Positions 1-49,174 of a stretch of DNA of 49,174 nucleotides are shown piece after piece. Numbering within the stretch: the stretch's first letter is position 1; each line of letters opens with the position of its first letter. The stretch is from NCBI GenBank assembly GCA_946553045.1, contig CAMNRO010000018.1:1-49174 (forward strand), read 5' to 3'. The stretch comes from an uncultured Porphyromonadaceae bacterium. Lineage in GTDB: Bacteria > Bacteroidota > Bacteroidia > Bacteroidales > Muribaculaceae. A program made the translations under genes and the position numbers. The notes under the pieces are model-generated. The model had not been told where the DNA came from, did not search any database, and saw nothing but the letters and a program-made list of their open reading frames with translations.

Positions 1-52
1 CGCTATAATCTTTGGCTGTGAAAAATTTATTTCCCCACTGATTTTCTACTGA

Positions 53-3037
53 CCCGTTATAACAGATGTCGACGGAAACTTCAGTATTTCTGTTGCCACC
101 ACAGTGAAGAAACTTCGCATATCCTACGTGGGTATGCTTACCCGAGAAGTCGACATTACCGGGCAGCCTATCGAGGTAAAACTCAGCAGCGCCGACAATC
201 AGCTAAATGAAGTAGTGGTGACAGCTCTCGGCATGAAGCGCGAGCGGAAAGGTCTCGGCTACGCTGTGCAGGACCTCAACGCCGAAGACCTCAACACCGA
301 CGGCACAACGTCGCTCGCCAGCGCCATGCAGGGCAAGCTGACTGGCGTTGATATCCGCCCCTCGTCGGGAGCGCCGGGTGCATCGGCTCAGATTATAATC
401 CGCGGTGCCCGTTCTTTCGACGGCAACAACCAGCCGCTATATGTAGTAGATGGTATGCCTGTGGAATCTACCCCCGACTATGGCACCGGCAACTCTGTGA
501 CAGGAGCCAATCTCGCCGACCGCTCCATCGACATCAACCCCGAGGATATCGAGAGCATCAATGTGCTCAAAGGTCAGGCCGCCTCTGCTCTTTACGGTAT
601 CCGGGCTTCAAACGGTGTGATAGTTATCACCACCAAGCGCGGCAAGTTCAACTCAAACAAGCCGACAGTAACGGTGTCTACAAATCTTTCGGCCGAAGTG
701 GTGTCGCGCAAGTTCCAGCGTCAGGACGTTTATGCTCAGGGCAACTTCATAGAAGGCGGATATGCTCCGACCAGCAGCATGAGCTGGGGCCCGAAAATAG
801 CCGACCTTCCCAACGACCCAAAATATGGCGGCAACGGAAACGGCCATGATGGAATGTACTACAATCCCAAGCGGGAACTCGCCGGTCTCGACGGCTGGAC
901 AACACCGGAAATATATGATAATGTCGGCAACTTCTTCAACACCGGCTTTACCGAGAACACAAATTTCAGCCTCAGCCAGCGCACAGAGCGCGCGAGCTAT
1001 TCCTTCGGCCTGAACAATTCTTATCAGGAAGGTATTGTTCCATCTACCGGCATGAACCGCTGGAGCGCCCGAGGACTTGTCGACTGGACGATAGACAAGC
1101 AGTGGAAAACAGGCTTCTCCGGAAATTACAGCTCCACAAAGATAAATTCGGCGCCCGGAGCGAACGACGGTATCATGAATGTGGTTTATTCGGCCCCCTC
1201 CGAATACGACCTCAAGGGAATACCTTTCCATGTGCCCGGCGACCCGACCCAGCAGGTGCTTTTCCGCTCTACTTCGTTCAATAACCCCTATTGGTGGGCC
1301 AATAACAATGAATATCTGCAGCATACCAACCGTTTCTTCGGCAACGCATATGTGGAATTCAGCCCCGACCTCGGTCTGGCCGACAATATGAAACTGTGGT
1401 TCCGCGAACAGGCCGGCATAGATATGTACACCTCTAATTACAGCGACGTCAAGGAGGTTGGCTCCGCCGGTCAGGCTCAGGGCGGCATTGAGAACTACGG
1501 CGTGTCGCGCAATGTATTCAACAACCTCTTCACCGCCAACTTCACCGCCGAATGGGGCGAATTCAATTTCGACGCCATGCTCGGCAATGAAATCAACCAG
1601 GACAATTCGCGCTGGTGGGATTATATCGGCAATAATTTCAACTTCTACGGCATGCCGGTCATCGCCAATGCCACAAGCTTCTCCAGCAGCGAGTATAACC
1701 GTCATTCGCGCACGGTTGGCTTCTTCGGAAGCGCAGGCCTTTCATGGCGCTCCATGCTGTTCCTAACCGTTACGGGCCGTAACGACTATGTGTCGACGAT
1801 GCCGCGCAATAACCGCTCGTTCTTCTATCCGTCGGTATCGCTCGGCTGGGTCTTCACGGAACTTCCCTCTCTTAAAGGCAACGACGTGCTCACATTCGGC
1901 AAGCTTCGTGCAAGTTATGCCCAGGTAGGCCAGGCCGGTACTTTCTATGAGAATTACTATTATGTGCCCGGCTACGGCAGCGGCATGTATCAGTACAACC
2001 CCGTGACCTACCCCGTGAAAGGTGTGTCGAGCTATGTGCCCTATTATGTTGTTTACGACAAAAATCTCAAGCCCCAGAACACCGAAAACGTCGAAGTCGG
2101 CGCTGATTTCCGTCTGTTCCGCGACCGCGTGCGCCTGGAATACACTCTTTCCTATCAGAATGTGACAGACCAGATATTCTCCGTGCCCACCGCCGGTTCG
2201 TCGGGTTATCAGTATAAGATGACCAATGCCGGCAAGATGCGCACATGGTCGCACGAACTCGGCATCAACGTGGCTATACTCGAAAACAAGGACTACGACC
2301 TCAATCTCGGTATCAATTTCACCAAGGTCAACAACAAGGTTGTCGAGCTTGCCGAAGGCGTCGAATCCATTATGCTCGGCGGTTTCGTAGAACCTCAGAT
2401 CCGCGCTCAGGCCGGCAATACATATCCCAATATATATGGCACCGCCTTTAAACGCGACGAGGCCACCGGCCAGCTCCTGCTTCTCGACGGTCTGCCCCAG
2501 GGCACTTCCGACAGCCAGGACCTCGGCAACTGCTCGCCCGATTTCGTGACCGGTTTCACCCTCAGCGGCCGCTATCGCCGAGTGAATCTCAGCACTACAT
2601 GGAGCTGGCAGAAAGGCGGACGCATGTATCACGGCACCAACCTTACACTCAATTACTTCGGTGCTACTAAAGAATCGCTTCCTTTCCACGAAGGCACTAT
2701 GGTGGCCGAGGGTATAGACGAGGCTACCGGCCAGCCCAACACCGTCGAGGTGAGCAAGCAGGACTATTTTATGATGTATAACGACGTGACCGAGGCCGGT
2801 GTCTACGACATGAGTTTCTTCAAACTCCGCGACGTGACCCTTACCTACAAACTGCCTTCATTCGGTAAATTCGATATCGAAGTCTTCGGCTTCGCCCGCA
2901 ATGTCCTCCTGTGGACCAATCTCCCCAACTTCGACCCCGAGGCTTCGCAGGGCAACGGCAACATGGGCGGTTACTTCGAGCGTTTCTCCATTCCGAATAC
3001 ATCTTCGTATGGCGGCGGCCTGAAATTCACGTTCTAA
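53..3037 (+). CDS. SusC/RagA-like TonB-dependent outer-membrane transporter, 5' end missing or rearranged
   Basis: This is the outer-membrane barrel of a SusCD glycan or peptide uptake pair. Numbered from the GTG at 104, a TonB-box-like segment NEVVVTALG lies at residues 35-43, the plug at about 50-180 (IIIRGARS at 97-104, YVVDGMP at 113-119, NVLKGQAASALYG at 153-165), and a beta-barrel follows to an aromatic C-terminus ending KFTF. Upstream codons 56-103 still read as the end of a carboxypeptidase-regulatory-like domain (VITDVDGNFSISV). An in-frame TGA at 50-52 and unrelated AT-rich sequence before it mean that the signal peptide and most of that N-terminal domain are absent. GTG at 104 is only a formal start. 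The gene is probably truncated by a contig end or a rearrangement. The SusD partner begins 21 nt after the stop. Family assignment is firm; the substrate is unknown. Confidence 0.93.
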   Translation, partial: PVITDVDGNFSISVATTVKKLRISYVGMLTREVDITGQPIEVKLSSADNQLNEVVVTALGMKRERKGLGYAVQDLNAEDLNTDGTTSLASAMQGKLTGVDIRPSSGAPGASAQIIIRGARSFDGNNQPLYVVDGMPVESTPDYGTGNSVTGANLADRSIDINPEDIESINVLKGQAASALYGIRASNGVIVITTKRGKFNSNKPTVTVSTNLSAEVVSRKFQRQDVYAQGNFIEGGYAPTSSMSWGPKIADLPNDPKYGGNGNGHDGMYYNPKRELAGLDGWTTPEIYDNVGNFFNTGFTENTNFSLSQRTERASYSFGLNNSYQEGIVPSTGMNRWSARGLVDWTIDKQWKTGFSGNYSSTKINSAPGANDGIMNVVYSAPSEYDLKGIPFHVPGDPTQQVLFRSTSFNNPYWWANNNEYLQHTNRFFGNAYVEFSPDLGLADNMKLWFREQAGIDMYTSNYSDVKEVGSAGQAQGGIENYGVSRNVFNNLFTANFTAEWGEFNFDAMLGNEINQDNSRWWDYIGNNFNFYGMPVIANATSFSSSEYNRHSRTVGFFGSAGLSWRSMLFLTVTGRNDYVSTMPRNNRSFFYPSVSLGWVFTELPSLKGNDVLTFGKLRASYAQVGQAGTFYENYYYVPGYGSGMYQYNPVTYPVKGVSSYVPYYVVYDKNLKPQNTENVEVGADFRLFRDRVRLEYTLSYQNVTDQIFSVPTAGSSGYQYKMTNAGKMRTWSHELGINVAILENKDYDLNLGINFTKVNNKVVELAEGVESIMLGGFVEPQIRAQAGNTYPNIYGTAFKRDEATGQLLLLDGLPQGTSDSQDLGNCSPDFVTGFTLSGRYRRVNLSTTWSWQKGGRMYHGTNLTLNYFGATKESLPFHEGTMVAEGIDEATGQPNTVEVSKQDYFMMYNDVTEAGVYDMSFFKLRDVTLTYKLPSFGKFDIEVFGFARNVLLWTNLPNFDPEASQGNGNMGGYFERFSIPNTSSYGGGLKFTF

Positions 3038-3058
3038 TAACGTTAAATACAATCTGAC

Positions 3059-4525
3059 ATGTTCAAGAAATTATTATATATAGCATTCCTCGGAATTGCC
3101 CTCAGCGCATGCACCGAGGATACGATGGACAACATCAACAAAGACGAGGCAAATCCGCCTTCGAGCGCTGTCAATGCAAAATTCCAGGTCACCGATGCCA
3201 TCGTGGCAACAGGCTTTACCGGTTGGGGCGGGGCATATGCCTGGTATGTAAGCTCCTATACCGAGCAGACTTTCGGCACAGGCAACAACCAGCTCATGAA
3301 GACCGAGTTGCGTCTGCGTGGCGAGACGGCCGCAAGTTCAACCTTCAACAACGAGTGGAACGGCGTATATGCCAACCTCATGAATATAAAGCAGATTATA
3401 GAGAAGTGTGCCGATGGAGGCCTCAACGCCGGCCAGAAAGACATTCTCGGCATAGCCCAGGTGCTTTGGGTGCTCAATTATGAGCTCCTCACCGACATGC
3501 ACGGCGATATACCCTACAGCGAAGCCCTTGTGTCTGACCAGCCGAAGCTCGACTCGCAGGAATCCATCTACGCCGACCTTATCAGTCGTATCAGTGATGC
3601 CGAGACTCTTCTGTCTGAGGCTGTTGCCGAGAAAATGAACAATACCGGCGCTCAGGACCTGCTTTATGGCGGCGACCCGGCCCGATGGCTCGGTCTCGCA
3701 CACGCTGTGAAGGCGCGTCTGCTTCTGAACACTTCGTATCGCGACAGCGGGGCCTACGCCAAGGCAATCTCTGCCGGAGAAGCCGCTCTTGCTGCCGGTT
3801 TCGAAGGAGCCGAACTGTCTATTTTCAATGGTGTTGACTGCGACAATCCCTGGACGGCATACTCATGGAGCCGCTACTATACCGGTGCAAACGGTACTGT
3901 TGTCGCCCTGATGGAAGAGCGCGAAGACCCGCGTCTCGATGTCTATGCCTGGGACGCTTTCGGTACGGGCGCCGCATATGCTCCTGCCGGAGATGCCGAA
4001 TTTGCCAAATGCACCGAGACTGTCGGCCTTCCCATGTGGCTCGAGAATGGTGCGGCAAAGCTGCATATATTCAGCGTGAGCGAAATCAATTTTATCCTTG
4101 CAGAGGCTAAGGCGCGCACCGGTGCCGACGCCACAGCCAATTTCGAAGCCGGAATCGCGGCCTCGTTCGCCGACTATGCCGAGGCTACTGAGGAAGACAT
4201 GCCCGATCCTGCCGATTATATAGCGGCACTCGGAGCTCCTGCCATAGGCGAAATAATGGTGCAGAAGTATCTTGCCCAGACGCGCGACGAGCAGGTGCAG
4301 ACCTACAACGATATACGCCGCTGCAAGGCTCTCGGAGAAGAATATATAGTGCTTAAAAATCCGAATAACAATCAAGGCGGACAGAACCAGTGGCCTCTTC
4401 GCCTGCCCTATGGAAACAGCGATGTAGTCTCTAATCCGAACGTTGCCGAGGCTTTCGGTTCGGGCAACGCCGCCGGAAACTACATCTTCACCGACAATAC
4501 CTGGCTCTTCGGAGGAACACGCTGA
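3059..4525 (+). CDS. SusD/RagB-like nutrient-binding lipoprotein
   Basis: This is the surface lipoprotein lid that pairs with the upstream SusC-like barrel. The signal peptide ends in the lipobox LSAC (Cys18). The body is a helical, TPR-like SusD fold of 488 residues, with the early segment WNGVYANLMNIKQII and the C-terminal region QKYLAQTRDEQVQTYNDIRR, which resemble the shorter SusD_2-type subfamily. The gene is 21 nt downstream of susC on the same strand and is followed by a hairpin terminator, so the pair forms a two-gene unit. No glycoside hydrolase, sulfatase, protease or sigma/anti-sigma gene accompanies it here, so the ligand cannot be inferred. Confidence 0.92.
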   Translation: MFKKLLYIAFLGIALSACTEDTMDNINKDEANPPSSAVNAKFQVTDAIVATGFTGWGGAYAWYVSSYTEQTFGTGNNQLMKTELRLRGETAASSTFNNEWNGVYANLMNIKQIIEKCADGGLNAGQKDILGIAQVLWVLNYELLTDMHGDIPYSEALVSDQPKLDSQESIYADLISRISDAETLLSEAVAEKMNNTGAQDLLYGGDPARWLGLAHAVKARLLLNTSYRDSGAYAKAISAGEAALAAGFEGAELSIFNGVDCDNPWTAYSWSRYYTGANGTVVALMEEREDPRLDVYAWDAFGTGAAYAPAGDAEFAKCTETVGLPMWLENGAAKLHIFSVSEINFILAEAKARTGADATANFEAGIAASFADYAEATEEDMPDPADYIAALGAPAIGEIMVQKYLAQTRDEQVQTYNDIRRCKALGEEYIVLKNPNNNQGGQNQWPLRLPYGNSDVVSNPNVAEAFGSGNAAGNYIFTDNTWLFGGTR

Positions 4526-4555
4526 TATTGTCGTTACAAAAAAACTTAGAGATTG

Positions 4556-4584
4556 GCCCCCCTGCGTGAGCAGAGGGGCTTTTC
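4556..4584 (+). terminator. Rho-independent terminator after susCD
   Basis: The arms GCCCCCCTGC (4556-4565) and GCAGAGGGGC (4570-4579) pair with one mismatch around a GTGA loop and are followed by TTTT. This closes the SusC-SusD unit 30 nt after the susD stop. Confidence 0.85.
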
Positions 4585-4657
4585 GTCTGAAATGATGTCA
4601 GATTAGTCAATTTGTACATTTTTTGAAGTATTACCGTCGGAATATTCGGGATTTTTG

Positions 4658-4665
4658 TAATTTTG
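4658..4665 (+). promoter_or_regulatory. Bacteroidetes -7 element for the DUF4421 gene
   Basis: TAATTTTG matches TAnnTTTG. No good TTG sits 19-21 nt upstream, so the -33 half is weak. The predicted transcript start is about 10 nt before the ATG at 4682, giving a very short leader. Confidence 0.5.
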
Positions 4666-4681
4666 CAGCGTGTTTCACGCT

Positions 4682-5740
4682 ATGTCTCGCAAGTTTACAG
4701 TCATATTCATGCTTGTTCTGTCGCTTCTGTCGGCCACAGGAGCGCGTGCTTTGTCGCTCAATCTCGACTCGATTGCCGAGTGGGGCAAGTTTCCGCGTTT
4801 TGTTGTAAACACTTACCGTTGGGGCGATAAATTCTTCAATGGCTATGATACAACGTTTGTGAAGTCGACAGGCTACAAGTTTAATGCCAAACTTACTACA
4901 GAAAGCTGGGCCGACGGATATAGTTTTCTTCTCCCGAACGATAAATATATCTACATGTTGTCGGAGCCGTCTACCTCCGCCGGTGTCTACCTCACATATC
5001 TGGCGATTTCGGGCGGTTACGACGTGAACATAAGCAAACTCATGGGGGGAGTAGACCGTTCGCGTCAGCGTCTGCGTTTCGGTTTCAACTGCATGCTCTT
5101 TGCTGCGGAGTTCTATGTGATAAAGAACGATGTCGGAACAAGAATCAAGCGTTTCGGCGATGAGAACAAGCCATTGCACCTCAATCTTGGTTTCAACGCC
5201 ATCAATAATTATACCTGGGGTGTGGATGCCTACTATTTTTTCAACCACAAACGCTATTCCGAGGCAGCTTCGTTCAATTTCAGCCGTGTGCAGCGAAAGA
5301 GTCAGGGCGCTTTTTATACCGGGTTCTCCATTTATACCCAAAAGCTTGACTTTGACTTCAAAGGCTTGCCCGAGGCGTTGCGGGATCAGTTGCCGCCAAA
5401 CTGGATAGATTATCGCTATCGTGTGAACACACACAACTACGCCCTGCGTTTCGGCTATGGATATAACTGGGTATTTGCTCCCAAGTGGGTGCTTGGCGTG
5501 AGCGAATCGCCTATTGTGGGCGTGCGCAAGGGCTTCGTGAACTCCGACATTGAGAAGGTGTCGTTTTCGATGTATAACCGACTCAAGCTCTCTGTGGTGT
5601 GGAACAGTCCCGACCACCGCTTCTTTTTCGGCGCTCTCGGCAAATTCGATGTCGCTATCGTAAACGACGAGACGACGACATATGCCGGTGGCGTGCTCAG
5701 CGGAGAGGCCGTCTTCGGAATCCGCTTCAACATCTGGTAA
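4682..5740 (+). CDS. DUF4421-like outer-membrane beta-barrel protein
   Basis: This is an exported protein of about 352 residues. The ATG at 4682 is preferred over the in-frame GTG at 4670 because it opens a typical signal peptide (basic start, hydrophobic stretch, cleavage near GARA-LSL). The mature part has alternating aromatic and polar residues (repeated GF/YNW, FGYGYNW) and ends in FGIRFNIW, as outer-membrane barrels do. The N-terminal segment around RFVVNTYRWGDKFFNGYDTTFV matches my memory of the DUF4421 family of Bacteroidetes, whose function is unknown. It has its own promoter-like element and stands alone between terminated units. Confidence 0.75.
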   Translation: MSRKFTVIFMLVLSLLSATGARALSLNLDSIAEWGKFPRFVVNTYRWGDKFFNGYDTTFVKSTGYKFNAKLTTESWADGYSFLLPNDKYIYMLSEPSTSAGVYLTYLAISGGYDVNISKLMGGVDRSRQRLRFGFNCMLFAAEFYVIKNDVGTRIKRFGDENKPLHLNLGFNAINNYTWGVDAYYFFNHKRYSEAASFNFSRVQRKSQGAFYTGFSIYTQKLDFDFKGLPEALRDQLPPNWIDYRYRVNTHNYALRFGYGYNWVFAPKWVLGVSESPIVGVRKGFVNSDIEKVSFSMYNRLKLSVVWNSPDHRFFFGALGKFDVAIVNDETTTYAGGVLSGEAVFGIRFNIW

Positions 5741-5816
5741 GTCGGTCGTACGAAGAAATAATGTTTTTTTTCATATTTCTGAACAAAGATTAAAATAGGC
5801 TTGTTAGTATTTCAAA

Positions 5817-5848
5817 CGCCGGGAAACCTCCTCGATAATACCCCGGCG
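5817..5848 (+). promoter_or_regulatory. Inverted repeat in the leader region of the OmpA-family gene
   Basis: CGCCGGG (5817-5823) and CCCGGCG (5842-5848) can pair across an 18-nt loop. There is no U-tract. It lies 75 nt before the ATG, so it could be the end of the DUF4421 transcript or a 5'-UTR structure that stabilises the OmpA mRNA. The rest of 5741-5922 is A/T-rich leader with no clear TAnnTTTG match. Confidence 0.4.
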
Positions 5849-5922
5849 AGGGATGATTAATTCATCGCTTAGCGTCTCAAGATTGAAAAAACAATTAAAG
5901 TCTAACAAAACATTTAATCAAA

Positions 5923-7131
5923 ATGAAAAAGAACGTTCTCTTTACCGCAGCATTGTCGTGCGCATTCCTGTTGCCGGCTTTTAATGCATCTGCTCAGGAT
6001 CAATCCGTGGTAGTTGAGGAAGAAACCATCGTCACCTCGGAGGTTCCCTGCAAGACTCACTATTACGTTGACAAAAAGAACAACTGGTTCTTACAGATTG
6101 GTGCCGGTATCGACGTGCCTTTCGTAGAAGGCGTCAATGCAAAGGGCGACCGCGAGCGCCACATCACCGTGAACTATAATCTCGGCTTCGGCAAATGGTT
6201 CTCTCCCTATATGGGCTGGCGCTTGGTGTTTAATGGCGGCCCTCTCCACTGGGAAGACGGCGGCATGTATAAAGCCAAATATGTAGGCGCCAATGTCGAC
6301 TTCATGTGGGATATGTTCAACTCCATCGGCGGCGTAAACTCCAAGCGAGTATTCTCGATCATACCTTTCATCGGTCTCGGTGGTACTTATGTATGGGATC
6401 AGACTCCTGCCGGAACCATTATCGGACAAGACGGAAATCCCAAGAACAGCACATGGGCGCTCCCCGTATCGGGCGGTCTCCAGTTCCGTTTCCGTCTCTG
6501 CAAGTATGTGGATTTCTTTGCCGAGGCTCGCGCTTCGATGTATGGCGACAACTTCAACAATATCGCCTACGGACGTCCTATCGACATCAATGTAACTGCT
6601 AACGCAGGTTTCACCATCACATTCGGTGGCCGCGACTATCAGTCGTACAACCCCTGCGATTATCTCGGATATATCAATAATCTCAATGGTCAGGTCAACG
6701 ATCTTCGCGGCGCCCTCGCCACAACTGCCGCCGCTCTCGCCGCTGCAGAAGCACAGCTGCCGTGCCCCGAAGTCGTTGAAGCCGAGACCACCGTCGTCGA
6801 AGCCGCTCCTCTGATGGCTACAGTGCGATTCTCGCTCAACTCTTCTAAGATTACCGACACCGAAATGGTGAATGTCTACAACATCGCCGAATGGATGAAG
6901 GCTAATCCCGATCAGAATGTGGCTATCGTCGGCTATGCTGACAAAGATACCGGCACAAGCGACTACAACATGGGTCTCTCCAAGCGTCGCGCACAGGTTG
7001 TCTTCGATACCCTCGTCAACAAGTACGGTATCAACCCCGACCGCCTTGCAATGCAGGCAGAAGGTTCCGACGTTCAGCCCTACGACGTCAACAACTGGAA
7101 CCGAATCGTAATCTTCAACGTCGCTCAATAA
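5923..7131 (+). CDS. OmpA-family outer-membrane protein
   Basis: This 402-residue protein joins the outer membrane to peptidoglycan. It has a signal peptide (1-24, cleaved near NASA-QDQ) and an eight-strand-type barrel domain (about 50-235: NWFLQIGAG, GKWFSPYMGWRL, FAEARASMYGDNF). A short Ala-rich linker with a coiled region follows (LNGQVNDLRGALATTAAALAAAEAQ), then a C-terminal OmpA/MotB-like domain (about 290-402) with SLNSSKI, GYADKDTG and LSKRRAQVVFDTL. The A-rich leader just before the ATG is typical of strongly expressed Bacteroidales porins. A second OmpA-family gene with the same layout lies at 42313-43512. A strong terminator follows, so it is monocistronic. Confidence 0.92.
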   Translation: MKKNVLFTAALSCAFLLPAFNASAQDQSVVVEEETIVTSEVPCKTHYYVDKKNNWFLQIGAGIDVPFVEGVNAKGDRERHITVNYNLGFGKWFSPYMGWRLVFNGGPLHWEDGGMYKAKYVGANVDFMWDMFNSIGGVNSKRVFSIIPFIGLGGTYVWDQTPAGTIIGQDGNPKNSTWALPVSGGLQFRFRLCKYVDFFAEARASMYGDNFNNIAYGRPIDINVTANAGFTITFGGRDYQSYNPCDYLGYINNLNGQVNDLRGALATTAAALAAAEAQLPCPEVVEAETTVVEAAPLMATVRFSLNSSKITDTEMVNVYNIAEWMKANPDQNVAIVGYADKDTGTSDYNMGLSKRRAQVVFDTLVNKYGINPDRLAMQAEGSDVQPYDVNNWNRIVIFNVAQ

Positions 7132-7154
7132 CAGCAATCTCTCTATAGTGAAGT

Positions 7155-7189
7155 CCGCCCCGGCTTGTGATGGTCGGGGCGGTTTTTTT
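7155..7189 (+). terminator. Rho-independent terminator after ompA-like gene
   Basis: The 8-bp GC stem CCGCCCCG (7155-7162) pairs with CGGGGCGG (7175-7182) across a 12-nt loop and is followed by seven T residues. It lies 24 nt after the stop codon. Confidence 0.92.
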
Positions 7190-7302
7190 AGAGTTCGTCG
7201 ATTTATTATTTGCCAAGAGGTAATTATCTGTATTATGGTGTTTTAGATTGGAGAAGGAAATTTTTTGGACTTAGTTGAACCAATACTCCGCCTTAAAATA
7301 TG

Positions 7303-7333
7303 TTGCGCTTTTAACACAGATTATGTATCTTTG
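7303..7333 (+). promoter_or_regulatory. Bacteroidetes promoter for the nucleotide-sugar dehydratase operon
   Basis: TTG (7303-7305), a 20-nt spacer and TATCTTTG (7326-7333) match the TTG-N19-21-TAnnTTTG consensus well. The predicted leader to the ATG at 7424 is about 85 nt. I see nothing else in 7190-7302. Confidence 0.75.
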
Positions 7334-7423
7334 CAAAATATGGCTATGACGAATAGCCTCTTAGACAAGCATAAAATACGAGCAATAAGAGAGCTGTAAG
7401 AATAGATTCCGTAATTATCAGTT

Positions 7424-9430
7424 ATGAAAAGGAAGATTTTCAATGCTTTGGCAAACTCCGCTATGGTGCGTGCCTTCATCGCAAAACCATCGCCCAAATG
7501 GATGGTTCTGCTTGCTGACCTCATATTGATAGCTTTTAGCTGCGGTCTCACACTCGCCTTCGGCAACCATCATACTTACGGAGATTCTTTCATTTATTCA
7601 CCTTTGGCCCGTGTGCTCCTTGAGTATCTGACCTATGTCGTTCTGGCCGTCAGTCTCGGCACGAGCCGCTATATTATCCGTCTCTCGGTGATAGAAGACA
7701 CATATCGGCTTGTGCTGCTTATTGTGTCTGCTTCGGCGCTACTCAGCGTAGTCTCAATCATAAGCTATTTCGCTTTCGGATTCTTTTATTTCAGTATCTG
7801 GAATATATTTATAGTCGGAGTGATGTCTTTCACGCTGATGCTGCTTATGCGGCTGGCTATAAAATATCTATATCTTCAGCTGTCGAATGTGGACAAGAAC
7901 AAGAAGCGCGTCATCGTGCTTGGTTCGGCCATCAATTCGTTCTTTTTCGCTTCGGCTCTCAAGAGCGAGTTTGAGGGCCGGTTCAATCCGGTGGCCTTGC
8001 TCAGTCTGTCGGCCGGAAATATCAGCAGCACGGTCAACGGCATCCCCGTCATAAAGTTCGATCCCGATTCTATCGGCGAGATTTTCGCATACTACCGATG
8101 CGATACGCTCCTGTTCCTGTCAACGCAGCTTGAGATTATGCGTTCGGGCACGGCCGATGTCTTTCTACGTAACCGTATAAAACTTCTGATGCTGAACCAG
8201 GTCGAGGAATTCGACCTCGACAGCAAAAATCCTCCGGCTCTGTCCTCTCATATTCATGATATCCGCATAGAGGATTTGCTCGGGCGCGAGCCTATACAGA
8301 CCGACAACCACACAATCCGAAATTTCATATGCAATCAGATTGTGATGATAACGGGAGCGGCCGGGTCTATCGGCAGCGAAATCGTGCGTCAGGTAGCCGC
8401 CATGGGAGCAAAAGAAATAGTCCTTCTCGACCAGGCCGAGACTCCGATGCACGAAATGCAGCTCGAACTCGAGGCTTCTTTCCCGGGTGTGCGTATCCAT
8501 CTTTTCATTGGCGACATCACCAACCGCGAGCGCGTAGAGCGTGCATTCCAGAAATATCATCCGCGATATGTGTTCCATGCCGCTGCCTACAAGCATGTGC
8601 CGATGATGGAGCGGAATCCTCAGGAAGCTGTTCTGACCAATGTCTTCGGAACGAAGAATGTGGCCGACCTGGCTGTGAAATACGGTGTCGAGAAGTTCGT
8701 GATGATATCTACCGACAAGGCCGTCAATCCCACCAACATCATGGGCGCCTCCAAGCGTATCGCCGAAATCTATGTGCAGTCGCTCTTCTATCATCTGCGT
8801 AATACCTCCGATGAGCCTTCGACACGCTTTATCACCACACGCTTCGGAAATGTGCTTGGTTCGAACGGTTCGGTGATTCCCTTGTTCAGGCGCCAGATAG
8901 AGCAGGGTGGTCCTGTGACGATAACACACCGCGATATCATACGCTACTTCATGACTATTCCGGAGGCATGCTCTCTTGTGCTCGAGGCCGGAATAATGGG
9001 CGACGGAGGCGAGATTTTCGTGTTCGACATGGGGCAGCCTGTGAAGATATGGGACCTTGCCGAGCGCATGATTTCGCTTTCAGGTCTTCGCGTCGGCACC
9101 GACATCAAGATTGTCGAGACCGGTTTGCGCCCCGGCGAAAAACTTTATGAGGAGCTTCTCAACGAGAAAGAGCACACAATTGGCACACATCATAAGAAAA
9201 TAATGATAGCGCGTGTGCGCACATATAGCTTCGCAGACGTGGTTGAGCATCTCGGGCGTCTCGAAAAATGCTTGCATTCATGCAACGGAAGTCACGACAT
9301 CGTTGCGGAAATGAAGCATATGGTTCCTGAATTTAAATCGAATAACTCAATATATCAGAAAATAGATTCGGAGCTTTCTGCTGAAGACGGAAGCGAGAAT
9401 ATGACTGAAATACAAGTAGTAAACGGATGA
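7424..9430 (+). CDS. Membrane-bound nucleotide-sugar 4,6-dehydratase (WbpM/CapD/FlaA1 family)
   Basis: This 668-residue protein probably acts in the inner membrane on a UDP-N-acetylhexosamine, an early step of capsule, O-antigen or glycoprotein sugar synthesis. The N-terminus has about four transmembrane helices (27-47, 62-80, 95-119, 121-147). A first, degenerate Rossmann-like domain spans about 160-290. The catalytic short-chain dehydrogenase domain carries the NAD-binding motif GAAGSIG (311-317), STDK (429-432) and MGASK (440-444). The usual catalytic Tyr of YxxxK is Met here, as in the long WbpM-type members (SMK triad). Length and architecture fit complete family members. The stop overlaps the ATG of the next gene (ATGA), so the two are coupled. 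No other sugar genes are nearby, so the pathway is not defined. Confidence 0.9.
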   Translation: MKRKIFNALANSAMVRAFIAKPSPKWMVLLADLILIAFSCGLTLAFGNHHTYGDSFIYSPLARVLLEYLTYVVLAVSLGTSRYIIRLSVIEDTYRLVLLIVSASALLSVVSIISYFAFGFFYFSIWNIFIVGVMSFTLMLLMRLAIKYLYLQLSNVDKNKKRVIVLGSAINSFFFASALKSEFEGRFNPVALLSLSAGNISSTVNGIPVIKFDPDSIGEIFAYYRCDTLLFLSTQLEIMRSGTADVFLRNRIKLLMLNQVEEFDLDSKNPPALSSHIHDIRIEDLLGREPIQTDNHTIRNFICNQIVMITGAAGSIGSEIVRQVAAMGAKEIVLLDQAETPMHEMQLELEASFPGVRIHLFIGDITNRERVERAFQKYHPRYVFHAAAYKHVPMMERNPQEAVLTNVFGTKNVADLAVKYGVEKFVMISTDKAVNPTNIMGASKRIAEIYVQSLFYHLRNTSDEPSTRFITTRFGNVLGSNGSVIPLFRRQIEQGGPVTITHRDIIRYFMTIPEACSLVLEAGIMGDGGEIFVFDMGQPVKIWDLAERMISLSGLRVGTDIKIVETGLRPGEKLYEELLNEKEHTIGTHHKKIMIARVRTYSFADVVEHLGRLEKCLHSCNGSHDIVAEMKHMVPEFKSNNSIYQKIDSELSAEDGSENMTEIQVVNG

Positions 9431-10098
9431 AATTTATCACATTATGCATCGCAGCGATTATTTCGCTGTCTTCTATGACTGCCGAGGCTCAGAGCCTCAA
9501 GGATATTCTTGGCGGTCTTGCCGGCTCTGCTGCCGGTTCTTCTGATTCCACCCGTACATCATCGTCCAATCCTCTGGGGGCGCTGGGGTCTATCCTCGGA
9601 AATGTCATTGCCAACGATAAATTCACGGTCGACGATATTGTCGGCAGCTGGAACTACAGTTCGCCGGCAGTTTCTTTCCAGTCGGACAATGCCCTCAAGA
9701 AAATCGGCGGAGCAGGAGCCGCTACTGCCATCGAAGACAAGCTGGCGCCATATTACAAGACAATAGGACTCACCGGCACCACTCTTACCGTAGAAGCCGA
9801 CCACAGCTTCACGATGAAGCTCGGTGTGGCTCAGCTAAAAGGTACTGTCGAGAAAGCTGAAGACGGTGGACTTGTGTTCGCCTTCAATGCTTTCGGAAAA
9901 GTCAGCCTCGGCAAGGTTTCCGCTCATGCCACGAAGGTAGGTTCGACACTCAATCTCACTTTCGATGCCACTAAATTGATTCAGATTCTTACCAAAGTGG
10001 CCGGAGTTCTCAACAACTCTACCCTTAAGGCTGTTACAAATCTGGTTAACTCTTACGACGGAATTTATATTGGATTCAAACTCAACAAGCAGTCTTGA
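9427..10098 (+). CDS. Exported DUF4923-like protein
   Basis: This 223-residue secreted protein is probably periplasmic or on the outer-membrane inner face. The signal peptide (1-21) ends near AEA-QSL. A low-complexity Gly/Ser/Ala linker (GGLAGSAAGSSDSTRTSSSNPLGALGSILG) follows, then a compact domain with VDDIVGSWNYSSPAVSF, which starts like a lipocalin-type or DUF4923 beta-barrel domain, and a C-terminal YDGIYIGFKLNK. Function is unknown. The ATG overlaps the upstream dehydratase stop by 4 nt, so it is translated with it. The coupling suggests, but does not show, an envelope-related role. Confidence 0.7.
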   Translation: MKFITLCIAAIISLSSMTAEAQSLKDILGGLAGSAAGSSDSTRTSSSNPLGALGSILGNVIANDKFTVDDIVGSWNYSSPAVSFQSDNALKKIGGAGAATAIEDKLAPYYKTIGLTGTTLTVEADHSFTMKLGVAQLKGTVEKAEDGGLVFAFNAFGKVSLGKVSAHATKVGSTLNLTFDATKLIQILTKVAGVLNNSTLKAVTNLVNSYDGIYIGFKLNKQS

Positions 10099-10110
10099 TT
10101 CGACCGATAT

Positions 10111-10154
10111 TAACAGCGCAGGGAGGCTTTTGCAAAAGCCTCCCTGCGCTGTTA
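10111..10154. terminator. 44-bp perfect palindrome between convergent genes, probable bidirectional terminator
   Basis: The two 22-nt halves are exact reverse complements, centred on TTTTGCAAAA at about 10128-10137. It sits between the stop of the DUF4923-like gene (10098) and the stop of the S41 protease gene (10167, minus strand). Neither side has a T-tract outside the stem, so it is not a textbook intrinsic terminator. Confidence 0.65.
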
Positions 10155-10166
10155 TCGTACCTTATG

Positions 10167-11261
10167 TCAGTCGTGGGGCATATGGCGGGTCAGCCTTGTC
10201 TCCGACGGTGGATTCTTATCTTCTGCAGCTCGATTGAGCACATCGATGGCAAACTCGAGAATCGTATCGATGCCGTTTGCCTCCTGCTCAGGGTCCATAT
10301 CAATTTTGCCGCCGGGAGTAGGGTCTACGCCATGCTCGGTGAGGTGCATTTCAGGGTCGTAGACCGGCGAACCTGAGAATCGCACGCTCCAGCCGCACGG
10401 CAGTTCCGATGAAAATGGCATGCCGCTGCCTCCGCCGGTCACATCGCCGACTACAGCGACATGGGGCAGCAATTTCATCACAGACACAAAGTTGTTGGCG
10501 GCGCTGAAGGTGCTGCGGTTTGTGAGCACGATGACCGGTTTCAGCCAGCGCACATGATTTTCGGCCGGGTCATAATAGTAGGCGTATGGCTCGGAAAAAT
10601 CATTGTGGCCCGGCCCGGTCTTGTGGCATATATATCCGGCGCATATCCGCTTGTCGAGGAAGTGCGATACCAGGCGTTCGACATTGGTCATGTCGCCTCC
10701 GCCATTATCGCGCACGTCTATGATAAGGCCGTCTGTCTCGCGCATGGAATAGAGCATTTCGTCGACAAAGGCTTCGCCGAACGATGCGGCGAAAGACGAG
10801 TAGTGCATGTAGCCCACATTGCGGTCTTCAAGTATTTTATAGATAATGCCGTTGCCGGAATAATAGTTGAAATCAAGATAGTGTTCCTGAATCAGGCGCA
10901 GATTGAAATTCTGAGGATAATCGCTCCACCAGTTGCGGTAATACGACACGTTGAACCACGAAATAAGGTTGGTGTGTCCGTCTTTGAGCTCGTCGAGCAT
11001 AGCTGCGCAATGGAAAAAAAGGTCTTTTTCTTTCCATTCGGGGTCGATTGTCGCGCGATAGCGCTCGCCTGTTTCTTTCCAGTCTATGTCTTTGCTTCCG
11101 AAGAAGCAGTAGTGTTGGTCGATAATGGTCCACAGCGCGTCGAAGTTGCCGTAGAGGTCATTCTCCCATGTTTCTATAGAGTGGCAGCCTCCCAGCGACG
11201 CCGAAATTGCCGCTGCTGTGGCTGCGGCGGCTATGTTTTTATATATAGCTTTGAATTTCAT
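10167..11261 (-). CDS. S41-family peptidase, lipoprotein (tricorn/CtpA-like)
   Basis: This 364-residue serine protease is anchored by a lipid at Cys26 (lipobox LGGC). A helical N-terminal region (30-100) contains the conserved KDGHT motif (93-97). The protease core follows with IIDVRDNGGGD (180-190) and the nucleophile segment STFSAANNF, Ser253 being the likely catalytic serine. The CtpA-type Lys after the nucleophile is replaced by a Gly-rich stretch (GDVTGGGSG, 272-280), which points to the tricorn-like branch that uses a His base, perhaps His96. I see no clear PDZ domain. It starts 1 nt after the DUF3316-like gene ends and is the last gene of the parC operon. Its substrate is unknown. Confidence 0.88.
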   Translation of the reverse strand: MKFKAIYKNIAAAATAAAISASLGGCHSIETWENDLYGNFDALWTIIDQHYCFFGSKDIDWKETGERYRATIDPEWKEKDLFFHCAAMLDELKDGHTNLISWFNVSYYRNWWSDYPQNFNLRLIQEHYLDFNYYSGNGIIYKILEDRNVGYMHYSSFAASFGEAFVDEMLYSMRETDGLIIDVRDNGGGDMTNVERLVSHFLDKRICAGYICHKTGPGHNDFSEPYAYYYDPAENHVRWLKPVIVLTNRSTFSAANNFVSVMKLLPHVAVVGDVTGGGSGMPFSSELPCGWSVRFSGSPVYDPEMHLTEHGVDPTPGGKIDMDPEQEANGIDTILEFAIDVLNRAAEDKNPPSETRLTRHMPHD

Positions 11262-11262
11262 G

Positions 11263-12105
11263 TCAGTAGAGGGCGTTTATGATTTTGGCGTCGTGTGCTG
11301 AATTGTTTTTCGGACCGAGCGACAGCCATTCGCAGACAATGCCGACAACTGCGGCATGTTCGACGCGTCGTGTGACGATATGCGATGCTTTGGTCGAAAG
11401 AATGTTGCATCTGTAGCCGAGCCGCATGGTCGTGCGGCCGAAACGGAGGTCGAGGCTAAGCAGATTGTTGAGGCCGAAATAGTTTCCTGGCCATGCCCCG
11501 CGTACAAGATTCTTGTGGTTGCCGAGATATATCTCGTAGTATAGTTCGCCGTATGCCGGCGAGAAGAATATGCCGGTGAGAGGGAGTTCGGACTGATAGC
11601 GTGCGCATACGGGCAGCTTCCCAAGGTGTGTGTTCCACGCCACCGCACCGAGGGCGTTTATGGTCCACGCAGCTTTGGCGGCTACCGGATTATTGCTGTT
11701 GCGCGGGTTATAGAATGCACCGACATCTATGCCAGTGCTTCCGCCGCCATAGACACTCCATCCGTTGCCGAGTTTCCATCGGTGAGCCATGCCCCATCGC
11801 AAGTCTAACGCAACATTCCACATTCGGGCGTTTTTGGCCGGGTTGCTGGCCCGCTGAAGGTCAAGGCGTCCCTGGAGCTGCATTACCCAGCGCTCAGGCG
11901 AAAATTTCATGGCCTGAAGGCGTTCGTAGCCGAGGGCTATATCCCATCCCGAATATTTCAGCGGCGAAAGATAGGTTTCGGCAATGTGTGAGGAGCCGGC
12001 CTCGAACGTATAGGCGGAAAGGACCGGGCGTTCGGTGGTCTGCGCGCCGGCGGCTGCCGCGCACAGGCACAGCAGCACGGCGGCAAGTATTTTAGGCGTT
12101 TTCAT
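11263..12105 (-). CDS. DUF3316-like exported beta-barrel protein
   Basis: This 280-residue protein has a clear signal peptide (1-21, AAAGA-QTT). Aromatic and glycine patterns alternate as in an outer-membrane barrel (SGWDIALGYERLQAM, WSVYGGGSTGIDVG, LDLRFGRTTMRLGYRCN). It resembles the Bacteroidales DUF3316 family; the function is not known. Its start lies 14 nt inside the 3' end of parC in another frame and its stop is 1 nt before the S41 protease start, so all three genes appear co-translated. The C-terminus does not end in the usual barrel Phe. Confidence 0.7.
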   Translation of the reverse strand: MKTPKILAAVLLCLCAAAAGAQTTERPVLSAYTFEAGSSHIAETYLSPLKYSGWDIALGYERLQAMKFSPERWVMQLQGRLDLQRASNPAKNARMWNVALDLRWGMAHRWKLGNGWSVYGGGSTGIDVGAFYNPRNSNNPVAAKAAWTINALGAVAWNTHLGKLPVCARYQSELPLTGIFFSPAYGELYYEIYLGNHKNLVRGAWPGNYFGLNNLLSLDLRFGRTTMRLGYRCNILSTKASHIVTRRVEHAAVVGIVCEWLSLGPKNNSAHDAKIINALY

Positions 12106-14839
12106 TTTCCAGATCTGTGAATAGACGCTCCTGACCGACGATTTCGTCGCGTATCTGGTCGTCGGAGAGCTCGGGCTCTATGTCGGTCTGCTCAATGGCC
12201 GGAGCTTCCTGGCTGTCTTCGGCAGCGGCATCGGGACGCTTGGGCTCGAGTTCTACTATTTCAGCCAGATTCCACGTGGTGAGGCGCTTTCCGCGGGCCT
12301 TGAACGATTTTACTCCGATGAATTCTTCGGCATCGATTGTCACGGCCGGCCGCGAGGCGTCATCGCCTCCGAAGCGGAGTTCGAACATTGGCGCATCGTG
12401 GTCTGAAAGTTTCAGCAGGCGAGAGCGGGCATCGTCGCCGATGAAGCGCTGATGCTTTCCCGAGTCTTCGAATGTGAATCGCTTGAGGTACGGATAGCCT
12501 TGTTCGGCATCGAAAAGGGCCGCTGTCCAGACTTGTTTTGGCCTGAATTTCTCGATGAGCAGAATCTTGTCTTCGTAGTGGTTTGTGACGTCGAAATTGG
12601 TGGTATAGAACTCTCCGGAGGGCAGCAGTACCAGAATGCGGTCTGTTCCGGCAAATTCTCCAAGGAAATTGCCTCGGCCGTCGTAGTTGAGGCGCATTAC
12701 GTCGGGGTCGAACCACACTTCGCGTCCGCCAAGTGTGGAGGCTCCGCGCTCTTTGAGCGAGAAACGATGCACTTCGTTCTTGGTGACCAGGTTGCCTCGG
12801 GCTGCACGGCCCTTGATGTCGAGTTTTCCGAAATCGACGTCGAAAGTCAGATTCTTCAGACGCTGTTTGGGCTTGAGGGTCACTTTTACAACTTCGGCCT
12901 CGCCGTTGGGGTTGGCGCTGAACCATACTACCCGGGAGCCCTGTGTGCCCTGAGTGAGGTCGTATTCCTTGTCGCGTGTGAGGCCGGTGGCGGCGAAGCG
13001 CTTCATATAATATATGCCTCCGCGGCCGTTCTGATATATCACATTGTATATCGTGCGAGTGTCGTTTCGCTTGAATACGTTGATATATAGCACGTTTTTG
13101 CCTACAGAGAGCTTGTCCTGCACGCGCACTATCTTGTATCTGCCATCGCGGTAGAATATTATGATGTCGTCGATGGTAGAACAGTTGCACACGAACTCGT
13201 CTTTTTTCAGCGAAGTGCCTATGAAGCCTTCTTCGCGGTTTATATAGAGCTTTTCGTTTGCCTCGGCAACAGTGGCGGCCTGGATATTGTCGAAGCTGCG
13301 AATTGCGGTGCGTCGTGGATATGCGGCGCCGTATTTTTCCTTGAGATAGGTGTACCACTCCACCGTGACATCGTCGATGTGCTCCAGGCGGTCGAGGGTG
13401 CGCGAGATACGTCCGCGGAGGTCATGCAGAAGTTTCTCTGCCTCGTCTGAGTTGAAGCGGAGAATTCTCTTCATCTTTATTTCGAGAAGACGCAGTATGT
13501 CGTCGCGTGTCACTTCGCGTGTCAGAGAGGGCTTATAAGGCTCGAGGCGGCTGTCTACATGTGCTATGGCCGCGTCGAGGTTGGGCGCTTCTTCATACTG
13601 GCGGTCTTTGTATATCCTCTCTTCGATGAATATCTTTTCAAGCGAGGCATCGAGCAGTTTCTCGCGGGTTTCTGCGAGCTCTACTTCGAGTTCGGAGCGT
13701 ATGATTCTCTTGGTGGTCTCGACACTGTGGCGTAGCACGTCGCTGACGCCGAGGAAACACGGTTTTTTGTCGCGGATTACGCAGCAGTTGGGCGATATGT
13801 TTACTTCGCAGTCTGTAAAGGCATAGAGGGCGTCGATTGTCTTGTCGCTCGATGTGCCGGGAATAAGGTGCACGAGAACCGACGCTTCGGCAGCGGTGTT
13901 GTCTTCTACTTTTCGTATTTTTATCTGTCCGCGCTCGAAAGCCTTCAGAATCGACTCTATGAGGGAGCCGGATGTTTTGCCGAATGGCAGTTCGGAGATG
14001 TTGAGGGTCTTGGAATCGATTTTTTCGATTTTTGCTCTTACCTTGACTCCGCCGCCGCGTTTGCCGTCGTTGTAGCGGGCTATGTCGATGGTGCCGCCTG
14101 TCGCGAAGTCGGGATAAAGCTCGAAATCTTCGCCGCGCACGCAGGCTATGGATGCGTCGAGAAGCTCGTTGAAATTATGCGGAAGGATTTTTGAAGACAA
14201 ACCGACCGCAATGCCTTCAGCCCCCTGAGCCAGCAATAAAGGGAACTTGGTGGGAAGTGTCACCGGCTCGCGTTTGCGGCCGTCGTAGCTGAGAGTCCAT
14301 TCGGTCACCTTGGGGTTGAAAAGCACCTCGGAGGCAAAGAGGCTAAGGCGCGCTTCTATGTAACGCGCTGCTGCCGCTGCCGTTCCGGTGAGAATGTTGC
14401 CCCAGTTACCCTGAGTTTCCACCAGGAGGTCTTTCTGGCCAAGCTGCACGAGCGCCTCTTTGATAGATGCGTCTCCGTGGGGGTGGTACTGCATGGTGGT
14501 TCCGACGATGTTGGCAACCTTGTTGAATCGACCGTCGTCGATGGTCTTCATTGCATGCAGTATTCGGCGCTGCACCGGTTTGAGACCGTCTTCTATTTCA
14601 GGAACGGCGCGTTCGAGAATCACATAGGAGGCATATTCGAGAAACCATGTCTGATACATGCCGCGCAGATGATGGCGCACGACATCTTCTGCCGCCGTAT
14701 ATGGGCGGCGGGGTGCCGGTGTTTCTTCGGCCGCAGTATCTTCGTCGTCCTGTTCGTCGGCGGTTTCTGTGGCTTCAGTATCTGTTATCGGTTCTTCTGG
14801 CAGGTTCTCGGGGTATCTTTCGTCGTTTTCTTCACTCAT
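12092..14839 (-). CDS. parC: DNA topoisomerase IV subunit A
   Basis: This 915-residue type IIA topoisomerase breakage-reunion subunit decatenates daughter chromosomes with ParE, which is not in the window. An acidic low-complexity extension covers residues 1-45. The winged-helix/tower core follows with GLKPVQRRIL (85-94), HPHGDAS (119-125) and the catalytic Tyr160 in AAARYIEARLS. A coiled-coil tower (about 380-500) and a C-terminal beta-pinwheel (about 540-830) then lead to an acidic tail. The alternative, GyrA, is less likely because there is no GyrA box of the QRRGGKG type in the C-terminal domain. In the quinolone region, the position of E. coli GyrA Ser83 is Ala124 and that of Asp87 is Glu128. 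A -7 element lies just upstream. Confidence 0.93.
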   Translation of the reverse strand: MSEENDERYPENLPEEPITDTEATETADEQDDEDTAAEETPAPRRPYTAAEDVVRHHLRGMYQTWFLEYASYVILERAVPEIEDGLKPVQRRILHAMKTIDDGRFNKVANIVGTTMQYHPHGDASIKEALVQLGQKDLLVETQGNWGNILTGTAAAAARYIEARLSLFASEVLFNPKVTEWTLSYDGRKREPVTLPTKFPLLLAQGAEGIAVGLSSKILPHNFNELLDASIACVRGEDFELYPDFATGGTIDIARYNDGKRGGGVKVRAKIEKIDSKTLNISELPFGKTSGSLIESILKAFERGQIKIRKVEDNTAAEASVLVHLIPGTSSDKTIDALYAFTDCEVNISPNCCVIRDKKPCFLGVSDVLRHSVETTKRIIRSELEVELAETREKLLDASLEKIFIEERIYKDRQYEEAPNLDAAIAHVDSRLEPYKPSLTREVTRDDILRLLEIKMKRILRFNSDEAEKLLHDLRGRISRTLDRLEHIDDVTVEWYTYLKEKYGAAYPRRTAIRSFDNIQAATVAEANEKLYINREEGFIGTSLKKDEFVCNCSTIDDIIIFYRDGRYKIVRVQDKLSVGKNVLYINVFKRNDTRTIYNVIYQNGRGGIYYMKRFAATGLTRDKEYDLTQGTQGSRVVWFSANPNGEAEVVKVTLKPKQRLKNLTFDVDFGKLDIKGRAARGNLVTKNEVHRFSLKERGASTLGGREVWFDPDVMRLNYDGRGNFLGEFAGTDRILVLLPSGEFYTTNFDVTNHYEDKILLIEKFRPKQVWTAALFDAEQGYPYLKRFTFEDSGKHQRFIGDDARSRLLKLSDHDAPMFELRFGGDDASRPAVTIDAEEFIGVKSFKARGKRLTTWNLAEIVELEPKRPDAAAEDSQEAPAIEQTDIEPELSDDQIRDEIVGQERLFTDLENENA

Positions 14840-14865
14840 TGCAGGCGATGATTGGCTTTATTCCA

Positions 14866-14873
14866 CAAAAATA
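14866..14873 (-). promoter_or_regulatory. -7 element for parC operon
   Basis: On the minus strand this reads TATTTTTG, matching TAnnTTTG, about 20 nt before the expected start of a short parC leader. No clear -33 TTG is present at the right distance. Read-through from the upstream chaperone genes is also possible. Confidence 0.45.
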
Positions 14874-14928
14874 GTGAAAAAAAACGAAAATCACGGTCCT
14901 TTGTTTCCCCTTTTCTGCGTGGCGGCAT

Positions 14929-15780
14929 TCAGAGAGGATTGCCGTTGGGGAATGTCAGAGTTCCGTTGTCGAGAGCCTGTTCATAGAGGTCTTTGAGCAG
15001 TTCGGCGTCGTATGCCTGGCGGTTTCGGGTGAGAAGACGTTCCCGAATTATTGGTTCGGCCGCTTCGAATGGCAGCGGAGAGCCGGCGGGAAGATAGTCG
15101 GATACATGCAGCAGATATGTGTAGCCGTCCTGCGATATGTCGAGCGGTTTTCCTGCTTTGAGAAACGCTGCTGGCGACGCTATTTCGGTGGGTATTCTGG
15201 TTTCAATCTGTTCCCAGTCAATCCATAGTTCGCGGAAATAATCGTAATGCAGCGCTGTTTTGGGAGCTTCTTTCTCAAGACGGTCCATGTCGTCGGCTTT
15301 GGCGGAAGTGTACAGTCGCTTCAGCAGGCGGAGATTGGAGGCTTCGTTGGGCACTTTGAGATATACGCCTCGCACTAGAGGCCTCTCAAGCACAAAATCG
15401 GCCTTATGGGTTTCATAGTATGCTCTCAGTGAATCTTCCGAGAATATGGAATTAGCCTGGGTGGCCATGGCGCGCCGATATTGACTCATGATGAGGTTGA
15501 GACGGTACTCGGACGTAAGCCGGTCTATTTCTGCGATATCGACAGCTTCTGCTGCGAGCCGCTCTACCAGGCGCGCTTCAATCCAGCGGCGTATGTACGC
15601 ATGCGCATACGAGGTGCTGTCCTCGGCCGAGAGGCCTCCGGGAAGGGCTTTCTTCAGTTCGGTGCGTGTGAGCATGGCTTTGCCGACGGTAGCAATTGAA
15701 TCGCCGCCGCCTGCATTGCTGCTTCTTTCACACGATGACAGGGCAAGAAGCACAAAGGCAATAAATGCCGCTTTTTTCAC
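14929..15780 (-). CDS. Periplasmic SurA/PpiC-related lipoprotein without a visible rotamase domain
   Basis: This 283-residue protein starts with GTG at 15780. It has a lipobox LSSC (Cys17) and a chaperone-like N-terminal region (IATVGKAMLTRTELKKAL, the usual start of SurA-type proteins), then helical segments and a C-terminal helix pair. I do not see the parvulin signature found twice in its neighbour, so it may be a chaperone only. The GTGA overlap (15777-15780) with the stop of the SurA-like gene shows translational coupling. The two probably work together on outer-membrane protein folding. Confidence 0.75.
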   Translation of the reverse strand: MKKAAFIAFVLLALSSCERSSNAGGGDSIATVGKAMLTRTELKKALPGGLSAEDSTSYAHAYIRRWIEARLVERLAAEAVDIAEIDRLTSEYRLNLIMSQYRRAMATQANSIFSEDSLRAYYETHKADFVLERPLVRGVYLKVPNEASNLRLLKRLYTSAKADDMDRLEKEAPKTALHYDYFRELWIDWEQIETRIPTEIASPAAFLKAGKPLDISQDGYTYLLHVSDYLPAGSPLPFEAAEPIIRERLLTRNRQAYDAELLKDLYEQALDNGTLTFPNGNPL

Positions 15781-17687
15781 TGTAAATTCTTGAAAACCTT
15801 TTTGTTTACTTTTACTTTATACTTTTTGTGCAGTTCTTTTACCCATTCTTTGTCCAGGGCAGTCTGATAGTCTGTGAGAGCGGCACCGCGTACGTCTGCG
15901 GCCTCTTCGGGAGCATTGATGATACGGCCCTTGTATGCCGCATAGTATTTCCAGCGCGAATTTGTTCCGTCGGCCGGACGTTCGGCTCCGAATCCGAGAT
16001 AGTCGGTGATAGGATTCTCACCACGGGCTGCCACGACGCGCTCGATTTTAATCTCGCGGTTGAAGCGTTCGCGCATTTTGCGCACGAATTCTGTCGGGTC
16101 GTCGGTCGATAGCGAATCGGCGAAGTCCAGAGCAGCGGAGAGGGTAGTGTCGTTGGACGCGAAAATGATGTAGCTTTTGAATTTAGGGCTTTCCCATTTG
16201 TAGTCGGCAGAGTGGGCGCGGAAGAATTTTTCCAGTCCTTCGCGGTCGGAGGCTGCCTTATCCCATACTTTTCGGTTGGATACTTCGTATAGGAGTATGC
16301 CGTCGTGATATTCGTTTAGGAGATTGCGGAACTCGGCATTCTCGGTTGCGAGACGTTGCCGTTCGTTTTCTACGAGAATGTCATCGAGAAGATCGCCGGT
16401 TGCCGCAGTTATAGACGCCATAGGATTGACGGGTAACTGTATGTCGGGCACTCGGGCAATTGCGTCTGTTGCATGTATTTCGCCGCCGTTGTAGGTTGCC
16501 ACTACGGGATTCATCTGCACGATTCTGCTTAGAACGGTTGAATCGCACACCCCGTTGTTCGCGTCGATGACCGCACGCAGCTGGTCGAGTGCGCCCTGCG
16601 ATATTACGGCATTGTTTTCTTTGCGGAGACGTGCCAAGACGGCTTTTTCAGGAAGAATTCCACGTTCGTCAGAGGCTATTTTGGCTTCTATGCCTTCGCG
16701 GGCGTCGTCCAGCGACGGAATGCCGCGGTGGTTGGTGCGGTGGATTATGTGCCAGCCAAAGGCTGTTTTTACAGGCTTGGAAATTGCTCCGTCTTTGAGT
16801 GCGAACGAGGCGCTGTCGAACTCTGCCACCATGGCGCCGCGGCCGAACCAGCCTAATTTGCCACCCTTCTGGGCCGAACCCGGGTCTTCGGAGAACCGTC
16901 GCGCGAGCTCTCCGAAATCGGCACCGCCCTTGGCTACTTTATATATAGAATCGGCCAGGGCTTTCTTGGCGGCTGCCTGAGATTCGTCGAGGCCGCGAGT
17001 CATCAGAAGGATATGTTCGGCCTCTACTTCGCCTTGTGCGGGAGTGCGTTTTTCAACACGGATAAGGTGATACCCCATGCCTGAATTTACCACTTCCGAT
17101 ATGGAGCCGGCCGGAGTCTGATAGGCAGCTTCTTCGAATGTCCACGGGAAACGTCCGGGCACCACATAGCCCATCAGGCCTCCCTGCTGGGCCGAGTAGC
17201 GGTCTGCCGAATACTGGCGGGCGGCGTCTTCGAAGCTTGTCGCACCGCTTGCTATGGCTGCCTTGATGGAGTCGAGTTTAGCTATGTTCTCCTGCTGGAG
17301 CGGAAGCATGATATGACTCGCAAGAACATCTTCGGTGAAATGGCTGTATGCCTGGCGGACAAGCTTTTCGGCCACGGAGTCGTCGCGGAAATAGGGCTTC
17401 GAAAGGTCTCTGACGAAACTTTCGTACTCGCTGGTGAACTCCGGCGTGCGGTCGAGGCCTTCGTGGAGCGCATCGGCCACTTTCAGCTTGTAGTTGATGA
17501 ACATACCCAGGTATTCGTCGAGGCTCTGGGACTGCATCTGCTGGGTATTGTTCTTGTTATAGAGGTATTCGAATTCGCTGACATGTACCTCCTTGCCGTC
17601 GACTGTCATAAGCACCGGGTCGTTGGCGCCGGCATAGAGGGCCGCCGCAATCGAGATAGCCGCAAGGCTCAGTATCTTTCGTTTCAT
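15777..17687 (-). CDS. SurA-like periplasmic peptidyl-prolyl isomerase with two parvulin domains
   Basis: This is a 636-residue periplasmic foldase/chaperone for outer-membrane proteins. The ATG at 17687 is chosen because it opens a signal peptide (MKRKILSLAAISIAAALYAG); a longer frame reaches 17750 but is not signal-like and would run into the guaB terminator. The N-terminal chaperone region (25-110) begins DPVLMTVDGKEVHVSEFEYLYNKN. Parvulin domain 1 spans about 115-215 (LASHIML, QQGGLMGYVVPG, GYHLIRVEKR) and parvulin domain 2 about 220-320 (AEHILL, QKGGKLGWFGRG, GWHIIHR). A long C-terminal chaperone region of about 300 residues follows. It lies between the guaB terminator and the coupled lipoprotein partner. 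Confidence 0.9.
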   Translation of the reverse strand: MKRKILSLAAISIAAALYAGANDPVLMTVDGKEVHVSEFEYLYNKNNTQQMQSQSLDEYLGMFINYKLKVADALHEGLDRTPEFTSEYESFVRDLSKPYFRDDSVAEKLVRQAYSHFTEDVLASHIMLPLQQENIAKLDSIKAAIASGATSFEDAARQYSADRYSAQQGGLMGYVVPGRFPWTFEEAAYQTPAGSISEVVNSGMGYHLIRVEKRTPAQGEVEAEHILLMTRGLDESQAAAKKALADSIYKVAKGGADFGELARRFSEDPGSAQKGGKLGWFGRGAMVAEFDSASFALKDGAISKPVKTAFGWHIIHRTNHRGIPSLDDAREGIEAKIASDERGILPEKAVLARLRKENNAVISQGALDQLRAVIDANNGVCDSTVLSRIVQMNPVVATYNGGEIHATDAIARVPDIQLPVNPMASITAATGDLLDDILVENERQRLATENAEFRNLLNEYHDGILLYEVSNRKVWDKAASDREGLEKFFRAHSADYKWESPKFKSYIIFASNDTTLSAALDFADSLSTDDPTEFVRKMRERFNREIKIERVVAARGENPITDYLGFGAERPADGTNSRWKYYAAYKGRIINAPEEAADVRGAALTDYQTALDKEWVKELHKKYKVKVNKKVFKNLQ

Positions 17688-17710
17688 ATTTATGCTTCTG
17701 TACTTAACTG

Positions 17711-17754
17711 AAAAATGCGGTGTGTCGTTCTCTGACGAACGACACCCCACATTT
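17711..17754 (-). terminator. Intrinsic terminator of guaB
   Basis: On the minus strand a 9-bp stem (17737-17745 with 17722-17730, loop 17731-17736) is extended by imperfect outer pairing and followed by TTTTT at 17715-17711. It lies just after the guaB stop and before the SurA-like gene start. Confidence 0.85.
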
Positions 17755-17777
17755 ATGTTAACGTATGGAATTTCGCT

Positions 17778-19271
<1,494 letters not shown>

Positions 19272-19281
19272 TTATTGCACG

Positions 19282-19312
19282 CAAAGTTACGCAATTTTCG
19301 CCATTCCACAAA
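19282..19312 (-). promoter_or_regulatory. guaB promoter
   Basis: On the minus strand: TTTG (19312-19309), a 19-nt spacer, then TAACTTTG (19289-19282). Both boxes fit the Bacteroidetes consensus. The leader to the ATG is about 20 nt. Confidence 0.78.
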
Positions 19313-19406
19313 ATGCGGGTCGCTTTATTTGGAAAATTATGGTCATATGTGCCACTGTTGTGAGGTCTCATATGAACGTTGATTTTAACTTTTGAAAATT
19401 TATTGA

Positions 19407-19414
19407 TAACTTTG
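19407..19414 (+). promoter_or_regulatory. -7 element for the nucleotidyltransferase/CDP-alcohol operon
   Basis: TAACTTTG matches TAnnTTTG, 28 nt before the ATG at 19442. The nearest upstream TTGs are at the wrong distances, so the -33 box is weak. Confidence 0.5.
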
Positions 19415-19441
19415 TATAAAATTGGAACAGAAATAAGATTC

Positions 19442-20170
19442 ATGGACTCTGTGATACTTGCGGCCGGACTCGGCTCGCGTTTTCAGAAAGAAGGAGAAAA
19501 GGCTCCCAAACCACTTGTGAGCCTCATGGGTCAGCCTATGATAGGCCGCCTCGTTAAGATACTTGCATCGTGCAATGCCGGCGTTATCCACATCGTTGCA
19601 AACAGCCGCATGCCCGAACTTGTAGAATATCTGGCTGAACTGCAGAAGGAAGTGGACGTGCCTCTGGTGGTACGCCCTATTATCTCCGATAATTCATACT
19701 ACAGCCTTACCGAAGCTGCCGCCGGCCTGAAGGGCAAGTTTATCGGCATGACAGTAGACGCCATTTTTGCCAACGACGAATTCCGTCGCTATGTGGAGGC
19801 TGTCGAAGCTATGCCCCAGGGCACGGTATTGATGGGTCTTACACGCTTCGTCGACGACGAAAGCCCCCTTTATGCCCGCATGTCGCCCGAAGGCGAGGTC
19901 ATCGACTACCGCTATGGCGGCGAGCCTTTCGCAGAAGGCACCATAGTGTCGGCCGGTCTTTACGGTCTGAGCGCCGAGGCAATGGAGACTGTGGCCGGTG
20001 TGCGATATCCGGAATCACTGAGCGATTTCCAGCGTGTTCTGGCCGCTGAAACAGATATAAAGGTACTGCCGTTCGAATTCAGCAAGGCGCTCGACGTTGA
20101 CTGCGGTCACGACCGAGAGACTGCCGAAGCCTTTCTTCGCGAAGTAAACGGCGAAACAGAGGCGAAATGA
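19442..20170 (+). CDS. Sugar/alcohol-phosphate nucleotidyltransferase (CTP-type likely)
   Basis: This 242-residue cytosolic protein has the GT-A-like nucleotidyltransferase fold. The ATG at 19442 places the motif LAAGLGSRF (6-14) at the N-terminus with the usual KAPKPL (20-25), and a D-containing metal site follows in GMTVDAIF. A longer frame from 19379 lacks sense upstream and contains the -7 element, so it is rejected. The size and partner fit a cytidylyltransferase that activates an alcohol phosphate (choline-P, inositol-P or similar) as CDP-alcohol. The next gene overlaps by ATGA and encodes a CDP-alcohol phosphotransferase, so the pair probably makes and uses a CDP-alcohol. The exact alcohol is not shown by the sequence. 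Confidence 0.82.
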   Translation: MDSVILAAGLGSRFQKEGEKAPKPLVSLMGQPMIGRLVKILASCNAGVIHIVANSRMPELVEYLAELQKEVDVPLVVRPIISDNSYYSLTEAAAGLKGKFIGMTVDAIFANDEFRRYVEAVEAMPQGTVLMGLTRFVDDESPLYARMSPEGEVIDYRYGGEPFAEGTIVSAGLYGLSAEAMETVAGVRYPESLSDFQRVLAAETDIKVLPFEFSKALDVDCGHDRETAEAFLREVNGETEAK

Positions 20171-21114
20171 GCAAGGAAAGCACCTGGAGCCGGCTGAAAG
20201 CCGAATATCGTTCGTCGCTCAAATCGTCGGACACGGAGGAGCATATCGACCTCTGTTTTTATCGCCCAATAGGTTTTGCATGGGCATGTCTTTTCAGGAA
20301 ACTGCACATGAGCCCCAATGCAGTGACCATTGCCTCGATTTTCATAGGCGTACTTGCCGGAGTGTGCATGTATCCGACCAATATATGGGTGAACGTGGCC
20401 GGCATTCTGTTGCTGATATGGGCTAACTCCTATGACAGCGCCGACGGCCAGCTGGCGCGCCTCACCAAGCAGTACTCGCAGCTCGGCCGCATTCTCGACG
20501 GTATGGCCGGCGATTTCTGGTTCATTGCCATCTATGTTGCCATATGCCTTCGGTCGGCAGAGACTGTCGCATACTTTGAGGCTCATCACTGGGCCATATG
20601 GTGCATTGCCGTAGCGGCAGGCATTTGTCATGGCGCACAGGCTGCCGTAGCCGACAGTTACCGCCAGTTCCACCTGCTTCTTCTCAAGGGAAGCGCCGGA
20701 AGTGAACTTGATTCGACCGAAGATTTGTTGCGCAGATACAGCGAGCTGACATGGTCCGGTGATTTCTTGCGGAAACTGATTCAGTTTTTCTATGTGCGCT
20801 ACACCCGCAACCAGGAGGCCGTATCGCCTGCCATGCAGCGTGTTTTGCGCACGATGAGACTCCGTTTCCCCGACGGACAGCTCCCCGAGCAGATACGCGA
20901 CCAGTTCCGTGCGTGGAGTTTCCCGCTGTGCAAATGGGAAAATTTCATGACATTCAACTGGCGCTCGATTTTCCTTTTTGTCACACTGCTTGCAGGCTAT
21001 CCCTGGCTGTATTTCGTGGCTGAGCTTACGATATTCAATATCGTGCTTGTATATACAATCGTGCGCCACGAATCCATCTGCCGCCGCATGGAGCAGACCC
21101 TCGAGGCAAATTAA
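20167..21114 (+). CDS. CDP-alcohol phosphatidyltransferase family membrane protein
   Basis: This 315-residue inner-membrane enzyme transfers a phosphoalcohol from a CDP-linked donor. The family signature is intact: Asp90, Asp93-Gly94, Ala97-Arg98, Gly107, Asp111 and Asp115 (DSADGQLAR...GRILDGMAGD). Hydrophobic helices lie at about 52-70, 73-90, 115-132, 140-160 and 270-300. A polar central region (about 165-245) makes it longer than the minimal ~200-residue PgsA-type enzymes. It is translationally coupled to the nucleotidyltransferase by a 4-nt overlap. The pair resembles a split form of the archaeal inositol-phosphate cytidylyltransferase/phosphotransferase fusion, but a phospholipid head-group enzyme is equally possible. 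Confidence 0.88.
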   Translation: MSKESTWSRLKAEYRSSLKSSDTEEHIDLCFYRPIGFAWACLFRKLHMSPNAVTIASIFIGVLAGVCMYPTNIWVNVAGILLLIWANSYDSADGQLARLTKQYSQLGRILDGMAGDFWFIAIYVAICLRSAETVAYFEAHHWAIWCIAVAAGICHGAQAAVADSYRQFHLLLLKGSAGSELDSTEDLLRRYSELTWSGDFLRKLIQFFYVRYTRNQEAVSPAMQRVLRTMRLRFPDGQLPEQIRDQFRAWSFPLCKWENFMTFNWRSIFLFVTLLAGYPWLYFVAELTIFNIVLVYTIVRHESICRRMEQTLEAN

Positions 21115-21137
21115 GCTAAAAGTAAAATAATTATAAG

Positions 21138-21173
21138 AGCGAAAAGAGCATTGGCTTTTTTCGCTTTTTATTT
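21138..21173 (+). terminator. Intrinsic terminator of the CDP-alcohol operon
   Basis: A 12-bp stem (21138-21149 with 21154-21165, one G-T pair) with loop ATTG is followed by TTTT and more T residues. It lies 23 nt after the stop codon and overlaps the next gene's promoter. Confidence 0.85.
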
Positions 21174-21182
21174 GTACTTTTG
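21151..21182 (+). promoter_or_regulatory. Promoter of the TPR gene
   Basis: TTG (21151-21153), a 21-nt spacer and TACTTTTG (21175-21182). The -33 box lies in the loop and right arm base of the preceding terminator hairpin. The leader to ATG 21205 is about 15 nt. Confidence 0.65.
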
Positions 21183-21204
21183 TCGAAACAACCTCTATAT
21201 ATAG

Positions 21205-23223
21205 ATGCGATTTTTCCGATTCTTCACATATATTATCGCCGGTTTAATAGGTACATTTGCTTCTTCGGCTCAGATAAACACCGACCAGGTGATACGCATT
21301 GGGCAGAATGCCCTCTATTTCGAGGACTACATGCTCTCTATCCAGTATTTCAATCAGGCAATCCAGGCCAAGCCCTACCTTGCGCAGCCATATTTCCTAC
21401 GTGCCATTGCCAAGCTCAATCTCGAAGACTATAACGGAGCAGAGGAAGATGCTACAAAAGCCATCGAAATCAACCCTTTTCTTACCGACGCATGGGAAGT
21501 GCGAGGTGTTGCGCGCCAGAATCTTGGCAAGAACAGGCTCGCTATCGATGATTACACACAGGCGCTTGAGTATATTCCGCGTAACCGCCAGCTTATGTTC
21601 AACCGTGCGCTCGCCTATCAGGACATCAAGGAAACCGACCGGGCCGCAGAGGCTTTCGACGAGGTTATCAACTACTATCCCGGTTTCGACAACGCTTATC
21701 TTGGACGTGCCAGGCTCCTGATGGAGCGGAACGATACTGTCGCCGCTCTTGCCGACATCGACAAGGCTTTGGGCATAAACAAGAATGCTCTTAATGCATA
21801 TATCATGCGTGCAGACATTGCCATCAATTCGCACCGCGACTATCAGGCTGCTCTCAATGATATCGACAACGCCATACGCCTACAGCCGCGTATGGCAGGT
21901 CTGTATATAAACCGTGCATTTCTGAGGTATAATCTGGACTCCTACAAGGGCGCGATGGAAGACTATGACTTCGCCCTCACGCTCGAGCCTCTCAACATCA
22001 CGGCGCTTTTCAACCGTGGTCTGCTCCTTGCCGAGGTCAGCGACAACGACCGTGCTCTGAACGATTTCAACCGCGTGCTCGAACTTGACCCCGACAATTA
22101 CCGCGCGCTATACAACAGAGCCATGATATACCGCGCAAAGGGCAATACCGACGGAGCTATCGCCGATATAAGCCGCGTGGCAGAGCGTTTTCCCGATTTT
22201 CCGGGAGCCATCTATCTGCGTGCCGAGCTTTATCGCGAGCGCGGTCAGCTTGCACGGGCCGAGGCTGACTACAAGCGAGCCAAAGCCGTGGCCAAAGCCT
22301 TGAAACCTGTATCGGCAGATGACACGGCCGCTACTGAGACTCCGTCGGCTGCGGACGACGATATGCAGATGCCCGAGGAACTGGCTGCCAAACGTTTTGC
22401 AACTCTTCTGACGGTAGACGACAATGCATCTATCGAAGAGGAATACAACAACAGCGCTATCCGGGGCCGTGTGCAGGACCGCCGTCTGAATATCGAGATA
22501 GAGCCGATGATGTTGCTTTCGTTCTATTCGTCGCCGACAGAACTTCGTCGAAACACATATTATATACGTGAGGTCGACGACCTCAATGCGACCCGCCAGC
22601 TGCGTTTTGTCCTCGTGGTTACCAACGACGTGCCTTCTATCGACGAGAGTATGGCTGCTCGCCATTTCCAGAGCATTGAGTACTATAATTCGCACCTGTC
22701 GACTCACCAGCCCCGCCCGGTCGACTATATCGGTCGTGCACTCGATTTCATAACTGTGCGCGATTATATAAATGCCGAAAAAGACATAGACCGGGCTATC
22801 GCGATGGCTCCCGACCTCGCCATTGCATATCTTATCCGTGCCCAGGCCCGCTATGGACGCCTGCAGCTCGAACGCGATGCGCCTCAGCCCGGCACCGACG
22901 CTATGACGCGGGCTTCGCTGGCGCGCAAGAAACTTGCCGATATCGATGCCGACCTCGACGAGGTTATCCGCCTTTCGCCGAATATGGCAGTGGCATATTT
23001 CAACAAGGGTAATATTCTTTTCGAACTTGAGGAATATGAACTTGCACGCTCTGCCTACGACAAGGCTGTCGCGCTGAAGCCGGACTTCGGAGAAGCATAC
23101 TATAATCGCGGCTATATTCTGTTGAAATCAGGCCATCAGACCGAGGGAATTGCCGACTTGAGTAAAGCCGGCGAACTCGGCATAATTCCGGCATACAATC
23201 TTATCAAACGCCTTTCGCGTTAG
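21205..23223 (+). CDS. Exported TPR-repeat protein
   Basis: This 672-residue protein has a signal peptide (1-22, cleaved near ASS-AQI). About ten N-terminal TPR units (25-360) carry repeats such as ALNAYIMRADIAI, AGLYINRAFLRYNL, ITALFNRGLLLAEV and YRALYNRAMIYRAKG, each with the Asn/Tyr-Arg-Ala pattern. A charged linker with many Asp/Glu/Ala residues follows (about 365-420), then a non-repeat region (430-510), and a second TPR block (about 515-670) contains MAVAYFNKGNILFELEEYE and FGEAYYNRGYILLKSG. It is probably a periplasmic scaffold; no catalytic domain is visible. It is monocistronic between its own promoter and a bidirectional terminator. Confidence 0.87.
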   Translation: MRFFRFFTYIIAGLIGTFASSAQINTDQVIRIGQNALYFEDYMLSIQYFNQAIQAKPYLAQPYFLRAIAKLNLEDYNGAEEDATKAIEINPFLTDAWEVRGVARQNLGKNRLAIDDYTQALEYIPRNRQLMFNRALAYQDIKETDRAAEAFDEVINYYPGFDNAYLGRARLLMERNDTVAALADIDKALGINKNALNAYIMRADIAINSHRDYQAALNDIDNAIRLQPRMAGLYINRAFLRYNLDSYKGAMEDYDFALTLEPLNITALFNRGLLLAEVSDNDRALNDFNRVLELDPDNYRALYNRAMIYRAKGNTDGAIADISRVAERFPDFPGAIYLRAELYRERGQLARAEADYKRAKAVAKALKPVSADDTAATETPSAADDDMQMPEELAAKRFATLLTVDDNASIEEEYNNSAIRGRVQDRRLNIEIEPMMLLSFYSSPTELRRNTYYIREVDDLNATRQLRFVLVVTNDVPSIDESMAARHFQSIEYYNSHLSTHQPRPVDYIGRALDFITVRDYINAEKDIDRAIAMAPDLAIAYLIRAQARYGRLQLERDAPQPGTDAMTRASLARKKLADIDADLDEVIRLSPNMAVAYFNKGNILFELEEYELARSAYDKAVALKPDFGEAYYNRGYILLKSGHQTEGIADLSKAGELGIIPAYNLIKRLSR

Positions 23224-23239
23224 CAATTTCAGCGTAATA

Positions 23240-23284
23240 AAGACGGCCGAGGCGTGGGGTCATTCCGCGCCTCGGCCGCTTTTA
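23240..23284. terminator. Bidirectional terminator between TPR gene and sprA
   Basis: An 11-bp GC-rich stem (23244-23254 with 23268-23278) is followed by CTTTTA on the plus strand and TCTTTA on the minus strand. It separates convergent genes ending at 23223 and 23298. Confidence 0.85.
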
Positions 23285-23297
23285 TGTGCAGTCTGTA

Positions 23298-26200
23298 TCA
23301 GCGGGCGAGCGAGAGGTTCAGGCTGATACCATACGATGAGTTTGTTGTCGGATATGAGCTTGTGGTTACGATGGGGCTGTTGACCTGATGGTCGAAGTAA
23401 GCCGACATTGTCAGGCGCTTCGAGAGAATATAAGAGGCTGTGAAATTAATGCCTATGGTGTTGCTGCCGCTTGTCGGCTGTGTATAGTTGCCTTCTATGC
23501 GGCGTATGAGCGCCTGGTTGTGCTGGAATGTGCACTCTGCATTGAGGGTCAGGTCGTTGCTTACGCCGGTGCCAGAGCCTTTCATTTTCAGTACGGTATT
23601 GAAGCCTACAATTTTGTATCCGGCGCCGATACGGATTGCACGCTGGGTGGCCTCGACGAGCTGCCCGGCCGAGGAGTTGAGCGTGAGAGTACGCTGGTCG
23701 CGGTATTCGGCATTGAGCTGGAGGTCGTTCTTAAGAGTGGCATTGACGCCGAAGAGCGGCGCGAACCGTTCGGTGATGGCTACCGACGATATGTTGTATG
23801 GCGATGATGGTATCGGTTCGCCTGTGAGTTCGTCGAGAGTGTATCCGAGGTTGTCGTTGCCGTCTGCCGAAGCCCAGTTGAGATATGATGTATATGAGCC
23901 GACAGAGTAGGTGCACTGATAGGCATGGTTGATGGTGAAGGTCTTGAATATGTTGCGCATGTTGCCCAGGTTTATGAAACCGTCGTAGGTAATGCGCCAG
24001 TTAGGAAGCACTGCCGAGAACGAAGGGAACGGGTCGAGGCTTTCAGTGGCTGCGGAGCGGCCGGTATATGCCGCCAGGAATGCCGGAATGAGCACGTCGG
24101 ACGACGTTTCGCTGATAGTGCCTATTTCCGGGCTGAATGGCTGCCCGGCTGCGATATTGTCGGCCATGAAGCCTCCGGTAGGGTAGCGGGTGCCTATATA
24201 CTGAGCTTCGACGCGGCGGCGGATTTCGGGTATGTTTTCAAGGAACTTGTCGAATGCCGCCGAGCGGTAGCCGTCGTCGGCACTGCTGCCTTTGAGAGCT
24301 GTGAGAATAGCGCAGTGGGTGCGCGTGTAGGAGCCGGAAAGCGATGTCGGCATACCGGCATACATGAACTGAATCTGCGAGTTGCGGTTGTCTGTGCGGT
24401 TGAATGTCAACTGAACCTTGAAGCCCTTGAATAGTTCGAGATTCACTTCCATGTTGAGTTCGTTTGTCTTGGCCCAGATTGCAGGAGAAGTCTGGCCGTC
24501 GTCGGTAATGAGCCAGCCTCTCGACAGAGCTTTGTCTATATATTTCTCGTCGGTGAAACCGAACGCGAAGTCGAGACCCGGCGACATCGGGCCCTGCGAC
24601 ATGGTCTGGCCGAATATATTGCCGATTTCGGGCCGGAAGAGCGGTAGGTTGAGCGAGTTTGTAGAGCGGTAGCGCACGGCGATGTTACGGGGCGAGGTCA
24701 CCACACGGAGAGCATACTCGCTGATGTCGCGCCAGAGGCTTTTGTCTTCCTTTATTACTTCGACGATGGTGAATTTGATATTCTCCTTGCCTCTGTTGAG
24801 GACTTCGATACTGTTGTTGTCGATTACCTTTGATTTTATGACAAAGGGCTTTCCGTCGGTAGTAGTGGCCGACACTTTGATTTTGGCCGTGCGCAGATTG
24901 TGCTTTATAAGCAGGGTTGTGTCTTCCTTCAGCTTGTATGTGCGCTCGAATTTCTTGGCCTTGCGGGGTGTCTTGTTTGTCGGGCGAGTGTTTGCAAAGC
25001 GTTTTGTGACGTCGCGCAAGATTGGAATCTTGTTGTATAGGGTCTCGAAGTTTATGCGTCCGTCGGCTGTCCATGCGGCCTGGTTCGCAATAGAGTTGCC
25101 CACCTGTATGCCGTCGATTGTGGCGCCGCGGTCCCATCGGTAAGTGGCGTTGTAGCTTACATTGCCGGTGAGGTAGTCGAGGAATGCGATTTTCGAGAAC
25201 GGAGCCTTGTACTGCCCTGTGAATGTCTGGTTATAGCTCCAGGGCGTGCCCATGGAGCGCAGACTCTGCCATATGGTGTCTTTCCAGTCGCGATATTTGT
25301 CGGGGAAGAGCTTTTTGTTGACGGCGCCGATGGTCTCTTCTATGCGGGCTGATGTGTTTGAGTTAAACGACAGCGACAGAGTTTTTGTAATATTCCATGT
25401 CATGGCGAGCTGTCGGTCCCATAGCCAGTTTTTGCTCACCGAAACAGGAAGCTGGAACATGACGTCTGTTTCCGAACGCGTCTGCTGCTCGTAGTAGTAG
25501 CGTGTCATGTTGGTCATGAACGATATATTGGTCGGCAGCCACGACAGTTCCCAGTCTTTAAGGAACCGGACGTTTTTACTTTTGCCTTTCAGGTTTTTGA
25601 ACGGTTTGAACGGCTTGAAATATGGCGAATAGTTGTATGCGAGCGAGCCTCGGTAGTCGTTGGTGTTTTCGTATTCTGTGGTCGGGTCGTTTTTCGACTG
25701 TTTGGTAAAGGAAAAATTGAATGTGAAGTTAGCCGGGTCCCACGGCATTGGCTTTGCGCTTCTCACGTCGAACTTCAGACCGGAGATAGAGAAATTCTGG
25801 ACCGACGAGCTCTCGATGGCATAGGCGCTTATCGAATCGCGCTCGGCCTTGTCGGTGCAGTCGTCGAGAGCGTCTTTCAAGAGTACATCCTGGTCGAGAG
25901 GATTGTATTTTGGCGAAGTACGCTCTTTGGTCATCGAATAGTAGACCGGAGCTTTCAGTTTGGCTTTTTCGGGCAGGAAGCGGCCCAGATCGGCCTGAAC
26001 GGCGACATTTATCTGGGAGTAGTCATCGAGGCGGCGTTCGTTGAGACTCTGGTCAACGCTGCCGAATCCGGCCGATTCGTAGTGTGTGCCCAGATTGAGG
26101 GTGGCGACGTCGCTGACGTTGAGAGTGGCGTTGGCTTTGGCGGCCCAGCCTCCGGATTCGTTGAAGTCTGTGACTTTTAACTCATTGACCCACACAGTGC

Positions 26201-29200
26201 CGTCCTTGGTGGTTGCCGAGTTGTTGCGCACGCCGACGAGCATGACGCGCACGTCGCTCAGCGACGGATTGCCCATCACGGCCATGCGGTTGCGCTCGTT
26301 GGCCGGGTCGCGGCCGGTGAAGAGCACGCCGTAGCCTACGCCTTCTTCTTCGGCCCGCTTGGCGCGGTTACGCTCCTTCTTGAGCTCTACGAGCGACTGA
26401 AGGTTGAAGTTGAGGTAGTTGCTGGTCGGCCATACTTCAGAACTGTTGGCATAGCTGTATGTGCCTGGAGGCGTTAGCTCCAGAGGAACTTCATATTCGT
26501 AGTAATTGTTCTTTACATCTGTGCCGAGACGCACGAATACAGAAAGTTCGCCCGAGCGCAATGCGGTTGCGTTGTCGATGAGGGCTTCGGCATGCACCCA
26601 CATCTGCATGCGCTGGTAGTTGCGGAGGTCGAGCTGTGTGTTGCGGTAGACCCCACGGGCATCGCCGGCGTTGAGCCCGGTCACTTTCAGCGACATAGAT
26701 TGCTCGTTGAGCTGTGTAATCTGCGTCTGGCCGGGGTCGCTGATACGTGTCACACCCGGGGGAAGAACATAGTTTACGGGCTCGCGAGTGGAGTTCTCTT
26801 CGATATTCACCACCGATATGTCGAGCTGACCCTGTGCGGGCGTATCGCCGCGTGTATTTAGGTTGAAATCGTAAGGACGCCATTCGCCGCGCACGAGTTC
26901 GAGTGTGGCGAAGCGGAGGTGAGTGGTTTTCTTGAAGCCTGTGAGGAACATTCGGGCGAAGCGTATGGTCGAAAAGTCGGAAATGGAGCCAACCACGCGC
27001 TCATAGTCGCTCAGAGGAATCTTGAACTGATACCATTCGACCATCTGGTTTTCGCCGTCGCGGGTCGGAACGACGGTCACACGCTTGTCGGTGATATAAT
27101 TGCGGCCTACTTCGAGGTCCTGCGGGCGTATCGACACGCGGTACTGGAAGTAGCGCTCGTATTCGTTGAGAGTGTTATCCTGGTTTATGTCTTCGACATC
27201 GGGCACGCTGCGGCTGCTCTGATATAGCGGGTCGGCGGCGTCTTCGGGAGACAGCGAGTTGCCTTCGACACCGTTATATCGCTTGTAGCGTTCGAGAATG
27301 GAGAGGCGCTGTTCGTCGTAGTCGTATCCGCGGTAGAAGTGATAGTTGTCGCCGGCAGGGTCGTTGAGGGGTGAGAAGGGGTCGGCCTGCATTCGCTGCA
27401 GAGTCTCGGGCGATACACGGCGCGAAATGTTGTCAACATATTCGGAATAAGACGGAAATTTGAACTCATCGTCGTTGGAGAGACCGTCGAGACCGACGTC
27501 CTGCGCCACTCGGGCACCGTTGTTGTTGTCGAAAGAGTAGGTGAGCGAGTTCTGCTGCGACACCCGGCCCCATACAGTCTCGGTGAGGTATTGGTCGTTG
27601 CCGTCGTAGGGAATGCCGTTTTCGTAGCTTTTGAGACCGTCTTTGAGAATATCTTCCGAAATCTCGCCGAAGTTGAGGTACAGGTCTCCGCCTTCGAGAT
27701 TGTCGGCTTCAGGGTCGAGGAAAGGGCTCATGAGCCAGAACTGCACGTATTCGATGTTGCTCTGTTCGAAATTTGTGTTGTCGAGACGCCTCATGATACC
27801 GCCCCACCTCTTTTCGGGGTTTGTCAGATAGCCCTGGTCGTCGATGCCGGTGTGGTCGAGGTTGTAGGGGCCTCTTTCGGTGGGATAGAACGACAGGTTG
27901 AGGGTCTGTATTGTCGAGGCCTCGCCATAGGTGTGCTCGCGGCCGGGGAACACGTCATTTACGCGAACTTCGCGCACATAGGGATTAGACAGCTGCTTCA
28001 GGTCGCTCTTGATGTAGCCCGGACACATCGAGGAATTGCGCTGAGTGAAGAGGCGGTCTATGTAGTACCAGTTCAGGAGGGCGCGGTTCTTGCCGTAGTT
28101 CACATTGTTGCTCAGTGCGGCTTCGGGAAACAGTGCGTTGGTTCCCGATTCGTAGGGAGTCGAGGCGAGGAACCAGGAGTATGGCGAGCGTAAGTCTATG
28201 CCGGTCTGGGTCGATTCGAAGTCATCGATGTAAGAGGAGCCTTTGTTCGAGCCGCTTTTCTGCGCATGAGGCATTATTTTGGCTGCTTCGGCCGTGAAAC
28301 TCAGTCGCGAGGGCTGTGTGGCGTTTACCGTCGGAATCTTGTTGATAAGGTTGGTAAGCCACATGAATTCGCCGTTGTAGGCCATATTGAGGCCGAATAT
28401 TGAATTGTTTACTGTTTCATCGCCTATGTTAACCTTCTCGATGAGCGCTTTTTCCGAAAAGTGGAGAATCGTTGCGCCTATATTGAGATTCTTGTTCAGC
28501 TGGTATTGCAGGTCGAGTCCGAGCAGTGTCTTTCGCTGGGTCGAGAACATGCTCTGGTTTTCAAGCGTGACACTGATGTTCTGCCCTGAGTCGATAATGC
28601 TCTGATTGGTGATTGTGACGATACCCATCGCATAGTCGACGGTATAGTCGGAATTTTCGGTCAGCTGTACGCCTCCGGCCATGACGATGACAGAGCCTCG
28701 GGGCACATTCATGGCGTTCAGCCTGATCTGGGAGCCTGCCGAGGCCTGGTATTCGCCGGAAAGGATGAATTTGTTCTTGTCGGCATACTGGCGGGCTACA
28801 ACGAGTGTTGAGTCGTAAAGTTCCTGATATACATATTTCTCGGCGACGGCCGGATTTCCTATTACCGAGGCAAGATGCGAGCCGAATGGCTCGACAACCG
28901 GGAATACGAGTTTGCCGGTCGAGGGGTAGATAGTGTAGCCGTCGATGAAGTCGAAGAAACCGTCGGGATTGCTCTGCTCGTTGGAGTCGATACGGTCGAG
29001 GTTCATTACCTGGAGCAGAGACTTGTTGTTCAGCCCTGCTACAGGCAGATAGTTGATCTGGATACCTGTTGTGTCCGACAGATATTTGATGTTCATTTTG
29101 AACTTGGCCTTCTGAATCTGATATCCGCCGAGCGAATATACGTTTTTCATCATCAGATGCCACATCGGCAGCTTGGGCGATGTGGTGGTGCTCTTGAGCA

Positions 29201-30710
29201 TTTTCAGGAAAAGAGCCTGGTCGGTGGTGGTGATGTCGCTTGAAAATTCGCCGACCTGATATACCTGGCCGTTGTAGGTATATTCGTAGGCAACGGCCAG
29301 CACTTCGTCGGCATTGAGAGCCGTTCTCACCGAAATGTAGCCGAGGGTGGAGTTGAGGGTATATTCGCTTGAACTCAGCAGGCGCGCGCTTTCCACCTTT
29401 TCGTAGTCGCTGCCGCCTTCTATTCCATAGGCCCCCAGAGGTTCAAGAACCTGGGTGACCTGATTGATGTTTCGGGCTCCGGCATAGTCTGCCTTTATAA
29501 TCGACAGAAGGTTGTTGGAGGCATTTGCCGGGTTCGGTAGGGAGGCATTGGTCTGCCAGTAGTTGTTTCCGAGCACACGGTTCTCGCCGAGATCCTGAAA
29601 TGCCACGAGGTTGCGGCTTTGGTCGAAGCGGCCGTTCTTGTTGGTAATCCACACTTCTATACGGGTGATTTTAATGCCCGAAGAAACATATGGGAGGTGT
29701 GACGCGAATTTGTCGTAGTTGTCGCGGAAATAGTGGGCGAGGAAATAATGCCTGTTCTGGTCGTATTGGTCGGCGTTGATAGTGAACTCGGTTGTCTGCG
29801 CGCCGCCTTTGGTATTGACGGTCTTGGATTCTGAGTTCTGCTGCGAGACAAGCGCCGTGGCGGTCAGTTTTCCGAATTGCAGCTTGGATTTGATGCCGAA
29901 CAGGGCGGTTCCGCCGCGAATCAGCGAGGAGCCTGTTGTCATGGATACATTGCCGGCTTCGATGGTCTTGACAATATCGTCTTCCTCGCCTTCATAGGCG
30001 AGTTTCAGGTTTTTGGAGTCGAAATCGAACGTAGCGTCGGTGTTGTATGTCATGTTGAAGCGCAGACGGTTGCCTACGCTTGCGGCTATGGTTGCCTGTA
30101 TTTTCTGATCGAAGTCGAAATATGTCTTCCGTCGGGCCGATAACGACAGGGCCGGGTTGTCGGTCTTGTTGCTCTTTATGCCCATTGAAACCTGCACCGA
30201 GCCCTGGGTCTTGAGCGAGACGCCTCCGGGACCGAAAATCTTTTCGAGCGGTCCGAGAGCGAAGTTCATGTCGAGTATGTTGAAGGGCTCCTTCTCTTTG
30301 TCGGTTATCAGCCCAAGATTGCGCTCTCTGTAGAAGCGCTGCATGTTCAGTCTCAGCTGCCAGTTTTCATATTGTTGCTTGGTGAGCATGAACGGGGTGC
30401 CGATCTGGAGACCTCCGAGGTATGTGCGCACGATATAGTTGCCCGTAGCAGGGTCGAAATCTGCGGTGGTCGTGATGTTGGACGGCGTCGAGAGGTCGTA
30501 GCCGAGTTCGTCGGACATCAGGTCTTCGTAGCTGCGGGGCACTGTCGGCCTGGTGCCGAAAGGCAGCGCCAGGCTGTCGGTCTGCTGCGTGGCCGGAAAT
30601 GCGGCCGGGGCAGGGGCGCCGAAAGCCGGGGGCATTTCCTGGGCATGTAGACCAGCCGGCAGTAATAATACTGCTATAATCAGAAATATATATGCTACGA
30701 ATCTGCGCAA
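23298..30710 (-). CDS. sprA: T9SS translocon / gliding-motility protein SprA (Sov)
   Basis: This 2470-residue protein would form the very large outer-membrane barrel that exports type IX secretion cargo. A signal peptide (1-23, LHA-QEM) is followed by a Pro/Ala-rich segment. Repeated SprA-type sections then include PFMLTKQQYENWQLRLNMQ near 100-120, FDFDQKIQATIAASVGNRLRFNMTYNTDATFDFDSKNLKL near 205-245, and KGSSYIDDFESTQTGIDLRSPYSWFLAS near 825-850. Very many Asn/Tyr/Phe-rich barrel strands run to the C-terminus. The size matches the family (about 2400-2500). The gene is intact with no frameshift seen. It is 18 nt downstream of ruvA on the same strand and probably last in the tamB-garK-ruvA-sprA operon. 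It implies that the genome has a T9SS; no cargo with a T9SS C-terminal domain is in this window. Confidence 0.96.
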   Translation of the reverse strand: MRRFVAYIFLIIAVLLLPAGLHAQEMPPAFGAPAPAAFPATQQTDSLALPFGTRPTVPRSYEDLMSDELGYDLSTPSNITTTADFDPATGNYIVRTYLGGLQIGTPFMLTKQQYENWQLRLNMQRFYRERNLGLITDKEKEPFNILDMNFALGPLEKIFGPGGVSLKTQGSVQVSMGIKSNKTDNPALSLSARRKTYFDFDQKIQATIAASVGNRLRFNMTYNTDATFDFDSKNLKLAYEGEEDDIVKTIEAGNVSMTTGSSLIRGGTALFGIKSKLQFGKLTATALVSQQNSESKTVNTKGGAQTTEFTINADQYDQNRHYFLAHYFRDNYDKFASHLPYVSSGIKITRIEVWITNKNGRFDQSRNLVAFQDLGENRVLGNNYWQTNASLPNPANASNNLLSIIKADYAGARNINQVTQVLEPLGAYGIEGGSDYEKVESARLLSSSEYTLNSTLGYISVRTALNADEVLAVAYEYTYNGQVYQVGEFSSDITTTDQALFLKMLKSTTTSPKLPMWHLMMKNVYSLGGYQIQKAKFKMNIKYLSDTTGIQINYLPVAGLNNKSLLQVMNLDRIDSNEQSNPDGFFDFIDGYTIYPSTGKLVFPVVEPFGSHLASVIGNPAVAEKYVYQELYDSTLVVARQYADKNKFILSGEYQASAGSQIRLNAMNVPRGSVIVMAGGVQLTENSDYTVDYAMGIVTITNQSIIDSGQNISVTLENQSMFSTQRKTLLGLDLQYQLNKNLNIGATILHFSEKALIEKVNIGDETVNNSIFGLNMAYNGEFMWLTNLINKIPTVNATQPSRLSFTAEAAKIMPHAQKSGSNKGSSYIDDFESTQTGIDLRSPYSWFLASTPYESGTNALFPEAALSNNVNYGKNRALLNWYYIDRLFTQRNSSMCPGYIKSDLKQLSNPYVREVRVNDVFPGREHTYGEASTIQTLNLSFYPTERGPYNLDHTGIDDQGYLTNPEKRWGGIMRRLDNTNFEQSNIEYVQFWLMSPFLDPEADNLEGGDLYLNFGEISEDILKDGLKSYENGIPYDGNDQYLTETVWGRVSQQNSLTYSFDNNNGARVAQDVGLDGLSNDDEFKFPSYSEYVDNISRRVSPETLQRMQADPFSPLNDPAGDNYHFYRGYDYDEQRLSILERYKRYNGVEGNSLSPEDAADPLYQSSRSVPDVEDINQDNTLNEYERYFQYRVSIRPQDLEVGRNYITDKRVTVVPTRDGENQMVEWYQFKIPLSDYERVVGSISDFSTIRFARMFLTGFKKTTHLRFATLELVRGEWRPYDFNLNTRGDTPAQGQLDISVVNIEENSTREPVNYVLPPGVTRISDPGQTQITQLNEQSMSLKVTGLNAGDARGVYRNTQLDLRNYQRMQMWVHAEALIDNATALRSGELSVFVRLGTDVKNNYYEYEVPLELTPPGTYSYANSSEVWPTSNYLNFNLQSLVELKKERNRAKRAEEEGVGYGVLFTGRDPANERNRMAVMGNPSLSDVRVMLVGVRNNSATTKDGTVWVNELKVTDFNESGGWAAKANATLNVSDVATLNLGTHYESAGFGSVDQSLNERRLDDYSQINVAVQADLGRFLPEKAKLKAPVYYSMTKERTSPKYNPLDQDVLLKDALDDCTDKAERDSISAYAIESSSVQNFSISGLKFDVRSAKPMPWDPANFTFNFSFTKQSKNDPTTEYENTNDYRGSLAYNYSPYFKPFKPFKNLKGKSKNVRFLKDWELSWLPTNISFMTNMTRYYYEQQTRSETDVMFQLPVSVSKNWLWDRQLAMTWNITKTLSLSFNSNTSARIEETIGAVNKKLFPDKYRDWKDTIWQSLRSMGTPWSYNQTFTGQYKAPFSKIAFLDYLTGNVSYNATYRWDRGATIDGIQVGNSIANQAAWTADGRINFETLYNKIPILRDVTKRFANTRPTNKTPRKAKKFERTYKLKEDTTLLIKHNLRTAKIKVSATTTDGKPFVIKSKVIDNNSIEVLNRGKENIKFTIVEVIKEDKSLWRDISEYALRVVTSPRNIAVRYRSTNSLNLPLFRPEIGNIFGQTMSQGPMSPGLDFAFGFTDEKYIDKALSRGWLITDDGQTSPAIWAKTNELNMEVNLELFKGFKVQLTFNRTDNRNSQIQFMYAGMPTSLSGSYTRTHCAILTALKGSSADDGYRSAAFDKFLENIPEIRRRVEAQYIGTRYPTGGFMADNIAAGQPFSPEIGTISETSSDVLIPAFLAAYTGRSAATESLDPFPSFSAVLPNWRITYDGFINLGNMRNIFKTFTINHAYQCTYSVGSYTSYLNWASADGNDNLGYTLDELTGEPIPSSPYNISSVAITERFAPLFGVNATLKNDLQLNAEYRDQRTLTLNSSAGQLVEATQRAIRIGAGYKIVGFNTVLKMKGSGTGVSNDLTLNAECTFQHNQALIRRIEGNYTQPTSGSNTIGINFTASYILSKRLTMSAYFDHQVNSPIVTTSSYPTTNSSYGISLNLSLAR

Positions 30711-30728
30711 TGGTCGGTTTAATACATA

Positions 30729-31313
30729 CTACATCATAGTCAGAGCTTTCTTGATGGCAGTCTCGACCTTTAGCTGGGGATCGGCGTCGAAAAGCTGTCG
30801 GAGAACTTTCTCGCTCGCTTTTCGGTCGAAGCCGAGCATGGTGAGGGCCGCAAGAGCCTCCTCGTGGGCGGCAGAAACGCTGTGACTGCTTATATTTAAC
30901 GTAGCGTCTGCCAGTTTTATTTTATCGCGGAGGTCTACGATGATTCTTTCGGCCGTTTTGGCGCCTATGCCTTTCACGGCTTTGAGACGGCGGGCATCTC
31001 CCGACGATATGACTGCGGCCAGTTCTTCGCCCGGAAGCGACGACAGCAGGATAAGTGCAGTGGCGGCGCCTACGCCGGATACTCCTATCAGAAAGCGGAA
31101 TAGCTCGCGTTCGCGCTCTTCGGTGAAACCGTACAAGGTCCATGCATCTTCGCGTATCACCTCATGGACCATCACTTTGGCGCTTTCCTTACCGTTGAGG
31201 GCGTCGTATGACTGGAGGCTGATGTTCAGAAGGTATGCGATGCCGCCGGTGGTCTCTATGGTGACGGAGGCGGGGGTAAGAGCGGCTATCTGGCCGCGGA
31301 TATATTCTATCAT
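30729..31313 (-). CDS. ruvA: Holliday junction branch-migration protein RuvA
   Basis: This 194-residue protein binds four-way DNA junctions and loads RuvB. The ATG at 31313 gives the canonical start MIEYIRGQIAALTPASVTIE; the long upstream extension of this frame runs antisense-like through glycerate kinase and is rejected. Domain I is an OB fold (1-63). Domain II has two helix-hairpin-helix motifs (FLIGVSGVGAATALILL, 74-90; LKAVKGIGAKTAERIIVDL, 110-128). Domain III, the RuvB-binding part, lies at about 147-194 (EEALAALTMLGFDRKASEKVL). The ATG overlaps the stop of the glycerate kinase gene (ATGA, 31310-31313), and sprA follows after 18 nt. Confidence 0.96.
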   Translation of the reverse strand: MIEYIRGQIAALTPASVTIETTGGIAYLLNISLQSYDALNGKESAKVMVHEVIREDAWTLYGFTEERERELFRFLIGVSGVGAATALILLSSLPGEELAAVISSGDARRLKAVKGIGAKTAERIIVDLRDKIKLADATLNISSHSVSAAHEEALAALTMLGFDRKASEKVLRQLFDADPQLKVETAIKKALTMM

Positions 31314-32323
31314 AGCAAATTTTCGATATATGGCCGAGCTGCTTCGGCGGTTTTCAATAGAGCGGTATAAGGGTCGGAGGGCAGGGGCGAGCCTTCGGAC
31401 ACACATGGGAACACATTGTCGAATGATACACCGTCTGCCGTCGAGCCGCAGAATATCACCGCAGGAATACCCCGGCGCGAGGCATAGGCGCAGACTGCGG
31501 CGACTGTCTTGCCGCCTGATGTCTGAGCATCGAGCCGTCCTTCGCCTGTGATTATGAGCCGAGGGGTAAGCCCCGTCAATGCTTTTTCGAGTATTACAGG
31601 AGCCCCGGATATGACACTGCAGCCTACAATGCTTTCGAGAGCGAAGCCGATTCCTCCGCCAGCTCCGCCATGAGTGTCGCGGCCCGGGAATATCTGCCGG
31701 AGGCGTCTGAAGAGAGCCGCGCACCATTCGCGGTCTTTGTCGTCGGCTCCTTTCTGGCTGATAAACGACATGGCCGACAGACCGCTTTCTGTGTAGAGGG
31801 GCGCGCAGACATCGGCAAGCCCTCGCAGGCTTTTTCTATAAAAATCTGCCAGAAGAGTCGGTTGCTTTATTGAGACCGGCAGACCGTCGGCGTCGCGTTC
31901 GATGACATAACCCATGCCTTCGAGCATACCAAGGCCGCCATCGGCTGTCAGGGTGCCTCCGATACCTATGTCTATGCGGCTGTATGCGCCGCTTTCGGCG
32001 GCGTGGCGTATGGCCGCTCCGACTTCGCGCGAAGTTCGTTGTCGAAGCGGAATATCACGCCGGCATACAAGCGGTTGCCATGGCAGATTTTCGCCGCACG
32101 ACGGTATGTATGCGGTCAGAGTGCTGTCGGCCGCGGTATATTCATAGTATTTGTTCGCCGCCACCCGGGCGCCGAGGGCTTCGGCGGTGCCTTCACCGCC
32201 ATCAGCCATAGCCACCACGACTATCTTCTGCCCGTTCAGTTCTCCGAGACCGTGACTGATGGCCGAGCCGGCGCGTAGCGAACTTAGTGTTCCCTTGAAT
32301 TTATCGCTTGCTATTGCTATCAT
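31310..32323 (-). CDS. Glycerate kinase (GarK/GlxK family)
   Basis: This 337-residue cytosolic enzyme phosphorylates glycerate, most likely to 2-phosphoglycerate, feeding glycolysis. Family motifs in order are ASDKFKGTLSS (5-15), ADGGEGTAEAL (about 40-50), IGIGGTLTADGGLGMLEGMGY (about 118-138), and ITGEGRLDAQTSGGKT near residues 260-275. The sequence is full length. It overlaps the end of the tamB-like gene by 23 nt and the start of ruvA by 4 nt. The metabolic role seems unrelated to the flanking envelope and repair genes. Confidence 0.92.
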   Translation of the reverse strand: MIAIASDKFKGTLSSLRAGSAISHGLGELNGQKIVVVAMADGGEGTAEALGARVAANKYYEYTAADSTLTAYIPSCGENLPWQPLVCRRDIPLRQRTSREVGAAIRHAAESGAYSRIDIGIGGTLTADGGLGMLEGMGYVIERDADGLPVSIKQPTLLADFYRKSLRGLADVCAPLYTESGLSAMSFISQKGADDKDREWCAALFRRLRQIFPGRDTHGGAGGGIGFALESIVGCSVISGAPVILEKALTGLTPRLIITGEGRLDAQTSGGKTVAAVCAYASRRGIPAVIFCGSTADGVSFDNVFPCVSEGSPLPSDPYTALLKTAEAARPYIENLL

Positions 32324-35300
32324 TCTGGGTAGTGTCGGTTTCTGCCGTCTGTTTGCGGAATTTGCGAAGGAACGAAAGGAAATCGTCGAAGTCGCGGCGG
32401 AATACGATGCCTATGCCCTGTGTGGTCTGGGCAGAGCGTACGTAGAAGTTGCGGTCGTTGTAGCGGTTATAAGCTTTCAGACGCCATGAACCGCGTTTGT
32501 TGAGAAGATATTCGATGTCGAAATCGCCTACAAACTGGTTTGTGTTCAGGCTCTTGTCTCGATATCCGAAATTGCCATTGAACAGAAGGCGGTTGTTGAG
32601 CAGGCGGCTCGACAGGGCCACATCGACCTCTACGTCGGAGAAATCGCCGCGGTCGCTCCGCAGGTTCGGTGCTATGCTCCAGTTATCGCTCAGTTTGCCG
32701 AGCATGTTTCCGAGCTGGCTCGATATTGTCGAAGAGGCTACAGAGAAGAGTTCGCTGCCCTTTGTGGTGGAGGCCATGTAGTCGGGAGTGTAGAAACGGT
32801 TGAGGGCCAGCAGATATATAATCTGGCGGTTCATCATGTCGGATGTGCTGACTATGCTTCGCACCTTGCGGTATGTGTCGGAGGTCAGAGTCGGGAATTC
32901 GAGGTCGAAATCGATTGTTGGCTGCCGAATGTCGCCGCTGACAAGCATCAGAGCGTGAACCGGCACATTGGTGCGGCTCACTTCCTTGTCCTGAAGGAAT
33001 GATTCGTCGAGGTCGCTCAGGTTGGCGTTTGTGGCATAATAGGCCTGTAGATTTGTCTTTACGGCATATGGGTCGCCGTCGAAACGTATTTCACTGCCTT
33101 CCTTGATTGTGAAATCGCGTATTATGATGTCCTGAAGCGTGAAGCGGTAGCTGCCCGACAGAACGGTATATGCCCCCCAGATGTTGAGGGAGTTGTCGAC
33201 CGACTGATAGGCCAGGTGAAGGTTGCCTTCGCCGATGGCTTTGATTTCGTCTCCGGCTGTAGGGTCCATCACAAGGGTCATCTGGGCGTCTTTTGTGATG
33301 CCTACGCGCAAATCCATGTTATAGGCCGAGGCTTCGTCGGTATTCGAGGCTTTTATGCGGTTTTTAAGCTCTCTGACAATGGCCGGAGTATCGTCGTGCT
33401 TTTCGGGAGTCCGCAGTGTGTCGGGTGTCACATCGCGGAAATGGAGGAATGAATAGCTTTCGGCATCGAGGCGGTCGGACAGAACGAAAGTGAATGTAGA
33501 GCGTGGCGCTGTCGTCATGTCTACCTTTATGTCTACCACACCCGGATAGCCTGATATGGAGGCCCCGCCGTTGCCATAGATGGTGCCATACCAGTCGGGG
33601 TATTGTTTTGGTGTGGCATTGAAACTCAGGAAGTCCTGCGCATGGCTTATGTCGAATTTGAATACGGGCTCCTTGAAGTAGGTGTGGCGGACAAGTCCGT
33701 CGAGCTTCGCCGTGTGGCCTTCGACGTCGCGTATTGTCACGTCGTTGAGACGTATCACACCCGGAGTCATGCAGACACTGTCGTTTGCGGTGTACCAGGT
33801 GTTGGTGAAGTCTATCTTCATCTTCACTTCTTCGGCCATCACTTTGCCTTCGAGGTCCACTTCCTTGAACGTACCGAACAGGCGGCAGTGGCCGCTTGCA
33901 TGTCCGCTGATGTCGGAGGCAAATGCTTCCATGAACGGTTTCAGGAATCCGACGGGCACATGGCGGGCGTTGAAATCGATGTCGAGCGCTTCGCCCATAG
34001 GGAAAATCTTGCCTGCTATACGGCTCTTGTCGCCTTTGAGGCCCGTTATGTCGGCGTCGAAGGCAAAGGATTTGTCGCTGTTGCTCCAGTGTGTCTCGAT
34101 GTCGGCGTCGCCGATGGTGCAGCGGTTGTAGCCAATGCTGTCGACATGTAGCTTGGGGCAGAAAAGCTCCGGCTCGCTGCTGAGGAGGCGGCGGGCGCTG
34201 AAACGCCCCGTGGCACGGCCGCCTATCATCGCTTTGTCGATTTCGAGAGTTTCGAAAATAGGAAGCAAGGCTATGGAATGCAAATCGATGGCGATGTTGT
34301 CGTCTTCACCATGGCCGGCTGTTCCGTCTATGGCTATCGACTGGCTGCCGGCATTGAGCCCGAACCCTTCGACGCGAATATCGTTCCCGACCGAAATCCG
34401 CGATTTCCTGATGTTCCAGGTTTCGTCGCCGAAATTGATGGTGCCGGGATTGAAGTTGACTGTCAGCGGAATGGGGCAGAGCATATTGTCGTTGTGCTCC
34501 GGCCGAGGCAGGATTTCGGTGCTGAACGACATTGTTCCGTTCAGCGGAATCTTTCGTTCAATCATCCAATCGATACGGGTATCGATGATGTTGTCGGCGC
34601 CGTTGATTAGTCCGGTGAGCGCCATGTCGCCTTTGTTGGTCGGAATCTGGGTCGTTATATATATGGAGGAGCGGTCAGACTCGCGGTCCATAGTGGCGTG
34701 GAGGGCTGTTCCTTCGATAAGCTTGTCGCCGTTACGCAGATATGGCGCATCGAGCGACAGGGTGGCTTGCTGTCTGCGACTGTCGAATGAGCCTTCGAGT
34801 TCGGCATCGTGCACAATGTGCACGGGCAATCTGAAAAATTCGCTCACATTTTCCGACGGCAGTAGGGTGAAGTTGAAACTGAAATCGTTTGATTTGGATT
34901 CGTCGGGCACATATGTGTCGTCGATTAGCGCAGGCACAAAATGGGCCGCAACGCTTTTAATCTGCGGCACAAGGGTCGAGAACGTATATTCGCCCTCGAA
35001 TGAGCCCTTTAGGATATCGGAGTCTATGTCGATTGTGGCCGGCACGGATTTGCTGTCGGCGTTGACTGTGAAATCATCGATACGCAGGCCGCTGTTATTG
35101 GCGTTGAGCCATCTGATATCGTTCAGTCTTATAAATCCGTGTCCGCGGGTGAAGTCGGATATGTCGAGGTCGGTATTCAGTTTGGCTCCGAAGCGGTAGC
35201 CTTCGTGCCGCTTGTCGAATCCGAGGGCATAGAAATCCACATTCGCAACCATGGCGGTAGCCTGAAGGCGTTTCGTGCTGTCGTCGTTGGTATATAGAGT

Positions 35301-36827
35301 GTATGCGTGAACTATGGCAGAAGGATCGTTCATGTCGACTCTGAGTTCGAGCTGGCTCTTGTTTTCTATATCGGCGGAGATGTCGATATCGCGGTAGGTA
35401 TAGCCTCGGAAGTCGAAATCATAGATTTCGGCCTTGATTTCGCCTTCAGGCCGGAAACCGGTGCGGCCTTTGCCCTCGATGTTGCCGCTGACAAGGCCTA
35501 AATCTTTGTTTCCGCAGATGAGGCCGAGGTCGAGATTTTTGAAAGACGACTTTCCGCTTAATCTTACGGCCTTGTAGGGCAAAATGATATACGAGGCATC
35601 AAGACTGAGCTCGCCGGCTGTTCCGTCGGTGCGTATGGCGACCTTGCCACGGTCCTGATTGCCTTCAGCTTTAAGCGACACGGCTTGTGCGACAACAGAT
35701 TTTAATGCATTTCTCTGAGACGCTCCGAGATATGGCGCGACGAGCGGGGCGGCTTCGGTTCCATCGAGAGCAGCCGTGCAGTTTTCAAGCTTGTATTCAT
35801 ATCCCTCGTCGGTTTTACGGGCATTTCCTCTCAATCGTAGGGCGAAAGCGCCTCTTTCCGAGTCGGATAGCGCTAAATTGCCTATTTCAGCCGATTTGTC
35901 GCCCAAGCGAATGTCGAATTCGAGTGCGAATGGCCGGCTCAGGTGTTCGAGTTGTGGCAGGAACGCCTGCAGATCGGGCGGATATATGCGGCTCCGCGCC
36001 GATGTTCCGATAGTGAGAGGTGTTTCGGCCATGGCACGCGGAATGTCGGAATAGCCGTCGTAGTGCAGCTCAATCGGCTTGAGAGAGAACCGGCTGTCGG
36101 GCAGCGCGATGGAAAAATCGGTTACGCGCAGGCCTTGATGGCCGACAGATATTTTGGATTGGAGGCGGCGCAGTTCGAATCCGCTGCGCTCTCTTAAAGA
36201 GAGATGTTCGAGTTCGATATCGTATTGGTCGGAACTGAGGTCGGGAATGTATGCGTTGAGTTCGAAATCGCTCACTGCTATGTGGGCAGCGTCGAAGCGA
36301 CGGTCTTCCGGGGGCTGCTCCGAGAGAATATTGTAGTCGAGGCTGGAATGTCGCAGTATTACGGTGTTGATTTTCAGATGGAACGAGCTTTTGCGACCAC
36401 TCCGCCTGTCTTTTTTGACGTGAGCGAGGATTTCTTCGAAATTGGCGGGGGAGCTCTTGTCTGCGCGCCAGAGGTTGAAACGGGCGCTGTCTACGAGCGC
36501 ATAGTCCACTATCAGTTCTCCTGTCCTGAGAAAGTGATAGAGCTCGAAGCCTGCGCTGATGGTTTCGATTGAAGCCACTGTGTCGGCCTCTTCCGGGCGA
36601 ATCAGCCGTACGCCTTTAATCGACAGCCTATTGAAAGGGCGAATGCTCACGTCGTCGATATCCACTTGTGCGCCAAGCAGCTTCGAGAGTTCGCGGCTCG
36701 CAGTGTCGCGGACCTCGTTTTGTACCGGAGCCATGGAAAGGAGCACATATAAAGACGTCGGAAGCGCCACGGCAAGCACCAGCAGCACTACGGCGATAGC
36801 TCTGAATATTTTCCACGCTAACTTCAT
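32301..36827 (-). CDS. TamB-like translocation/assembly (DUF490/AsmA-type) protein
   Basis: This 1508-residue protein is anchored in the inner membrane and spans the periplasm. The ATG at 36827 is preferred over a TTG at 36839. One N-terminal transmembrane helix (about 5-30) is followed by an AsmA-like opening (NEVRDTASRELSKLLGAQVDIDDVSIRPFNRLSIKGVRLI). A very long beta-rich middle and the C-terminal DUF490 region follow, the latter with YTVLSGSYRFTLQDIIIRDFTIKEGSEIRFDGDP and the late segment ELFSVASSTISSQLGNMLGKLSDN. The family bridges inner and outer membranes for lipid transport or outer-membrane protein assembly. It heads the tamB-garK-ruvA-sprA operon. The C-terminus ends in a polar tail rich in Thr, Asp, Asn and Ser. 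Confidence 0.9.
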   Translation of the reverse strand: MKLAWKIFRAIAVVLLVLAVALPTSLYVLLSMAPVQNEVRDTASRELSKLLGAQVDIDDVSIRPFNRLSIKGVRLIRPEEADTVASIETISAGFELYHFLRTGELIVDYALVDSARFNLWRADKSSPANFEEILAHVKKDRRSGRKSSFHLKINTVILRHSSLDYNILSEQPPEDRRFDAAHIAVSDFELNAYIPDLSSDQYDIELEHLSLRERSGFELRRLQSKISVGHQGLRVTDFSIALPDSRFSLKPIELHYDGYSDIPRAMAETPLTIGTSARSRIYPPDLQAFLPQLEHLSRPFALEFDIRLGDKSAEIGNLALSDSERGAFALRLRGNARKTDEGYEYKLENCTAALDGTEAAPLVAPYLGASQRNALKSVVAQAVSLKAEGNQDRGKVAIRTDGTAGELSLDASYIILPYKAVRLSGKSSFKNLDLGLICGNKDLGLVSGNIEGKGRTGFRPEGEIKAEIYDFDFRGYTYRDIDISADIENKSQLELRVDMNDPSAIVHAYTLYTNDDSTKRLQATAMVANVDFYALGFDKRHEGYRFGAKLNTDLDISDFTRGHGFIRLNDIRWLNANNSGLRIDDFTVNADSKSVPATIDIDSDILKGSFEGEYTFSTLVPQIKSVAAHFVPALIDDTYVPDESKSNDFSFNFTLLPSENVSEFFRLPVHIVHDAELEGSFDSRRQQATLSLDAPYLRNGDKLIEGTALHATMDRESDRSSIYITTQIPTNKGDMALTGLINGADNIIDTRIDWMIERKIPLNGTMSFSTEILPRPEHNDNMLCPIPLTVNFNPGTINFGDETWNIRKSRISVGNDIRVEGFGLNAGSQSIAIDGTAGHGEDDNIAIDLHSIALLPIFETLEIDKAMIGGRATGRFSARRLLSSEPELFCPKLHVDSIGYNRCTIGDADIETHWSNSDKSFAFDADITGLKGDKSRIAGKIFPMGEALDIDFNARHVPVGFLKPFMEAFASDISGHASGHCRLFGTFKEVDLEGKVMAEEVKMKIDFTNTWYTANDSVCMTPGVIRLNDVTIRDVEGHTAKLDGLVRHTYFKEPVFKFDISHAQDFLSFNATPKQYPDWYGTIYGNGGASISGYPGVVDIKVDMTTAPRSTFTFVLSDRLDAESYSFLHFRDVTPDTLRTPEKHDDTPAIVRELKNRIKASNTDEASAYNMDLRVGITKDAQMTLVMDPTAGDEIKAIGEGNLHLAYQSVDNSLNIWGAYTVLSGSYRFTLQDIIIRDFTIKEGSEIRFDGDPYAVKTNLQAYYATNANLSDLDESFLQDKEVSRTNVPVHALMLVSGDIRQPTIDFDLEFPTLTSDTYRKVRSIVSTSDMMNRQIIYLLALNRFYTPDYMASTTKGSELFSVASSTISSQLGNMLGKLSDNWSIAPNLRSDRGDFSDVEVDVALSSRLLNNRLLFNGNFGYRDKSLNTNQFVGDFDIEYLLNKRGSWRLKAYNRYNDRNFYVRSAQTTQGIGIVFRRDFDDFLSFLRKFRKQTAETDTTQNDSNSKR

Positions 36828-36836
36828 TGCAAGATG

Positions 36837-36844
36837 CAAAGTTA
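36837..36844 (-). promoter_or_regulatory. -7 element of the tamB-garK-ruvA-sprA operon
   Basis: The minus strand reads TAACTTTG, 9 nt before the ATG at 36827, so the transcript would be nearly leaderless. No TTG is seen at the proper -33 distance. Confidence 0.5.
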
Positions 36845-36912
36845 CGATAAATTATCGGTTGGAGTAGCCTGAAGACCATATTTTGCGTTTCGTAAATTTT
36901 TTTTCAATAAAA

Positions 36913-36944
36913 TTTTGCAGTAATGAAAACTTTATATACTTTTG
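36913..36944 (+). promoter_or_regulatory. Promoter of the ABC transporter/GntR operon
   Basis: TTTTG (36913-36917), a 19-nt spacer and TACTTTTG (36937-36944) match the Bacteroidetes consensus. The predicted leader to the ATG at 37064 is about 110 nt; its last 60 nt are strikingly pyrimidine-rich. Confidence 0.78.
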
Positions 36945-36945
36945 C

Positions 36946-36969
36946 AGTGTGTTAGATGGCTACAACACT
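36946..36969 (+). promoter_or_regulatory. Candidate operator for the operon's own GntR/YtrA-type regulator
   Basis: AGTGT (36946-36950) and ACACT (36965-36969) form an inverted repeat with a 14-nt spacer, directly after the -7 box and over the predicted transcription start. The YtrA subfamily is known to bind AGTGTA-type inverted repeats. This is a short-arm match and tentative. Confidence 0.4.
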
Positions 36970-37063
36970 AAACTTGTCAAACAGTGCAAAATCTCTCATC
37001 TATGAAATCTTTCATCACCGTTCTCCTCTCTATTCTTCTATTTATCCTCATTCTCTGATTATT

Positions 37064-37906
37064 ATGTTGACCTTCCAGAATCTTTCGTATAGTTACCGCA
37101 GCGGCTATCCGGTACTCAAGAATGTCAATGCCGCAGTCTCACCGGGCATATGTCTTCTGCTTGGCGAGAATGGCGCCGGAAAGACAACCCTTCTCGGCCT
37201 TAGCGCCGGTCTGTTGAGGGCCGAACGCGGCGCCGTGGAATTCGACGGTGCCAGTCCGGGCGACCGTCTGCCCTCGACAATGAGCGATATTTTCTATCTC
37301 TCCGACAGCTGGCAGAGCCCCTTTAAAGACATATATGCCACGGCGCGCTTCCATGGTGCGTTTTATCCGAATCTCGACTTCGACATGCTTGCATCCAATC
37401 TCGAGGCATTCGGTCTCACAGGCCATGAGAAACTCAAAAGTCTGTCGCTTGGCATGCGGCGCAAGACTTATATCGCATATGCGCTCGCTCTAAGGCCTCG
37501 CTTGCTTTTGCTCGACGAGCCTGCAAACGGCCTCGACATCGATTCGAAAAAGGAATTGCGCCGCATGGTGAGCCGTTGCATAGGCGATGACCAGACGGTG
37601 ATAATTTCGACCCACACGATTGCAGACCTCGAAGTGCTCTACGATACCATCATGCTTCTTCACAAAGGCGAGCTTCTTCTGTCGGTGTCTACAGCCGACA
37701 TATCTGAGAAACTCGGTTTCGTGACATCGTCAATGCCTGTTCAGGAGGCGCTGTATATGGAAACTGAGGGCGCATGCTTCAATGCCATTGTCCGCGCTGA
37801 AAGCCCCTATGGCTCCGCGATAGACTTCGAACTGCTTTATTCTGCAATAGTGAGCGGCAAGGCTCCGGAAATAATCGAAATACTGAAAGAAGATGGAAAA
37901 CAATAA
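37064..37906 (+). CDS. ABC transporter ATP-binding protein
   Basis: This 280-residue nucleotide-binding subunit drives the adjacent permease. ATG at 37064 is chosen because the ABC fold starts right there (MLTFQNLSYSYRSGYPVLKN). Motifs are Walker A GENGAGKT (34-41), signature LSLGMRRK, Walker B LLLLDEPANGLD and H-loop STH. The C-terminal ~70 residues form an extra domain (PVQEALYMETEGACFNAI). Regions upstream to 36956 stay open but look like an A/T- and pyrimidine-rich leader. The 3' end overlaps the permease start by 14 nt. GntR-linked two-component ABC systems of this type often handle envelope stress or peptides; the cargo here is unknown. Confidence 0.92.
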   Translation: MLTFQNLSYSYRSGYPVLKNVNAAVSPGICLLLGENGAGKTTLLGLSAGLLRAERGAVEFDGASPGDRLPSTMSDIFYLSDSWQSPFKDIYATARFHGAFYPNLDFDMLASNLEAFGLTGHEKLKSLSLGMRRKTYIAYALALRPRLLLLDEPANGLDIDSKKELRRMVSRCIGDDQTVIISTHTIADLEVLYDTIMLLHKGELLLSVSTADISEKLGFVTSSMPVQEALYMETEGACFNAIVRAESPYGSAIDFELLYSAIVSGKAPEIIEILKEDGKQ

Positions 37907-38699
37907 AATCAGCATACACCGCATAGGGCTTCTTTATAAATTCTACAGCCCGGCAATACGCCTGCTCCTTATCATATCAGGCACGGTCCTTCTTGGAGCC
38001 TATGCCCTTTGCCTCTACGGAGTTGTCATGACTCGTCAATATTTCAACGACGGTCCTTTCTTCCTCATATACTCCATGGGAGCCGGAATCGCCGGCTGGG
38101 TCTATATGGCCGGCCCGTTTATACTTCCGATGGTTTCTAACCGCGCTCTGATAACAACCCTCCCGGCATCATGGTCTGAAAAATGCATATTCATTTTCAG
38201 CTGGATTTTTGTGGTATATCCGCTTTATCTCGCCGTTCTGTGGTATGGAGCCACCGGTATATGCTCTTTGTTTACCGATGCCGCTTTTGTAAATGATGTC
38301 ATGATGACCCACGTAGCGGAAATGACCGGAGGTCTCGACGTTCGGACCATGGCGCAGAGCTCTCAGACTTTCAATGTGTTGAACAACATGTCGATGGTCG
38401 CACTGGCAGCACTTGTCATAGTTTCGGTGCGCCGCAACCGCTTCATTCTCGGTGTCGTAGGCCTTATTGTATGTTCATTTGTGGCATGGCTCATAGGCAT
38501 GGTGGTAGGCATTGTCGTTGTTGTAAAAAGTCAATTTATAGAGCAGGCCGCCGCCGGGGCTGCAGATCCCGAGGCATTCGCGCAGGAACTTCTCAACGAG
38601 ATTGCCGGTGCTTTCCCCTATGTCGGCATCTTCTCAGGACTTTTGTTGATAGTATGTATTGTCCTTACAATACGCAAAATTAGAATCAGACAGTGCTGA
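37893..38699 (+). CDS. ABC transporter permease
   Basis: This 268-residue inner-membrane subunit has about six hydrophobic helices (roughly 22-46, 58-80, 105-128, 165-182, 187-212, 243-262). A polar loop carrying DVRTMAQSSQTFN lies between helices 3 and 4. There is no recognisable substrate motif. It starts within the last codons of the ATPase gene and ends 2 nt before the GntR ATG, so the three genes form one tightly packed operon. Confidence 0.82.
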   Translation: MENNKISIHRIGLLYKFYSPAIRLLLIISGTVLLGAYALCLYGVVMTRQYFNDGPFFLIYSMGAGIAGWVYMAGPFILPMVSNRALITTLPASWSEKCIFIFSWIFVVYPLYLAVLWYGATGICSLFTDAAFVNDVMMTHVAEMTGGLDVRTMAQSSQTFNVLNNMSMVALAALVIVSVRRNRFILGVVGLIVCSFVAWLIGMVVGIVVVVKSQFIEQAAAGAADPEAFAQELLNEIAGAFPYVGIFSGLLLIVCIVLTIRKIRIRQC

Positions 38700-38701
38700 T
38701 T

Positions 38702-39067
38702 ATGGAATTCCGCACAGACAGACCTATATACAAGCAGATTGTAGACTATGCTTTCGGCTGCATTATTGGCGGTGGCTGGAGGCCGGGAGAGAAAGTGCCC
38801 TCAGTGCGCGAACTCGCCGTGAGCCTCGCCGTCAACAGCCATACGGTGCTGAAAGCCTACGATCAGCTGCAACTGCAGGGCATAATAATATCGCGCAGGG
38901 GCATGGGCTTTTATCTTGCCGATGATGCGCCCGAGCGAGTGCATGCCGGGCAGCGCGAAGAATTTTTTGAAAGCACACTGACCGGAGTGTTCGAAAGCAT
39001 GGATAATCTCGGCATTTCTATCGACGAGATTGTTGCGCGCTATGAAAACTTCAGAGCCGCGCGATAG
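38702..39067 (+). CDS. GntR-family transcriptional regulator, YtrA type
   Basis: This 121-residue repressor-like protein has an N-terminal winged helix (1-70: FRTDRPIYKQIVDY, GGGWRPGEKVPSVRELAVSLAVNSHTVLKAYDQLQLQGIIISRRGMGFYL). Its short helical C-terminal domain of about 45 residues is too small for a FadR or HutC effector domain, which is the YtrA pattern. The ATG at 38702 is preferred over GTG at 38693 because the GTG overlaps the permease stop. It probably regulates its own operon through a site near 36946-36969. Its position at the 3' end of the ABC operon is somewhat unusual, since the regulator is often first. Confidence 0.88.
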   Translation: MEFRTDRPIYKQIVDYAFGCIIGGGWRPGEKVPSVRELAVSLAVNSHTVLKAYDQLQLQGIIISRRGMGFYLADDAPERVHAGQREEFFESTLTGVFESMDNLGISIDEIVARYENFRAAR

Positions 39068-39083
39068 ACATGCCTCCCACAGC

Positions 39084-39118
39084 TGGAGCCCGAGTGAAAT
39101 GCTTGGGCTCCATGTTAT
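39084..39118 (+). terminator. Terminator of the ABC/GntR operon
   Basis: GGAGCCCGAG (39085-39094) pairs with CTTGGGCTCC (39102-39111), followed by a T-rich but interrupted tail. Confidence 0.7.
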
Positions 39119-39198
39119 TATCTCTTCACTTTAAAATAATCTAAGGTGCGATAGTAAACTTTCCGGCCTAAAATCAGTCTCATAACAAAAAAATTTCA

Positions 39199-39206
39199 TA
39201 ACTTTG
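39199..39206 (+). promoter_or_regulatory. -7 element upstream of tRNA-Arg
   Basis: TAACTTTG matches TAnnTTTG, 40 nt before the mature tRNA. No -33 TTG is at the expected distance. Confidence 0.45.
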
Positions 39207-39246
39207 CATACGCAAAACAGCCGAAAATAGCCATAACGAGGCTTAA

Positions 39247-39320
39247 GGTCCGGTAGCTCAGCTGGATAGAGCATCTGCCTTCTAAGCAGACGGTCATGCG
39301 TTCGAGTCGCATCCGGATCA
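39247..39320 (+). tRNA. tRNA-Arg (anticodon TCT)
   Basis: A full cloverleaf can be drawn: acceptor GGTCCGG/CCGGATC with one G-T pair; D arm GCTC...GAGC; anticodon arm TCTGC-CTTCTAA-GCAGA with TCT at loop positions 34-36; T arm ATGCG-TTCGAGT-CGCAT; discriminator A. No CCA is encoded. It decodes AGA. A strong hairpin terminator follows 10 nt later. Confidence 0.95.
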
Positions 39321-39330
39321 CGGATATTTA

Positions 39331-39365
39331 GAGAGGGTGTGTCAAAAATTGGCACACCCTCTTTC
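39331..39365 (+). terminator. Terminator after tRNA-Arg
   Basis: An AGAGGGTGTG/CACACCCTCT stem (39332-39341 with 39353-39362) is extended inward by a few A-T/C-G pairs around an A-rich loop and followed by TTTC. Confidence 0.8.
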
Positions 39366-39397
39366 GCTAATATACTGAAAAACATAAACCAAGGAAA

Positions 39398-39871
39398 ATG
39401 AGTCAGAAACCGTATAGCGGCGAGGCGAAGAGGGCGGACGAGGCCATGGCTTGGTTCGAAAATGTGCGCGGGCTCTTGTCGGCTGGCGGCTCGGTTGAGT
39501 TTGCGCCAAGGGGCTACAGCATGTGGCCGACAATTAGGCCGGGAAAAGACACTGTCTGTCTGCGGGCTGCGGCCGACTACCGTGTGTCCGATATCGTGCT
39601 TGCCGCGTGCGACAATCCACCTCTGCTTGTTCTCCATCGCATTGTGCGGCTTCTCCCCGACGGAGCTGTGCTGAGGGGCGATTCCAACCTCTATCAGACC
39701 GAGACATGCACCTTCGACGGCATTGCCGGTCGAGTCACCGCCATATCGAGAGACAGCCGCGATGTATCGTCGTCGGTCTCTACGCGTCTTCTGGCTATGC
39801 TTCAGCGATTTCCGGCCCTTGTAAGGCGCCCGGCGGTAAGAATTTTAAACCTGTGGAAGAATGGAATCTGA
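39398..39871 (+). CDS. S24/S26-family peptidase (signal-peptidase-like)
   Basis: This 157-residue protein contains the nucleophile motif RGYSMWPTIRPG (38-49, Ser41) and the second-box motif LVLHRIVRL (77-85) followed by VLRGDSN (91-97). Bacterial leader peptidases have a general-base Lys in this second box; here His80 occupies that place, as in Sec11/archaeal-type enzymes. No transmembrane segment is evident, so it may be cytosolic or peripheral. The gene overlaps the downstream ABC exporter by 11 nt. Such S24/S26 genes beside ABC exporters are found in Bacteroidales RiPP-like export clusters, but no precursor or modifying enzyme is adjacent here. Substrate processing is inferred. Confidence 0.8.
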   Translation: MSQKPYSGEAKRADEAMAWFENVRGLLSAGGSVEFAPRGYSMWPTIRPGKDTVCLRAAADYRVSDIVLAACDNPPLLVLHRIVRLLPDGAVLRGDSNLYQTETCTFDGIAGRVTAISRDSRDVSSSVSTRLLAMLQRFPALVRRPAVRILNLWKNGI

Positions 39872-41525
39872 CGGTTTCAAACGAGTTGGCCGCGACCTGG
39901 CCCGTCTATGGCGCGAATCGTATGGCACGCGGGGGCTCGCCCTGTGTACAGCGGCGGCCGGCTGCCTCAATGTGGCTGTCGCGCTGATGTTTATATGGGC
40001 AACCAAGCGTATAGTCGATTTTGCCGTCGGCCCCGCGCACACTATTCCGTCGGGCTATGTTGCTCTCCTTGTGGCGTGCCTGCTGCTCCAGCTGCTGATT
40101 CCGGCGCTGCGCCGCCGTCTCGAGACCGCAGCATTCATAAGATACTCCAACACCATGCGCAGCCGCCTGCTGGGCCATCTGCTCGGGGCGCGGTGGAGCG
40201 GACGCGGCGGCATGCACCACGGCGACGCCATAAGCCGCATGCGCGACGATGTCGACACGCTCGCCTCGCTCTCGTGCTCGACCATACCCGGCCTCGTGGC
40301 CGTTGCCATGCAGCTTGCCGGCGCATTTGTGTTTCTTGCCATGCTTGAGGCCAGGCTCGCTATTGCCGTGGTGTTCATAATGCCTGTGGCGCTTGTGGTG
40401 AGCAAGATATATGTCAAAAAAACGCGACGTGTCGCAGGCGAGATACGCCGTCAGGAGAGTGCCGTCCAGACCTTCCTTCAGGAAAGCCTCAGCCACCGCA
40501 CCCTTCTCTCCACGCTCATGGCCGGAGCGCGGCGCGTCGGCGATTTCGACACCATGCAGGCCTCTCTCGCAGGCCGTATCATGGAGCGTACAGGTATCTC
40601 CATCTATTCCAATGCCGTCATCTCGGCCGGTTTCATGGCGGGCTATGCCGTCACATTCCTCTGGAGCGCCTACGGCCTGGCCGCGGGTCTGGTATCGTTC
40701 GGCATGATGACAGCGTTCCTGCAGCTCGTGGCCCAGGTGCAACGGCCAGTGCTCGACCTTTCGCGGCGTATTCCCGCCTTCATCAATGCCTCGGTGGCGC
40801 TCGACCGCATAGACGGCATCCTGGCGATACCCCTGGAGGATTATACGGCCCCTCATGCCGCCGCCGGCACTCCTGCGGGCCTGTGTTTCGACAGTGTGAG
40901 CTACCGCTACCCCGACGGCGACCATACGGTGATATGCGGCCTCTCGCACGATTTCCGGCCCGGCAGCGTCACTGCTGTCACCGGCCCCACCGGCAGCGGC
41001 AAGAGCACCCTTCTCAGGCTCATGCTCGGCCTTGTAGAGCCTGTTTCTGGTGCGGCGCGCTTCTATACAGCCACAGGCGAGAGCGGGCCCATATCGGCCG
41101 CTCTGAGACGCAATATCGTCTATGTGCCGCAGGGCAACACGCTCGTGTGCGGCACCGTCCGCGACAATTTGCGGCTTGCCAACCCCGATGCCACCGACCA
41201 AGAGATGGCACTGGCGCTCAAAGCCGCCGTAGCCGATTTCGTGCTCGAGCTTCCCGACGGCCTCGACACCCAGTGCTTCGAGGGCGGAGGCGGATTCAGC
41301 GAGGGCCAGGCCCAGCGCATAGCCATAGCGCGTGGCCTGCTCAGAAAGGGCTCTGTCATTCTGCTCGACGAGCCGACATCGGCCCTCGACCCCGAAACCG
41401 AGCTCCAATTCCTGTCGCGCTTCCTCGGCTATGTCGCCTCGGAGAGCACCATAATCATTGTCACGCACCGTCCGGCCGTGCTGTCCTATTGCACCGACGT
41501 CCTCGAAATTCAGCCTTCCCTCTAA
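39861..41525 (+). CDS. ABC exporter with fused membrane and ATPase domains
   Basis: This 554-residue half-transporter has a transmembrane domain with about six helices (30-320) and an ATPase domain (338-554). Walker A is GPTGSGKS (375-382), Q-loop Gln424, signature FSEGQ (479-483), Walker B VILLDEP (499-505) and H-loop His536. It lacks a C39 peptidase domain, so any cleavage of cargo would have to come from the overlapping S24/S26 peptidase. Base composition is visibly richer in GC than the flanking genes; long antisense frames across it are a by-product of that. The gene is followed by the palindromic repeat element rather than a normal terminator. Cargo is unknown. Confidence 0.9.
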   Translation: MESDGFKRVGRDLARLWRESYGTRGLALCTAAAGCLNVAVALMFIWATKRIVDFAVGPAHTIPSGYVALLVACLLLQLLIPALRRRLETAAFIRYSNTMRSRLLGHLLGARWSGRGGMHHGDAISRMRDDVDTLASLSCSTIPGLVAVAMQLAGAFVFLAMLEARLAIAVVFIMPVALVVSKIYVKKTRRVAGEIRRQESAVQTFLQESLSHRTLLSTLMAGARRVGDFDTMQASLAGRIMERTGISIYSNAVISAGFMAGYAVTFLWSAYGLAAGLVSFGMMTAFLQLVAQVQRPVLDLSRRIPAFINASVALDRIDGILAIPLEDYTAPHAAAGTPAGLCFDSVSYRYPDGDHTVICGLSHDFRPGSVTAVTGPTGSGKSTLLRLMLGLVEPVSGAARFYTATGESGPISAALRRNIVYVPQGNTLVCGTVRDNLRLANPDATDQEMALALKAAVADFVLELPDGLDTQCFEGGGGFSEGQAQRIAIARGLLRKGSVILLDEPTSALDPETELQFLSRFLGYVASESTIIIVTHRPAVLSYCTDVLEIQPSL

Positions 41526-41553
41526 ACCATCAAATTAAGAAGCAGTAGGTGCG

Positions 41554-42198
41554 CGCATCAACGATTTCCGCAATACACTCTCGGCAAAAACCGCCGTCAG
41601 GCGGTTAAATATTCACACAGCCTATGGTTTAACCGCCACCAGGCGGTTATACCATAGGACAATGCGCCACAAACACCCCACAACCGCATAGCGGTTGAAT
41701 AAACTCCTGCGACGACGATATTCAACCGCCATGCGGTTGCCCCCCCCCGGTACGACGATGAACCTATGGTATGGCCGTTCTACCGAACGCCCAAACCATA
41801 GGCTATATGAATATTCAACCGCCGCTGGCGGTTGACGCTCCCGCAACAGATATGTCATAATAATTGCCATCAGTAGGGGCGCGCGTTCGGCGCGTGCGCG
41901 CATCAACGATTTCCGCAATACACTCTCGGCAAAAACCGCCGTTAGGCGGTTAAATAATCACACAGCCTATGGTTTAACCGCCATCAGGCGGTTATACCAT
42001 AGGACAATGCGCCACAAACACCCCACAACCGCATAGCGGTTGAATAAACTCCTGCGACGACGATATTCAACCGCCATGCGGTTGCCACCCCCCGGTACGA
42101 CGATGGACCTATGGTATGGCCGTTCAACCGAACGCCCAAACCATAGGCTGTGTGAATATTTAACCGCCTGACGGCGGTTTGCGGAAATCGTTGATGCG
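41554..42198. repeat. Composite palindromic repeat element with inverted ends and two 273-bp direct repeats
   Basis: This fills most of the 787-nt gap between convergent genes. Copy A (41551-41823) and copy B (41896-42168) align at a constant 345-nt offset with about nine mismatches (about 97% identity). Each copy carries about five short hairpins with stem AACCGC(C)/(G)GCGGTT and variable 3-4 nt loops. The outer ends are inverted repeats: 20 nt at 41554-41573 with 42179-42198, and 41 nt at 41590-41630 with 42138-42178, both perfect. The left end has 16 extra nt between the two blocks. No transposase is present. It could be a MITE-like or REP-like element. Short open frames in it are shared because the DNA is repeated, not because they look like genes. 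Confidence 0.85.
41589..41833. repeat. AACCGC/GCGGTT hairpin cluster in copy A
   Basis: Hairpins lie at 41589-41606, 41631-41648, 41681-41697, 41723-41739 and 41817-41833. The second is nested in an outer stem CCTATGGT/ACCATAGG (41621-41628, 41651-41658). The same positions plus 345 hold in copy B, where the last hairpin has a different loop (42162-42179). Confidence 0.85.
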
Positions 42199-42211
42199 GG
42201 GGGGGGGAAGG

Positions 42212-42252
42212 CAAAAAAAGAGGGGGCCTTCCAGGTTCGGAAGGTCCCCTCT
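42212..42252 (-). terminator. Intrinsic terminator of the minus-strand OmpA-family gene
   Basis: A 14-bp stem (42219-42232 with 42239-42252), loop AGGTTC, is followed on the minus strand by seven T residues (42218-42212). It is a strong terminator 60 nt after the stop codon. Confidence 0.92.
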
Positions 42253-42312
42253 CGGAGTAATTGTGGGTTCTGAATGTCATCGCGACAGCATGAACCCACG
42301 GATGCAGAGCAT

Positions 42313-43512
42313 TTACTTTTTCTGGCGTATGATTACAACTCGGCTGAGCGAGGGATCATTGAGGAACATATTGCCTACGCCGCCGTTCCACGACACGTCG
42401 AGACGCTCGGCTGCGATACCGAATTCCTTAACGAGGTATTCGCGTACCGACTGGGCGCGTTCGCGGCTGAGGGTTTCGTTGATTTCGGCGCTGCCGGTGG
42501 CTTTGTCGGCATAACCGATGACCGAGAATACGGTCGATTCGGGCGTAGACTTGATCATGTCGGCCACCATTTCGAGCTGGGCGCGGTCGGCGTTGGAGAG
42601 CGAGCTCACGTTGATGGGGAAGTAGATGAGATAGTTGCCGTTGGCGTTGACAACGGTGTTGTGCTGCACGGTTGTGCCGGCTTTCTCGCGTTCGAGCTTT
42701 TCGTTCTGGGCGATAAGTTCGGCCACGCGGCGGCGGAGTTCGTTTACGGCGTTGTTGTCGTATTCCACCACCTTCATCACGCGCGATTTCCAGCCGCGGG
42801 GAGCGAAGCGGTATGTTACGCCGGCGGTGACGCTGAGCATGGCGTCGAAGCTGCGGCGGCCTACCTCGCCGTCGAATTCATCGTTGGTAATCATGGCGCG
42901 GAGGTCGAGGTTGATGTCGAAAGCCTTCGATACGTGGAACATATTGAAGATACCGGCGTTGCCTATTACCGTGTTCTGATGGGGGTTGTTGTAGACATGG
43001 CCCCAGCCCACACCGATGTAGGGGGCGCAGCCATACACGCGGTTGGCATTGTAGCCGCCGATCATGTTTGTGAGGTCGAACATCACATCGGCGTGCAGAG
43101 TGAGATAGTTGATTTTCTGCTCGCAGAGATAGCCGTAGGCGTTGGTGAACTTGCCGGGCACTTCCTTGCCGGTGTTGTAGATGCCGCCGTTCTTGTCGCC
43201 CCAGGTCTGGGTGGCGCCTTTGGCGCTGAGACCACTGTACATCAGGCGTACGCCGATAGAGGGCGAGAACCATTTGCCCACGGCGATGTCGAGAGCCGGC
43301 GATATGCGGTCGCCGAACTTGGCCTGACGGTCGTGGTCGCCGAAGAACATCTGCGGGCCGGCGCCTACGCTGATAAACCAGTTGCTGCGGCCGTCGGGAG
43401 CGACGCTCGTCACCGTTTCGGTGTAGGTCTCAGTTGCGACCTCGGCTACTTCCTGTGCCGAGATGCCCAAAGCGGCGGTTGCCGCAATGGCTGTCAATAG
43501 ATACTTTTTCAT
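42313..43512 (-). CDS. OmpA-family outer-membrane protein
   Basis: This 399-residue protein has a signal peptide (1-19, GISA-QEV), a barrel domain (about 42-235: NWFISVGAGPQMFFGD, GKWFSPSIGVRLMYSG, YIGVGWGHVYN) and a coiled-coil linker (NELRRRVAELIAQNEKLEREKAG, about 258-280). The C-terminal OmpA/MotB-like peptidoglycan-binding domain (about 290-399) contains SVIGYADKATGSAEINETLSRERAQSV. Domain order matches the protein at 5923-7131, but the sequences differ enough to be distinct paralogues. It follows the fimbrillin-like lipoprotein by 35 nt on the same strand and is probably co-transcribed with it. Linkage to fimbrillin-like genes suggests an envelope anchor for surface fibres; this is inference. 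Confidence 0.92.
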   Translation of the reverse strand: MKKYLLTAIAATAALGISAQEVAEVATETYTETVTSVAPDGRSNWFISVGAGPQMFFGDHDRQAKFGDRISPALDIAVGKWFSPSIGVRLMYSGLSAKGATQTWGDKNGGIYNTGKEVPGKFTNAYGYLCEQKINYLTLHADVMFDLTNMIGGYNANRVYGCAPYIGVGWGHVYNNPHQNTVIGNAGIFNMFHVSKAFDINLDLRAMITNDEFDGEVGRRSFDAMLSVTAGVTYRFAPRGWKSRVMKVVEYDNNAVNELRRRVAELIAQNEKLEREKAGTTVQHNTVVNANGNYLIYFPINVSSLSNADRAQLEMVADMIKSTPESTVFSVIGYADKATGSAEINETLSRERAQSVREYLVKEFGIAAERLDVSWNGGVGNMFLNDPSLSRVVIIRQKK

Positions 43513-43547
43513 CTGATTGATTTTTAGTTAAAAAAGTGTTATATAGT

Positions 43548-45779
43548 TTATTTTTCTCTTACGCAGCGCACTGCCTGGGCCTGCCAGGGGTTGGAGGAGT
43601 CTTTGGCCACGACATTGCCGTTGACACCGGAACTTCTGCCTGAGGCCAGACCCTTGTCGGGCTCGGCATAGTTGCCGGAGCCTGTAAGCCAGAAGAAGTG
43701 CTGCAGAGCCATCTGGCTGCGGCGGGTGTCGGCGGTAGCGGCAGAGCTTGTCCACCAGTATCCGCTCTTGGCGAAGTGATCGCGTGCGCCGTTCGGGTTG
43801 GGGAAGCGCACACCGCCCATGGCGTAGTAGTTGCCTTCGCTGTCGTCGTCGCTGCGCTTCATGTATATGCCGTATCCGAAAATCTTGTCGCTGTTCGATG
43901 AGCTTCCGTATGCAAAACCGATGCGGGTGCGGTGTATTCCGCGCGGGAGCCAGCGCGGAGTCGTGCCGTCGTATTCGGTTTCTACCACGCAGTTTATGTT
44001 CTCGGTAAGTTTCGGTATTTTCTCGCCGTTGTCACCGGTGTGGAAATCGATTACGCCTTTCATTGTAATGCTTGTTTTGTTGACGGGAATGAAGGCGGTG
44101 AACGTGTTGCCGTTGGCAACGCGGTAGCCTACCGGCGAGGGGTCGTAGATAGTCTTCACGTCAGACCAGCCGCCGTCAGAGCCGGATGCCATGGCGTCGT
44201 CGCCCCATAGCAGACGGCAGTCGGTGCCGAGCCAGTGGGAACCGTTTGAGTCGGCAGCCCTGTTGATTATATATCCGGGCCGGAGCACGCTCGCACCGAT
44301 TGTAGCCTCGGCGCTTGTTGCCGGCTGCCATACGGGGAACGAAGAGGCGATGTTCTGAGCCGCGCCCCCGGTATAGTATGTGTCGGCGTTGGGGAAGGGG
44401 TCTTTGCGGCCCCACTGGTAGAGCATGCAGTTGAGCACATATGCCTCGTTTTCGGCTGTGCGGGTGGTTTCAAGACGCTGGGCGTCGGTCGAGGGGAAGG
44501 CACCGAGATTGCGGTCCATGATGTCGAAAGTGCTGCCTTCCTTGGTGGTGATGGCGTAGTCCTGGGGCATGGAGTCGCCTACGCCCCATATGTGCCAGCT
44601 CCACAGAATGTCGCCCTGGCGGTCTGTGCCGCTGTAGACGGCGATAACGGCGTTGCCTACGTTGCCCGATGTGGTATAGTACACGCGTCCGTCGCGGAGT
44701 TCGACGTCGGAAATGAAGCCCTGCACGTCTTCCCAGAGCAGAGCGGCCGAGCGCGGAGCAATATTGGCGTTTTCGGTGTGGAATCCGGCACCGGGAATGA
44801 TGCCCTTCTGGCCGTTGCCTATCACGGTAGCCTTGAAGTCGTGTTGTCCGGCAGAGGTAATCATATAGCAGTTGGCGGTCTCCTCTTCGGGCTCTACGGG
44901 CAGTTCTTCCACATTCATGTCGGCGGCGAAGTCGCGCAGCTGCAGATTGAATGTATATACCGTGTTGGGCATGAAATCGTATGCTATAGCCTTGGTGAAG
45001 GTGGCTTTGTGGCGGTCGGTGAGTATTGTTATCACCACCTGGTCGTCGGCATGAAGGTCGGGGGCTACCGACATATACGCCGTGTAGCTTTTTCCTGCGG
45101 TCAGCGCGGGAATATCGGCCCATTCGAGGGTCACGGTGCTCGATGTGTTGCCTGCGAAGGCATAAGAGCCGTCGGTGGCGTCGAAAGTGAAGTCGCCGGC
45201 CAGCTGGCGTCCTTCGGGCAGCGCGAGCGATATGCTTTTCAGATATTCACCGGCCAGCGGAGTGCCAGTGGCTTCGATGTTGAATCGCAACAATGCGAAA
45301 ATGTGGGTGAAATCGAATTCGTTTTCAGTGTTGGGGCGCGGATAGCCGAATTTATAGTCGCCGTCGATGCGTTGCGAGGCCGAGTCGAACGACTGGTTCG
45401 CCTGCAGCGTGCCGGTCAGCGATGTCGGGTCGGCGCCGTCGTTGGCGGCGCTGTATGGGTAGTATGCGTATTGCGGTGTGGCGCAGTTTCCGGTGAAAGC
45501 GGCGCGTCCTGTGGGGGCGGTGGCTGAGCACGCAAAGCGGGCGTTGCGCACGGTGCCTCCGAAAACGCCTATAGCGTCGTCGGGAGTCCAGAGGATACCA
45601 ATATGTCCTCCGAAATAGTCTGTCGGGTCTATCGCTGTCCGCGAGTTGATATCCGTGTCGGCTGTGTTGGCGATGATGACGGTCTCTGCATCTTGTTTCA
45701 TCTCGCCTGGCTGAGTATTTTCGCAGGATATTGCGGTGATGGCAAGAATGCCTGCGATAAAGCGAATGGTTTTATTCAT
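43548..45779 (-). CDS. Fimbrillin-family surface lipoprotein
   Basis: This 743-residue lipoprotein is lipidated at Cys19 (AITAISC). The ATG at 45779 is chosen since the 45 residues before it are low-complexity leader sequence, not signal-like. The N-terminal half (about 25-300) looks like an Mfa/FimA-type fimbrillin domain: RTAI, ILWTPDDAIGVFGG, YAYYPYSA, FTHIFALLRFNIEA. The C-terminal half has NCYMIT, GNAVIAVYSG, WSWHIWG, MDRNLGAF and YQWGRKDPFPNAD, and ends GYWWTSSA...WQAQAVRCVREK, a pattern of Bacteroidales tip or major-paralogue-type surface domains. It is probably a type V pilus tip or surface adhesin. It shares an operon direction with the OmpA-family gene downstream. Confidence 0.82.
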   Translation of the reverse strand: MNKTIRFIAGILAITAISCENTQPGEMKQDAETVIIANTADTDINSRTAIDPTDYFGGHIGILWTPDDAIGVFGGTVRNARFACSATAPTGRAAFTGNCATPQYAYYPYSAANDGADPTSLTGTLQANQSFDSASQRIDGDYKFGYPRPNTENEFDFTHIFALLRFNIEATGTPLAGEYLKSISLALPEGRQLAGDFTFDATDGSYAFAGNTSSTVTLEWADIPALTAGKSYTAYMSVAPDLHADDQVVITILTDRHKATFTKAIAYDFMPNTVYTFNLQLRDFAADMNVEELPVEPEEETANCYMITSAGQHDFKATVIGNGQKGIIPGAGFHTENANIAPRSAALLWEDVQGFISDVELRDGRVYYTTSGNVGNAVIAVYSGTDRQGDILWSWHIWGVGDSMPQDYAITTKEGSTFDIMDRNLGAFPSTDAQRLETTRTAENEAYVLNCMLYQWGRKDPFPNADTYYTGGAAQNIASSFPVWQPATSAEATIGASVLRPGYIINRAADSNGSHWLGTDCRLLWGDDAMASGSDGGWSDVKTIYDPSPVGYRVANGNTFTAFIPVNKTSITMKGVIDFHTGDNGEKIPKLTENINCVVETEYDGTTPRWLPRGIHRTRIGFAYGSSSNSDKIFGYGIYMKRSDDDSEGNYYAMGGVRFPNPNGARDHFAKSGYWWTSSAATADTRRSQMALQHFFWLTGSGNYAEPDKGLASGRSSGVNGNVVAKDSSNPWQAQAVRCVREK

Positions 45780-45921
45780 TATATTATGTAGTATATGGCC
45801 AAAATAATTGATTAATACACGGACTAAGTGTTTATCAGATTTTAAGGCTTTTAATTTCCGGCTGTCGCTTCTGTCAGCGGAGTGCCGGTGCATAATAATC
45901 AGTAAGATAATCAATAGATAT

Positions 45922-45964
45922 TCACCGGCAGGAACGGCCGTCGGGGGCTCGCCCCTGCCGGTGA
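45922..45964 (-). terminator. GC-rich hairpin after the large fimbrillin/PI-PLC-like gene
   Basis: TCACCGGCAGG (45922-45932) and CCTGCCGGTGA (45954-45964) are exact inverted arms of 11 bp, with an inner GGGG-CTCG-CCCC stem possible. It sits 19 nt after the stop at 45983 on the minus strand. No good T-tract follows, so it may be a repeat-type structure instead. The rest of 45780-45982 shows no clear promoter, only a poor TTATTTTG match on the minus strand. Confidence 0.55.
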
Positions 45965-45982
45965 GTTAACTTAGAGGCTGAA

Positions 45983-48718
45983 TTACTTCAGAGGATTTTT
46001 AGAGTTGTTGGTGAAATGGGAATTTGCGTTGTTTTCCACCTGGGGTGCGGCTTCCTGGTCTGCGCGGTTGAGCAGGAATGCCTTGTTGTTGTTGATGATG
46101 GCGCGGATAAGCGCTGCGGATTGGTAGGTTGCTTCATCTCCATTGGGTGCAATCGCATAATTCATGAAAACAAGACCGAGCGGGCAAGCCTGACGTGTCG
46201 GGTTGGTGATACGTCCGAGAGTGAACGGATTCAGCTCTTGTGCGAGTGCTTGACAATTTGAGGCCGTAGCGCTTCCGTAGAGATAACCGCCGAGTGAGGT
46301 TTCATAGAATGTGCGGTGCAAACCTCCCTTATAGTTGTTTGCAGCCGTTTCATTCATTGTAGTGATTGCATTCTTTCTTGCCGTCAGGTCCGTGACATTA
46401 TCAAGTTCAGTGAAGCACCAGCGAAGATATGTGCTCGGATTTGTTGTGCCATCAATATATGGGGCGACAGGAGATTTCCATTGCAGGCTGATAGTCTGCG
46501 GAGTGTCGCTTCGCATCCAGCGTGAGAACAGAGCAGGTGTGTTTGTTCCCCATGCATATTGATACTCATTATTGTTTGCCTCAGTATCGTAGTTGGTATT
46601 GATTTTTACGATAACCGTGCCCTGCACCATGGAAATGGTCGTATTGGCGTCGAGACTTCCGCTATATACCACAGGTTTGCCTGTCGCTGTGTTGGTTTCG
46701 GTTGAAAGTCTTTCAAGACATGACCTTACAGCGATAGCCCAGGCCTGACCGCCAGTTAGGTTGAATGTTCCGGCGCCAAAATCTTCGCGGGAAGTTTCAG
46801 TCCAGCTGTCAGAGTCTGTAAATGACGGATTATTTATGTTCCACTGAGTATAGGTAGACCCGGATTTCTCATCGATATACTCATATCCGCTGATTGACTC
46901 ATTGTCTTTCTGGCGAGTTGCGGTTGTGCGGTAGCCGCTTCTGTATGGCACTCCAGAGATAGCCGTTTCGCCGGTCATACCAATTTCAAGGAACATCAGA
47001 CCATCGGGATTCATGTTTTTGGCTAAGTTAATGATTGCCGTTGAAAGAGGGTCGGAGGAGTTGTCGTTGAAACGATATAGGCGTAACCAGAATTTAGGAA
47101 CGATATATGCAGTCTCGTTTTTAGTCTGGACAATAGAGCCTGTGCCGGAAACTGTTCGTCGTTGACCGTAATACCTGCCATTTACGTTCCAATAACCTGT
47201 TTCTGTTTGGCCATAAGATAGATTTGTCTCATTGGCGACAGAATTGGTGTAACTGATATTTGTGAAAGGATCTTCGAAATTTTCGGTTGTACTGTTGATG
47301 TCGAATCTTTGATCGAAATTACCGGCCTGCATAAGGTCTGTGCCATTTCTGGTCGCTACCTCAAATGCTCTGATACCGTTGTTGTACATCTCTTGAAGCG
47401 TTACTCCTCCCTGATAGGCCGCATTGGCGGCATGCCATGCACCGGGGATAGAGAGCTCCGATATGTAGATGTCGGGATTGAGCTGGCCGATCCATGAGGC
47501 GAGGTTGAAGTCCATACCGCGAGTCAGGAAGTAACCGAACTTAACCGGATAAATCATGCCGGTGGCAAAATTGGAGTCGTTGTTGAGCATCTGGTAGAAA
47601 TCTCCGCAGTTTGTCTGGAGATGAACGCGGAGCTGACCCAGGTTTTCACCCGTAATCTGACCGGGGATAAGGAAAGCGCGCAGGCGCAGATGGTCGATGG
47701 CGTCGTATTCGTGAGACTCGCCACGCACGAACAGGGTGGGGTAGTAGACACCGCCGTCGGCATTTGTCATCGAGGTCTGAAGCTGCACTGTCGAGTTGCC
47801 GCTGGTAGTGCTTTTGTCAACCATCGTGCCGGCGTCGGCTGCTTCCTGCGACATATTGAGGTCGAAACTACCGGAAATAATCAGATTGTCGTCGATTTCG
47901 TATTCGTCAATTTTAGAGCCGTTTACCTTTACAGCTTCGATGGTTACGGCCTGAATCTGAATATAGTCGGCCTTGATTTTGGCCTCGTTGCCGCCGAGGG
48001 TATTGGGAGTGACAGGACCGTTGAGGGTGATGTCGAGCACGTCGGCAAGCACATTGAACTGCAGAGGCACGGGCTGGCCGAACTCTTCGGCAGTCATGGT
48101 CTTTCGAGCCACCATCACGGCTGCATTCATGTCGGGCATGCCGTAGATGGTTTTCGGGTTGCCTGTCACAGTGCTGTTGTTGTACTGAGAGGCGTTATAA
48201 TCCTTGAAACTCGAGATGCCGGTGAGAGTGCCGTTTGTGTTTTCCTTGTATTTATACACCTGAGGGCTCTGTCCTGTTTCGACCGTGGCGCGGATAGTGT
48301 TTTCGTTTGCCAGGGTCGTGCTTGCTTTGTCGGCAGGATAGAAGGCGTAGAATGTGTGAGGACCGGGAGCACCCCACTGAACGCCGATTTCGCTCATCTT
48401 CACGATAGTACCGGCGACATTGCTCGGCTGCTCCTGAAGATTCACTTTATACTTAGCGAAGCCGCGGTCGGTGTTGGGGCTGTAGATGTTGATATACTCG
48501 TCGTTTCCCGACACATAGTTGCCCCAAAAGATTTCCTGAGATGTTTTTTCTTCCCAGTCGTCCTGATACATGGTGCGGCTGCTGGGAGAGTTTGAGATGG
48601 AAAACAGGACATCGTCGCCGCTCGAGGCAATTGGAACCTCGGGCTCGTAGATTTTGTCTTCGCACCCGGCCAGGACAAGTGGGGCGAAGGCAAGAATCCA
48701 TTTGTAATTCATGTTCAT
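45983..48718 (-). CDS. Large surface lipoprotein: fimbrillin-like N-terminus with PI-PLC-like C-terminal half
   Basis: This 911-residue lipoprotein is lipidated at Cys19 (LVLAGC). Residues about 35-400 look like a fimbrillin/Mfa-type domain (SRTMYQDDW, HTFYAFYPADKA, NGGVYYPTLF-like strands, VLADVLDITLNG). From about 415 it resembles the PI-PLC X-type barrel: ISELSIPGAWHAAN (419-432), MYNNGIRAFEVATR (444-457), GTVIVKIN (700-707) and CPLGLVFMNYA (845-855) followed by RAIINNNK (872-879). In active enzymes IPGTHDS provides a catalytic His; here Trp428 is at that place with His429 next to it, and the later Asp/Arg are Glu453 and Ala455. So it is probably non-catalytic, or altered. Starts at 48718 or 48712 are both possible. 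The small CSGS protein precedes it by 24 nt. Confidence 0.72.
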   Translation of the reverse strand: MNMNYKWILAFAPLVLAGCEDKIYEPEVPIASSGDDVLFSISNSPSSRTMYQDDWEEKTSQEIFWGNYVSGNDEYINIYSPNTDRGFAKYKVNLQEQPSNVAGTIVKMSEIGVQWGAPGPHTFYAFYPADKASTTLANENTIRATVETGQSPQVYKYKENTNGTLTGISSFKDYNASQYNNSTVTGNPKTIYGMPDMNAAVMVARKTMTAEEFGQPVPLQFNVLADVLDITLNGPVTPNTLGGNEAKIKADYIQIQAVTIEAVKVNGSKIDEYEIDDNLIISGSFDLNMSQEAADAGTMVDKSTTSGNSTVQLQTSMTNADGGVYYPTLFVRGESHEYDAIDHLRLRAFLIPGQITGENLGQLRVHLQTNCGDFYQMLNNDSNFATGMIYPVKFGYFLTRGMDFNLASWIGQLNPDIYISELSIPGAWHAANAAYQGGVTLQEMYNNGIRAFEVATRNGTDLMQAGNFDQRFDINSTTENFEDPFTNISYTNSVANETNLSYGQTETGYWNVNGRYYGQRRTVSGTGSIVQTKNETAYIVPKFWLRLYRFNDNSSDPLSTAIINLAKNMNPDGLMFLEIGMTGETAISGVPYRSGYRTTATRQKDNESISGYEYIDEKSGSTYTQWNINNPSFTDSDSWTETSREDFGAGTFNLTGGQAWAIAVRSCLERLSTETNTATGKPVVYSGSLDANTTISMVQGTVIVKINTNYDTEANNNEYQYAWGTNTPALFSRWMRSDTPQTISLQWKSPVAPYIDGTTNPSTYLRWCFTELDNVTDLTARKNAITTMNETAANNYKGGLHRTFYETSLGGYLYGSATASNCQALAQELNPFTLGRITNPTRQACPLGLVFMNYAIAPNGDEATYQSAALIRAIINNNKAFLLNRADQEAAPQVENNANSHFTNNSKNPLK

Positions 48719-48742
48719 ATTCTGTGGATGGTTGGTTGTTGA

Positions 48743-48943
48743 TTAGTTTGTTGAATTGATTTCGCCCCACGGATTACTGCTGAAATCGTTTTCTTCGGTC
48801 TCAACGACACCCTGAGCCTTGATATTTACGCCTTCGGCTTCTTCGCCTTTGAATACAGCAGAGCCGGAGCAGATGGGGCTTTCCAGCTCAACCCGCGTGA
48901 CGCTTGTTTTTGGTTGTTCGTAGATTTTCTTTTTCTTTTCCAT
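48743..48943 (-). CDS. Small CSGS-motif protein upstream of fimbrillin-like gene
   Basis: This 66-residue protein starts at ATG 48943 (MEKKKKIYEQPKTSVTRVE); an in-frame ATG two codons earlier (48949) is less typical. It has a Lys-rich start, YEQPKTSV, then ICSGSAVF near residues 25-32, and an acidic C-terminal half ending NPWGEINSTN. No signal peptide or membrane segment is visible. Small proteins of the pattern Y..P...V..L......L/C.GS often precede fimbrillin-type genes in Bacteroidales; their function is unknown to me. The layout (leader-like first half, single Cys, Gly-Ser) superficially resembles a peptide precursor. It is the first gene of the minus-strand surface-protein cluster. Confidence 0.7.
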   Translation of the reverse strand: MEKKKKIYEQPKTSVTRVELESPICSGSAVFKGEEAEGVNIKAQGVVETEENDFSSNPWGEINSTN

Positions 48944-49041
48944 ACACATTGATATTTAGTTAGATAATAGTTGATACATCGGTGGTATTTTTAGTGGTTT
49001 TATTTATTTTTTGCGTGGTGTCTAATGGGCTTCAGTAGGGG

Positions 49042-49174
<133 letters not shown>

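Follow-up and report, generated by a model that had tools for sequence, protein, structure and literature searches.

A fimbrillin-like lipoprotein fused to a degenerate PI-PLC-like barrel and paired with a putative precursor peptide gene in Bacteroidota

Why would a fimbrillin-like lipoprotein carry a phospholipase barrel that has lost its active site, and why does a small peptide gene directly precede it? The question is raised by a gene near the end of a 49,174-nucleotide stretch of DNA (the window; contig CAMNRO010000018.1 of assembly GCA_946553045.1) from an uncultured Porphyromonadaceae bacterium (Muribaculaceae), whose genome is labelled G000. The features are collected in Table 1. The fusion gene is single-copy in its own genome. 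Among 397 family genomes, 22 hold relatives, several of these matches being partial or fimbrillin-only; of 38 pattern stretches in genome_contigs, 17 do so, which comprise 14 fusions (L038-L051) and three stand-alone PI-PLCs. One more full-length fusion (G651) was found among 393 genomes drawn from the order. The named carriers include Muribaculaceae, Xylanibacter rarus, Marseilla massiliensis and Phocaeicola coprophilus, and several of them are presumably gut isolates. No viral carrier was found among 222 pattern stretches in viral_contigs, and a scan of genome_contigs with the single fusion sequence returned three stretches, none of them confirmed.

Fimbrillin-only or short-piece matches (e.g., L022, L024, L028, L056, L061, L063, L064, L066, L068 and L070) were left out of the fusion counts. 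L002, L010-L012, L030 and L031 duplicate L038-L043 and were counted once, and the incomplete fusions L016 and L018 were kept apart from the counts. No motif alignment was possible for L108, whose residues were read by eye; this gives 26 fusions, 25 aligned plus L108.

Table 1. Positions of the fusion gene, its parts and its neighbours in the window
Feature	Position	Strand	Basis or match
Whole gene: fimbrillin-like lipoprotein fused to degenerate PI-PLC barrel, 911 aa	45983..48718	-	
Signal peptide, residues 1-19, ending in lipobox LAGC19, then E-D	48662..48718	-	sequence
Type V pilin/fimbrillin-like two-domain body, residues 32-401	47516..48625	-	
PI-PLC-like barrel, residues 400-882	46073..47521	-	
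Trp428-His429 replacing catalytic His32-Asp33	47432..47437	-	
Glu453-Val454-Ala455 replacing Asp67-x-Arg69	47354..47362	-	
Asn853 replacing Asp274	46160..46162	-	
YxxP peptide gene, 66 aa, directly upstream of the fusion; putative LPP-like RiPP precursor; stop codon 48743-48745	48746..48943	-	
Second Mfa_like lipoprotein, next downstream	43548..45914	-	Mfa_like_1 E 1.6e-13; sub-threshold Fib_succ_major E 0.015
OmpA-family protein, conserved third gene	42313..43512	-	8/14 loci L038-L051
Signal-peptidase-like protein, SM.P and LHRIV boxes; candidate leader peptidase	39398..39871	+	TIGR02228 E 6.9e-4, under cut-off; 0 Pfam matches
ABC exporter, membrane and ATPase domains; candidate peptide exporter	39861..41525	+	ABC_tran 5.1e-24, ABC_membrane 8.7e-21; cluster C9

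The fused barrel and its active site

The initial annotation described the gene product as a fimbrillin-like lipoprotein joined to a PI-PLC-like domain with a degraded active site, and this description is borne out. The protein has the two-domain pilin fold. In alignment A4, the lipobox Cys19 is invariant in all 15 members, and Arg48-Thr49 of the body is conserved as Arg or Lys followed by an invariant Thr. Type V pilins undergo trypsin-type cleavage at a conserved Arg and assemble by donor strands. The fusion protein alone matches no Pfam or NCBIfam family; Pfam Mfa_like_1 matches five of the 15 relatives in A4 and misses the window protein itself, and the N-terminal half (A8) found only an unrelated chain (E 0.28) among PDB sequences. 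Compared with type V pilin-like Bacteroides adhesins with Mfa_like_1 (BF1858, 3t2l; BACUNI_00621, 4k4k), the fusion has an additional C-terminal barrel of 480 residues. Judging from its sequence, the fusion is probably a surface-exposed outer-membrane lipoprotein; the acidic residues after the lipobox Cys are compatible with published surface-export signals of lipoproteins (PMC5080379).

The C-terminal part has the PI-PLC barrel fold, and a fold other than a TIM barrel, which would have spoken against the initial annotation, was not what was found. The catalytic residue names and numbers used here (His32, Asp33, Asp67, Arg69, His82 and Asp274) are those of B. cereus PI-PLC. The fusion shares the barrel, the strand order, the SIPG and GIRAF motifs and the terminal helix with the bacterial PI-PLCs of S. 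aureus, B. cereus and Listeria (PDB 4i90, 1ptd and 1aod), but it lacks the catalytic His, Asp and Arg (Trp428, Glu453 and Ala455 in the window protein), lies behind a pilin-like body and has a long variable insertion after GIRAFEV. A survey of homologues revealed that the loss is common to them. His32 is missing in 26 of 26 fusions (25/25 aligned, and L108 by eye); its column holds Trp in 10, Lys in six, Ala in four, Arg in two, Glu in two and Ser in one of the aligned fusions, and Lys in L108. Arg69 is lost in 25/26 and Asp67 in 22/26. The four fusions retaining Asp67 are L017, L025, L107 and L108, and Asp-x-Arg is complete only in L108. The His82 column, where the alignment is uncertain, has His in one of 25 fusions. 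At the Asp274 column, Asn is found in 18 and Asp in three of the 25 aligned fusions, and Asn also in three of 15 stand-alone enzymes. The R163-like column is mostly Asn among the fusions. The Asp198 column is acidic in 18/25, which indicates that part of an inositol-type pocket may persist. His429 was considered as a shifted catalytic His and rejected, and no homologue with a complete but different catalytic set was apparent in an unsystematic look. As far as the residues tell, the fusion barrel would not cleave PI by the known mechanism, its catalytic His, Asp and Arg being gone.

Stand-alone secreted PI-PLCs of the same bacteria (e.g., L080, L005 and L052-L054) have a homologous barrel but, unlike the fusion, retain His, Asp, Arg and His and have no fimbrillin part. 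Asp67, Arg69 and His82 are retained in all 15 stand-alone PI-PLCs analysed. Their His32 is intact by construction, since the set was picked by an intact IPGxH motif; L067 (dropped from the alignment) and L062 were left out. The fusion's own genome also encodes such an enzyme (L080; G000:C4, minus strand, 1-2679) with intact IPGTHD, DFRP and NHG. In the phylogenetic tree, all 25 fused domains lie on one side of a single branch with weak support (67/78) and long-branch warnings. The Pfam model PF00388 matches none of the 15 members of A4 above its curated cut-off; it gives 20.5 bits to L021 (cut-off 23.1) and also misses L005. Over the own genome, it found one sub-threshold place (C43, E 0.03; the ORF is GDPD-like by eye) and missed the C4 enzyme.

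The upstream peptide gene and its companion genes

The peptide gene directly precedes 23 of 23 fusions that were found without using the peptide (the 23rd, L035, with coordinates from the peptide search), and the incomplete fusions L016 and L018 as well. A profile search for the peptide in 297 family genomes gave 21 matches distributed over 17 genomes. Each of the 18 strong ones stands ahead of a fusion gene, which in G006 is broken into two frames, and three fusions overlooked by the protein search came to light with the peptide as bait (E 4e-129, 5e-101 and 1e-76). The three weak matches (22 bits; L109-L111) have the YxxP motif, and no barrel fusion was found beside them. In the own genome, the peptide profile has a single match. 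Third codon positions differ most in nine of nine peptide gene pairs (6, 4 and 17 by codon position against L038), so the ORF evolves like a coding gene. Tyr8, Pro11, Glu21 and Ser28 are invariant in the 20 aligned peptides, and YxxP is present in 20/20. The six peptides tested matched no Pfam or NCBIfam family, the only hit being PF24367 at E 0.27, and no signal peptide was seen by eye.

Shorter YxxP peptides were also found beside lipoproteins without a barrel (L148 of G280, 4211-4336; L110, L109 and L111), and those of L148 and L110 adjoin genes for an HprK-like kinase and NTP_transf_5. Thus, the peptide family looks wider than the pair with the pseudo-PLC. G155 has three diverged peptide-fusion pairs (L040, L043 and L106) and only one matched kinase gene, so one kinase may serve several pairs.

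What else travels with the pair? The peptide and the fusion are preceded by an ordered series of NTP_transf_5, HprK-like kinase, Wza and Wzc genes in nine of the 14 named loci; Wzc is not adjacent in the other five (L040, L041, L043, L046 and L048). Kin of the second Mfa_like lipoprotein follows the fusion in 10 of the 14 loci (L038-L051). A PqqD-like (RRE) ORF was seen by eye at the cassette in 10 of 10 distinct genomes, the own one included, and the single RRE scanned (L044) matches Pfam PqqD at E 1.9e-12. The kinase P-loop GxSGTGKSTH and LLNDD are conserved in 8/8; the own copy matches ScmC (1.8e-6) and HprK_rel_A (3e-4), both below the curated cut-offs. NTP_transf_5 matches the L038 protein at E 1.9e-37, and the own-genome copy is 56% identical. 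The signal-peptidase-like and ABC genes, both in the window, occur near just three and four of the 14 named loci, respectively. TIGR02228 gives 6.5e-3 for the L049 copy of the former and no match for that of L051. Farther away in the window, on the minus strand, lie a 2470-aa ORF with two SprA_N stretches (23298-30710; E 2.1e-207), a type IX secretion component, and a 1512-aa TamB/AsmA-type protein (32301-36839).

The kinase and peptide searches each covered 297 family genomes, taken as an identical set. All 15 genomes with a strong peptide match carry an HprK-like gene, compared with 30 of 297 overall (hypergeometric P 2e-17, with genomes treated as independent and relatedness ignored). The kinase lies at most 5 kb from a peptide in 10 of the 15. 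In the other five, it is 31 kb away (G155), on other contigs (G213, G006 and G013) or on contig C37 (G000). In 13 genomes with the kinase, the peptide profile has no match at E 1e-3. The barrel motif LSxPG was not found at eight kinase loci from such or other genomes; at one of these (G280, L148), the shorter YxxP peptide lies beside a 403-aa lipoprotein.

The own kinase, NTP transferase, RRE, Wza and Wzc genes are on the separate contig C37. The first base of C37 lies 178 bases ahead of the stop of its Wzc gene, whose product is 75% identical to that of L038. From the gene order and the matching inverted arms at both contig ends, I infer that C37 joins the window end. The window ends (49043-49174) in poly-G of 37 and 53 bases, and the start of C37 (G000:C37:1-105, L079) has poly-G and poly-C. 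The flanks CAGTAGGGGC and GCCCCTACTG at the two contig ends are inverted. Given the inverted flanks, a sequencing artefact at a hairpin located between the Wzc and peptide genes probably caused the break between the contigs. Phase variation by the window-end poly-G tract was considered and rejected as unsupported, since the fetched relatives have no run of at least nine G or nine C; the artefact is the likelier explanation of the tract.

Resemblance to LPP clusters

Linear polyphosphorylated peptides (LPPs) are RiPPs of Bacillota (Popov et al. 2026, PMC13381572). According to that paper, LPP clusters lie inside capsule loci and are defined by SpI, a discrete RRE, an HprK-like kinase, an NTP transferase and an MsbA-like transporter; their precursors contain YxxPxVLxHQxIxFETxxS, with cleavage following the T and phosphorylation at core Ser3. 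The present locus likewise has a precursor with a YxxP leader and conserved Glu and Ser, a discrete RRE, an HprK-like kinase, an NTP transferase, an MsbA-like exporter and a polysaccharide locus, together with a candidate archaeal-type signal peptidase whose TIGR02228 matches are weak or missing. The order of Tyr, Pro, Glu and Ser is the same as in the published motif, with a Glu-Ser spacing of seven here and four there. Unlike the clusters described, the locus has a Bacteroidota host, and its precursor is tied to a fimbrillin/dead-PLC lipoprotein. The locus would work like an LPP cluster and is probably a Bacteroidota relative, although, given the weak peptidase matches, only a putative member.

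The stem "Bacteroid" does not occur in the accessible text of PMC13381572. The accessible text of a paper on RiPP mining in Bacteroidales mentions neither nucleotidyltransferase nor YxxP, and its kinase passages are on histidine kinases (PMC10352776). In searches of an open-licence library, I found no report joining fimbrillin with a PI-PLC-like domain and none linking an LPP-type cluster to Bacteroidota.

What the dead barrel may do

The fold, the residue loss, the gene pairing and the kinase co-occurrence were computed directly. The catalytic loss and the pairing with the peptide gene suggest that the dead enzyme now binds instead of cutting. The explanation I prefer, and hold to be probable, is that the fusion is a lipoprotein whose barrel is a binding head that does not cleave, within a RiPP/exopolysaccharide surface system. 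The lipoprotein would be flipped to the cell surface. The peptide would be bound by the PqqD-like RRE, phosphorylated by the HprK-like kinase, with the conserved Ser28 as the candidate site, and perhaps further modified by the NTP_transf_5 protein; it would be cut by the signal-peptidase-like protein and exported by the ABC transporter. The same locus would build a polysaccharide through Wza/Wzc, and the barrel would bind rather than cut.

Is the barrel instead a surface adhesin for inositol lipids, GPI anchors or another host head group? A role in inositol or host-lipid binding and adhesion was the initial proposal. The retained PI-PLC fold, the Asp198-like acid kept in 18/25 fusions and the presumed gut origin of several named carriers would fit it, but the pocket-lining residues vary across the family (W, K, R, A, S or E at the His32 column; mostly Asn at the R163-like one), which is odd for one shared ligand, and the pairing with the peptide and RiPP genes is left unexplained. 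I therefore consider an adhesin improbable. No support was found for this role: the host-lipid reading has the fold as its sole basis, and the gene context, with its conserved neighbours, points elsewhere, to a RiPP/exopolysaccharide surface system. Thus, the initial proposal stands as to the fold and the dead site but not as to the inositol/adhesin role, and the peptide pairing is the more interesting part. It is very improbable that the barrel remains enzymatically active through a new catalytic set, since no shared replacement set was apparent among the fusions and the His32 and His82 columns are variable, even though Asp67 persists in 4/26 and Asp-x-Arg in L108.

The fusion might instead form part of a type V pilus, as its tip or stalk subunit, with the barrel as a display or spacer and the peptide serving the polysaccharide genes rather than the lipoprotein. 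Its pilin-like body, lipobox and conserved Arg/Lys-Thr would suit such a subunit, as would the second Mfa_like lipoprotein that follows in 10/14 loci. However, peptide and fusion go together whichever of the two is searched for, and the pair persists without adjacent polysaccharide genes in L040, L041 and L043, which makes this explanation rather doubtful. It is also unlikely that the 66-aa ORF encodes a cytosolic regulator or chaperone of the lipoprotein gene and not a RiPP precursor. The apparent absence of a signal peptide and the lack of family matches for the six peptides would agree with a cytosolic protein, but the companion genes and the positions of YxxP, Glu and Ser agree with the published LPP clusters (PMC13381572), and the kinase co-occurrence is perfect among the 15 genomes.

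If the binding head in a RiPP/exopolysaccharide surface system is adopted, what might it bind? I suggest tentatively that the barrel could be a dedicated surface receptor or anchor of the peptide, whose pocket would hold the phosphoserine or the nucleotidyl/sugar-phosphate head of an LPP-type RiPP. The former phosphoinositol pocket would then tie the peptide, the lipoprotein and the exopolysaccharide together at the cell surface. The idea is attractive because PI-PLC pockets bind a phosphodiester; the variable pocket may reflect ligands differing between clades, or it may argue against a shared ligand.

If this holds, the barrel would act as a pseudoenzyme receptor for a RiPP, and an LPP-like product would have its first proposed role. 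The pseudoenzyme family, whose evolutionary history is clear, would gain a likely partner, and the LPP-like RiPP gene set, so far of Bacillota, would be extended to Bacteroidota. Surface binding of the phosphorylated peptide would offer a testable role for such products.
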